Of a DNA stretch of 43,261 nt, positions 1-43,261 are shown piece by piece. Position numbers and translations under genes: made by a program. Every line of letters starts with the position of its first letter. Position 1 is the first letter of the stretch. Source of the stretch: Candidatus Bathyarchaeia archaeon (GTDB taxonomy: Archaea > Thermoproteota > Bathyarchaeia > 40CM-2-53-6 > DTGE01); contig JAWCKG010000015.1 of assembly GCA_038852285.1 (NCBI GenBank), forward strand, positions 1-43,261, given 5' to 3'. Below the pieces are notes generated by a model that was not told where the DNA came from, did not search any database, and was given only the letters and a program-made list of their open reading frames with translations.

Positions 1-367
1 CGATGATTAAGCCTTCGAGGGTTAAGTAGACCTTGCATTTTTCGCGTAGGCATCCAACGTTCACCATGTAGCCTCTGCCGAGGGAGGAATGTATATGAAC
101 GATGGGCTTATGTTTGTTCCACGTCAACGTGCCTAGGGCGATCAGCTCCCTTTCCTCTTTGAGGGTGGCTTCCATGGGTTTTGGGGGAACCTTTAGGTTA
201 AGTGAGCCGACAACCATATGGGCTTCCGAAACCGCCCCGATCAGCAGGATGAACGCGCATTTTATCTGCTCTTTAACCGCGAGGGCTGAAACTTCCTCTA
301 TGACGTCGTCTTCGTGGTCAAACCTGATCAGGAATATTCTTCGCAGCCTCGCCTCCACGTACTCCAT
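1..367 (-). CDS. PPC/DUF296 domain protein, C-terminus cut by window edge
   Basis: Reading the minus strand from an ATG at 367 gives 122 open codons that run off the window start. An in-frame TGA four codons upstream fixes this ATG. The translation begins MEYVEARLRRIFLIRFDHED, continues with a segment like GAVSEAHMVVGSL and then KPIVHIHSSLGRGYMVNVGC. This is the order seen in the PPC (DUF296) fold: an opening strand with R-x-D-H-x-E-D, a central G-A-x-S-E-A, then H-x-H before a glycine-rich turn. Archaeal and bacterial members are small trimeric proteins of poorly known function, sometimes called DNA-binding by analogy with plant AT-hook proteins. No AT-hook is visible. It lies upstream of marC on the same strand, about 50 nt away. 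The family call is fairly firm; the function is unknown. Confidence 0.75.
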   Translation of the reverse strand, partial: MEYVEARLRRIFLIRFDHEDDVIEEVSALAVKEQIKCAFILLIGAVSEAHMVVGSLNLKVPPKPMEATLKEERELIALGTLTWNKHKPIVHIHSSLGRGYMVNVGCLREKCKVYLTLEGLII

Positions 368-419
368 GGCATTTCATGGGCTACAACTTAAATATGAAGG
401 TTGAGGACTTGGCGGAGGT

Positions 420-1013
420 TTAGAAATGTGTGACGGCTCCCTTCAATCCTTGGATCACGAATTGAACTCCCAACGCGGCGATCATTATGGCCGTTACCCT
501 AGCGACCACCATGGAGCCGATTCTACCTAGGATTTTGTTTATGTATTTAATGAACCTGAGCATAACCCAGACGATCGCGAAGACGATGGCTACTGAGGCT
601 AGGGCGGTTGTAACCCCGTTGGATTGAAGGGTAACGATAGTGGTGGTGATGGCGCCGGGGCCTACCAGCAATGGGAAGGCGATGGGTATGACGCCTAGAT
701 CGGAGGGTGATAAAGCCTCCTCCCTCCACCCTCCTTGAATGATGATTTTAACCGAGATTATCATGAGCAGTAGTCCTCCTGCGACCATAAAACTGTAGAG
801 GCTGATTCCCAACGCGTCTAGGAACCCCTTACCTATCACGGCGAAAACCATTAACACGATGAAGCCGACCGCCGTGGCGACGTTAAACATTCTTTTCCTC
901 TCATCTTCCCCGATGTCGCTGGTCAAGGAGAGGAAGATGGGCATGTTTCCTAGGGGGTCGACTACGACGAACAGCGCGATAACCGCTTCAACTAGGTTAT
1001 AGGGGATGAGCAA
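420..1013 (-). CDS. MarC family integral membrane protein
   Basis: This is a 197-residue, very hydrophobic protein with about six membrane spans. It carries MarC/UPF0056 hallmarks: an early FVVVDPLGNMPIFL segment near residues 14-28, and a central PLLVGPGAITTTI segment with the conserved P-G-A-I-T. Length is normal for the family. Family members are inner-membrane proteins of unresolved transport function; the old multiple-antibiotic-resistance link has not held up. The start is a TTG at 1013 (MLIPYNLVEAV), with no better ATG in frame. It follows hsp20 by about 20 nt on the same strand, so the two probably share a transcript. Family assignment is strong; substrate is unknown. Confidence 0.9.
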   Translation of the reverse strand: MLIPYNLVEAVIALFVVVDPLGNMPIFLSLTSDIGEDERKRMFNVATAVGFIVLMVFAVIGKGFLDALGISLYSFMVAGGLLLMIISVKIIIQGGWREEALSPSDLGVIPIAFPLLVGPGAITTTIVTLQSNGVTTALASVAIVFAIVWVMLRFIKYINKILGRIGSMVVARVTAIMIAALGVQFVIQGLKGAVTHF

Positions 1014-1035
1014 CTCTTCAGCCAGACCCTAGACC

Positions 1036-1464
1036 CTATTCTACTTTAACCTTGAAGCGCCTCGCCTTCTTGGGCAATTCGATGGTGAGGTAGCCTTCCT
1101 TAAACCTGGCCTTAACCATTTCGGGAACGACTTCAACGGGTAGCTTGAGGGTTTTATGGAACGTTTTAAACCGGCATTGCCTTTGAACCGTACCCCACCG
1201 ATCATAGGCTACGTGTTTCTGCATCTGGGCCTCTACCGTGAGCTCGTTTGGTGTTATGTCGAGCTTGATGTCCTCTTTCCGCACGAATGGCAGGTCGATG
1301 GTTACAACGATCTTTTCATCCGTTTCCTGCATATACGCCAGGGGTTCTAGGCATTCAAGCTGGGGGTTCCACATGGGTCGACCGTAGAGGAACTCGTCTA
1401 TCAACTGGTCTAATTCTCTTTCAATGGCTTCGAACTCGTCGAGGATTCTTCTTCGCCTCCACAT
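1036..1464 (-). CDS. Small heat-shock protein, Hsp20/alpha-crystallin family
   Basis: This 142-residue protein has a short charged N-terminus (MWRRRRILDEFEAIERELDQ) followed by an alpha-crystallin domain from about residue 45 to the end. The domain shows TDEKIVVTIDLPFVRKEDIK, then LTVEAQ, FHKTLKLPVEV and the closing FKEGYLTIELPK. The last is a variant of the A/G-x-x-x-G-V-L signature, with Y in place of V. A C-terminal I-x-I/V-type anchor is not obvious; the tail ends RRFKVKVE. It should act as an ATP-independent holdase in the cytoplasm. The start is ATG 1464, 12 nt downstream of the PAC2 stop, which suggests co-transcription with the proteasome-chaperone-like PAC2 gene and marC. Confidence 0.9.
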   Translation of the reverse strand: MWRRRRILDEFEAIERELDQLIDEFLYGRPMWNPQLECLEPLAYMQETDEKIVVTIDLPFVRKEDIKLDITPNELTVEAQMQKHVAYDRWGTVQRQCRFKTFHKTLKLPVEVVPEMVKARFKEGYLTIELPKKARRFKVKVE

Positions 1465-1476
1465 GAGACTTCACCC

Positions 1477-2226
1477 TTAAACGTACATGGGTGGAAGCTC
1501 CTGTTCCTGGGCTTTCTGCATCCGCTCCATCTGCCGGTAGGTTCGATGCATTACCTCCCTCATCTTCAACCGTATCTCCTCGGCTTGCTCCAGCAACGTT
1601 TTCACGTCCACTTTTAACCCGAGGATTTTGTTCAAAACGTTCACCGCGGAGGCGGCTGCGCCCGGATCCGGGTACTGGTAATGCGATTGAGATACAAGCA
1701 CTATGTTGTCGATTTTCCGATGAACAGCCTCCATTAGGATCTGAGAGTGAGGCCCCACCATGAACCCCTCCTCCAGAGGCTTCACACCCGCGTTGACGAG
1801 GACTTGCCTCGCGGTGGGTGTGGACGCCACCCCATAGACTTCAGGCGTTTCAATTTCCAACCGGTTTGGAACAGCTACACCGCTCACTGATAAGATGAGG
1901 GGGGATCCCTTGCCTTTAACCCATTCAACTAGGCCTCGAGCTAGCAAGGGTATGGATGAAGCGGGAATCGGGATCTCAGAGGTCAGGTACACTACGCCGT
2001 CTTTGTGGAAGAACCTCATGGGAAACTTGGGCTCCCCTTCGTGGACGACGACGACCGGTGGAAAAGTGCTGGACTCAACGTATCCGGCTTCCTCCGCCGA
2101 CAACTCCCTGATCAAGTGGTTCACCGTGATCAGCCCAACCAGGCCCACATCGGGCAGCCCGATCACCACCCTTTTCAAATTGGTTAGGGGCGTTACCTCG
2201 ACGAACCTTAAGTCTAAGGCTTCCAT
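1477..2226 (-). CDS. PAC2 family (proteasome assembly chaperone-like) protein
   Basis: About 249 residues. The N-terminal half has the PAC2 core: KRVVIGLPDVGLVGLITVNH near residues 19-38, with the conserved G-L-P-D-V/G-x-V-G, then SSTFPPVVVVHEG. A central LVGPHSQILMEA segment and SHYQYPDPGAAASAVNVLN follow. The last 45 residues form a charged, probably coiled-coil tail (EEIRLKMREVMHRTYRQMER). In archaea this family is PbaB-like and is linked to proteasome assembly or to ATP-independent chaperoning, though many members are untested. A GTG at 2235 could add three residues; the ATG at 2226 is preferred. It is followed closely by hsp20, which supports a protein-quality-control unit. Confidence 0.87.
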   Translation of the reverse strand: MEALDLRFVEVTPLTNLKRVVIGLPDVGLVGLITVNHLIRELSAEEAGYVESSTFPPVVVVHEGEPKFPMRFFHKDGVVYLTSEIPIPASSIPLLARGLVEWVKGKGSPLILSVSGVAVPNRLEIETPEVYGVASTPTARQVLVNAGVKPLEEGFMVGPHSQILMEAVHRKIDNIVLVSQSHYQYPDPGAAASAVNVLNKILGLKVDVKTLLEQAEEIRLKMREVMHRTYRQMERMQKAQEQELPPMYV

Positions 2227-2352
2227 GAAAACCACTGGAAAAGTAATCCGGCTTTCCGCTTATAACCTTTAACCCTTCGGCGACGCGACATAGCCTTCAT
2301 CTTTATTAACCATTCCATACCATAAGCCTTAACCCATGGTTGGTGGGTTGCG

Positions 2353-4230
2353 TTGAAGGGTTACGCTGGAAAAGGGTTGAAGGTCGACCTCTCCACTGGG
2401 CGTTTTGAGGAGTGGAAGATTCCTGAACGGTTTCAAGCCCATTATCTTGGAGGTTTAGGATTCGCTTCTAGGCTTCTATACGATGAGGTGAAATACGCGG
2501 ATCCATTCTCCCCGGATAATAAGCTCATCGTCTCCCCTGGGTTGCTGGTGGGAACCGGCGTCCCCACCGCGTCGAAGACAACGTTCACGGCGAAATCTCC
2601 CCTCACCGGCGGGTTTGGAAGGTCTGTGGCTGGGGCGAGGCTGGGGGTTGAGCTTAAAAAAGCCGGTTTCGACGTTTTAATCATCGAAGGGAGATGCCTT
2701 AAACCATCCATCCTCCTTATCCAAGACGGTGAAGTCGAAGTACGGGAGGCGGCAGATCTCTGGGGGTTGGATGTGAGGAAGACGGCTTCAAGGATCCGCG
2801 AGCAAGTCGCTGACGCAGCCACCGCTGTCATTGGACCCGCTGGCGAAAACCTATGCAAGATAGCTGGAATAGACTGCGAGGAAAGGCAGGCCGCTCGAAC
2901 TGGGCTGGGAGCCGTGATGGGATCTAAGAGGTTGAAGGCGATCGCGGTGAAAGGGTCTGGGAAAATCGAGTACGCCGACCCAGAGAGGTTACGTGGGCTG
3001 ATCGCCAAGTGGGCTGGGATTTTGAAGGAGAACCCAAACTCCGAGCTCGACATGAAATATGGCACCGCCGAGTTCTACGAGTGGATGAACGTGGAGAAGG
3101 GAACGTTTCCATCCAGGAACTGGCAACACGGATACTTCCAGAAATCCTTCGATAAGCTGAAGCAGGGGGAGAAGTCGCCTCTAGACCCATACTACTGGTC
3201 CCCCAAATATACGGTGAAAAATAGGGCGTGTCCCAACTGCACCAAGCCATGCGGCAGGGTCTTCAGGGTTCCCAGCGGACCATACATGGGAGTGGAGTTA
3301 GATGGCTTAGAATATGAAACCGTCTACTCTCTGGGGGGGAGTCTTGAAATCGAGGACCCGGAGGCCGTGGCTAAGCTTCATTTAACCTGCGACCTCCTAG
3401 GGTTAGACGCCATCTCCGCTGGATTGACGGTGGCTTGGGCTATGGAAGCCTACGAGAAGGGCTTAATCGACCCAGGTCCAGGTTTAAACCTGTCCTTCGG
3501 AAACGTGGACGCCGCATTAGCGGTGTTGGAGATGATGGCTGCTAGGAAAGGGGAGTTGGGCAGCCTTCTCTCAGACGGAGTTAAAGTCGCGAGCGAGAAG
3601 CTGGGAAAACGTTCATGGGAGTTCGCTGTCCACGTGAAGGGTTTGGAGCTACCCGCCTACGATGTAAGAGCCATCAAAGGAATGGCCTTAGCCGTAGCCG
3701 TTTCAACGAGGGGGGCATGCCACCTCACCGCCGGGATATATGGTACTGAGCTTGTGGGTAAATGGTGGAGGTTTTCAGGTGTCGACCGGTTCTCAGCCGA
3801 AGGAAAGGGATACGAGGTGAAAATCCACGAGGATTTGATGACATTATACGATATACTGGGCGTATGCAAGTTTTCCAGACACATGTTTTACGTTGAGGGA
3901 TTTCCCGAGATCGTGAACGCGGTGACCGGATTGGACACAACGGTGTCCCATCTTCTAACCACGGGGGAGCGAGTGTACAATCTTCAGCGATGCTTCAACG
4001 TACGGGAAGGGTTCAGCAGAGTCGATGACAACCTTCCCCCAAGGGTTTTAAGCCAACCCATCCCTAAAGGCCCCTCCCAAGGCAGCTTCGTCAAACGAAA
4101 GGAGTTGGAGCGCATGCTCGACGACTACTACCAGGCTCGGGGATGGTCGGAGAACGGTGTGCCCACGAAGGTTAAACTCTTATCCTTAGACTTGGAGGAC
4201 TTGGCTGACGAGTTGGGTTCTGACCGTTAA
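2353..4230 (+). CDS. Aldehyde ferredoxin oxidoreductase (AOR) family tungsten enzyme
   Basis: This 625-residue protein matches AOR-family subunits along its whole length. It starts KGYAGKGLKVDLSTG, then KTTFTAKSPLTGGFGRS (residues ~76-92, pterin-binding region) and TGLGAVMGSKRLKAIAVKG. The [4Fe-4S] ligands are C293-x2-C296-x3-C300 with the distal C505 in GVCKFSRHM. The tungstopterin-contact stretch GLELPAYDVRAIKGMALA is present. Family members oxidise aldehydes, or reduce acids, with ferredoxin as partner. The exact substrate class (AOR, FOR, GOR or WOR5-like) cannot be read here. The start is TTG 2353; the nearby ATG 2336 is out of frame. A GalT-like gene follows 23 nt after the stop. No ferredoxin gene lies in the window. 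Confidence 0.93.
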   Translation: MKGYAGKGLKVDLSTGRFEEWKIPERFQAHYLGGLGFASRLLYDEVKYADPFSPDNKLIVSPGLLVGTGVPTASKTTFTAKSPLTGGFGRSVAGARLGVELKKAGFDVLIIEGRCLKPSILLIQDGEVEVREAADLWGLDVRKTASRIREQVADAATAVIGPAGENLCKIAGIDCEERQAARTGLGAVMGSKRLKAIAVKGSGKIEYADPERLRGLIAKWAGILKENPNSELDMKYGTAEFYEWMNVEKGTFPSRNWQHGYFQKSFDKLKQGEKSPLDPYYWSPKYTVKNRACPNCTKPCGRVFRVPSGPYMGVELDGLEYETVYSLGGSLEIEDPEAVAKLHLTCDLLGLDAISAGLTVAWAMEAYEKGLIDPGPGLNLSFGNVDAALAVLEMMAARKGELGSLLSDGVKVASEKLGKRSWEFAVHVKGLELPAYDVRAIKGMALAVAVSTRGACHLTAGIYGTELVGKWWRFSGVDRFSAEGKGYEVKIHEDLMTLYDILGVCKFSRHMFYVEGFPEIVNAVTGLDTTVSHLLTTGERVYNLQRCFNVREGFSRVDDNLPPRVLSQPIPKGPSQGSFVKRKELERMLDDYYQARGWSENGVPTKVKLLSLDLEDLADELGSDR

Positions 4231-4253
4231 AGCCCACGAAAATTATCGTATAG

Positions 4254-5315
4254 ATGGAAAGGTCAGCCATGACGATTCATTTTAAAAAGTATGAGAGGGA
4301 AGCTGAGATCCTGGAGCCGAATACTAAGAAGCCTTTAAAACAGGTTGTGGAGTATAGGCGGGATCCCTTAACCGGTGACCTCTCCACGGTGCTTCCCGGC
4401 AGGCTCAGCTATGTGAAAAGGTTTTTCGAATCCGATGAAGAATTCCTCAAGGGTTACGCCGAGAAGTTCAAGGTTAGCTGCCCATTCTGCCCGACGCGTT
4501 TAATGGGCAGCGTACCCAGGTTTCCTCCAAGCCTAATCGCTGAGGGCCTCATCGAGGTTGGGGAAACTGTCACGTTTCCAAGCCTATTTGCCCACGCGGA
4601 ATACAACGCGGTCACGGTTCTATCGCCAATCCACCTCTTAAGGCCCTCGGATTTTAAGGCTCAAACATTGTTCAACGCGTTGAAAGCCTCCTCCACCTAT
4701 GTGAGAGGGGTTCACCTCCATGATCCTAGTGTGAAATACTTGGCGGTGGTCGTGAACTACTTGCCTCCAGCCGGCTCCACCGTAATTCACCCCCATATGC
4801 AAACCCTAGTCACCTCAATTGGATTTCAGAGGATCATGAGGATGCTGAGGCTCGGCCGACAGTATTGGAGGAAGAATGGGGGGAATTACTGGGAGGATCT
4901 CATCGAGGCGGAGCTGGGCTCGGAAAGGTACGTTGGGCGTATAGGCGGTTTACATGTACTGGCCCCCTTCGCGCCTTCAAGCCTTTTAGAGGTGGACATG
5001 GTGTTGCCGGGGAGGTCAAGTTTCCTCGAGCTTAACGATGAGGAGTTGGCTTCCATAGCTAAAGGTGTAGAGAAGGTGTTGGAGTTTTACTCTGAAATCG
5101 GCGTGTGGAGCTTTAACTTCGCCTTGTACTCTGGGCCCTTGGATCAAAGGAGGGAGGATTATACTCTGAGCTTAAAGGTCGCCGCTAGATACGGGTTTAG
5201 GGAGGGATATGTCAGCGATGTGTGGGGTTTGCGGCATCTACTGGATCAAGGGGAGGTGTTTGAATCCCCTGAGGAGCTCGCTGAGAAGCTGAGGCCCAAG
5301 TTTATAGAGGATTAA
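4254..5315 (+). CDS. Galactose-1-phosphate uridylyltransferase-like (HIT superfamily) nucleotidyltransferase
   Basis: The 353-residue protein has GalT-type features. A zinc-like C76-P-F-C79 lies in the N-terminal half, followed by EYNAVTVLSP and the HIT-type active site H179-P-H181-M-Q183, where the second His is the expected nucleotidylated residue. A second half of GalT-like fold follows (LHVLAPFAPSSLLEVDMV). GalT transfers UMP between UDP-sugar and hexose-1-phosphate; some archaeal homologues use other nucleotides, so the exact substrate is open. Two starts are possible: ATG 4254, or ATG 4269, which has a GGAAAGG ribosome site 5-6 nt upstream. It lies 23 nt after the AOR gene and overlaps the convergent YkgJ-type gene by 14 nt. 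Confidence 0.78.
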   Translation: MERSAMTIHFKKYEREAEILEPNTKKPLKQVVEYRRDPLTGDLSTVLPGRLSYVKRFFESDEEFLKGYAEKFKVSCPFCPTRLMGSVPRFPPSLIAEGLIEVGETVTFPSLFAHAEYNAVTVLSPIHLLRPSDFKAQTLFNALKASSTYVRGVHLHDPSVKYLAVVVNYLPPAGSTVIHPHMQTLVTSIGFQRIMRMLRLGRQYWRKNGGNYWEDLIEAELGSERYVGRIGGLHVLAPFAPSSLLEVDMVLPGRSSFLELNDEELASIAKGVEKVLEFYSEIGVWSFNFALYSGPLDQRREDYTLSLKVAARYGFREGYVSDVWGLRHLLDQGEVFESPEELAEKLRPKFIED

Positions 5316-5832
5316 CGTTTACGCGTAGGGGTTTAGGCGTTAGGCTTGGAAGATGACAAGTGGTGTATGATTGACTTGTCCTTTTACCCAGCCAGATCTC
5401 TATGACTTCGGGCAAAACCATTTCCGCTAGGTGTACGCTGGGAGACCCGTACGTTAGGCCCCGACAAGATGGGTGGACGTACAGGTAGTATTCGACATCT
5501 AAATAACGGTAGGCGGAGTCTCGGCTTCGTCCATAACGGGGCTTTGTGAAGACGGCGAAGGGCCACAGCTTGCAGGAGATGGGTTTCTCCTGTTGGAGAC
5601 CACATAGCCATCTGAACCCATCTCGGTATTGGAAAACGCATCGTCCATCGAATCGTTTGTTTAGGCAGACGCGGCCTAACTCGAATTTCAAAGCGGTTAA
5701 ACCATACTTGCCCAGAACCCTCGCGTACTCAGGTCCCATTAAAGGAATCTCGAATCTCTTACAGCACTCACCACAACCCAAACACAGCCAGTCGTGAACA
5801 CGCCGCCAAGGGATAAGCCTTAGAAGGCTCAT
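5302..5832 (-). CDS. YkgJ-family cysteine-cluster (Zn/Fe-binding) protein
   Basis: The 176-residue protein shows the CxxCxxCC signature C17-x2-C20-x2-C23-C24 followed by KRFEIPL. A second set comprises C56, C65, C77 and C87, with C87 in EKPISCKLWPF. This is the pattern of the YkgJ/PF03692 family, proposed to bind zinc or an iron-sulfur cluster. Cellular roles are mostly unknown; some members are linked to methylation or flagellin modification. The 3' end overlaps the convergent GalT-like gene by 14 nt. The start is ATG 5832. The last ~30 residues carry no recognisable motif. Family call is firm, function unknown. Confidence 0.82.
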   Translation of the reverse strand: MSLLRLIPWRRVHDWLCLGCGECCKRFEIPLMGPEYARVLGKYGLTALKFELGRVCLNKRFDGRCVFQYRDGFRWLCGLQQEKPISCKLWPFAVFTKPRYGRSRDSAYRYLDVEYYLYVHPSCRGLTYGSPSVHLAEMVLPEVIEIWLGKRTSQSYTTCHLPSLTPKPLRVNVNPL

Positions 5833-5996
5833 GCCTAGGCACCGCGCAGCCGGTGGAAGATGAGGCCGTCGACTAATTTAGTTTGACGAGCATTCATTTA
5901 TTTATTTTAAGGCTTCTTTAAATGTTTCCCAACTTAAAGCGATTATGGCTCGGAGCTGGCGTACGATGTCCGTCTGGGTTGATGGGTTCGCGGCGT

Positions 5997-6473
5997 TTAA
6001 GGCTCCGTCAGCCGTTTCTCGATAGCGTTGATGATTGGGTCCATTCTCTCCCTTTTCGGGGTTTCGTAGACCATGAGGGTTTCAGTTTTCCTCACGGCTG
6101 GGAGGCTTTGTATTCTTGTGAGGACTTCCCTGAACTCTTCCATGTTTCTCACCATGACCTCAGCGATGACGTCGAATCTTCCTAGGATGTAGTGGATCTG
6201 GGAGATTTCCTTGAAGTTCTTTATCTGGGCGTCTGTTTCCTTCCTGAACTTGCTGTGCGGGTCAGCGACGACCAGTACGTAGGCTGTTAGGTTTAGGCCT
6301 AGATCCTTTGGGTTTATGTCGACGGTGAACTTGAAGCCCATTCGTTCGAACTTTAACAGCTTCTCGTACGTGCTTTGTCTCGTTAACCCGCATTTGCTGG
6401 ACAGCTCGGTGATTTTCTGTCGGCCGTCCTTCACCAACTCTAGTAGGAGTCTAAGCTCCTTTTTATCCAGCAT
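5997..6473 (-). CDS. Lrp/AsnC-family transcriptional regulator
   Basis: The 158-residue protein has an N-terminal winged helix-turn-helix, with KITELSSKCGLTRQSTYEKL at residues ~19-38. A ferredoxin-like ligand-binding (RAM) domain follows: LTAYVLVVADPHSKF, then LGRFDVIAEVMVRNMEEFRE, closing with VRKTETLMVY. These proteins form dimers to octamers and sense amino acids or related metabolites. It is divergent from the PEP carboxykinase gene across a 133-nt AT-rich gap that holds promoters for both. Control of its own gene and of the gluconeogenic enzyme is therefore the simplest reading, though this is inference. The start is ATG 6473. Confidence 0.88.
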   Translation of the reverse strand: MLDKKELRLLLELVKDGRQKITELSSKCGLTRQSTYEKLLKFERMGFKFTVDINPKDLGLNLTAYVLVVADPHSKFRKETDAQIKNFKEISQIHYILGRFDVIAEVMVRNMEEFREVLTRIQSLPAVRKTETLMVYETPKRERMDPIINAIEKRLTEP

Positions 6474-6496
6474 GGGTTTAAATGTATTTTAAGTGA

Positions 6497-6505
6497 CTTA
6501 TAAAT
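6497..6505 (-). promoter_or_regulatory. TATA element of the Lrp-type regulator gene
   Basis: The minus strand reads ATTTATAAG here, 24-32 nt upstream of the ATG at 6473. A start site about 25 nt downstream of it would give an almost leaderless mRNA, as is common in archaea. Confidence 0.55.
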
Positions 6506-6565
6506 CTTCATTTTGTATCTTAAAAACATTTTATTTTGACATTTAGTTAAAATGTAGTCGGTAAA

Positions 6566-6575
6566 ACTTATATTT
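6566..6575 (+). promoter_or_regulatory. TATA element of the PEP carboxykinase gene
   Basis: ACTTATATTT lies 32-41 nt before the ATG at 6607, giving an expected start site near 6597. It sits back to back with the promoter of the divergent Lrp gene, so one regulator site could affect both. Confidence 0.5.
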
Positions 6576-6606
6576 CTGCATGTAGCTTCCATAACCCTCG
6601 GGCCAT

Positions 6607-8484
6607 ATGGGACGCGTCGAGAACCCTCAAAGCATAGGCGGCCATCAAACCCTTCAGGAGCCGTCTCAAACCTGTTTAAAGACGGCTCAGACAGACAGGG
6701 TCATACCTCCCTTAGAGCAGATCACCATCGAAGGGTTCAAGGAATCCTTCAACAGAATCATCGCGTTAAAAGAGAAGAGCGGTGTCCAAGCCTTATTGAG
6801 AAACCCCCCCGACCTATTGGACCGAGCGAAGCTATACGGGCTAAGGTTTAAGAACGGCTCATGGGGATGGGCCTCCAACATATGGCATAGATCCGAAGCG
6901 GGAAGCGTCGTCGTAGAAAGAGACAACGAGCTAGCCTACGAGCATAAACTGCTGATGCTCCGCGTCCTAGAGCACATCTTGGCTCAGGGGCCCCTCATTC
7001 AAGTGGACGCCATACTGGGTAAACCGGGCTCGAAAGCCGAGATGCGATGCCGACTATACTGCGACCCACAGTTCCCCGACATCGCCTATCGGTGGAGCCA
7101 ACTCTGCTTCCCCAGCGACCCCTCGCTGACACCCGACGTAGAGTTGTTTTGCATACCCCATTACTTGGGGAACCCGGCAACGCCTGGAAACGGAGAGCTC
7201 CTGAAGGTTCTGCGATTCCCCCACCACGACTACACGATCGTCACCTGCAGCTCCTATCAGGGCGAGGTGAAGAAGGGCTTCCTATCCCATTGGATATACC
7301 ATGTATATAAGATGGGTGGAACCGGTGAGCACGCGTCCCTCAGGGAGTTCACCGTGAAGAGAGTGGACGGCGGGGAAAGGCGGGTTGTCATGTGCATATG
7401 GGCTTTAACAGGAGCCGGCAAATCCACCCATGGCATGTACGTGTTCACGGGGGAAAACTCCCGAGTATACTGGGAGAAGTTTAAGGTAAACCCGTTAAGC
7501 TATGTTCGAGAACAGGTTTTGAAAAACGACGACATCATAGCCATATTTGAGGATCAGGTGATAGGATCAGAAAGGGGCTCTTGGACCAAAACCGAGGACG
7601 TGGATGAAAACCAGGCAGCCCTTTGGCGGGCGGCCATGTCCCCTAGAGCCTTGCATGAGAATACGGAGTTTGATTCGAACGGAAACCCAAGCTTGAAAGG
7701 CGAGCTCTTCCAGTACTATGGGTCGCCGAACCGAAACGCTCGATCCGTATTCTACCTCGAGGACACTGGTTATTTCAACGGGGATATCGCTTCCAGCGGC
7801 CCCTTAAACACAGCCGTGTTCATCAGCCCAGGATACCTCACCGACTACGCGTGGGTGAAAATCAACGACCCAGCCTTCGCCGCGAAGGTTCTCGCCGACG
7901 GAAGAACCGTAGGCCACCCAGCCCAATCCCTAGAATCGGCAGGCCTCGTAAAATACGACAGCCGATTCTGCCTACCATTCACGATGGGCGTGAAGCCCAC
8001 CGCCCACGTTGTCAGGTTTTACGAGCTCCTAGAGAAAAGGAAAAGCCAAGGAAATCCGATCGAAGTTTACCAGTTAAACACGATAGGAAGAGTGGGCGCT
8101 GAATATAGGTGGCGTAAAACATCGATCAACGGCGAAACAGTTGAGGTCGCTGAACCCGTCTTCGAAAATACGCCCAACGGGGACAGAAAACCCATAGGAG
8201 GGTCCACCGCCACCATAGAGGAAACAGAGCTGTTCATCTTGCAAGCGGCCCGAGGAGCCGTAGAGTATAAGCCGCACCCCATTTGGGGTGAAAAGGTTCT
8301 AACTCCTGTGAAAGTGGAGGGCATACCAGACGAGAGGCTGAAAGAGCTGAACCCCTTCACATATCGGAGCTTAAACGAAATGAAGCGACTCCTAGAGGCG
8401 CAAATCAAAGTCAGCAAATTTTACCTCGACAAGCAATGCCCCGAATTACCTCACCAAATATACGAGTCAATGGACTTGACCTAG
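6607..8484 (+). CDS. pckA: Phosphoenolpyruvate carboxykinase, divergent ATP-type
   Basis: The 625-residue protein aligns by motif with ATP-dependent PEPCK rather than the GTP type. It has SSYQGEVKKGFLSHWIY (residues ~218-234), equivalent to the GE-M-KKG substrate loop. The P-loop is ALTGAGKST at residues 266-274, in place of the usual LSGTGKTT. NDD follows about 45 residues later, then NRNARSVFYLEDT, matching the N-T-R-A-A-Y region. The GTP-type FPSACGKTN motif is absent. The enzyme interconverts oxaloacetate plus ATP with PEP, CO2 and ADP, feeding gluconeogenesis. It is longer than the bacterial enzyme (about 540) because of an extended N-terminus. It ends at the edge of the AT-rich island. 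The nucleotide preference is inferred. Confidence 0.8.
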   Translation: MGRVENPQSIGGHQTLQEPSQTCLKTAQTDRVIPPLEQITIEGFKESFNRIIALKEKSGVQALLRNPPDLLDRAKLYGLRFKNGSWGWASNIWHRSEAGSVVVERDNELAYEHKLLMLRVLEHILAQGPLIQVDAILGKPGSKAEMRCRLYCDPQFPDIAYRWSQLCFPSDPSLTPDVELFCIPHYLGNPATPGNGELLKVLRFPHHDYTIVTCSSYQGEVKKGFLSHWIYHVYKMGGTGEHASLREFTVKRVDGGERRVVMCIWALTGAGKSTHGMYVFTGENSRVYWEKFKVNPLSYVREQVLKNDDIIAIFEDQVIGSERGSWTKTEDVDENQAALWRAAMSPRALHENTEFDSNGNPSLKGELFQYYGSPNRNARSVFYLEDTGYFNGDIASSGPLNTAVFISPGYLTDYAWVKINDPAFAAKVLADGRTVGHPAQSLESAGLVKYDSRFCLPFTMGVKPTAHVVRFYELLEKRKSQGNPIEVYQLNTIGRVGAEYRWRKTSINGETVEVAEPVFENTPNGDRKPIGGSTATIEETELFILQAARGAVEYKPHPIWGEKVLTPVKVEGIPDERLKELNPFTYRSLNEMKRLLEAQIKVSKFYLDKQCPELPHQIYESMDLT

Positions 8485-8650
8485 GCGGAGTGGATATCCT
8501 CATAACAAAAGAGGTCTTGAAACATGGAATAATTCATCGATCATTTTTGATGAGAAAGAAGAGGTTATTAACTTATTAGTTAGTATTATTAAATATTCTT
8601 TATAAAAAATATAAAATAAAAAGAGTTCATTTAACAAAACGGCAGAAAAG

Positions 8651-9865
8651 TCAATATTTTACTGCTATTCTTTTGCCTTTCTCAGCTGAATCCGAGATCG
8701 CGTCCATTATAACGTTGCATTTATATCCGTCTTCAAACGTCGCAGCGTAGGGTCCGATCTTTTTATCGTTAACTATGGCGTCAAATAGGTGAAACACTTC
8801 GTTGATGAAGGTGTGTTCCCATCCTATGATGTGCCCATGTGGCCAGTAATACTCGATGAATGGATGGTAGCTTTCCGTAACAAGTATGGTATGCCACCCC
8901 GTAATGTCTTTGTTCAACTCAGCTATGTTGTATACTTTCAGCTCGTTAAGCCTCTCCAAGTTAAATTCTATGGAGGCTTTTTCCCCATTAATTTCAAAGT
9001 TGTTGAAGTTCTTTCTACCACCTGCGAATCTTGTGGCCTCTAACGTCCCAACGGCTCCGTTATCAAACTCAACAGCCGCTTCAAAAGCGTCCTCAACGGT
9101 GACTTTTCCTTTCTTTCCAGGCTGCTCGGGTAATGGTCTTTCTTTTATGAAGGTGGTCGTTATGCTTGAAACGGATTTAACCTCACCTATCAGGAATCTT
9201 CCTAAGTCAATGATGTGCGATCCTAGGTCTCCTAGAGGGCCTAAACCAGCCGTTTCTTTCCTGAGCTTCCATATTAAGGGGAAGTTAGGATCCATGATCC
9301 ATTCTTGAAGGTATCTTGCACGGAAGTGGTAGATTCTTCCCAGCAGTCCTTCTTCTATGAGCTTTCTGGCAAGCCTCACCGCCGGCACGAAACGATAGTT
9401 AAAGCCGACCATATGTTTCACCTTCGCCTTTTCAACTGCATCCCACATTTTTTTAGCTTCCTTCGCGTTGAGAGCTAGCGGCTTTTCGCAAAAAACGTGT
9501 TTACCAGCTTCAGCCGCGGCTATACAGGGCTCAGCGTGCATATTATTAGAAGCGCAATTATCGAACAGCTCCACCTCATCATCTTTAATTAAATTCTTCC
9601 AATCAGTGTAATGTCTTTTAAATCCATATCTTTTAGCCGCTTCACTTACAAGCTCCTCACTTCGACCGCAAATCGCTACAAGGCTAGGTCTCGCTGGAGG
9701 AGGGTAAAAGAAGATGGGCAAATCTATGTATGCCTGGCTGTGGGCTTTGCCCATGAAGGCGTAGCCGAGCATCCCAACACCTATCTCCCGCATCCTCTCC
9801 ACCCTACCCTTCAACTCAGCCATCCGAATAAAGCCTACATCCTCCCCCAAAACTAAAACCTCCAT
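8651..9865 (-). CDS. Gfo/Idh/MocA-family NAD(P)-dependent sugar oxidoreductase
   Basis: The Rossmann N-terminus holds GVGMLGYAFMGKAHSQAY (residues ~30-47), a G-x-L/A-G-x-x-x-G-type nucleotide loop. It is followed by the family's EKPLALNAKEA (K is the substrate-contact lysine) and the C-terminal-domain motif LGDLGSHIIDLGRFL. At 404 residues it is of normal length for this family of sugar, inositol and sugar-acid dehydrogenases. The substrate is not deducible. Start: ATG 9865, 9823 or 9793 are possible. Similarity to the fragment at 23747-23938 extends upstream of the 9823 Met (GFIRM versus GFVRM), which favours 9865. It lies divergent from the ABC binding-protein gene, so it probably belongs to the same catabolic locus. 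Confidence 0.87.
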   Translation of the reverse strand: MEVLVLGEDVGFIRMAELKGRVERMREIGVGMLGYAFMGKAHSQAYIDLPIFFYPPPARPSLVAICGRSEELVSEAAKRYGFKRHYTDWKNLIKDDEVELFDNCASNNMHAEPCIAAAEAGKHVFCEKPLALNAKEAKKMWDAVEKAKVKHMVGFNYRFVPAVRLARKLIEEGLLGRIYHFRARYLQEWIMDPNFPLIWKLRKETAGLGPLGDLGSHIIDLGRFLIGEVKSVSSITTTFIKERPLPEQPGKKGKVTVEDAFEAAVEFDNGAVGTLEATRFAGGRKNFNNFEINGEKASIEFNLERLNELKVYNIAELNKDITGWHTILVTESYHPFIEYYWPHGHIIGWEHTFINEVFHLFDAIVNDKKIGPYAATFEDGYKCNVIMDAISDSAEKGKRIAVKY

Positions 9866-10239
9866 TAGTTCATCTTAATGTAAAGAAGCAAATAGAGCAA
9901 ATATAAAATTTAACTTCCTTACGCGCGTTAACTGCGCCACGAGCTTTTAAAACTGCTTAACACCTCACGGAGAAGGCAACCGTCCCGACTTAAAACAAGT
10001 ATAGATGTTTAAGCATAATGACCCTAAAATTGACAGATCATAATAGTAGGTCTTGTTTGGTTAAGGCGTTTGTCATCGCATCCTCGAGCAAGTTTTGGAA
10101 CCTAAAACATGTTTGAACATACCTCCAAGCTAAAGGGAGATGACGGCCGAGTAAAACCCTTAAATAAACACGACTTTACTGTGAAGGCAAAATCTTAAAT
10201 AATCATCAGGAATGGAAGTTAAATCGGGGAAGATATTAT
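9866..10239. other. Divergent intergenic regulatory region
   Basis: This 374-nt stretch lies between two divergent genes of the locus. I see two TATA-like elements for the plus-strand gene (CTTAAATAA at 10159-10167 and again at 10194-10202). AT-rich sequence near 9900-9915 may be the minus-strand promoter. A 10-bp palindrome AAACATGTTT lies near 10107. No coding sequence is apparent. Confidence 0.4.
10194..10202 (+). promoter_or_regulatory. TATA element and ribosome site before the binding-protein gene
   Basis: CTTAAATAA is centred about 42 nt before the ATG at 10240, and GGGGAAG at 10227-10233 is a good ribosome-binding site for that ATG. An identical TATA-like string sits 35 nt upstream, so tandem promoters are possible. 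Confidence 0.45.
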
Positions 10240-11496
10240 ATGAGCAAACCAGTCTCAAGACGGGATTGGGCGAAGACTGTCGGCGGAACAATCGCTGGGT
10301 TAGCTGTTGGCGCTGCGGCTGGTTATCTTGCAGCACCAAAGGCACCCGCCGGCCCCCCAGTCGAGAAGGTTGTTGAAAAAACTGTTACCGTGACGGGACC
10401 AGGTGTAACGAAGACCGTAACGACAACTCCTGGAGCTGAGCTCCCTTGGATTGGAGATTATCTCGCAGCGCCACCAGATCCCCAATGGCACCAATGGCCA
10501 CGACGCAATCCTCCATATAAGATCGGTTTGGCGATAGCTTGGAGTGGTAATCCATGGAGGTTTATGCAAGCCGCAGAAACAAAGATGATGTTAGACGCTC
10601 TCGTTAGCATTGGGTGGGTTAAAGAGTGGAAACTGCTAGATGCTGGAGGCGATGTTCTAGAGCAAAAAAGAAATGTCGCACAACTAGAAGAATGGGGAAT
10701 GGATGCGCTGATTATCGATCCCGTTAGGCCTGACGCCCTCATTGAAGACATAGAAAGAGTCACGTCAAAAGGCATATTTACTGCGATTTGCATTGAAGCC
10801 CCAATTCCTGCACCGATCGGAACGTTGAAAAACTATGGAACAATATTCAATACGAACTACTACAAGAGCGGATATGTGCAAGGAAAATTCGTGGCGGAGA
10901 AATTAATAGAGAAACATCCACCAGAGCGTCGTAAGGTTGCAGTAATCAGAGGAATTGCCGGTGCCCCCTCAAACATACAACGGTGGGAAGGCGCAAAATA
11001 CGCCATAGACCAATACGCTGACAAGGGCGTAGAAATCGTAGCGGCTGTAGATTCCGGTTGGTCTCCGCCTAAGGCTCGAGAGGATGCTGCCGACATCATA
11101 GCTGCGCACCCAGAAGTCAGAGGATGGGTAACCCAAGGGGCCATGATGATGTCCTCGATACCTTTGGCACTTGTGGACGCGGGAAAGGATCCGAAAGATC
11201 ATGTGATGACTGGAGAAGACTTTGTCTTCAATCTAAAGCTCCAACGCAAATATGGATTTGAGATGATGATGTGCGGTAATCCCCAGTACCAACAAGCACT
11301 TATCATCTGGAGGGCCATTCAAGGCCTATCGGGTATGCCGGTTAGAAAAATTGACTTCTTCGAGCCACCTTACCTAACAACTGAACAGCTACCGTACCTG
11401 TGGAACCTCTACGAACCAATTATTAATGAACTACCAGACGCTGCTCAACTAATGACTCTACTTACACCGCAGCAATTGAAGGCCGTAATCAAATAA
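10240..11496 (+). CDS. Sugar ABC transporter substrate-binding protein with Tat signal (RbsB/Peripla_BP_4 type)
   Basis: The 418-residue protein begins with a twin-arginine signal, SRRDWAK at residues 6-12, then a hydrophobic Ala/Gly stretch (TIAGLAVGAAAGYLAA). A Val/Thr/Pro linker follows (VEKTVTVTGPGVTKTVTTT) before the binding domain. That domain is of the ribose/galactose type: KIGLAIAWSGNPWRFMQAAE, a central EEWGMDALIIDPVRPDALIE, and ERRKVAVIRGIAGA. No lipobox Cys is present, so it is probably held by the Tat anchor or released outside the membrane. It should deliver a sugar or polyol to the permeases at 14849-16773. Unusually, it stands alone on the other strand, about 3.4 kb away and separated from them by the oxidase pair. 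Confidence 0.88.
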   Translation: MSKPVSRRDWAKTVGGTIAGLAVGAAAGYLAAPKAPAGPPVEKVVEKTVTVTGPGVTKTVTTTPGAELPWIGDYLAAPPDPQWHQWPRRNPPYKIGLAIAWSGNPWRFMQAAETKMMLDALVSIGWVKEWKLLDAGGDVLEQKRNVAQLEEWGMDALIIDPVRPDALIEDIERVTSKGIFTAICIEAPIPAPIGTLKNYGTIFNTNYYKSGYVQGKFVAEKLIEKHPPERRKVAVIRGIAGAPSNIQRWEGAKYAIDQYADKGVEIVAAVDSGWSPPKAREDAADIIAAHPEVRGWVTQGAMMMSSIPLALVDAGKDPKDHVMTGEDFVFNLKLQRKYGFEMMMCGNPQYQQALIIWRAIQGLSGMPVRKIDFFEPPYLTTEQLPYLWNLYEPIINELPDAAQLMTLLTPQQLKAVIK

Positions 11497-11606
11497 GAAA
11501 CTTCGAAGTGAACGAGCAGTTCACAATCTCCCTATTTTTTACCCATTCTTTTAATTGATTCCCCATTTCCCGATCTTCCATTGTACAGGCTTATTAGATG
11601 CGCACA

Positions 11607-12854
11607 TCATATGTTAATAGTTTCTTCAACGATCTCAGCGATGTCCATAACCCTAATCTTACTTTCAATTGCGCTTATTCCGTCTTCCATCATTTGTGCA
11701 CAATTGGGGCATGCTACGGCGAGTATCTCAGCGCCTGTTTCAAGCGCCTGTTTTGCCCGTTCATTTTCCACCTTGGGTTTATCCAGTGGTTCATACCACA
11801 ATCCTCCTCCACCTCCTCCGCAACAATAGGAATTAGAATACGATAATCTCATTTCGATTAGGTCAGCTCCTGTTGCTTGGAGTATCTGGCGGGGGGCATC
11901 GTAGATTCCATTTTTTCTGCCTAGATAACAGGGATCGTGAAAAGTCACCTTTTTATCCAACTTCTTCATAGCGAGTTCCTCTTTACGAAGGAGATTTGCA
12001 AGAAACTCGGTATAATGCTGAATTTTAAGATTTAACCTAGACCACGCTTCTTTCAATAATTCAGGGTAATAGTTGATGAATGCATTATAATCGTGAGGTG
12101 AAAAGCAGATAACATTAGTAATATCATGCTCACGGAAGAGTTCTAGGTTACGTTTAGCAAGTTCCTCGAATAATCCTTCCTCTCCAAGTTCCCTGACCTC
12201 CCCTCCACTATCTTCCTCCCGGGTTCCAAAAATGCCAAAGTCGACATTTGCCAATTTCATGATTCTAGCGACAGCCTGTACTGCTTTTTGGTTTCGCTCG
12301 TTGTAAGACGCGATGGAACCAACATAGAATAATATTTCACATCTCTCTTCTGTCGCATTTTTGATGTTGAAGCCTAATTCCTTCGTCCAAGCGTCACGCT
12401 TCTCCCGAGGTTCACCATATGGATTTCCATGTCGATAAACGCTATGTAAAACATTTCGGATTTCTACCGGGGGTATTCCTTCCTCAACTACTAAGTTTCT
12501 TAGGGATCTTGTTATCCCGTTATTATCAATAATGTGATCCTTAAATGTGTTGTTAGGAAATCTGCTCCAAGACTCAGGTTCGAGCACCAAGCAATGTTCT
12601 GTGCAATTTCCACAGAAAAGGCATGAATATAATGAATCTACAAACTTTTCTGTAAAGTCTTTAACGCTTAGGCTACCCTCAAGGATCTGTCTTGCAATCC
12701 AATTTCTTCCCCTTGAAGAGTAGATCTCGAATCCACCAGTGTTTTCTCGAATGGGACATAGGCGATCTGTGTTGTCTCTTGCTCTTACCATATCTCTGCA
12801 ATAACCACACCTAGAGCACAGGTAGATTTCTTTTCTAAAATCATCTAAAGGCAT
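11607..12854 (-). CDS. Iron-sulfur oxidoreductase subunit, two [4Fe-4S] sites plus CCG domains (first CCG site degenerate)
   Basis: About 415 residues. The ferredoxin-like part has C13-x2-C16-x2-C19...C33-P and C78-x2-C81-x2-C84-x3-C88. Two CCG-type domains follow. The second is intact: HDPC309YLGRKNGIY, C344-C345-G and A-C382-PN-C385. In the first, the cysteines seen in the paralogue at 18752 are replaced: the leading C by S180, the CC by D215-S216, the next by S252. Such proteins partner FAD oxidases (GlcF, LctD-associated, HdrD type) and pass electrons from 2-hydroxyacid oxidation. Start: GGAGGG lies 6 nt before ATG 12854, so it is preferred over ATG 12860. It lies 14 nt after the FAD oxidase gene, clearly one unit. 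Confidence 0.85.
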   Translation of the reverse strand: MPLDDFRKEIYLCSRCGYCRDMVRARDNTDRLCPIRENTGGFEIYSSRGRNWIARQILEGSLSVKDFTEKFVDSLYSCLFCGNCTEHCLVLEPESWSRFPNNTFKDHIIDNNGITRSLRNLVVEEGIPPVEIRNVLHSVYRHGNPYGEPREKRDAWTKELGFNIKNATEERCEILFYVGSIASYNERNQKAVQAVARIMKLANVDFGIFGTREEDSGGEVRELGEEGLFEELAKRNLELFREHDITNVICFSPHDYNAFINYYPELLKEAWSRLNLKIQHYTEFLANLLRKEELAMKKLDKKVTFHDPCYLGRKNGIYDAPRQILQATGADLIEMRLSYSNSYCCGGGGGGLWYEPLDKPKVENERAKQALETGAEILAVACPNCAQMMEDGISAIESKIRVMDIAEIVEETINI

Positions 12855-12868
12855 GCTCATCCCTCCTC

Positions 12869-14281
12869 TCAGAGTTCATCAGGCAAAGTTAGTGCTCCTG
12901 GATTCATAATGTTATTCGGATCTAGAGCCTTTTTAATCCTAATTAAAGTGTCTCGATAAACCGGATTTTTCATGATAGTGTAAGCATACCACTGTTTTCC
13001 CGGCTTATAATTGCACCCCCCACATTCCGCCGCTATTCTAACAATTTCATTCACCATTTCTTTAGCTAATTTAACGGATTCTGGATCGCTTTCATCGTAA
13101 TAAATCGAGGTAGATACATGTCCTGCATTCTTTTGAGCGATACTTATAGTTGCCGAGTACACTTTCTTTCTTTCACGTTCCTCTTTACGTGAGTTAATAT
13201 AGTGCAAAACTTTTTCTAAATCTTTTAACGCACCCCCGGCGGTATTCAAATGACAGCACCACTGCCACACACCTATCTTCGAAACCCACCTGGGTAAAGT
13301 TTCGAATTTATAATCCCATCCGTCTTTAGAGTATTTAGGATCTTGAGGCTCCCCTCCCTTCTCTACCGCTATTTGATCAAGCAAATTTTTCCTTGCCTCA
13401 ACGAGCGCATTACTTACATCTTCAACAACGTAGGCGAGCATGGATACGTAGCCTTTTTCAGCCAATTCCGGCACCATTACATTTAATCCATCTTCTGCAT
13501 ACCACCAAAGATCTTCTGCCAACCCATTCTTAAGCCATTCGTAGTAACACGCCTGGCAGGATTTATAGTCTCTAAATGCATAAGCCCCAAAAGCACTATG
13601 AGTAGATTTGGGATACATTCGAATAGTTACCTCCGTTATCACTCCAAGCGTTCCTAAGGACCCGAGGAAGATGCCAGCCAAATCTGGACCTATACAATAT
13701 CTGTAGTACCTTTTAGCTTTAGGATTTACCGCTGTACCAGTTTTTAGCAGGTCGCCATTTGGCAGAACTACAGTTAAATTCGTAACTTCTTCAGGGATTA
13801 ATCCGTATCTTGTGCTACCCATACCGGTTGAGTGAAAAGCTACGCCACCTCCTACAGTGGATGCATAACCGGAGTATGGACCCCTAAAACCTAATCTCCA
13901 TCCTTTTTTTTCTAGCTCTGCATTAAGCTTCCCCCAAGTTGTTCCAGCTTGAGCGGTAACTGTAAGGGACTCTTCATCTATTTCAATAATATCGTTCATT
14001 CTGGTCATATCAATTAGAATCGATGAAAGCATCTTACCCCCACGAGGCCCCGCACAGGCTGTACCTCCACCTCTAGGATACACGGGTGTCTTAGTCATAT
14101 TCGCCAAGCGTATTATTTCCTGAACTTCTTCAATACTCTTCGGCCTTACTACGATTGCTGGCGGAGTTGGTTCAATGTGATCGTAAATAGATGAATCCAT
14201 GGAGTAACTCCATCGTACCCATAAATCATCAGAAACATACGATGGGCCAACAATTTTTGCTAACTCCTCAATTAAATTCAT
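12869..14281 (-). CDS. FAD-linked oxidase, GlcD/LctD-like 2-hydroxyacid dehydrogenase
   Basis: The 470-residue protein has a PCMH-type FAD domain. AIVVRPKSIEEVQEIIRLAN opens it, then VYPRGGGTACAGPRGG (residues ~68-83), TAQAGTTWGKLNAELEKKG and GYASTVGGGVAFHSTGMGS. The C-terminal cap domain ends with the family's LDPNNIMNPGALTLP. Relatives oxidise glycolate, D-lactate or other 2-hydroxy or sugar acids and pass electrons to an iron-sulfur partner, or to EtfAB in electron-confurcating lactate dehydrogenase. The CCG-domain partner is directly downstream, and EtfBA lies 6 kb away in the same island, so an ETF-linked complex is plausible. The substrate is unknown. Start: ATG 14281 with GGTGA just upstream. 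Confidence 0.87.
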   Translation of the reverse strand: MNLIEELAKIVGPSYVSDDLWVRWSYSMDSSIYDHIEPTPPAIVVRPKSIEEVQEIIRLANMTKTPVYPRGGGTACAGPRGGKMLSSILIDMTRMNDIIEIDEESLTVTAQAGTTWGKLNAELEKKGWRLGFRGPYSGYASTVGGGVAFHSTGMGSTRYGLIPEEVTNLTVVLPNGDLLKTGTAVNPKAKRYYRYCIGPDLAGIFLGSLGTLGVITEVTIRMYPKSTHSAFGAYAFRDYKSCQACYYEWLKNGLAEDLWWYAEDGLNVMVPELAEKGYVSMLAYVVEDVSNALVEARKNLLDQIAVEKGGEPQDPKYSKDGWDYKFETLPRWVSKIGVWQWCCHLNTAGGALKDLEKVLHYINSRKEERERKKVYSATISIAQKNAGHVSTSIYYDESDPESVKLAKEMVNEIVRIAAECGGCNYKPGKQWYAYTIMKNPVYRDTLIRIKKALDPNNIMNPGALTLPDEL

Positions 14282-14848
14282 TGTTTCACCATAGGTTTTT
14301 TATGTAAAATCAAATGTGACTTAAGCTTTTTGGTCCTATATATGTGTTGTAAACTTAAGATTGGAATGCCTTTCGCTGTAGTGCTACGTGTGATTTGGTC
14401 CATGTCCGCCTATTCACGCCGGTGATGCAGGATTCTTCAAGCATGTAGAAGTACAGTTCAGGGCATAGGATGCCGCCAACTCAGCCAGCATACGCTAACA
14501 AGGAAACTGAACCCTAAGTTCATAGGACCTTCGCGATGTCATGGTATAACATTTTAGATACATTTGAAGAAGAGCTAGGGGTACAAGGGCATGAATAGGA
14601 GTTGAGCGGTTAGAAGCAAATGGATACGGGAAAAACCATCCGTTTAAGAAAAGCATCAGGTGATGAGAGCGTTCATATCAAACGTAAAAAGTATTTTTAG
14701 AGTTTGTGAGCGCAAAAATTTTCACCTCATTTGAAATTTTAGTGTAGAAAGATGAGGAATAAGATCGGCTAACTATCTCGTGCAGGAGATTCGGAACTGG
14801 ATCCGCATTCCCGAATGATTGACGGCGACGCCGTCTTCAATTGAACAC
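14282..14848. other. Intergenic region with promoter for the FAD oxidase unit
   Basis: This is 567 nt without a convincing gene. CATATATAGG near 14337-14346 reads as a TATA element on the minus strand for the oxidase (about 56 nt leader). The left part shows short peptide-like stretches in one plus frame (near 14424 and 14598) interrupted by many stops. They are too weak to call a pseudogene. Confidence 0.4.
14821..14845. terminator. Palindromic hairpin after the permease operon
   Basis: GACGGCG-A-CGCCGTC at 14821-14835 is a perfect inverted repeat with 7-nt arms. It is followed directly by the 10-bp palindrome TTCAATTGAA. It begins 3-4 nt beyond the stop of the last importer gene on the minus strand, so a transcript-end hairpin is the simplest reading. 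No long T-run follows, so classic archaeal termination is not shown. Confidence 0.4.
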
Positions 14849-15826
14849 TTAAGCGCCAACCTTTTGTCTTGCCACAATGATTCCTGCTATTATAATTCCT
14901 GTGAAAATTAGAATGCCAGCTTCACCGAACCCTAGTGCGATTAGAAGGCCTCTAAGAATTCCATACAAATAAGCTGCGATAAACGTCCCAATGACTCCGC
15001 CTTCACCTCCCCTGAATGTAGTTCCCCCTATAACAGGGATTGCAAGAGCGGCCAGTAAATAATCTAATCCGATCCCTGCTGGAGCTACTGAGAGAGCGGG
15101 AGTTATAATTCTTCCAAGATAAAATAGGCTGGATATTGAAGTGAAAAGTCCGGCAAGGATGTAAACTGCTACTAAAATCTTCTTTATTTGGATTCCAGAG
15201 AGATACGATGATATTGGATTCGATCCAACAGCGTACACCTCTCTACCAAATTTTGTCTTTCTAAGCACAAACCATAAAATTATGGTTAGAATTGCCCATA
15301 TGATTCCTGGAGCTGGTATTCCCATCACATTTGTGGAGACAAAGTTTACCAGATCATTGTGCGCACCTCCCCGAGGGTACCCGCCAGTATAAACAAGGGT
15401 GAATCCGCTTAAAGCGGTCATCATGCCCAAGGTCATGACTATTGGTGGAACTTTTAATAGGCCAATTCCCAAGCCGTTTAGAAGCCCTATCAACGCCCCA
15501 AAAAGAAGTATTAAGATCATTGGTAGCCATAGCTCTCCCATGCTCGCGAAGAAAATTCCCCCTATGATAGCTACGGTCATCATATTTGCTCCCACCGACA
15601 AATCTACCCCCCCTGTGAGAATGATTAAAGTTTGTCCCAGAGCCATGATCCCTGGTATAGAAATTCTTCTGAACAATTCAGTCTGATGCTGAATAGTCAG
15701 AAAATCAGACATGAAATATGCGCCTATAGCTGATAATACAATAGTGGCTCCTATAAGAATAAGGTACTCCTTCCTAACCTTGGATAAGTAATCCATCCAA
15801 ATCTTAGATAATACACTGCTCTTCAT
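14849..15826 (-). CDS. Sugar ABC transporter permease (RbsC/BPD_transp_2 family)
   Basis: The 325-residue protein is very hydrophobic, with about eight to ten membrane spans. It has the family signature around ILTGGVDLSVGANMMTVAIIG (residues ~69-89), the conserved G-x-D-L-S-V-G of ribose-type permeases, and the cytoplasmic coupling region around AVGSNPISSYLSGIQIKKI. LDYLLAALAIPVIGGTTFRGGEG near the C-terminus is also typical. It forms the membrane pore with the other permease, whose stop lies 2 nt upstream of this ATG (translational coupling). It is the third and last gene of the ATPase-permease-permease unit. Confidence 0.92.
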   Translation of the reverse strand: MKSSVLSKIWMDYLSKVRKEYLILIGATIVLSAIGAYFMSDFLTIQHQTELFRRISIPGIMALGQTLIILTGGVDLSVGANMMTVAIIGGIFFASMGELWLPMILILLFGALIGLLNGLGIGLLKVPPIVMTLGMMTALSGFTLVYTGGYPRGGAHNDLVNFVSTNVMGIPAPGIIWAILTIILWFVLRKTKFGREVYAVGSNPISSYLSGIQIKKILVAVYILAGLFTSISSLFYLGRIITPALSVAPAGIGLDYLLAALAIPVIGGTTFRGGEGGVIGTFIAAYLYGILRGLLIALGFGEAGILIFTGIIIAGIIVARQKVGA

Positions 15827-15828
15827 GA

Positions 15829-16773
15829 TTATCTACGTCCTAAAGCAGTATATCGCTGAACTATTGCCGCCGTTATGAGTAGAGCACCATTGATTATGTA
15901 TCTGTACCATACAATCCAACCTTGATAAAATAGGAAGCTAGTAATAGACCCTAGAATTAATACCGCGGCACAAGTGTTCGGGAACCTCCCCACACCACCA
16001 GTTACGCTTGTACCTCCAAACAAAACCGCTGCGATAGATGCAAAGAGTAGGGGGCTCCCGAGGGCTGGATCGCCTGTTAAAGCTTGAGCTGCCACATATA
16101 ACCCCCCAAAGGCAGCGAAGAGACCGCTCATTATATATACTTTTAATTTTATTCTTTGCACATCAATCCCTCTTAGAAATGCCTTCTCTTCTGAATCACC
16201 AATGGCATAGATCAAACGTCCGAGATGCCTCTTTTCTAAAAGTAATGCTCCGAATAGGGCCAATCCAATAAAAGCAACAATCGGTCCTATCGCAATCCCT
16301 CCTAAGTCGAGCATCATATAACTAGCGAAAGTTCGACTAATATATCCTCCTGGACTTGGTCGAATAATTAATGTTATACCATCTACCACAAACATCATAC
16401 TAAGAGTCATTAGAAAAGGATTGACGTTAAATTTTGTAACGCCTATACCGTTTACTAATCCAACTAGTCCCCCCACTAAAAAGGCAACGACTATCGATCC
16501 CGCTACGGACCAAGTCATCAGAACAGATAAAATGGCTGTCATTAAACTGACTAGGGATCCAACCGTTAAGTCAAAACCTTTAACAAGAATCACTATATTT
16601 TGTGAGAGTGTAACTGCCAACAGAGGTGTTGAAAAGACGATTACTCTTACGATGTTAGGGACGGAGGAAAAGGCGGGAGCGATAGCTGTGAAACTTCCCC
16701 AAATAACAAAGAGGACGACAATCATATACCAATCCGAAAGTAAACGTTTCACGCTTTTGAAATTAACTCCCAT
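15829..16773 (-). CDS. Sugar ABC transporter permease (RbsC/BPD_transp_2 family), second subunit
   Basis: This 314-residue paralogue of the next gene has the same layout. NIVILVKGFDLTVGSLVSLMTAI is the G-x-D-L-T-V-G signature, YAIGDSEEKAFLRGIDVQRI the coupling region, and SPLLFASIAAVLFGGTSVTGGVG the closing motif. Two different permeases suggest a heterodimeric pore, unlike the RbsC homodimer but known for several archaeal and Gram-positive sugar importers. It lies 13 nt downstream of the ATPase gene and 2 nt upstream of the second permease. Several Pro, Gly and hydrophobic runs give about eight spans. Confidence 0.91.
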   Translation of the reverse strand: MGVNFKSVKRLLSDWYMIVVLFVIWGSFTAIAPAFSSVPNIVRVIVFSTPLLAVTLSQNIVILVKGFDLTVGSLVSLMTAILSVLMTWSVAGSIVVAFLVGGLVGLVNGIGVTKFNVNPFLMTLSMMFVVDGITLIIRPSPGGYISRTFASYMMLDLGGIAIGPIVAFIGLALFGALLLEKRHLGRLIYAIGDSEEKAFLRGIDVQRIKLKVYIMSGLFAAFGGLYVAAQALTGDPALGSPLLFASIAAVLFGGTSVTGGVGRFPNTCAAVLILGSITSFLFYQGWIVWYRYIINGALLITAAIVQRYTALGRR

Positions 16774-16786
16774 GGTTCATCATCTT

Positions 16787-18283
16787 TCAAGTTGAATCTT
16801 CTTTAAAATAGGCCCGCAATACGTTCTCTTCGGTAATTTCATCACCTTTTAACTCCTCAATAACAGCTCCGTTCCGCATGACTAATATTCTATCAGGAAG
16901 GTTAACTACTTCAGAAAGTTCGGATAAATATGTTATAACAGCTATGCCTTTGTTTGCCAAATCTCTTAAAATTTTATAAACTTCTGCTTTTGTGGCCAAA
17001 TCGAGACCGATTGCGGGACAGCTAGCAAGTATTACCTTAGGGTTTTTGCATATCCATTTTCCAAATACCACTTTTTGTCTGTTTCCTCCACTAAGTTGCA
17101 TTATTAATGCACCTAAGGAGGGAGCTTTTATATTAAACCGCCTCGCATTATCTTTTGCAAGTTGATTTAAGCCGGATTCATTTAATATTCCAAATTTACT
17201 ATATTTATTGAATGAAGGAATAATTATATTCTCCATTACTGATTGATTAGGCCATAACTCTTCCATATCCCTATCGTCCGAAATATAGATTATTCCACGA
17301 TCTATTGCTTCTTTAGGACCTTTTACATCTATTTTTTCTCCATTCAAATAGAAATCCCCGCTTTCTCTTGCCATAACGCCATATATCATGCGGAGAACGT
17401 TTTCCATTCCCTGTCCTCTCAGCCCAGCTAAAGCCAAAATCTCTCCTTCTCTAACCTCAAAATCTACATTTATTCCTTTTCCCTTTAAATTCCTAACTTC
17501 AAAAATTTTTTTCTCTTTTATATTAGAAGCTTTATCAGGGAAAGTAAGTTTAGTGCTCTTCTCACCAATCATCATCTCAATTATTTGATCTCTATTTATT
17601 TTTTTACCAGAAGCTGTCCCGACCAATCTTCCATCTTTTAAAACGATAGCTTCATCGCTCACTTTTAATACTTCCTCTAACCTATGCGAAATGAAGAGAA
17701 CAGTTTTTCCACTTTCCTTTAAATCCTTCATATGAGCAAAAACTAGCTTGACCCCGTCCTCAGTTAATGGAGCGGTGATTTCATCAAGAATAAGGAGTTT
17801 CGGCTCATAATAAAGCGCCCTGGCGAGCTCAACCATTCTTTTTTCATCAGGTCTCAGATCTTTTGTTTTTCTATCAACATCGACATCTACGTTAAATTCC
17901 TTTAAGATGCCTCTTACCATTTCTTTCATTAACCTGTGAGATATGAAGCCACCTCTGTAGAATCTATTCTCTATTTCCAAAAAGAAGTTTTCAGCGATAG
18001 TCATTTCAGGGATTAAAGCAGGTTCTTGATGCACACATGCGATTTTATACTTCAACAAGGCCTCCATCGCATTATAATGAGCCTCTATACCATCAACAAA
18101 TATTTTTCCCTTATCACATTTGTACACGCCTGATAGGATCTTAACTAACGTAGATTTACCAGCACCGTTTTCACCAACCAAAGAATATATTCTACCAGAT
18201 TTCAAGGAGACGTCAACATCGTCAAGCGCTTTAACCCCTGGAAAGGTTTTTGTGATGGATTTAGCAGATACGATGTCGGCCAA
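16787..18283 (-). CDS. Sugar ABC transporter tandem ATPase (RbsA/MglA type)
   Basis: The protein has two ABC domains in one chain. Domain 1 has VGENGAGKSTLVKILSG (Walker A), DLRPDEKRMVELARAL (degenerate signature) and KLLILDEITAPL (Walker B). Domain 2 has LAGLRGQGMENVLRMIYG (the usual degenerate Walker A of RbsA second domains), LSGGNRQKVVFGKWI (signature), and VILASCPAIGLDLATK in place of the usual ...DEPTRGID. The coding frame stays open upstream to 18412, but AGGAGG at 18291-18296 lies 7 nt before a TTG at 18283. That start gives 498 residues, the family norm, and starts at the first conserved segment (LADIVSAKSITKTFPGVKAL). It energises the two permeases downstream. Confidence 0.91.
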   Translation of the reverse strand: MADIVSAKSITKTFPGVKALDDVDVSLKSGRIYSLVGENGAGKSTLVKILSGVYKCDKGKIFVDGIEAHYNAMEALLKYKIACVHQEPALIPEMTIAENFFLEIENRFYRGGFISHRLMKEMVRGILKEFNVDVDVDRKTKDLRPDEKRMVELARALYYEPKLLILDEITAPLTEDGVKLVFAHMKDLKESGKTVLFISHRLEEVLKVSDEAIVLKDGRLVGTASGKKINRDQIIEMMIGEKSTKLTFPDKASNIKEKKIFEVRNLKGKGINVDFEVREGEILALAGLRGQGMENVLRMIYGVMARESGDFYLNGEKIDVKGPKEAIDRGIIYISDDRDMEELWPNQSVMENIIIPSFNKYSKFGILNESGLNQLAKDNARRFNIKAPSLGALIMQLSGGNRQKVVFGKWICKNPKVILASCPAIGLDLATKAEVYKILRDLANKGIAVITYLSELSEVVNLPDRILVMRNGAVIEELKGDEITEENVLRAYFKEDST

Positions 18284-18751
18284 GCCTTTTCCTCCTACAC
18301 TGCATTCTATAATAGAGCTTATAGAAAAGGTTTTCGAGAGCATGTACGTAAGGTTTACTCTCCATATATCAAATATAAGAAGCCGAGGTCTAGTGACGTA
18401 CGCTTTGGCCACTTAATCTTTGAGCAGGTGCTTGAGTTGCCATAGGCTAAGCATCTAAATTTATAGAATATCAATGATAACTCCTTAAGTCCCGTTTTAA
18501 TAGTTGAACTCTTTTACAATTGTTAACCCACTTCCCTTAAGCATCCATTAACGAAGGATTGGTAAACAAAAACTGACCTGATTTGAATAACATCCTGGAA
18601 GGGAAGCACATTATGCCTTTATGGCTTATCAAACTGGGACGATGAATGGAAGCCAGATTAAAATCTTAAGTTAACAGACATAAAATCGCAAACGAAAGAA
18701 GTAAGAGACTAGTTAAGTTTCACATCTTTTAAGTTCACTATAAGGGTGACC
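18284..18751. other. Intergenic and 5' leader region of the importer operon
   Basis: This 468-nt AT-rich stretch lies between the ATPase start and the end of the second CCG-protein gene, both on the minus strand. It includes the ATPase ribosome site (18291-18296). A half-copy of the 24314 palindrome core (GTTGCCATA at 18436-18444) is present but has no second arm. I see no gene. Confidence 0.35.
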
Positions 18752-19861
18752 TTAGAGTGCAAGGATTAAAAGTTCAGCGATATCCATTATTCTGATTTTC
18801 CCTTCGTTTCCTGTAGTTCTTACAGCATCTTCAATTGTCAGAAGACAGAAAGGACATGCTGTAACTAAAATATCTGCTCCAGCCGCTACAGCATCTTTTA
18901 CACGTATTTCAGCTAATCTTGAACCTGGAATGTCCACCCACATTCTTCCACCCCCACCTTCACAACATAAGCTTAGGGTTCTTGAACGGTTAAACTCTAA
19001 AAGTGTGACGCCTGGAATACTTTTGATAACTTCCCTCGGCTCTTCGTATATACCGTTTCGCTTACCTAAAAAGCATGGGTCATGGTAAATAATTTTCTTT
19101 TTTAATCCTTTTGTGATTATTAGTTTTTTTTCTTCTATTAGTTTAAAGAGCAGTTGCGTTTGGTGTATTGGTTTAAAATCAGTTTGATTGTAAAGGTTCT
19201 TAAAGGCGTGGAATCCATGTGGACAGTTTGTAACGATCTGTTTTACAGCATACTTATTAAAAATTTTCATATTTTCCTCAACTAGAAAGTCGAATAAGCC
19301 TTTTTCGCCCATACAATAGACTTCATTACCACAGCAATTTTCCTCTTCGCCTAAGATTCCAAAGTTTACACCAGCTTTTTGGAGGCATGAAACGAAGCTT
19401 TTAGCGACGTTTTGAATACGTGAGTCGTAAGCTGAAGTGCATCCCACATAATATAGAATTTCAGCACCTTCAGAAACGTGCTTGACATTTAAGTCTTCAC
19501 TCCATTCACTACGTTTGCTACGAGTTATACTCCATGGGTTACCGTTTTTAAATACACTTTCAAGAGCATCACGAATTGTCGACGTAATTCGTCCCTCTTC
19601 CACAGCCATACTCCTTATGTCGATTAAAAACTCATATGGTCGCAAACCTCTTGGGCAACCAACACCACACGTGGAACACATCGTGCAACTCCACAACTCG
19701 TTCTTTAATTGAATACTGAGCTTGTTCAACACAGAGATCTCATGCATATATCGCCTAACGTTCAAACCAGCTTTCCTTGCAACTGGACATCCGCCCGTAC
19801 ACATTCCGCACTGCATGCATTTAAGGAGACCGTGCCTCAAAACGAGCTCTTGAAAATTCAT
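18752..19861 (-). CDS. Iron-sulfur oxidoreductase with two intact CCG domains (HdrD/GlcF/LldE-like)
   Basis: 369 residues from ATG 19861. A GTG at 19879 could add six residues, but it overlaps the GGTG of the likely ribosome site. Two ferredoxin-type sites are complete: C15-x2-C18-x2-C21-x3-C25-P and C59-x2-C62-x2-C65-x3-C69-P. The first CCG domain has C141, C176-C177-G and C213-P-H; the second has HDPC263FLGKRNGIY, C299-C300 and A-C336-PF-C339. This is the HdrB/HdrD-like architecture that binds non-cubane or related clusters and works in disulfide reduction or flavoprotein-linked electron transfer. It is divergent from EtfBA, so ETF is a natural partner. It is a close paralogue of the gene at 11607. 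Confidence 0.87.
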   Translation of the reverse strand: MNFQELVLRHGLLKCMQCGMCTGGCPVARKAGLNVRRYMHEISVLNKLSIQLKNELWSCTMCSTCGVGCPRGLRPYEFLIDIRSMAVEEGRITSTIRDALESVFKNGNPWSITRSKRSEWSEDLNVKHVSEGAEILYYVGCTSAYDSRIQNVAKSFVSCLQKAGVNFGILGEEENCCGNEVYCMGEKGLFDFLVEENMKIFNKYAVKQIVTNCPHGFHAFKNLYNQTDFKPIHQTQLLFKLIEEKKLIITKGLKKKIIYHDPCFLGKRNGIYEEPREVIKSIPGVTLLEFNRSRTLSLCCEGGGGRMWVDIPGSRLAEIRVKDAVAAGADILVTACPFCLLTIEDAVRTTGNEGKIRIMDIAELLILAL

Positions 19862-20669
19862 TTTTATCTCTCTTTTCACCTCACTTCATTTTTACTTCAA
19901 TTAAAAGCTTAAGAATAATTTTTTAATAAGCATTATCCTTTCTATTAGTCTAAATAAGCTGTGAAATACGAGAGATTATTTCATAGGAAGAAGCCGACGA
20001 CACGCTAAGAATTGGAATTTTTCTATGAAAATATTAAGGTGACCAGGTGATGTTGAGACTACCCTAACATTCAGAATTGGAAGTAGGTTTTTATCGCAAA
20101 ACAAATCTCATCATAAATTTAATTTGACAAAATCGCAGAATCAGAGATGAGTGCCATGTTAATATCTCCGAATAATGTTCTTAAGTTTTATACGATATAT
20201 CAAAAACGTCTCAACAGCCGCGAGAAAAGTAAGTTCAGAAGACCGTAAATGGGACATAAGGAGTTTGAACCTGTCATAAGCAATAAGTAAAAAAGGTTCA
20301 AAGAAAATTCTTATAATTTACGGCAGAACAAACGGCATAGTTAGTTATTCTTAGATTCCGAGGTACAAACTTCATTGAGTGAGAATCTATTAAGTAAAGG
20401 TCGCTTTCCGCTTCGAGAGTACGAACCTTAACGCTCCTAGGAATGATTTCTCGCTGGACTTTTTGAGTCGCGTTGGGCTGTTCCTAGATCAAGAACTAAA
20501 CCTAGTTGACCCACTCCTATTAAATCATATACCTGACATGGGTCATCAAGCTTAAATCATGAGATAAAGTCTAGATTAAAACTTACAAAAATGGAACGGC
20601 AAACATAAATTATATAAAAATGATTTTTATTAACCAAGACCTTTCAGCGAGTTAGGGAGAAGAATTGCG
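19862..20669. other. Long intergenic region before EtfBA
   Basis: This is 808 nt without a recognised gene. The right end carries the etf promoter. On the minus strand about 20299-20490 there is an open stretch of some 60 codons with protein-like composition but no ATG near its start and no family I recognise. It could be a gene remnant. No tRNA-like cloverleaf or repeat array was seen. Confidence 0.35.
20610..20662 (+). promoter_or_regulatory. TATA element and ribosome site of etfB
   Basis: TTATATAAAAA begins at 20610, about 60 nt before the TTG start at 20670. GGGAGAAG at 20655-20662 is a good ribosome-binding site and is the main reason for choosing the TTG. Confidence 0.5.
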
Positions 20670-21458
20670 TTGGATATAATTGTTTGTGTCAAGCATGTAC
20701 CAGAAACGGCTGAAGCAGAGCTTAAAATAAGCGCAAACGGCAAAACAATAGAAAAAACTGGTTTGGTATTCAACATTAACGAGTGGGACAACTATGCGGT
20801 AGAAGAGGCTGTGCGCATAAAGGAAAAGTTCGGTGGGACGGTTACGGTCATAACTGTAGGCACAGAAGACTCGGATTATACGATACGTAGATGTCTAGCT
20901 CACGGCGCAGACAATGCGATACGCTTAACGGATCCTAGATTTGAAGGTTCAGATGGCTATGCAATTGCAAAAATTCTTTACAGTATAATTAGAAATTTAC
21001 ACTACGATTTGATTTTGACCGGCTCTCAAGCTGGAGATGATGGCTATTCCATGGTTGGTCCAACAATAGCTGAAATGCTTAATATACCGCATGTTGTGCT
21101 CGTTAAAAAAATCGAGTTGGAGGCTGGAATTGCAAGGGTCCATCGTGAACTTGAAGGCGGATTTGAAGAGGTTGTTGAGGTTAAATTACCAGCGCTTTTA
21201 GCAGTTCAGACAGGTATAAACGAACCACGCTACGTTTCGATAACGAGTATACGCAGGGCAATGCAAAAAGAAATAAAAGTTATGAGTCTAGCAGATACGG
21301 GGTTAAGTGAAAATGAGGTTGGCGAAGCAGGATCATGGCTAAAAATAGAGAAATTACACGCGCCGCCAGTTGAAAAACAAATAGAATTTCTCAAGGGAAA
21401 TTCAGAAGAGGTTGCAGCGAAAATTATTAAAATTCTTAGGTCAAGGGGGCTCATATGA
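20670..21458 (+). CDS. etfB: Electron transfer flavoprotein, beta subunit
   Basis: The 262-residue protein matches EtfB throughout: DIIVCVKHVPETAEAELKIS at the start, then FNINEWDNYAVEEAVRIKE, GADNAIRLTDPRFEGSDGYA, LILTGSQAGDDGYSMVGPTIAEML and LPALLAVQTGINEPRYVSI. EtfB binds AMP or, in bifurcating forms, a second FAD; I cannot settle which from motif inspection. It pairs with EtfA, which starts at the base after its stop. In this island the likely donor is the GlcD-like oxidase and/or the CCG proteins. The start is TTG 20670, supported by GGGAGAAG just upstream. Confidence 0.94.
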   Translation: MDIIVCVKHVPETAEAELKISANGKTIEKTGLVFNINEWDNYAVEEAVRIKEKFGGTVTVITVGTEDSDYTIRRCLAHGADNAIRLTDPRFEGSDGYAIAKILYSIIRNLHYDLILTGSQAGDDGYSMVGPTIAEMLNIPHVVLVKKIELEAGIARVHRELEGGFEEVVEVKLPALLAVQTGINEPRYVSITSIRRAMQKEIKVMSLADTGLSENEVGEAGSWLKIEKLHAPPVEKQIEFLKGNSEEVAAKIIKILRSRGLI

Positions 21459-22439
21459 ATGACTGAAATTTTCGTTTTAGCGGAACATAGGCAAGGACAA
21501 ATACTTGACATAACATACGAAGTATTGACAAAGGGCAAAGAGATAGCGGAAAAAACGAACGCTAAATTAGCAGTCCTCATACTTGGTAAAGACGTTAAGG
21601 AAAAAGCAAAAACCTTGCCCGAATATGTAAACAGAGTATTAGTTGTTGAGGATTTTAAACTTGAGAACTTTAATTCTGACGCCTGGATAAAAATACTTTC
21701 AAACATAATCATGGAACAAATGCCGTTATTAACCATGATGGGACATACATCTTATGGAATGGAATGTGCCCCGAGACTTGCGGCCTCACTAGGAATTCCA
21801 ATAGCAACAGATTGCATAGACTTAGACTTTGAAGACGAAAACCTTGTAGTGATGAGACAAATGTACGGGGGCAAAGTTAACGTTAGAGCTATTCTCAAGA
21901 AGGCGAAAAGCTATATGGTCACGGTTCGTCCGGGCGTTTTTATAGCCCGGAAGCCAAAAATACCGTTTAACGGTGAAGTAATAGAAAAACAATCCCTTCT
22001 AACAGAGGAAGTAACTACAAAACGCTTCGTTGAGTATGTTTTTCCACCGCCAGGCGAAGTGGACATTACGGTAGCTGAAAAGCTTGTTGGCATAGGTAGA
22101 GGAATAAAAGATCAAGCTAATATGCCAATGATGGAAGAATTCGCAAAAGCTATAGGTGCTGTTCTCGCCTCTACAAGGCCGGTTATAGATAAGGGTTGGC
22201 TTCCAAGCGATCGACAGGTTGGCAGTTCAGGAAAAACCGTTAAACCAAAACTCTATTTTGCGGTTGGTATAAGCGGTGCCTTCCAACACATTTTAGGAAT
22301 GAAAAATTCTGATCTGATAATAACCATAAACAAAGATCCGAAGGCGCCCATATTTAATTTCTCAGACTACGGCATTGTCGAAGACCTGTTCAAAATAGTC
22401 CCGGAATTAACGAAAAGAATAAACGAGTTAAAGGGATGA
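21459..22439 (+). CDS. etfA: Electron transfer flavoprotein, alpha subunit
   Basis: The 326-residue protein opens with TEIFVLAEHRQGQILDITYE and contains the EtfA FAD-binding C-terminal domain. That domain reads STRPVIDKGWLPSDRQVGSS, then KPKLYFAVGISGAFQHILGM and INKDPKAPIFNFSDYGIVED, all highly conserved in ETF alpha. No N-terminal ferredoxin domain is fused, so this is the standard-length form. It follows etfB with no gap. With no acyl-CoA dehydrogenase in the window, the ETF probably serves the sugar-acid oxidase modules nearby, which is inference. Confidence 0.95.
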   Translation: MTEIFVLAEHRQGQILDITYEVLTKGKEIAEKTNAKLAVLILGKDVKEKAKTLPEYVNRVLVVEDFKLENFNSDAWIKILSNIIMEQMPLLTMMGHTSYGMECAPRLAASLGIPIATDCIDLDFEDENLVVMRQMYGGKVNVRAILKKAKSYMVTVRPGVFIARKPKIPFNGEVIEKQSLLTEEVTTKRFVEYVFPPPGEVDITVAEKLVGIGRGIKDQANMPMMEEFAKAIGAVLASTRPVIDKGWLPSDRQVGSSGKTVKPKLYFAVGISGAFQHILGMKNSDLIITINKDPKAPIFNFSDYGIVEDLFKIVPELTKRINELKG

Positions 22440-22858
22440 AAGGCATAACATCGATTGTTAAGCATTTAAAGACAAGCGAGGAATGAACGTAAAACTATAA
22501 TAACTTTAAATGATTTAAGCCTCTTAACGGTTAAGCGTAATCAACAACACTTCATTTTTAATCTAACTTCTGTAGATGGCAAAGCGGATTTCATATCTTA
22601 TGATTATAGGATCATATTTCAAAAACATTACCAAACCTGTTGAACTTATCTCACATATTACTTGACAACTAAGGCAGGCATTCTTTGAATTTTCCAGAAG
22701 TCATTAAACAAATGGAAAACTCATAAAATTTGTCCATTGATTAGCTGATACCCCATTAAATTTATCATAACCGTTAGTATAAGAGTTGAGGAGGTTTATG
22801 CGACCATCTGACGAGTTAGCCCAAAGTGTAGGCTTTAGGTGATGGAGTTCTATTAGAC
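22440..22858. other. Intergenic region between convergent genes
   Basis: This is a 419-nt AT-rich gap. A strong GGAGGT ribosome-like site precedes ATG 22798 and a 13-codon frame (MRPSDELAQSVGFR then stop), which could be the head of a decayed gene. Nothing else is recognisable. Confidence 0.3.
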
Positions 22859-23737
22859 TTATTTAAGATTTAAACTCTTTAGATATTTGACGCTTTTCTC
22901 GACTGCCTTATCTTCATCGTCGTAGCCTTCTTTCAGGCAATCTATCTCAACAGCGAAGAATCCTTTATAGCCCGCGTCGTTTAAGATTTGTATTATTGAA
23001 GGCATGTCTATGATTCCATCTCCTACTGGAACTGCGGCCCAAAAGAACCAATCTCTGGGGGTAGCTGGCGTACTGTAGAATTTATTGTACCTCACCGGGC
23101 TTACGTCCTTGATATGTGTTGCGACTACATATGGGGCTAGTTTCTTTGTAGCTTCCACTGGATTTTCAAACATTCTTAAAGCGTTGCCAGTATCAAGGTT
23201 GACTTTTAAACTTTCAGAGCCCACTTTCTCGATCAGGTCTAAGAGCTCATCAGAGGTATAATCTATATGATTTTCATAAGCTAGTTTCAGATCGTATGAT
23301 TCTGCTTCTTCAACCACCTTCTTGAGAATTTTCCTCAACCTCTTCAGTTGAGGCTCATGAGGCTCATCGCGAAATTTTAGACTGCTTCCAACTATCCTTA
23401 ATATGTTTGTTCCAATCTTCTTTGTAGGCTCAAAGTGCCTTCTCAGATCCCATATCGCCTCTTTATTCTTTCCCGCCTCTAGCCCATCAGGGTGCCCCCA
23501 TGCCATAACCCTCTCCATTCCATATTGATCCAGCAGCCTCTTCAACTTCAGAATGTAATCTTCTTCGATGCTAGGGAGGAAGCAAGTTTCAAGGCTTACT
23601 CCATTTACTCCTAGCTTCTTTGCCCTTTCTATAAAATGCTCGTATGTCCATCTTTTTTCCGTCTTAGGCTGTATGTCATATATTTCTCCAAAGTACCTGT
23701 GATAACAGTAGCTGTCGACTCCTACTTTCACTTTCAT
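22859..23737 (-). CDS. Sugar phosphate isomerase/epimerase, xylose-isomerase-like TIM barrel
   Basis: About 292 residues from ATG 23737, which has GGTGA 5 nt upstream; a GTG at 23746 would add three residues but is part of that ribosome site. The fold is the AP-endonuclease-2/xylose-isomerase-like barrel. Likely metal ligands are the Glu of KLAYENHIDY, the Asp of KVNLDTGNALR, the His of VVATHIKDVSP and the Glu of FFAVEIDCL. Relatives include IolE/IolI, hydroxypyruvate isomerase and tagatose or psicose epimerases, so it most likely isomerises or epimerises a keto-sugar or inositol derivative. It starts immediately after the Gfo/Idh fragment and probably shares its promoter. Confidence 0.82.
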   Translation of the reverse strand: MKVKVGVDSYCYHRYFGEIYDIQPKTEKRWTYEHFIERAKKLGVNGVSLETCFLPSIEEDYILKLKRLLDQYGMERVMAWGHPDGLEAGKNKEAIWDLRRHFEPTKKIGTNILRIVGSSLKFRDEPHEPQLKRLRKILKKVVEEAESYDLKLAYENHIDYTSDELLDLIEKVGSESLKVNLDTGNALRMFENPVEATKKLAPYVVATHIKDVSPVRYNKFYSTPATPRDWFFWAAVPVGDGIIDMPSIIQILNDAGYKGFFAVEIDCLKEGYDDEDKAVEKSVKYLKSLNLK

Positions 23738-23746
23738 ATTTTTCAC

Positions 23747-23938
23747 CTAGCCGAGTCTGCAGAAAAAATTTTCTATAACGCAGTTGTCGACGTTAAATTC
23801 TAAATCTATGTATGCTTGGCTGTGGGCTTTGCCCATGAAGGCGTAGCCGAGCGCCCCAATGCCTACATCCAGGACCCTCTCCACTTGACCCTTCACCTCA
23901 GTCATTCTAACAAAACCAATTTTCTTCCTCATACTCAA
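23747..23938 (-). pseudogene. Truncated Gfo/Idh/MocA oxidoreductase fragment
   Basis: The 63-residue reading frame matches the first ~50 residues of the intact oxidoreductase at 8651-9865: GFVRMTEVKGQVERV, then GALGYAFMGKAHSQAYIDL. It then ends after an unrelated-looking tail (EFNVDNCVIENFFCRLG). A family enzyme needs about 330 residues, so no catalytic domain remains. At DNA level 23802-23852 matches 9720-9770 with a single mismatch over 51 nt, showing a duplication. It sits just upstream of the TIM-barrel gene, perhaps leaving its promoter to drive that gene. Confidence 0.75.
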
Positions 23939-23964
23939 ATACTTCCTTTAGTTTTATGTGGCTT

Positions 23965-23982
23965 CTCATAAAATTTTATGAG
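23965..23982. promoter_or_regulatory. 18-bp perfect palindrome over the promoter of the TIM-barrel unit
   Basis: CTCATAAAA followed by TTTTATGAG is a perfect inverted repeat, 27 nt upstream of the ATG at 23938 on the minus strand. Its AT core is at TATA-box distance for a leaderless start, so a bound regulator would block or overlap the promoter. Confidence 0.5.
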
Positions 23983-24313
23983 TATAAGTTTTTAAGCGTT
24001 AGGGTCTGTTAAGCCTAGACATAGTGAATAAGTGTACCAGCACCGCTTTTTATGACTTTAGTGTCCTAGTAAGGCATTTCCCTAAATTTATTCGATAATA
24101 AACCAACTCTTTTTACGACATCAAAGATGGAAGACCCCCCTTTGAAGAGCTGGCTTTATTCGCGTTTAAACCTTCCTAAAAAACCAATGTTAAGCTTTTC
24201 ATAAAAATCTTTCTAGGTAGGCTCTAGAAGACTTGATTAGCAAGCCTGAAAGCATGTCTAACCTATATACCTTTATTTAAGGCCTGAAGTCCCTTGGAAG
24301 GTTCAACTTTTTC

Positions 24314-24346
24314 AATTTTTCGTTGCCATAATGGCAACGAAAAATT
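24314..24346. promoter_or_regulatory. 33-bp perfect palindrome (putative operator) before the ParB-cupin regulator
   Basis: Two 16-nt arms flank a single A; the core reads CGTTGCCAT-A-ATGGCAACG, and the outer parts extend it with A/T runs. It lies 15 nt upstream of the TATA element of the regulator gene at 24387. Perfect symmetry of this length is unlikely by chance and fits a dimer-bound operator. The regulator encoded next door is the obvious candidate ligand, by inference. Confidence 0.65.
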
Positions 24347-24360
24347 AATAGGAGCGTAAG

Positions 24361-24369
24361 TTTAAATAA
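24361..24369 (+). promoter_or_regulatory. TATA element of the ParB-cupin regulator gene
   Basis: TTTAAATAA starts 26 nt before the ATG at 24387, so the transcript is expected to begin at or next to the start codon (leaderless). Confidence 0.55.
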
Positions 24370-24386
24370 CAAATCTGGTCATCTTA

Positions 24387-25193
24387 ATGAAGCTAGGATA
24401 CGAGCTTAGAAAGTCCCGTGAATTTATAGGGGAGTTGTACCCAGTTCTTTTAGATGCTTCTGGAAAGTTCGTTATCGATGGAATGCATAGGCTTAAGGCG
24501 AATCCAAATTGGAGGGCGGAGAGGTTGGAGAACATTAAGGATCAAAAACAGGTTTTGGTCGCACGAATAATAGCTAATCTCTGTAGAAGAGAAGTGCCAG
24601 TATTGGAAAGATGCATGATGTTTGAAAACTTAGCGTGGTATCTAAAAGAGGTTGAAAAACTAGATTCAAGTAATATTGCGAAAGAGATTTCTCGTTTAAC
24701 CGGGGTAGCGTATCGAACCGTCTGCAGATATTTACCTGAAAAATATAAGGATAAGGATAAGGTTCAGTTAAGAAGATTAAGGGATAGCAAACGAGTTAAC
24801 AGCGCGTCGAAAAGGCTCATATATATCGACAGCATTCCGAGCTATGAAACCCCCCGGCCAAATAAGCAAGAAATAAAAGTTATTTTCTCCCCCAATTCGC
24901 CAAGACTCGCTACGATTATAGAGACTACTTTGTATCCAAAAAATTCAACCACCATTCACCTCCACTATGATAGCAATGAATTCGCCTACATTCAAGAGGG
25001 AAATGGAAAATGCATTATTAAGGATGAGGTAATTTCAATCAGGCCCAAAACAATAGTGTTATGTCCGATGGAAATGCCTCATCAATACATTAACACTGGT
25101 CATACCGCATTAAAAATAACTTATATTTATACTCCACCTCTAAACCTGAAATCCAATGTGGATTTTTATAAAGCGTACGAGAAATGTAAATGA
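24387..25193 (+). CDS. Putative ParB/Srx-like, helix-turn-helix and cupin transcriptional regulator
   Basis: The 268-residue protein has three parts. Residues ~15-60 resemble the ParB/sulfiredoxin-like fold (PVLLDASGKFVIDGMHRLKA, matching the I-D-G-x-H-R-x-x-A motif). Residues ~92-120 resemble a helix-turn-helix (SNIAKEISRLTGVAYRTVCR). Residues ~165-255 form a cupin (STTIHLHYDSNEFAYIQEGN, and the second motif PMEMPHQYINTG). The His, His and Glu of the first cupin motif and His of the second could bind a metal. A cupin attached to a DNA-binding part suggests sugar-ligand sensing. It has its own promoter behind a 33-bp palindrome and is followed 110 nt later by the F420 dehydrogenase. It is not a chromosome-partition ParB. 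The domain reading is moderately sure, the role inferred. Confidence 0.65.
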   Translation: MKLGYELRKSREFIGELYPVLLDASGKFVIDGMHRLKANPNWRAERLENIKDQKQVLVARIIANLCRREVPVLERCMMFENLAWYLKEVEKLDSSNIAKEISRLTGVAYRTVCRYLPEKYKDKDKVQLRRLRDSKRVNSASKRLIYIDSIPSYETPRPNKQEIKVIFSPNSPRLATIIETTLYPKNSTTIHLHYDSNEFAYIQEGNGKCIIKDEVISIRPKTIVLCPMEMPHQYINTGHTALKITYIYTPPLNLKSNVDFYKAYEKCK

Positions 25194-25303
25194 TACTATT
25201 AGAATAAAGCATAATTTTCAATCCTAGCTAAAAGCTTAAAATCTTCAACTCAGGTTTTAGGAGGACGAAATACGTTCAAGTCTATAGGGACGAGGGATTT
25301 TAG

Positions 25304-26311
25304 TTGACTTGTAGATTTGGTTTTTACGCTGCTCATGAACAATACGACCCTATTAGGCTATTAGATTTTGCAGTTCAAGCTGAAAGATATGGTTTTGACA
25401 CGGTCTGGAGTAGCGACCACTTTCATCCTTGGGCTCATACCGACGCGAACTCAGGCTTCGCTTGGATATGGTTAGCTACAGCCGCTGATAGAACCCAAAA
25501 GGTTTCTCTAGGGACGGTTACTCCGACGCTTCTACGGTATCATCCCGGGGTGGTGGCCCAGGCGTTCGCCACCCTAAACTTCATGTACCCTAATAGAATA
25601 TTCTTATGTTTGGCTACCGGGGAGGCCATGAATGAAGCCCCACTTGGGTTACCGTGGCCACCCTACAAGGAAAGGCTAGCTAGGCTGGAAGAATCCCTCA
25701 TTATAATTAAAAGATTATGGATGGAGAGTTTCATAGACTTCGAGGGAAAATACTATCGATTAAGAAAAGCGAATTTATACACTAAACCAAAGACAAAAAT
25801 TCCATTATACGTGGCGGCTAACGGTCCCTCCGCAGCCTATCTCGCTGGCAAGTACGCTGACGGTTTATTGACGAGCGGCCGAGTCTTTGATGAAAAATTC
25901 AAACCGGAATTGCTCCCAGCGCTAGAAAAAGGAGCTCGAGACGCGGAAAGAGACCTTAGCGAAATTGACAGAATAGTCCACATCATAACGTCCTACGATG
26001 AAGATTACGATAAAGCAGTTGAAGGCTGTAAGTTCTGGAACGCTACGATGGTGCCTGGAATATTCAACGCTGAGGTATACGATCCCAGGGTAATAGAGGA
26101 AAAAGCACGATCAATTACCAGGGAAGAGGTGATAAAAAAGCGTTTCATTGTAACCTCGGAGGAGGAGGCGATAAAAAAGATTGAATCTTATTTAAAATTA
26201 GGCATCAAGGAAGTAGAGTTCTTAAGCACTAGCCCAAACCAAGATAAATTCATAAAGTTTTTCGGAGAAAAAGTATTTCCTTATTTTAGATCCACCTTAA
26301 ACGGTTCTTAA
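25304..26311 (+). CDS. fgd: F420-dependent glucose-6-phosphate (or sugar) dehydrogenase, LLM class
   Basis: The 335-residue protein tracks the mycobacterial FGD1 family closely: SSDHFHPWAHTDANSGFAW (residues 36-54) with D38-H39, LGTVTPTLLRYHPGVVAQAF, MYPNRIFLCLATGEAMNE with E107, FEGKYYRLRKANLY, and a late KKRFIVTSEEEA. In FGD1 the equivalent His and Glu are catalytic, and the Arg of the last motif contacts the sugar phosphate. FGD oxidises glucose-6-phosphate to the lactone and reduces F420. Archaeal relatives may prefer free sugars, so the substrate is not certain. The start is TTG 25304 with GAGG 8-9 nt upstream. It sits in the locus with cupin PGI and a cyclase-family hydrolase. Confidence 0.85.
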   Translation: MTCRFGFYAAHEQYDPIRLLDFAVQAERYGFDTVWSSDHFHPWAHTDANSGFAWIWLATAADRTQKVSLGTVTPTLLRYHPGVVAQAFATLNFMYPNRIFLCLATGEAMNEAPLGLPWPPYKERLARLEESLIIIKRLWMESFIDFEGKYYRLRKANLYTKPKTKIPLYVAANGPSAAYLAGKYADGLLTSGRVFDEKFKPELLPALEKGARDAERDLSEIDRIVHIITSYDEDYDKAVEGCKFWNATMVPGIFNAEVYDPRVIEEKARSITREEVIKKRFIVTSEEEAIKKIESYLKLGIKEVEFLSTSPNQDKFIKFFGEKVFPYFRSTLNGS

Positions 26312-26343
26312 AAGAGCTAGCGAAGTTAACTACAGAGCATGGC

Positions 26344-27054
26344 TCAGAAGCTTCGTACGATGGAGATAACCCTACACGGTGAAGCCTCAACCCCTTTAAT
26401 TGGAAGCGGCGCTATTATAAAAAAAGCCTTAGCAACGTTGTTGCCCATTAGAATTTTATCTAAGTTCGCAACTTCCTCCACTAATAAAATTCCAGCTCCT
26501 AACAGCATTCTATGAACTCTACGCGATGAGCTTACGTAAGCCGACACACTTCCTACAGCTTTTCCACCCCAGCCTCCAACGCTAAGCCCATCTGTTCCTA
26601 ATATTTTGATGCCCCTTTTAATTATGAATTGAGCTGCCTCCTCGTTTAAATGTGGCCATTCAAACATGTAAGTTGGAGTAAGACCTCTCTTTTTAGACCA
26701 GCCTGTAAAAAGAAACAGTATGTTTCCCCTTTTAATGTGACCCCTGTACTTAATGAGGTCTTTCTCATCTATTTCCCCGCCCTCCTTTTTATATGTTAAA
26801 TCTATAACTACTCCTTCACCGGAAAGGTCTTCCAAACTATATTCGTCTAAAGACCTGGATCCGGGAAGTACGTGAAGCGGTAGATCGATATGTGTCCCCA
26901 TGTGAGTATGCATACTTGTAATGATGCTCACATTAGACCCATCCCTATCGACCACCTTTAATTGAGAGATTCTGAATTTTGGCAGAGAGGGGTAAGATGG
27001 CATATCGTTAAACAGCTGATGACTTAGATCGATAATTTTATAGCCTTTGAGCAT
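26344..27054 (-). CDS. Cyclase family metal-dependent hydrolase (kynurenine formamidase-like)
   Basis: The 236-residue protein begins YKIIDLSHQLFNDMPSYPSL and carries the family metal motif H-x-G-T-H-x-D-x-P-x-H as HMGTHIDLPLH (residues ~51-61). LGTDGLSVGGWGG lies in the middle and HRMLLGAGILLVEEVANLD near the end. Members hydrolyse amides or lactone-like rings (kynurenine formamidase, isatin hydrolase). Being next to and convergent with an F420 sugar dehydrogenase, lactone hydrolysis is an attractive but untested idea. The start is ATG 27054 with a TATA-like TTTATAAAT 20-30 nt upstream, divergent from the next Gfo/Idh gene. Confidence 0.85.
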   Translation of the reverse strand: MLKGYKIIDLSHQLFNDMPSYPSLPKFRISQLKVVDRDGSNVSIITSMHTHMGTHIDLPLHVLPGSRSLDEYSLEDLSGEGVVIDLTYKKEGGEIDEKDLIKYRGHIKRGNILFLFTGWSKKRGLTPTYMFEWPHLNEEAAQFIIKRGIKILGTDGLSVGGWGGKAVGSVSAYVSSSRRVHRMLLGAGILLVEEVANLDKILMGNNVAKAFFIIAPLPIKGVEASPCRVISIVRSF

Positions 27055-27157
27055 GATTCATCCTAAATTATTTAATTTATAAACACCATATAAACTGATT
27101 TGACATAATAGAAAAAAGAGGGGGCTGTAAGTCAGACCGATCATCTAGGTGATTAAT

Positions 27158-28195
27158 GTGAACTCCGTCAGAATTTGCTTAGTCGGTGCTGGAAGGGCAG
27201 GCATGGTTCATGCAAAAAATATACTAAACCATGTATGTGACGCTACTTTGACATGTATAGTTGAGCCCAGTGTTGAAGTCGCGAGGGAAGCGATAACGAG
27301 CTTAGGCGTACCATGTTACCCTAACATTGATGATGCTATACGAAAGGAGAAGTTCGACGCGGTGATTATCACTTCTCCCACCTTCACGCACGCCGAGATA
27401 ACTAAGAAGGCTGCTATGGCTAAAAAGCACGTTTTCTGCGAGAAGCCGATGGCGTTAAACCTAAAAGAGTCTGATGAAATGATCTCAATCTGTAGAGAGT
27501 ATAGAGTAGTGCTTCAAATCGGATTCATGAGAAGGTTCGATAAAGCTTTTCAACGGGCAAAGAGGATGGTGGAAGAGGGGAAAATCGGTAAGATAGCTAT
27601 CATCAAATCTACTGGCAGAGGGCCAGGGTTACCTCCAAAATGGGCTTGCGATCCAAAGAAAAGTTTAGGCATGCTCGCAGAAGTGAACAGTCATGATTTT
27701 GACAGCATAAGATGGTTTGGGGGAGGCGATTTCTCGAGAGTTTACGCCGAAGCGAGTACTTTTAAGTGCTTTGAGCTAAAAAATGAGTATCCGAACTTTT
27801 ACGATAACTCTATAGTTTCTATAAGGCTGACGAACGGTACCCTCGCATTATTGGATGGAAGCTGTCCTGTAGAATACGGCTACGATGCCAGAGTAGAAAT
27901 TCTAGGTACAGAAGGGGTCATAATGATCGGCGATATAAAGGATGAGATGATTAGTGCATGTACAAAAAAAGGTGAAGGAGTGACTTACCCGGCTTTTCTA
28001 AGCTGGAGAGATAGGTTTAGAGAAGCTTACATCGAAGAAATCAAACATTTTATTAATTGCGTCCTAGAGAACAGGGATCCAATGGTTTCAGGCGAAGACG
28101 GTAAAAAGGCTGTCGAAGCCGTTCTCGCCGCGACAAAGTCTTTACTTACACAGAAGCCAGTAGAAATGCCGTTAAAAGATGACCTCCATTTCTAA
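27158..28195 (+). CDS. Gfo/Idh/MocA-family oxidoreductase (inositol 2-dehydrogenase-like)
   Basis: About 345 residues. VRICLVGAGRAGMVHAKNI is the nucleotide-binding G-x-G-x-x-G, KKHVFCEKPMALNLKESDEM carries the family E-K-P, and MLAEVNSHDFDSIRWFGGG is the C-terminal-domain motif with catalytic-type Asp and His. It is most like myo-inositol 2-dehydrogenase (IolG)-type enzymes by these motifs, but substrate assignment within this family from motifs is unreliable. GTG 27158 is preferred because AGGTGA lies 5 nt upstream; GTG 27149 overlaps that site. It is divergent from the cyclase gene and followed by the FGGY paralogue. Confidence 0.87.
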   Translation: MNSVRICLVGAGRAGMVHAKNILNHVCDATLTCIVEPSVEVAREAITSLGVPCYPNIDDAIRKEKFDAVIITSPTFTHAEITKKAAMAKKHVFCEKPMALNLKESDEMISICREYRVVLQIGFMRRFDKAFQRAKRMVEEGKIGKIAIIKSTGRGPGLPPKWACDPKKSLGMLAEVNSHDFDSIRWFGGGDFSRVYAEASTFKCFELKNEYPNFYDNSIVSIRLTNGTLALLDGSCPVEYGYDARVEILGTEGVIMIGDIKDEMISACTKKGEGVTYPAFLSWRDRFREAYIEEIKHFINCVLENRDPMVSGEDGKKAVEAVLAATKSLLTQKPVEMPLKDDLHF

Positions 28196-28363
28196 TCGAC
28201 TCCACTTATTAATAATATGTGGAAGCCCTACCTTTAGCCTCCTATCATACGTGTGAATAACCACTAGTAAGGTGTAAAAATTTAAAAGTAAGAGCTACGT
28301 CACCCTTGCTATCCTTAAACAACTAAAAAACGCTCATTAAATTAGCAATGGGTAGGATTGTGA

Positions 28364-29914
28364 ATGGATGATTCATACTTTATCAGTGTTGAGTTCAGTA
28401 CTAAAAGGACGAAAGCAGCGGTCTTCGACTCAAATGCCTCGATGCTCGCGAGCGATTACGAGGAGTTGAGGCTAATCTATCCAAGACCTGACTGGGTTGA
28501 GCAAGATCCCTTGGACTTCTATCGCTCCGCGATCAACACCATAAGAAGTTCTCTTAGGAAGTCAAAAGCTGATCCTAAGAATGTTAAAGCAATCGCGTTT
28601 AGCAGTCAAATGGCGGGCATAATGGGAGTAGATAATAACTGGTCACCGGTGACGAGATACGATTCATGGCTGGACACTCGTTGCATACAATACATAGATT
28701 TTCTCAGCAATAAATACCAAGATCTTCTAATAGACAAGGTTGGGGCCCCGCCCTCCGTTACTCATGGCCCTAAAATATTATGGTGGAAAAATGAAAGGAA
28801 GAAGGAGTTTGATAAAATCTCGAAGTTCATAACCCCCAATTGCTACGTGGCAGGTAAGATGGCTGGTTTAAAAGGCGAGGATGCCTTCATGGACTACACG
28901 TTCCTACATTTCACAGGATTTGCTGACTCAAGAAGGGGAGAGTGGTCAGAGGAATTATGCCAATTATTCAAGGTGCCGATGGATAAATTTCCTGAAATAG
29001 TTGACCCGTGGAAGATTATAGGCGAATTATCACGAGCGGAGGCCAGGAAACTAGGCCTCATTAAGGGAATTCCAATAATAGCGGGAGCTGGTAATCAAGC
29101 GACCCGTCCGTTGGGCGCTGGAATAGTTAAACACGGCATGATTTTTGATTCAACGGAAGCAGCTTCGGTTTTTTCATGCTGTGTCAACGAATACGTGCCC
29201 GATAGAAGATATAGGACGTTTATTATGGAAAGGTCTGTTATTCCTGGGTTATGGATGGCCCTTTCATACATCGCCGGAGGAGGCTTATGCTTAAAATGGT
29301 TCATAAATGAACTAGCCGACATCGACGGAGGAACTCCTCGCCAAAGCCATATAAGCATTGAATTACTGGAAAAACAAAGTAGCAAAATCCCCATAGGATC
29401 CGAGGGGTTAATGTTCATACCTCATTTCAGAGGCCGCGCGTATCCATGTAATCCTAAGCTTAAAGGAGTGTGGTTTGGCCTAGACTGGAAACACACAAAA
29501 GCCCATCTATATAGATCTATACTTGAGTCAATAGCTTACGAATACTTCTACTATATGACGATACTTAGAAAGCTATTCCCGGAGTTAACTTTTAAGGAAA
29601 GTAGAGTAATTGGAGACGGAGCTGACAACAACCTATGGAACCAAATAAAAGCAGATGTGCTGGGAATCCCATATGTCCGCATTCGACGGCAGGGGATAGG
29701 AGTGTTAGGCTTAATGCTAATCGCAGGGTACGGCGTGGGCATGTATAAAGACCTCGCCAGAACGGCGAGCAAAATCTCAAGGGAGGGGGAGGTCATAAAA
29801 CCTAGATCTGTAAATAACCACCATTATAGAAAGTTCGCGAAAAAATATCTGAAAATTTTATCTAACATGGAATTTTTATTCCAAAAAATTGATGATGTAC
29901 AGCCTTTTTCATAG
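28364..29914 (+). CDS. FGGY-family carbohydrate kinase paralogue with lost catalytic residues (probable pseudokinase)
   Basis: The 516-residue protein is intact and clearly homologous along its length to the kinase at 34304, for example CYVAGKMAGLKGEDAFMDYT in both. Key FGGY sites are altered. The first phosphate loop D-L-G-T-T-G-T-K becomes E10-F-S-T-K-R-T-K. The catalytic-base motif GAGD becomes GAGN244. The adenosine-loop GGGARS becomes GDGADN. In xylulokinase-type enzymes the two Asp residues are essential, so activity is unlikely. It may regulate, bind sugar without ATP, or be decaying recently. No frameshift or stop interrupts it. It follows Gfo/Idh by 168 nt. Confidence 0.85.
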   Translation: MDDSYFISVEFSTKRTKAAVFDSNASMLASDYEELRLIYPRPDWVEQDPLDFYRSAINTIRSSLRKSKADPKNVKAIAFSSQMAGIMGVDNNWSPVTRYDSWLDTRCIQYIDFLSNKYQDLLIDKVGAPPSVTHGPKILWWKNERKKEFDKISKFITPNCYVAGKMAGLKGEDAFMDYTFLHFTGFADSRRGEWSEELCQLFKVPMDKFPEIVDPWKIIGELSRAEARKLGLIKGIPIIAGAGNQATRPLGAGIVKHGMIFDSTEAASVFSCCVNEYVPDRRYRTFIMERSVIPGLWMALSYIAGGGLCLKWFINELADIDGGTPRQSHISIELLEKQSSKIPIGSEGLMFIPHFRGRAYPCNPKLKGVWFGLDWKHTKAHLYRSILESIAYEYFYYMTILRKLFPELTFKESRVIGDGADNNLWNQIKADVLGIPYVRIRRQGIGVLGLMLIAGYGVGMYKDLARTASKISREGEVIKPRSVNNHHYRKFAKKYLKILSNMEFLFQKIDDVQPFS

Positions 29915-30193
29915 AAATTTTCAGAGCCAATTTAGAATCGCATCGTATGCTTTGACGGCCAGTAAGTCTATATCGATGCAATCCTCGAAGCATATCATGT
30001 TAAGAAAAATAGGCTTTAGCCCGTTCCAAACTTCTTAACATGGTTAGGTTTTCCGGGCATACCAACCTGATGTTTCATACTTTCTAAATAATAAAATATG
30101 GTAACCTTTTAGCTCAGTGCCTCGTATACCCCAGTTTGGGATTTGCCATCAATCCGGACGTTGGATCCGAATCCGAAGATGTGAGGTTTGACC
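29915..30193. other. Short intergenic region with possible gene remnants
   Basis: On the minus strand, downstream of the TIM-barrel stop, are several short protein-like frames in different registers. Examples are one holding HIFGFGSNVRIDGKSQTGVY and another ending in CIDIDLLAVKAYDAILNWL with a stop. This is the pattern of a frameshifted, decayed gene, but I cannot name the family. Confidence 0.3.
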
Positions 30194-31183
30194 CTATTTA
30201 AGGATGATTTTTCGGAGGCATCTGAAGGCCTCTACGGCGTCATGTTTGCTCTGGGCTTTCGCGAGGTCTCTTTCAGGCAACTTATCAAGCAATTTAGCCA
30301 TTGCCTGAAAGTTTTGGATACTCATGTTACATGCTTGCACCACGTCTTCCCTGTAGGGAAATATGTCAAGCCCGATCCATCCTTCATATTTCACCTTCGC
30401 TAAGCTATACACGAATTCTAAGGCCTGTATCATGTGCAGTGAGCCGAAGAAGAGGTCATCATCCCAGTAAGCGTAGTTATCGTTGATGTGAACAGCGAAC
30501 AACCTATTATATCTATGTAGGAAAACAACTGACTCAGCTGGATTCTCCTGGCCGAATAAGCAGTGGCCAAAGTCGATTGTCGCCCCCAAATTAGGCAACC
30601 CTATTTCCTGACATATCGCAATGGTCTTTCCAGCGTCCGCCATCGTCATGTAGCATCTAGGCTCCTTCAACTTATATTCGATGCAGATCTTCATGTTTGG
30701 AGCGTTTTCTTGGGCGTAAAGGGCTACCTCCCTAAATCCGTTTATCTCCTTCTCCCATAGATCTTTGTAGTTTACTTGGAAAGGATAGTCATATCCATCC
30801 TGCCCCAACCATAAACCGGCGTAATTACAGTTCAACTCCTTCGCCATCTTAACTGTGGACTTTGCGATCTCGATGGCCTCTCTCCTAATTTTTTCTTCAG
30901 GAGAGGTAAAAGAGCCGTTAGCGAACCTTCTCGAAAATAGGTTTGCGTCTACCTGAGACGCCACTAGCTTACTTTCCTTCAAAACGCTTCTTATCTCATC
31001 AAGGTTGCTCTCATTTAACCCCGTGGGGTACTGCAGAATCACTCCCTCAAGGCCTTTAACATTCTTAGCTATCCTTATTTGATCTGGAACGGCGCTTGGA
31101 TCCTTATACCCCTTTGGCTCAAACCTATCGGCGCAAGGCGTGAAAGCCCAAATGCCTGCTGAAAACCTCACTTTCTCCAACAT
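30194..31183 (-). CDS. Xylose-isomerase-like sugar isomerase (TIM barrel)
   Basis: The 329-residue protein has xylose/rhamnose-isomerase-like sections: CNYAGLWLGQDGYDYPFQVN, MKICIEYKLKEPRCYM (the E-x-K-x-K-E-P-R metal/substrate region of xylose isomerase), LGATIDFGHCLFGQENPAES, LFAVHINDNYAYWDDDLFFG and WIGLDIFPYRED. The Glu, Asp, His and Asp of these segments are the expected metal ligands. It should isomerise an aldose and ketose; which one is unknown, and it is shorter than XylA (about 390-440). The start is ATG 31183, with AAGGGG upstream. It is transcribed toward the FGGY pseudokinase. Confidence 0.8.
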   Translation of the reverse strand: MLEKVRFSAGIWAFTPCADRFEPKGYKDPSAVPDQIRIAKNVKGLEGVILQYPTGLNESNLDEIRSVLKESKLVASQVDANLFSRRFANGSFTSPEEKIRREAIEIAKSTVKMAKELNCNYAGLWLGQDGYDYPFQVNYKDLWEKEINGFREVALYAQENAPNMKICIEYKLKEPRCYMTMADAGKTIAICQEIGLPNLGATIDFGHCLFGQENPAESVVFLHRYNRLFAVHINDNYAYWDDDLFFGSLHMIQALEFVYSLAKVKYEGWIGLDIFPYREDVVQACNMSIQNFQAMAKLLDKLPERDLAKAQSKHDAVEAFRCLRKIILK

Positions 31184-31548
31184 ATTCCACTCATACCCCT
31201 TAATGATGCCTATATTTTGAAGTGTATTTAATATTTATATTTCCGGTTAATCTTGGATGTCCTTAGAGGGCGACAGTTCTTTAGCTGTGACGTTTTATCC
31301 GAAGCGTTATTAAGGCCTAAACAACATCATTTTAGACGGATTGTCTTCTCTAGGCAAAAACCCTGAACCAGACACGTCATTCGTGTTGATGATGCCTTAA
31401 TTTTTTATTCCAATTAAACTATTATTTATCGAAGCCTAAGATGGGTGTTCTCACATACATCATGAAAGAAGTAGTTTTTTATTATATGAAAGCCCTTCGG
31501 GTGGAGAGGACGGGTAGGATGGTTTAATTCGATAGGAGAGGGTGGACG
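31184..31548. other. Divergent intergenic region upstream of cupin PGI
   Basis: This 365-nt gap lies between divergent genes. The minus-strand promoter is likely the AT block at about 31224-31242 (ATATAAATATTAAA on the minus strand). The plus side has TTTTATTATATG at 31477-31488, a small hairpin AGCCCTTCGGGT near 31491-31502, and GGAGAGGGTGG just before the ATG at 31549. Confidence 0.4.
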
Positions 31549-32121
31549 ATGAGTAAATCATACAAACCTAAACTCACTTCTATAAGGTTTGACAGCGGCG
31601 TCATATTACATGCGACGTCTATAAAGCGTAGGCTCTCAGACTTGAAGACGTTCTTCATGGAAAAAGATGTTGTCGAAGAAATGTTGAAATCGGGATTAAA
31701 CCCATTAATATATGAAGTATATGAGTGCACACAACCTGCCGAGAAAGGACATCTAAATTTTGGAACAACCATACTGAAACCAGGTAAAATTGGAAAAGAA
31801 TTTTATCTGACTAAAGGTCACTACCATCTTAAAGACGAATCTTCTGAGGTTTATCTAGGTTTCAAAGGGGAAGGGCTGATTCTTCTTCAGTCTAAAACTG
31901 GTGAAACCAAAGTAACTTCAATAGGGCCTGGAAAGGTGGTTTATGTCCCACCTAAATGGGGCCACCGAACGGTAAACGTGGGCAATGAAGAGCTAGTCTT
32001 TTTCTTCACGTACCCTGCGGACGCTGGACACGATTACGAAACAGTGGAAAAAAGTGGATTCTTAAAGCTGGTGGTGGAAAAGAACGGTAGGCCAGAGGTG
32101 GTGGATAACCCACGAACTTAA
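31549..32121 (+). CDS. pgiA: Glucose-6-phosphate isomerase, archaeal cupin type
   Basis: The 190-residue protein has the cupin-PGI layout: LNFGTTILKPGKIGKEFYLT, then TKG-H91-Y-H93, E100 in DESSEVYLGF, and PPKWG-H139-RTVN. By alignment with the Pyrococcus enzyme these are the four metal ligands (H88, H90, E97, H136 there). It interconverts glucose-6-phosphate and fructose-6-phosphate. GGAGAGGGTGG precedes the ATG. It is followed 37 nt later by the hydroxyacid dehydrogenase. With the F420 dehydrogenase 6 kb upstream it places glucose-6-phosphate at the centre of this locus. Confidence 0.92.
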   Translation: MSKSYKPKLTSIRFDSGVILHATSIKRRLSDLKTFFMEKDVVEEMLKSGLNPLIYEVYECTQPAEKGHLNFGTTILKPGKIGKEFYLTKGHYHLKDESSEVYLGFKGEGLILLQSKTGETKVTSIGPGKVVYVPPKWGHRTVNVGNEELVFFFTYPADAGHDYETVEKSGFLKLVVEKNGRPEVVDNPRT

Positions 32122-32158
32122 AAGAACCTGCGTTTAAGAAACTTAGGAGGTGTTAAGG

Positions 32159-33160
32159 TTGGTTAGGGTCTTTGTCGCGTCCCGTTCTTTCGGCAGGGTC
32201 GTGCCTGACGGCGTGAGGCTTCTGCAGGATGTGGGGGATTTGGTTTGGAACCCTTTTGGCAGGGCCTTAACCTCCATGGAGCTTCAAGGGTTTTTGAGGG
32301 ATGTGGACGCGGCGTTGCTGGGAAACGACGTGTGCGACAGGGCTGTGTTCGAGTCGGCTGAGAGGCTGAGGGTTGTGAGCCGCCACGGGATCGGCGTAGA
32401 CGCTGTAGACTTGGAGGCGGCCACAGATCACGGCATCGTCGTGACCAACACGCCTCACGTGAACGCCGTAGCCGTGGCAGAGCATGCGTTGGCGTTGATG
32501 CTGGCTTTGTTGAGGAGGGTGCCGGCGGCGGACGCGTCGGTGAAGGCTGGGAGGTGGGAGGGCTTAAAGTTCATGGGCGGGGAGCTTTACGGTAGGACAT
32601 TGGGCATCGTCGGGTTAGGCGCCATAGGCGTCGAGGTGGCTAGGAGGGCGAAAAGCCTCGGTATGAACGTCCTGTACGTGAAGAGGAGGAGGAACCTCGA
32701 CCTTGAGCGGGAGCTGGGCCTAACCTTTAAGCCCCTAACCGAGCTGCTCTCGGAGTCGGACATCGTGTCCATCCACCTGCCCCTAACGGACGAAACCAAG
32801 GGCCTGATCGGCGAAGAAGAGATCGCGTCGATGAAGCCGGGCGCGTACATCGTCAACACCGCTCGAGGAGGCATCCTCAACCTCAACGCCCTAGTCGAGG
32901 CGTTGAAGTCCGGCCGCCTAGCCGGAGCTGCTCTAGACGTATACGACTCGGAGCCCCCGGACTTCAACCATCCCCTGTTCAAACTGGAGAACGTCATCCT
33001 AACGCCGCACATCGGCGCCTACACCGTTGAAGCCGTGAGGAGAATGGACACCTTAGCCGCCGAAAACATCGTGAAGGCGTTGAAAGGACAAATACCGGAA
33101 CACGTCGTTAACAAAGAAGTGTTATCTAGGGGAAACCTCCGCATAAAGGCTTCTACTTAA
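32159..33160 (+). CDS. D-2-hydroxyacid dehydrogenase family (phosphoglycerate dehydrogenase-like)
   Basis: About 333 residues. The NAD loop is LGIVGLGAIGVEVARRAKSL. The catalytic triad is visible as Arg in NTARGGILN, Glu in DVYDSEPPDF and His in LTPHIGAYTVEAV. SIHLPLTDETKGLIGEEEIA and RHGIGVDAVDLEAATDHGIV are standard family motifs. No C-terminal ACT regulatory domain exists, so this may be a glyoxylate/hydroxypyruvate reductase or sugar-acid enzyme rather than a serine-pathway PGDH. TTG 32159 has GGAGG 8 nt upstream, while the GTG at 32150 overlaps that site. Base composition is clearly GC-richer than the preceding PGI gene, marking the island's right edge. Confidence 0.87.
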   Translation: MVRVFVASRSFGRVVPDGVRLLQDVGDLVWNPFGRALTSMELQGFLRDVDAALLGNDVCDRAVFESAERLRVVSRHGIGVDAVDLEAATDHGIVVTNTPHVNAVAVAEHALALMLALLRRVPAADASVKAGRWEGLKFMGGELYGRTLGIVGLGAIGVEVARRAKSLGMNVLYVKRRRNLDLERELGLTFKPLTELLSESDIVSIHLPLTDETKGLIGEEEIASMKPGAYIVNTARGGILNLNALVEALKSGRLAGAALDVYDSEPPDFNHPLFKLENVILTPHIGAYTVEAVRRMDTLAAENIVKALKGQIPEHVVNKEVLSRGNLRIKAST

Positions 33161-33231
33161 AATGCTCGTTTAGCCGCCGCTTACACGTAGGCTTCTAGGA
33201 GCGTGAATTTCTAGGAGTAAACAGGCTCAGC

Positions 33232-34281
33232 CTAAGCCTTAACGGAGATTTTTAATCCTTCTCCTGAAATAGCCTTCTTAAACGCTTCATCGATCTCCTT
33301 AAGATCATACTTGTGGGTGACTAGCTTGCTTAACGGAAACTTCTTTTGAGTTATGAGCTTTAAAGACTGGGAGTACTCATCGATGGATTGGGCGAAGGTT
33401 CCGAAAACGCGGATCTCCTTGTAATGGATGAGGTTGGTGTTCAGGGGAACCGTTTCCTTCCCAGTTGGCAGTCCCCCGAAAAAGTTCACCCTACCCTCTT
33501 CAGCGGCTATGGATAAACTCTCCCGTTGGGCCTCTGGTGAGCTGACGGCGACAATCGTGAGATCCGATCCGTGGCCATCGGTGTACTCCATCACCTTTTC
33601 AACCAAGCTTTCTTTTGAAGAGTTAACGGTGAAGTCTGCTCCAAACTCCTTAGCCTTAATCAACCGGTTTTCTACGATATCGCACGCGATCACCTTTGAG
33701 GCCCCTAAGGCTTTCGCTAACATCACGTGCATTACGCCTATGGGCCCCGACCCGATCACTGTTACTATGTCTCCCAGCTTTATGGGGGCGAACAACTGGC
33801 CGTGTAGGCACGCGGAAAGGGGTTCGACGAGAGCCCCCTCTTCGTAGGACACGGTGTCCGGCAATGGGAAAATTAAACCGTTGCGAGCAGCCTCCTCCGG
33901 AATCCTCAAATACTCCGCGAAAGCGCCGTCCACATCCACCCCTATCGCATACCTGTATTTACAGAGCTCATGCCTTCCTCTGGCGCATTGCTCGCATCTC
34001 CCACAGAACATGTTGGGGTTCACCGTCACCCTTAACCCCCTCTCATATCGAGGTTGAAGGGCTCTTCCAACCTTCTCCACGGTTCCAGCGAATTCGTGAC
34101 CTAAAATTCTTGGAAGTTTAACCCTTCCATCCCCATGATTATAAGCCCGGGTGTCAAGCGCGCAGATTGTAGCGGCTTCAACCCTTAGTAGGATTTCTCC
34201 TCTGCCTACGCTGGGGATCTTAACGTTCTCAACCCTCAAGTCCTCTTTTCCATGAAGCCTAGCCGCCCTCATTCTCCTCAT
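33232..34281 (-). CDS. Zinc-dependent medium-chain alcohol/polyol dehydrogenase (threonine/sorbitol dehydrogenase-like)
   Basis: The 349-residue MDR enzyme has catalytic-zinc residues C40 (in TICALDTRA) and H62-E63 (in LGHEFAGTVEKVG). The structural-zinc cysteines are C93, C96, C99 and C107 (MFCGRCEQCARGRHELC). The NAD loop is VTVIGSGPIGVMHVMLAKAL, followed by DGHGSDLTIVAVSS. It oxidises a polyol or secondary alcohol with NAD(P); sorbitol, xylitol, threonine and galactitol dehydrogenases are all close. It lies 22 nt after the intact FGGY kinase on the same strand, so oxidation then phosphorylation of a sugar or polyol is a likely pair. The start is ATG 34281. Confidence 0.88.
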   Translation of the reverse strand: MRRMRAARLHGKEDLRVENVKIPSVGRGEILLRVEAATICALDTRAYNHGDGRVKLPRILGHEFAGTVEKVGRALQPRYERGLRVTVNPNMFCGRCEQCARGRHELCKYRYAIGVDVDGAFAEYLRIPEEAARNGLIFPLPDTVSYEEGALVEPLSACLHGQLFAPIKLGDIVTVIGSGPIGVMHVMLAKALGASKVIACDIVENRLIKAKEFGADFTVNSSKESLVEKVMEYTDGHGSDLTIVAVSSPEAQRESLSIAAEEGRVNFFGGLPTGKETVPLNTNLIHYKEIRVFGTFAQSIDEYSQSLKLITQKKFPLSKLVTHKYDLKEIDEAFKKAISGEGLKISVKA

Positions 34282-34303
34282 GCACCAACGCTCCTTTTAA
34301 CCA

Positions 34304-35851
34304 TCAGGTTTCAGGTTTTTGGGTTAACTTAGCGAACAGTGGATCGAGCCGCTCCATCAACTCCAGGTAGATTTCAGCGTATCTCCGATAGGATAAGTAG
34401 TTTTCGGCCGTTGGCTCAACGATGCTTGAAGGCTTGGTGAGTTCTTTAGGTTTCTCCTTCAAATCCCTGTACTCTCCTATTCCATGTCCCGCGATGACTG
34501 CTAAGCCCAGCACTCCGAACTCCTCTCTGTTAAGCCTAACGTAGGGTATTCCTAAAACGTCAGCTTTTATTTTGTTGAATACCCTGCTTCTCGCTCCGCC
34601 TCCTACCACCCTAACTTCTTTGAACCTGAGTTTCGGGAATAGTTTCTCCAGCACCGTTTTGTAGTAACTGTACTCGTAGGCTATGGACTCTAGAATTGAC
34701 CTGTAGAGGTGTTCTTTTTTATGCCTCCAGTTTAAACCAAACCAGAGTCCTCGCATACTGGCGTTGTAAGGATATATTCTGCCTCCAAAATGGGGGATGA
34801 ATATGAGGTCTTCTGAGCCTATCGGCGCCTTCTCGGCGAGCTTGTCTAAAAGCTTGTAAGGGTCGATTTTCCTGGATTCAGCGAGCGACTTCTCATGTTG
34901 AGCCAGCTCGTCCCTAAACCATCTGAGGCAAAGGCCTCCACCGCCGATGTAAGCGAGAGGCGTCCATAAACCTGGGATGACGGACCTGGGGAAAATGAAG
35001 GTTTTGTTTTCAACGTCTGGAACATATTCGTCTACGCAGCATGCGAACACCGAGGCCGTTCCCGCTGAGTCGAAAACCATTCCCGGCTCCACGATTCCGG
35101 CTCCAAAGGCGTTGGCGGCCGTGTCTCCTGCTCCGGCCACTATCGGCGTCCCGGCTACGAGACCACATTTTCCAGCTTCCCTCTCGGACAACTCGCCAAT
35201 TATCTCCCAAGGCTTCACTATTCTAGGAAACTTTTCCATCGGAACCTTGAATAACTCGCACAGCTCCTGGGACCATTCACCTCTCTTAGCGTCGGCGAAG
35301 CCGGTGAAATGTAGGAACGTGTAGTCCATGAAGGCATCCTCGCCTTTTAAACCAGCCATTTTCCCCGCAACGTAGCAATTGGGCATAATGAATTTTGACA
35401 CTTTTCTAAAAGCCGCGGGCCGTTCAAACATCCACCATAATATCTTCGGTCCATGAGATATGGAGGGAGGTGCCCCAACCTTCTCGATTATCAGATTCTC
35501 ATAGCTTGACCGAATCATTTCAACGTAACGCCTACACCTTGAGTCAAGCCATGAATCATAGTGGGTCGCCGGCTTCCACCGGGAGTCAATTCCCATAACC
35601 CCCGCCATCTGGCTGTCGAAAGCTAAGGCTTTAACTTCCCTCGAATCAACCTTGGATTTCGCCATGAGCTGCTTTATTGTGTTCATCGTAGACGTGTAGA
35701 AGTCCTCAGGATCCTGTTCAACCAAACCCGGCTTAGGGTAGATCAATCTTGTTTCTTCGTAGGCGTCGGCGATTAACCGGCCGTTCAAATCGAATAACGC
35801 GGCCTTCGTACCCGTTGTTCCGAGGTCCACAGAAACGATAAAAGAATCCAT
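34304..35851 (-). CDS. FGGY-family carbohydrate kinase (xylulokinase-like), intact
   Basis: 515 residues from ATG 35851; GTG 35863 is an alternative adding four, but the paralogue aligns from the ATG. The N-terminal lobe has D9-LGTTGTKAALFD, the ATP-phosphate loop. GAG-D243-TAANAFGAGI holds the catalytic Asp, and VVGGGARSRVFNKIKADVLG the adenosine-binding motif, as in xylulokinases. GEDAFMDYTFLHFTGFADAK is shared exactly at DNA level with the pseudokinase at 28364. It phosphorylates a ketose or polyol; D-xylulose is one candidate. It is co-transcribed with the zinc dehydrogenase downstream. Confidence 0.9.
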   Translation of the reverse strand: MDSFIVSVDLGTTGTKAALFDLNGRLIADAYEETRLIYPKPGLVEQDPEDFYTSTMNTIKQLMAKSKVDSREVKALAFDSQMAGVMGIDSRWKPATHYDSWLDSRCRRYVEMIRSSYENLIIEKVGAPPSISHGPKILWWMFERPAAFRKVSKFIMPNCYVAGKMAGLKGEDAFMDYTFLHFTGFADAKRGEWSQELCELFKVPMEKFPRIVKPWEIIGELSEREAGKCGLVAGTPIVAGAGDTAANAFGAGIVEPGMVFDSAGTASVFACCVDEYVPDVENKTFIFPRSVIPGLWTPLAYIGGGGLCLRWFRDELAQHEKSLAESRKIDPYKLLDKLAEKAPIGSEDLIFIPHFGGRIYPYNASMRGLWFGLNWRHKKEHLYRSILESIAYEYSYYKTVLEKLFPKLRFKEVRVVGGGARSRVFNKIKADVLGIPYVRLNREEFGVLGLAVIAGHGIGEYRDLKEKPKELTKPSSIVEPTAENYLSYRRYAEIYLELMERLDPLFAKLTQKPET

Positions 35852-36042
35852 GTTTAGCGTCACGGGTTAACTCAACTATTCACCTGGTTTCCTGAATAAA
35901 GTATTAAAATTATTGTCATTCGTTAATTTCCCTGACGGTTACCTAATCGCATTTGATGTTGTGAACCGAGCAGTCTCCGTCAAAGAGGTTCGCCGAGAGT
36001 TTAAGCCTAATTCGAATGAGTTGAATTCATTTTTGTCCATTT

Positions 36043-36672
36043 TTATATTGATTTATTGTTTATTAAAGTCAATGCAGCTGCGATAGTCGCGTTTTCAGCG
36101 TCATTTTTACTGTCTGCACCGCATAAAATGATCACATCCAAATTTTCGGGTTTAAATAGGTCTACGAGCTTCCTTGCGGGTTCAATCCATTCACCCCTCA
36201 CTTCTTCGTTGGGCGGAATGTAGAGAAGGCCCTCCCTATACACCATGGTGATGGCCCCCCTCGCGCCGGCTTTTACAGCCGCGTCCCTCTGCTCAATTCC
36301 CAACCTAACGCGATCAGCTACACCCTTCACGAGCACACCGACGTTATATTTCCCTAGCTCGTACCCTGTTTGATCTATTTCCTTAACATCCTTGATCCGG
36401 GCTTTGATCTCCCTAAACGTTCGTTTTCCTTTCTCCGTGAGCTGGCAACCTTCCCGGCTGACGAACGCTAGGTTAGCTTCCCTTAAATGCTCTATGATGG
36501 TTCGAGTTGAGCCCTCGCCCAGCCCAAGTTGACTGGAGAGCGTCCCTCGGCCAACCCTACCCCTCTCACCTATCAGGTTCAACGCCCTGATCAGGTGGTG
36601 TTCAGTGAAAGAAGGTGTAGGGCCTGGAGCCGAGGGCTTCACCATTTCCCTTAAGGTCTTTACGGCCTTCAA
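36043..36672 (-). CDS. Winged-helix protein with C-terminal conserved archaeal domain (DUF4443-like)
   Basis: The 209-residue protein begins with a winged HTH (ALNLIGERGRVGRGTLSSQL through STRTIIEHLREANLAF, residues ~30-70). The second half is a conserved archaeal domain (YNVGVLVKGVADRVRLGIEQ, then LDVIILCGADSKNDAENATI) that resembles DUF4443. It starts at TTG 36672, overlapping the BtuD stop by 4 nt. A later ATG at 36643 has AAGGGAA upstream and could be the true start. Tail position in the corrinoid-import operon suggests a regulator, but no effector or DNA site can be read from sequence. Confidence 0.65.
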   Translation of the reverse strand: MKAVKTLREMVKPSAPGPTPSFTEHHLIRALNLIGERGRVGRGTLSSQLGLGEGSTRTIIEHLREANLAFVSREGCQLTEKGKRTFREIKARIKDVKEIDQTGYELGKYNVGVLVKGVADRVRLGIEQRDAAVKAGARGAITMVYREGLLYIPPNEEVRGEWIEPARKLVDLFKPENLDVIILCGADSKNDAENATIAAALTLINNKSI

Positions 36673-37973
36673 GCCGCATCACGTTGAGGCTTAACCATTT
36701 CACCTATTTTCTTTAAGGTGAGGTTTTTAACGATGTTTAAGGCCTCCTCTCCACTATTGACCAGAAAGGCACCTCTCCGCTTAAGGCTTCGGAGCATTTT
36801 CTCCCCGAATCCTCCTGTAAAGTCGTATTTTAGGCTTGGAGAGTCGATTAACACTACGGGTTTCCGCATTTTAGCTCCCTCGATGGCCGCCTCCAGGTTT
36901 TTAAGGTTGCCTTTACCGATCATAAACTTGGTGACAATTATAATGTCAGCTCTTTTTATTAACTCTATGTGTTTTCTATGAGCGGTGTTTGTGATCGGCG
37001 AGAAGGGAGCCTCCACCACTACCTCGGCTCCGAGCTGTTGAGCCGCCTCATAGTCCGTGTCCAAGATGTTTAGAACGCCGACTGAGGTTTCATATCCTTG
37101 ATCTGAGAGAGCCTTCAGCAGGAATGCCCCTGTTCCACCTCCACAGATTACGTGGACTCTAAAGGATTTTTCAAGCTTTTTCCTTTTTTGCTCGGAAGTT
37201 GAGACGGGCATGATGTAAATGGAGTTCGTCATCTCATGCCTTTTCACGTGTACCTGAACACCGAAAACGTGTGAGAGGTTTTCGGTTGTTAGGGTTTCTT
37301 CAGGTGTGCCGACGGCTTGAACCTTCCCCTCATTAATCAGTATGAGCTTATCGCAGTATCTGGCGGCTAGGTTGAAGTCGTGGAGCACAGCTATGAGTAG
37401 TAGGCTTTTTTTCCAGCAGAGCTCGCGCAGGAGCTCCATCACCTTAATTTGGTTGGCGATGTCAAGGTGGAGGGTAGGCTCATCCAATAGGAGTATTCGA
37501 GGCTCCTGGGCGAGTGCTCGGGCGATCATGACCAATCTTCTTTCCCCACCGCTGATTTCATCCATCATCCTGTCAGCTAGATGCTCTACCCCAGCGAGCT
37601 TCATCGAGCTCAAAGCCAACTGAATGTCTCTCGGCGACTCCAGTTGAAGCCGACTCATATGGGGGTTTCGACCCATCAACACGATTTCCATCGCCGTGAA
37701 GTTGAACGTTGTCTGCGGGTCCTGTGGAACCACGGCTATGTTTTTCGCCACCTCCTTTATACCCATCCGGCTTAACGCCATACCATCCACGTAGACGACG
37801 CCGCCGCTGGGTTTCAACACGCCGCTGATGGTTTTGAGCAAGGTTGTCTTGCCCGCCCCGTTGGGGCCCAGCACGCCTATTAACTCTCCAGCTTCAGCTT
37901 GAAAGGTAACATCCTCTAGTATCTTGACCGAAGCGTATCGGCATTCAACGCCCATTATGGAAAGTGTTACCAT
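36669..37973 (-). CDS. btuD: Corrinoid/iron-siderophore ABC ATPase (BtuD/FecE type) with extra C-terminal Rossmann-like domain
   Basis: 434 residues. The ABC ATPase occupies ~1-240: LGPNGAGKTTLLKTISG (Walker A), ISGGERRLVMIARALAQEP (signature), RILLLDEPTLHLDI (Walker B) and the H-switch in LHDFNLAARY. A second domain fills ~270-434: VHVICGGGTGAFLLKALSDQ, then LNILDTDYEAAQQLGAEVVV, ADIIIVTKFMIGKGNLKN and KPVVLIDSPSLKYDFTGGFG. The glycine-rich G-G-G-T-G start resembles a nucleotide-binding loop, but I do not recognise its function. Plain BtuD is about 250 residues, so this is a fusion. It partners BtuC at 37990; BtuF is not in the window. Confidence 0.87.
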   Translation of the reverse strand: MVTLSIMGVECRYASVKILEDVTFQAEAGELIGVLGPNGAGKTTLLKTISGVLKPSGGVVYVDGMALSRMGIKEVAKNIAVVPQDPQTTFNFTAMEIVLMGRNPHMSRLQLESPRDIQLALSSMKLAGVEHLADRMMDEISGGERRLVMIARALAQEPRILLLDEPTLHLDIANQIKVMELLRELCWKKSLLLIAVLHDFNLAARYCDKLILINEGKVQAVGTPEETLTTENLSHVFGVQVHVKRHEMTNSIYIMPVSTSEQKRKKLEKSFRVHVICGGGTGAFLLKALSDQGYETSVGVLNILDTDYEAAQQLGAEVVVEAPFSPITNTAHRKHIELIKRADIIIVTKFMIGKGNLKNLEAAIEGAKMRKPVVLIDSPSLKYDFTGGFGEKMLRSLKRRGAFLVNSGEEALNIVKNLTLKKIGEMVKPQRDAA

Positions 37974-37989
37974 CGGTCTGGACCTTTTT

Positions 37990-39039
37990 CTACATTCTGT
38001 ATCCTTTCCCCCTTTTTCTGAGGAGGTATAGGAAGAAGGGGGCTCCTGTTAGGGATGTTACTAGTCCTACAGGGAGCTCGAGGGGGGGTAGGATGGATCT
38101 GGCTAGGGAGTCGCATGCCACTAGGAATGTGGCTCCCGTCGTGATGGAAGCTGGGGTGAGCACTCGATGGTCTGGGCCGACCATTATGCGGGTGAGGTGC
38201 GGTATGATTAACCCGACAAACCCTATCAACCCACTTATGGAGACGGAGGCTGCGGTTATGAGGGATCCGAGGGCGAGTAGGATTCTTTTCGACCGCTCCA
38301 CGTTCACCCCTAAGTGTTGGGCTTCCTCCTCGCTCAGCGTCATGATGTTCAAATCCCTCGAATACAGGTAGACACCTACCACCCCCCCTAGGATGAGAGG
38401 CGCGGCGGACTTCAGGTCTCTCCACTGAATTCCTGATAGGCCGCCCATCATCCAGTATACGAGCCTGTGGAGTTCCCAGCCGGACATGAGTTGAAGGAGT
38501 GAGACGAAAGCTGAGAACATGATGCTGACGGCGAGGCCGGATAGGAGGAGGGTTGTAACTGGAATCTTAGGCCCAGTTCGAGCTAGGTTGAAGACGATAA
38601 ATACGGCGGTTAACGAGAACAGGAAAGCCATAACGGATAGCGTGCTGACTCCGAAAACGGTGAAGCCTACGTTGAGGACTATGGCCAACGCGGCTCCTAG
38701 GGCGGCTCCTGAGGAGACGCCGATGACGTACGGGTCAGCCATGGGGTTTCTGAATACGCCTTGGAAAACCACTCCGGCTGTCGACAGTCCTAGGCCGATT
38801 AAGGCTCCTCCTAAAATCCTCGGCAACCTCAGATCTATGATGATGGATTTCTCCATTTCGGACGCGCCGCTGTGTCCTGATGTCGGGAATGGTGTAATCT
38901 CCTCCACTATGACCCTTAGGATTCTGGTCGCGGGAATCTTAGCGTAGCCGATATTGAGGGAGATAATTATCGCGAAGAGGAGGATTAATATGAGGAGGAT
39001 GAGTTTGCGCTTCCAATTTTCGATTGCTCGGCGGGGCAT
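37990..39039 (-). CDS. btuC: Corrinoid/iron-siderophore ABC permease (BtuC/FecCD type)
   Basis: The 349-residue membrane protein has about ten spans. It opens with a basic N-terminus (MPRRAIENWKRKLILLI), then LPRILGGALIGLGLSTAGVV (family signature R-x-P-R-x-L-x-x-x-x-x-G), GVFRNPMADPYVIGVSSGAA and IGFVGLIIPHLTRIMVGPDH, ending with GAPFFLYLLRKRGK. These are the FecCD/BtuC hallmarks. It should form the pore for B12 or cobinamide with the BtuD gene 16 nt downstream. Cobalamin rather than heme or iron is supported by the divergent cobD-cbiP-cbiB-cbiZ unit. Confidence 0.88.
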   Translation of the reverse strand: MPRRAIENWKRKLILLILILLFAIIISLNIGYAKIPATRILRVIVEEITPFPTSGHSGASEMEKSIIIDLRLPRILGGALIGLGLSTAGVVFQGVFRNPMADPYVIGVSSGAALGAALAIVLNVGFTVFGVSTLSVMAFLFSLTAVFIVFNLARTGPKIPVTTLLLSGLAVSIMFSAFVSLLQLMSGWELHRLVYWMMGGLSGIQWRDLKSAAPLILGGVVGVYLYSRDLNIMTLSEEEAQHLGVNVERSKRILLALGSLITAASVSISGLIGFVGLIIPHLTRIMVGPDHRVLTPASITTGATFLVACDSLARSILPPLELPVGLVTSLTGAPFFLYLLRKRGKGYRM

Positions 39040-39120
39040 CGTGGCAGGCTTCCTTTATGGCTTAGGTTTATTAACCGGTTATGTTTTATAAGCTATTTGG
39101 TTGGATAATCCATCCATTAA
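39040..39120. promoter_or_regulatory. Shared divergent promoter of the corrinoid uptake and salvage operons
   Basis: This 81-nt gap serves two operons. TTTTATAAG at 39084-39092 is a TATA element for the plus-strand cobD unit, giving a start near the coding start. An AT stretch with AACCGGTT near 39073 may serve the minus side. No cobalamin riboswitch-like fold was seen; the gap is too short for one. Confidence 0.5.
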
Positions 39121-40239
39121 GTGACGAAGATGCCCCATCAACCGCTCATCTCACAAACAATTCATGGAGGAAACGTATGGCTTCACACAAACCCCGGCAA
39201 GTTGAAGAGCGGCTCATTCCTGGACTTCAGCTCCAACGTAAACCCCTTAGGACCCCCCGAGAAGGCATTGCGAACCATCAGGGAGAACCTCTGGCGAATC
39301 ACGTACTACCCAGAACCTGACTGCCAAACGCTCAGAGAAGCCATAGCCGAAAAAAACCCGGGCGTTAGACCGGAAAATATTGTGTTAGGGAACGGTGCCA
39401 CCGAGTTGATCTTCCTCCACGCCCACGCCTTTCTAAGAGGGGGGGACCAAGCGTTAACGCCCACGCCCACCTTCACAGAGTACAGGAGAGCCGCTGAGGC
39501 GGCTGGATGCCAAGTGAAAAGCATCCACATAGGGCCGCAATGGGGGCTAAAGGCTGACACCATCCTAGAAGGCTTAGAATCCAACACCAAGGTAATTTAC
39601 CTATGCAACCCAAACAACCCCACGGGAAAAATCACGCCTAGAGACGAAATGCTGAGAATGTTAAAGGCCGCTGAAGAAAGAGGAGTGTACACGGTCGTCG
39701 ATGAAAGCTTCATGGACATGGTCGATGGAGAAAAACGTTACTCCACGGTAACGTTGCTCGAGCGGTTCGAAAGGCTTTTCGTCGTGAAATCTCTCACCAA
39801 ACTCTTCTGTCTCCCCGGTTTAAGACTGGGCTATGGGGCTGGTTCAAGATCCATAGCGGAGAAGGTCATGCGGGTTAAGCCTCCGTGGAACGTGAACTGC
39901 CTCGCTCAAGAGGCGGTGAAAGAAGCGTTGAAGGATAGAAGATACCTGTTAAAAACGCGGGAAACCCTGAGAAGGGAGAGAAAACACCTTTTTGAATCGT
40001 TGTCTAAGATGCCTCGCCTCAATGTATACGATTCTGACGTCAACTTTTTCCTAGTAGATGTGCGAGAAACAGGCTACACAGCCCAAGCCTTAAAACTCAA
40101 ATTGCTGAACCATAACATCCTAATAAGGGATTGCGACGACTTCGAGGGGTTAACCCCATATTTCATCCGGATCTCCGTTAGAACCAGAGCGGAAAACGAT
40201 GCGTTGATCAAGATTCTAAGGAAAATCGCGGGTGGTTGA
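39121..40239 (+). CDS. cobD: L-threonine-O-3-phosphate decarboxylase-like PLP aminotransferase-fold enzyme (CobD/HisC type)
   Basis: The 372-residue class-I aminotransferase-fold protein has SSNVNPLGPPEKALRTI at the start (the CobD hallmark F-S-x-N-x-N-P-L-G-P-P), IVLGNGATELIFLHAHAF, VIYLCNPNNPTGK, VDESFMDM and the PLP lysine K227 in VKSLTKLFCLPGLRLGYG. It makes (R)-1-aminopropan-2-ol phosphate for the nucleotide loop of cobamides, or works as histidinol-phosphate aminotransferase; the neighbours favour CobD. The start is GTG 39121 or ATG 39130; the TATA spacing does not decide. It overlaps cbiP by 8 nt. Confidence 0.85.
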   Translation: MTKMPHQPLISQTIHGGNVWLHTNPGKLKSGSFLDFSSNVNPLGPPEKALRTIRENLWRITYYPEPDCQTLREAIAEKNPGVRPENIVLGNGATELIFLHAHAFLRGGDQALTPTPTFTEYRRAAEAAGCQVKSIHIGPQWGLKADTILEGLESNTKVIYLCNPNNPTGKITPRDEMLRMLKAAEERGVYTVVDESFMDMVDGEKRYSTVTLLERFERLFVVKSLTKLFCLPGLRLGYGAGSRSIAEKVMRVKPPWNVNCLAQEAVKEALKDRRYLLKTRETLRRERKHLFESLSKMPRLNVYDSDVNFFLVDVRETGYTAQALKLKLLNHNILIRDCDDFEGLTPYFIRISVRTRAENDALIKILRKIAGG

Positions 40240-42124
40240 AAAATTTTTGAAGTTACCTAACGCACGGTTTACGGTGAAGCTAACCTCCAACATGGCCTTA
40301 AAGGGGCAGGATAGAAGTTGCCCCTACTACCCATGCCACTTCGAAGGACAGGACTGCACATGGTGCTTCTGCCCCTTCTACCCCTGCGGCGACGAGAGGA
40401 CGGGTGGGGGCCCATTGAAGAAAAGCGGGGGCGAGGTGTGGAGCTGCGAAAGATGCGTAATAATCCATAAGAGAAGTGTAGCAGAGAAGGTTTTAAAAGC
40501 CCTATCCGGGAAGCGCCCCGCTAAGGGGTGGATGCGCAAATCCGAGTTAAAATCCCTGTTCAACAAAGTCGTCATCCCCAGCCTAAACGATAAGGCAAGA
40601 GCCCTTATGGTTCAGGGAACCAGCTCCCATTCAGGCAAAACCCTAGTGGCGGCGCTGATATGTCAAGCGTTAAGGGAGAGGGGCTACTCCGTCGCACCCT
40701 TCAAAGCCCAAAACATGTCCCTAAACTCATTTGTGACCAATGATGGGGGAGAAGTCGCTTGGGCCCAAGCGTTCCAAGCTTTCGCCTCAGGTTTAGAGCC
40801 GACGCGTGAGATGAATCCGATACTGTTAAAGCCGAAGGGCTTAGGGACTTCCCAAGTAGTCCTGATGGGGAAACCCTACCGGGACATGAGTGTAGAAGAA
40901 TATTACGGGTGGTTCGCCCTATCCGTCGGCCTACGCCACATTGAGGACGCTTTAAACAGGTTGAGAACACTGTACGACTTCGTGGTGATAGAGGGAGCTG
41001 GAAGCCCAGCGGAAATCAACCTGGAGCCTTTCGAAATAGTCAACATGAGGGTGGCTGAGATGGCGGACGCCCCCGTAATCTTGGTAGCTGACATCGATAG
41101 GGGAGGAGTTTTCGCCAGCATCGCCGGCACGCTCATGCTCCTGAAGAAAAAACACAGGCAGAGAGTTAAGGGTGTAATCATAAACAAGTTCAGAGGAAAC
41201 GAAGCGATTCTCACCCCAGGGGTAAAGACCGTTGAGCGGTTAACCGGCAAACCCGTGATCGGGATACTTCCTTACGTGGAGGAGTTAATCATTCCTCAAG
41301 AGGACTCAGTTTCCCTCCAAGCCTCACCGCGGACGGAGGGAGCCGTTGACTTCGCGGTCATAAAGCTTCCTCGAATCTCAAACTTCACCGACTTCGACGC
41401 CTTAACGCTATCAGGCATGAAGATTAGGTATGTGAGCCATCCACTGGACCTCGGCGAGCCCGACGTGATCATCATACCTGGAACAAAAAATACCTTAGGC
41501 GACTTAGCTTGGATGAGGAGGAACGGCTTAGCTGAAAAGGTTTTGGAGGCGGCTGGAAAGCGGGTTCCAATCATCGGAATATGCGGAGGCTTCCAAATCC
41601 TAGGCGAGAAAATCGTGGATGAAGGGGGAGTCGAATCTGAACATCCCGTCGAGGCGCAGGGGCTGGGACTGGTGAAAGTGACAACCCGTTTCCGCGAATA
41701 TAAGAAGACTGCGAAACGTGTGAAAGCCAGGGTCATCGGCCCCGGCCCAATCCTCGAGTCAGCCAGAGGAGAAACCTTGGAAGGATACGAGATCCACATG
41801 GGTGAAACCTCCTTAAACCAAGGGACAGCCCCACTCCTCCAGATCATAGACGATCGAGCTCCCAGGGTTGATGGGGCCGTAGACAGAAGTGGGTTAATCT
41901 TCGGAACATACCTCCACGGATTGTTCGATCAACCCCCCATACGGGATGCTCTAGCCAAATACCTATTCAAGTTGAAAGGTGTAAAGCATCAACCACTTAG
42001 GACGAAAGAATATCGAGAGGCTTGGGCCAACAGCCTCCGCAAGCTCATGGACACCTTCGCCGTCAAAGTCAACCTCCCATACCTTTTCTCCCTGCTTGGA
42101 GTCGAGGTAGTGAACACCCCTTGA
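40232..42124 (+). CDS. cbiP: Cobyric acid synthase (CbiP/CobQ) with N-terminal cysteine-rich domain
   Basis: 630 residues. Residues ~30-80 hold eight cysteines (C30, C35, C42, C45, C47, C52, C72, C75) in a CPYYPCHF...CFCPFYPC pattern, matching the small cysteine-rich domain often found near archaeal cobamide genes. From ~125 on it is CbiP: MVQGTSSHSGKTLVAALICQ (Walker-A-like, residues ~126-145), APFKAQNMSLNSFVT, VVIEGAGSPAEINL, VADIDRGGVFASI, then the class-I glutaminase-like C-terminus with C451 in IIGICGGFQILG and HG in GTYLHGLFD. It amidates adenosyl-cobyrinic acid a,c-diamide at four positions using glutamine and ATP. GTG 40232 overlaps cobD. Confidence 0.93.
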   Translation: MVEKFLKLPNARFTVKLTSNMALKGQDRSCPYYPCHFEGQDCTWCFCPFYPCGDERTGGGPLKKSGGEVWSCERCVIIHKRSVAEKVLKALSGKRPAKGWMRKSELKSLFNKVVIPSLNDKARALMVQGTSSHSGKTLVAALICQALRERGYSVAPFKAQNMSLNSFVTNDGGEVAWAQAFQAFASGLEPTREMNPILLKPKGLGTSQVVLMGKPYRDMSVEEYYGWFALSVGLRHIEDALNRLRTLYDFVVIEGAGSPAEINLEPFEIVNMRVAEMADAPVILVADIDRGGVFASIAGTLMLLKKKHRQRVKGVIINKFRGNEAILTPGVKTVERLTGKPVIGILPYVEELIIPQEDSVSLQASPRTEGAVDFAVIKLPRISNFTDFDALTLSGMKIRYVSHPLDLGEPDVIIIPGTKNTLGDLAWMRRNGLAEKVLEAAGKRVPIIGICGGFQILGEKIVDEGGVESEHPVEAQGLGLVKVTTRFREYKKTAKRVKARVIGPGPILESARGETLEGYEIHMGETSLNQGTAPLLQIIDDRAPRVDGAVDRSGLIFGTYLHGLFDQPPIRDALAKYLFKLKGVKHQPLRTKEYREAWANSLRKLMDTFAVKVNLPYLFSLLGVEVVNTP

Positions 42125-43098
42125 ACGGAGACGCGTTAGCCTCCCTCGTCCAGTCAAAAATCCCAGCACTGGGTTTATCGCTATTGATAGACGGCATGCT
42201 CGGGGAGCCTCCCATGAAGCTTCACCTGACAGCCCTTTCAGGCAATATGATCGAATTCCTCGAGCGGCGGCTCAACCACGGCGATTGGCGGCGGTTTAAA
42301 GGCTCCGTCGCTGCCGTGCTCACCGTGTTAACCTTCACCCTAACAATTTTATTCCTCTTGACGACCCTTCGCGTAGTTTCCCCTATCCTACATCTTTTCT
42401 TCTCGGCGTTTGTTCTCAAGTCCACATTCGCGGTTAAATCCATGGACCAACATATCAAACCGATTTCAAAGGCCCTGCAACGGGGGAACCTCCCAGAGGC
42501 TAGAGGGCTTTTAAGCCGAGTAAGCAGAAGGGATGCTTCCCATCTGGATGAGCGGCTCATCTCATCTGGGGCTGTGGAAGCGGTTGCCGAGGGAACAGTT
42601 GACGGCCTCATCTCACCCCTTTTCTTCTACTTTATCCTAGGCGTGCCAGGCGCCGTTATGTTCCGAGTCGTTAACACGTTGGACTCCATGATCGGATACA
42701 GAGATGAACGCTACGGGGAGTTCGGATGGCTTAGCGCGAAGCTGGACACGATTTTAAACTTCGCTCCAGCCCGGTTTACATCCCTGCTCATCCTGCTTAC
42801 AGGGTTTAAAGGCTTAAAGAGAAACCTATCATTCCTCATGGGAAACAAACGCAGTACAAGCAGCGTGAACGCTGGTTGGCCTCTAGCCGCCATGGCGGCC
42901 CGGCTTAAAGTGAAGCTGGAGAAAAAAGGCCATTACATCATAGGGGGAGAATTTAAGAGCCCCTGTTGGAAAGACGTTGACGACGCTTTAAAGGTCATGA
43001 AGGCCTCAGCGGCCTGGTTTGTAGCTGTCTCGCTACTCATCGACCTTCTTATAAGGAAAACAGAGGCTTTCATCGGAGCTGAAAGTCTTGTCCTCTAA
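42121..43098 (+). CDS. cbiB: Adenosylcobinamide-phosphate synthase (CbiB)
   Basis: The coding frame is open from 42022, but the real start is probably TTG 42121, whose TTGA overlaps the cbiP stop, giving 325 residues. It opens LGLSLLIDGMLGEPPMKLH (family D-x-x-L-G-E-P-P). It continues with membrane segments, GAVEAVAEGTVDGLISPLFF, VVNTLDSMIGYRDERYGEFG and SAKLDTILNFAPARFTSLL, all CbiB signatures. It is an integral-membrane enzyme that couples aminopropanol phosphate (made by CobD) to cobyric acid. Its last codons overlap cbiZ by 11 nt, so cobD-cbiP-cbiB-cbiZ is one translationally coupled operon. Confidence 0.9.
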   Translation: MNGDALASLVQSKIPALGLSLLIDGMLGEPPMKLHLTALSGNMIEFLERRLNHGDWRRFKGSVAAVLTVLTFTLTILFLLTTLRVVSPILHLFFSAFVLKSTFAVKSMDQHIKPISKALQRGNLPEARGLLSRVSRRDASHLDERLISSGAVEAVAEGTVDGLISPLFFYFILGVPGAVMFRVVNTLDSMIGYRDERYGEFGWLSAKLDTILNFAPARFTSLLILLTGFKGLKRNLSFLMGNKRSTSSVNAGWPLAAMAARLKVKLEKKGHYIIGGEFKSPCWKDVDDALKVMKASAAWFVAVSLLIDLLIRKTEAFIGAESLVL

Positions 43099-43261
43099 CT
43101 TATTTAACTATAAAGTCGTCGGAGAAAGTCTAGTGATTCGAGGCCTAAGTCCCTTCAAGATTCTCAGCTCCGCGATTCTCAACGGGGGGCTTAGAAAATG
43201 TGAAACGATAGTGAATAAGCAGGTTTCAGACATGTTTCAAGTCGAGGAATGTGAAGAATAT
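43088..43261 (+). CDS. cbiZ: Adenosylcobinamide amidohydrolase (CbiZ), start only, cut by window end
   Basis: A 58-codon frame starts at TTG 43088, inside the end of cbiB, and runs off the window. It reads with the CbiZ-type segment LSPFKILSSAILNGGL followed by IVNKQV. The S-S-A-x-x-N-G-G-L and V-N-x-Q-V pieces are family-typical. CbiZ removes the aminopropanol arm of imported cobinamide to give cobyric acid, which is then rebuilt by CbiB, so imported incomplete corrinoids can be salvaged. The full reading frame cannot be seen. Confidence 0.8.
   Translation, partial: MSSNLFNYKVVGESLVIRGLSPFKILSSAILNGGLRKCETIVNKQVSDMFQVEECEEY

Follow-up and report, generated by a model that had tools for sequence, protein, structure and literature searches.

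The 43,261 nucleotides of Candidatus Bathyarchaeia DNA analysed here (the window; contig JAWCKG010000015.1) carry an island of low GC content with a sugar importer and two redox modules that, judged by alignment and gene order, are of different descent: a GlcD-like FAD dehydrogenase next to an iron-sulfur protein (OXI and CCG2), and the ETF subunits EtfB and EtfA with a second iron-sulfur protein (CCG1). We think it somewhat more probable than an even chance that this is an acquired island in which OXI-CCG2 was joined by an ETF and its EtfD-like carrier, both captured from fatty-acid oxidation, and that this ETF is non-bifurcating with OXI, or another GlcD paralogue, as its likeliest client. 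The preliminary description of the window had named an importer, a GlcD-like oxidase, two CCG proteins and EtfBA, and each of these is present as a long open frame with strong family matches.

A sugar-import island of foreign composition

The GC content drops from ~0.52 to ~0.41-0.46 between 8.0 and 8.5 kb and climbs back at 32 kb; the low-GC segment (~8.5-32 kb) is larger than the interval of 10240-22439 to which the preliminary description was confined. GC3 is 0.32-0.55 inside the island and 0.53-0.75 outside, and the tetranucleotide profile at 8.5-22.3 kb is foreign, while the left and right flanks of the window have the composition (0.916 and 0.940) of the genome to which the window belongs (G000, 99% complete). 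Rfam matches and tRNA genes were not found in the window. A scan of genome contigs gave relatives at only 25-36%, all from unrelated taxa. The island, with importer, OXI-CCG2 and CCG1/EtfBA, would represent genes for sugar uptake and catabolism that were gained horizontally.

The importer is of the ribose-like CUT2 type, with a Peripla_BP_4 binding protein, BPD_transp_2 permeases and a tandem ATPase. The binding protein (10240..11496, plus strand; Peripla_BP_4, 3e-27) has a Tat-like SRRDW N-terminus. Permease 2 (14849..15826; BPD_transp_2, 7e-31; closest model ribose permease) and permease 1 (15829..16773; BPD_transp_2, 1e-28) are encoded on the minus strand, as is the ATPase (16787..18412), which has two ABC_tran stretches and resembles AraG, xylose and RbsA models most closely; its initial ~45 codons are doubtful and no comparable match was found in the class outside this segment. 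Only three units of the island are tight, namely OXI with CCG2 at a distance of 8 bp, the ATPase gene with those of both permeases, and etfB with etfA; the gaps between these units are 340-790 bp.

The first gene of the island encodes a Gfo/Idh/MocA NAD-type sugar dehydrogenase (GfoA; 8651..9865, minus strand), whose closest NCBIfam model is levoglucosan dehydrogenase (401.5 bits, under the cut-off of 650). Further downstream are a TIM-barrel sugar epimerase/dehydratase-like protein that is weakly IolE-like (22859..23746, minus strand; AP_endonuc_2, 5.7e-36), a 5' fragment of another GfoA-like gene (23747..23938, minus strand; 78% to 9720-9866) and, by family match, an F420-type LLM oxidoreductase (25304-26311) and a second Gfo/Idh/MocA dehydrogenase (27149-28195). 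Gfo/Idh/MocA protein, TIM-barrel epimerase/dehydratase and ABC sugar importer are shared with levoglucosan and inositol islands (LgdA; IolG/IolE), but all matches of the window are below the curated cut-offs, and the window has an FAD oxidase/CCG pair and an ETF in addition. The island itself encodes two Gfo dehydrogenases of the NAD type, which contradicts the earlier proposal that the substrate is oxidised by flavin and iron-sulfur proteins rather than by NAD. NAD- and F420-type dehydrogenases co-occur with the FAD/iron-sulfur pair in one island.

An 18,059-bp contig assigned to G038, whose genome represents a different family, matches window positions 4252-22308 at 99.8%. This match and the composition shift within the window would be expected if the window were chimeric or the island had come from another organism by misassembly or misbinning; we give this very little credence, as the G000 and G038 records agree across the junction between PEPCK and the island and the flanks on both sides of the window have G000 composition. 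The simpler reading is that the G038 contig is misbinned, because the composition of its left flank is G000-like (0.864, versus 0.508 for G038); a PEPCK of G038's own was not found in the ~1 Mb of G038 that was searched. G038 was not accepted as a genuine second carrier, given that its contig lies entirely inside the window sequence and has G000 composition in its left part. The G038 copy being the same DNA, only one independent instance (G000) is known of the combination of importer, OXI-CCG2 and CCG1-EtfBA.

OXI-CCG2, a candidate sugar-derivative dehydrogenase

OXI (12869..14281, minus strand) is a FAD_binding_4 + FAD-oxidase_C dehydrogenase of a GlcD-like subfamily, as indicated by family matches, alignment and PDB relatives. 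Its partner CCG2 (11607..12860, minus strand; CCG 5.7e-20, Fer4_8) is an HdrD/GlcF-like iron-sulfur protein. The same tandem is known from GlcDF/GlcDEF glycolate oxidase and other CCG-partnered D-2-hydroxyacid dehydrogenases, from which OXI differs by its low score against the GlcD equivalog model (129 bits, cut-off 568), by the absence of the D-2-hydroxyacid metal site in the alignment and by its sugar-importer context. A structure prediction of OXI from a three-sequence alignment had a mean pLDDT of 43.

In CCG2, the first CCG domain has GSIASY, DSGG and SPHDYN in the alignment where cluster cysteines would be, while the second (noncubane) CCG domain and two cubane motifs are intact. The loss of the first-cluster (D1) cysteines is common to both orthologues, from the genomes G202 and G086, and G136 is similar. 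D1 cysteines are also missing from FadF and DgcB, relatives of EtfD that have been proposed as electron acceptors of ETF (PMC13083937), and the His583 with which EtfD binds D2 (PMC13083937) has a counterpart at the same place in CCG2 (the His of SPHD). CCG2 differs from these proteins in that its orthologues pair with a GlcD-like oxidase and not with an ETF. The two CCG proteins of the island had been described as twins: both are there, but with ~39% identity over 293 residues and the first-domain cysteines lost from CCG2, twins they are not.

The OXI-CCG2 tandem is found phylum-wide, and a CCG gene lies within 1.5 kb of the oxidase homologue in 24 of 30 loci. The closest OXI orthologues (G202 and G086, 61-63%) both have CCG2 beside them and sit in sugar-import islands with CUT1 importer genes, without ETF; these islands contain genes for zinc dehydrogenase, Gfo, DegT and SIS proteins and, in G202, a ROK kinase. 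The earlier view of a flavin/iron-sulfur dehydrogenase pair within a sugar-import island is borne out by these orthologues. On sequence grounds, the best reading of OXI-CCG2 is that of a candidate dehydrogenase of a sugar derivative.

Comparison with LctBCD

The oxidase, CCG proteins and ETF had been suggested to form a complex of the LctD/confurcation type. In Ldh-EtfAB (LctBCD) of Acetobacterium woodii (PDB 7QH2; PMC9232219), the genes for a GlcD-type FAD oxidase and EtfAB share a neighbourhood, as they do in the window, which has two CCG proteins in addition. If OXI and EtfAB worked in this way, a hydroxy acid or sugar would be oxidised with NAD+ and reduced ferredoxin; the broad families (FAD_binding_4 oxidase, EtfAB) are the same and LctC is the best PDB match of EtfA. 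The diagnostic residues of LctD are the metal ligands His377, His384 and Glu422 and the catalytic His423, and LctBCD is further recognised by the b-FAD motif DGDTAQVGP in EtfB and an N-terminal [4Fe-4S] ferredoxin domain in EtfA (PMC9232219). At the aligned ligand and histidine positions, OXI has non-ligand residues (AQKNAGHVSTS, NYKPGK); the window EtfB reads DDGYSMVGP and fails the bifurcating-ETF motif test; and the window EtfA has no N-terminal ferredoxin domain. With three sequence tests failed, we rejected OXI/EtfBA as a member of LctBCD.

The same genome has a separate LctBCD-like module elsewhere (C9/C27) that does have the diagnostic features: the OXI paralogues C9:1536-2960 and C9:22159 retain GHxxDGNxH and EHGxG, the C9 EtfB has DGDTGQVGP, and the C9/C27 EtfA have CxxCxxC...CP motifs ahead of the ETF domain. 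Confurcation by OXI and EtfBA is therefore most improbable.

CCG1 and EtfBA have their orthologues in a class-wide gene cluster

EtfB (20670..21458, plus strand; TTG start; ETF, 2.7e-41) and EtfA (21459..22439, plus strand; 326 amino acids; ETF + ETF_alpha) are encoded divergently from CCG1 (18752..19879, minus strand), an iron-sulfur protein of 375 amino acids that resembles an HdrC-HdrB fusion or EtfD. As in EtfD, EMO, FadF and DgcB, two 4Fe-4S motifs are combined with two CCG domains in CCG1, whose gene adjoins etfBA. Its best PDB match is the EtfD-type 9ojn (3.5e-54), with residues 61-373 matching residues 408-743, the soluble part of mycobacterial EtfD; the membrane region with which EtfD reduces menaquinone has no counterpart in CCG1, which starts with the Fer4 region. 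A further difference to the EtfD/EMO type is that CCG1 pairs with HdrA in relatives.

Orthologues of CCG1 are present across the class, with identities of up to 76%, and adjoin an HdrA2-like hdrA. In many genomes, they are part of a cluster with hdrA between CCG1 and etfBA and, present or absent, an acyl-CoA dehydrogenase gene after etfA. The CCG1 and etfBA of the window are orthologous to this cluster and have the same divergent arrangement, and the CCG1-etfBA adjacency is kept in relatives, but both hdrA and the acyl-CoA dehydrogenase gene are missing. CCG1 recalls HdrABC-type bifurcating complexes in its likeness to an HdrC-HdrB fusion and in the hdrA next to its orthologues; from the window locus, HdrA is apparently gone.

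The 790-bp gap between CCG1 and etfB (19880..20669, plus strand) contains a probable hdrA remnant. An nhmmer search with 11 hdrA orthologues of the class gave two colinear matches on the same strand, at ~19927-20029 and 20261-20336 (7.1 and 1.9 bits; best of 400 shuffles -2.9 bits), both weak and the stronger one partly intergenic (intergenic region and gene start), the other coding. A coding-only model scored 2.0 bits in this gap and had zero matches in control gaps; the search at protein level was borderline (25.8 bits versus 25.4 for the best of 200 shuffles), a less clear signal than that of the DNA profile. The HdrA proteins of the window genome are only 40-43% alike, and one is encoded in an HdrABC/[NiFe]-hydrogenase-like cluster.

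Acyl-CoA dehydrogenases are the best-known partners of ETF. No match to one was found in G000, G001 or G038, compared with four in G202 and 11 in G086. The frames of etfB, etfA and CCG1 are intact; pN/pS of EtfB and CCG1 against orthologues is 0.17-0.23, which does not prove present-day selection because most of the pairs have reached saturation at synonymous sites. EtfBA and CCG1 descend from an hdrA/acyl-CoA dehydrogenase locus; in the window, hdrA has apparently decayed, the acyl-CoA dehydrogenase is missing and ETF and CCG1 were kept.

Possible connection between the two modules

With hdrA apparently lost, acyl-CoA dehydrogenase undetected and etfBA and CCG1 intact, the ETF has to draw its electrons from a different donor, for which the nearby OXI is one candidate. 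OXI would oxidise the imported sugar or a derivative on its FAD and pass the electrons to CCG2. The ETF, presumably non-bifurcating, would receive electrons from a flavin dehydrogenase, most likely OXI or one of the other GlcD paralogues that the genome encodes, and EtfBA would deliver them to CCG1, as ETF feeds proteins of the EtfD/FadF/DgcB type. We infer the decay of hdrA, the substrate class, the electron path and the transfer from OXI to ETF; the functional link between OXI and ETF is plausible but unproven.

ETF is within 10 kb of an oxidase homologue in only two of 30 loci, neither of which is an orthologue, and neither oxidase nor CUT2 importer was detected near the ETF orthologues (0 of 18 loci). 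OXI and ETF not being neighbours in orthologous loci, and G202 having both modules far apart, counts against the explanation that we favour, as do the single independent instance of the combination and the weakness of the hdrA match. The modules may instead merely reside together, with OXI-CCG2 alone active in sugar oxidation, CCG1-EtfBA serving an unrelated flavoprotein dehydrogenase or surviving as a still undecayed relic, and their proximity reflecting the assembly of the island. For this reading, to which we assign about one chance in three, speak the separate ancestries, the lack of any orthologous locus in which the modules are joined, the absence of a nearby ETF from the closest OXI-CCG2 relatives, and the presence of several further GlcD paralogues in the genome that could be ETF clients; indeed, the client might be another flavoprotein, such as one of these paralogues. 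It accounts less well for an hdrA that appears decayed between intact neighbours, for the acyl-CoA dehydrogenase not found in the genome and for one low-GC segment holding both modules.

In the favoured explanation, an ETF and an HdrD-like reductase captured by a sugar-import island may even have been rewired to a GlcD-like sugar dehydrogenase, giving ETF-linked sugar oxidation without bifurcation; this we regard as possible, though on balance doubtful. A literature search of limited depth did not find a description of this gene set. If the reading is true, an ETF that outlived HdrA and acyl-CoA dehydrogenase beside a sugar oxidase would illustrate how modules for electron transfer are exchanged among the pathways of anaerobic archaea. 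OXI, CCG2, EtfBA and CCG1 are a set that could be expressed to ask whether sugar oxidation can make use of a non-bifurcating ETF, and the class-wide CCG1/hdrA/etfBA/acyl-CoA dehydrogenase locus proposes a specific, assayable electron route for the oxidation of fatty acids in archaea.

Gene content and extent of the island

All genes that the preliminary description had listed at 10240-22439 are present: open frames and family matches identify a binding protein, the HdrD/GlcF-like iron-sulfur protein CCG2 (11607-12860, minus strand), the GlcD-like FAD oxidase OXI (12869-14281, minus strand) 8 bp from CCG2, two permeases, a tandem ATPase, the HdrC-HdrB-fusion/EtfD-like protein CCG1 (18752-19879, minus strand) and, on the strand opposite to CCG1, EtfB (20670-21458) and EtfA (21459-22439). 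The interval itself was drawn too small. The window, contig C15 of genome G000 (1.72 Mb, 42 contigs, 99% complete), has a GC content of 0.51-0.55 at 0-8 kb, where a single stretch at 6-7 kb drops to 0.48; values between 8 and 32 kb are mostly 0.36-0.46, and those past 32 kb are 0.48-0.58. GC3 of the individual genes shifts in step, and by tetranucleotide profile the segment at 8.5-22.3 kb is a poor fit to G000 (0.747), unlike the two flanks, which match it well (0.916 and 0.940). The gene set therefore sits in an acquired island that extends past the interval.

A 147-nt direct repeat (78%) lies either side of the importer/oxidase/ETF segment: 9720-9866 is the 5' end of a Gfo/Idh/MocA dehydrogenase gene (8651-9865, minus strand) and 23802-23948 a truncated second copy, upstream of a TIM-barrel protein (22859-23746, minus strand). 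Window 1-521 and G000 contig C33 (1-520) are contig ends that overlap at 98.7%, suggesting C33 as leftward extension.

An entire 18,059-bp contig (C18, L037) of G038, a genome of another family, corresponds to window 4252-22308 (35 mismatches, 2 gaps, 99.8% identity), with its edges at 4252 and inside etfA. A recent transfer is possible, but the left end of this contig has G000 composition, which makes misbinning the simpler reading and the probable one. No match to a PEPCK of G038's own was found within the about 1 Mb searched.

The island has two Gfo/Idh/MocA dehydrogenases, which come closest to the models for levoglucosan dehydrogenase and inositol 2-dehydrogenase but stay below the cut-off of each. 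It also encodes two TIM-barrel sugar proteins, an FGGY kinase, a cyclase, a cupin-type protein and an F420-type LLM oxidoreductase (25304-26311; 212 bits, cut-off 210, F420-dependent TIGR03557 family). The LLM protein also resembles F420 glucose-6-phosphate dehydrogenase. With this content, flavin-only sugar oxidation is unlikely, and the two NAD-type Gfo dehydrogenases contradict the proposal that a flavin/iron-sulfur/ETF machine acts rather than NAD.

OXI and CCG2 form a unit

Across homologous loci, the expected co-occurrence was found for oxidase and CCG protein (at most 1.5 kb apart in 24/30 loci), but not for oxidase and ETF, which lie within 10 kb in only two of the 30: G479 (7.6 kb) and the LctD-like locus of G000 itself. 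Apart from the identical G038 copy, orthologues of OXI above 60% identity were found only in G086 (63%) and G202 (61%). In both, CCG2 adjoins OXI and is followed by a Gfo-family gene. The surrounding islands carry CUT1-type importer genes and encode zinc dehydrogenase, DegT aminotransferase, SIS and HAD proteins, and that of G202 also has a ROK kinase; neither ETF nor CUT2 importer was detected in these islands. Judged from gene content, OXI and CCG2 thus make up a unit of sugar islands, one that functions without linked ETF. The combination of DegT aminotransferase, GlmS-like SIS, HAD, Gfo and OXI-CCG2 in G202 (L078) and G086 (L080) could be an amino-sugar pathway.

In alignments, the OXI subfamily has neither the metal ligands nor the catalytic His of LctD (residues as given in PMC9232219), and so does not point to the common type of D-2-hydroxyacid substrate. 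In the first CCG domain of CCG2, in the window and both orthologues, S, DSG and SPHD replace the GC...CCG...C.GC of relatives, and a G136 CCG protein is similarly altered; the second domain is intact. The first-domain cluster site of CCG2 appears lost. EtfD has cluster D1 at its first site and D2 at its second, with His583 as a further ligand of D2; FadF and DgcB lack the D1 cysteines and have been proposed to receive electrons directly at D2 (PMC13083937). CCG2 resembles FadF and DgcB in the missing D1 cysteines, and EtfD in that the His is retained, within SPHD.

CCG1 and EtfBA derive from a different locus

EtfB and CCG1 have orthologues (up to 76%) throughout much of the class; within G000's own order, the search found no EtfB above 44%. 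In orthologous loci, CCG1 is followed by an oppositely oriented, HdrA2-like hdrA, then by etfB-etfA and often by an acyl-CoA dehydrogenase, an arrangement conserved in archaea (L097, L098, L099, L101-L103, L110, L114, L115 and others); G042 and some others add a thioredoxin-reductase-like protein, an HdrA/VhuD-like polyferredoxin and an Nfn-like pair. In G040 (C4, L112), EtfBA adjoins a membrane-domain HdrD-like protein resembling EMO/EtfD, plus HdrA and hydrogenase genes.

The window has a gap of 790 bp where relatives carry hdrA. A search of this gap with a profile built from 11 hdrA genes gave two matches, colinear and on the same strand (7.1 and 1.9 bits; best of 400 dinucleotide shuffles, -2.9 bits). 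A coding-only profile scored 2.0 bits (best shuffle -2.7), and seven control gaps yielded no match. The gap probably holds an hdrA remnant; the signal is weak and the stronger match partly intergenic. The query that located acyl-CoA dehydrogenase at 4 places in G202 and 11 in G086 had no hit in G000, G001 or G038. EtfB and CCG1 are open frames similar to their orthologues (pN/pS 0.17-0.23, with synonymous sites saturated in most pairs). With hdrA decayed but etfBA/CCG1 intact, the latter would seem to remain in use without the former partners. The HdrA proteins of G000 itself are 40-43% alike; one lies with HdrB and HdrC-like genes in an HdrABC/[NiFe]-hydrogenase-like cluster (G000 C5, 38000-57900; L117).

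The LctD-like system of the genome lies elsewhere

The window genes had been read as an LctD-type confurcating system, which we reject: besides the missing metal ligands and His of OXI, EtfB has DDGYSMVGP in place of the DGDTAQVGP of bifurcating Etfs (criterion of PMC9232219) and EtfA lacks the ferredoxin domain. The LctD model is instead matched, at the level of sequence motifs, by a module on two other G000 contigs (C9, 2-2960; C27, 1-852; L059, L060), where EtfA has a ferredoxin domain, EtfB has DGDTGQVGP and the GlcD-like oxidase carries metal and EHG motifs. This is an LctBCD-like module in an archaeon; a 2018 survey found bifurcating Ldh in bacteria only (PMC6085437).

Proposed electron flow

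The preliminary interpretation thus stands in part. Most likely, the CUT2 importer would take up a sugar or derivative, which, or a product of which, would be oxidised by OXI on FAD, with electrons passing to CCG2; a separate, non-bifurcating ETF would deliver electrons to CCG1. Among several possible ETF donors OXI would be the likeliest; the ETF link is plausible, but judged less likely than not. A precedent, by the title of PMC6771786, is yeast, where GlcD-type enzymes reportedly feed a non-bifurcating ETF. The families are known; their combination is new.
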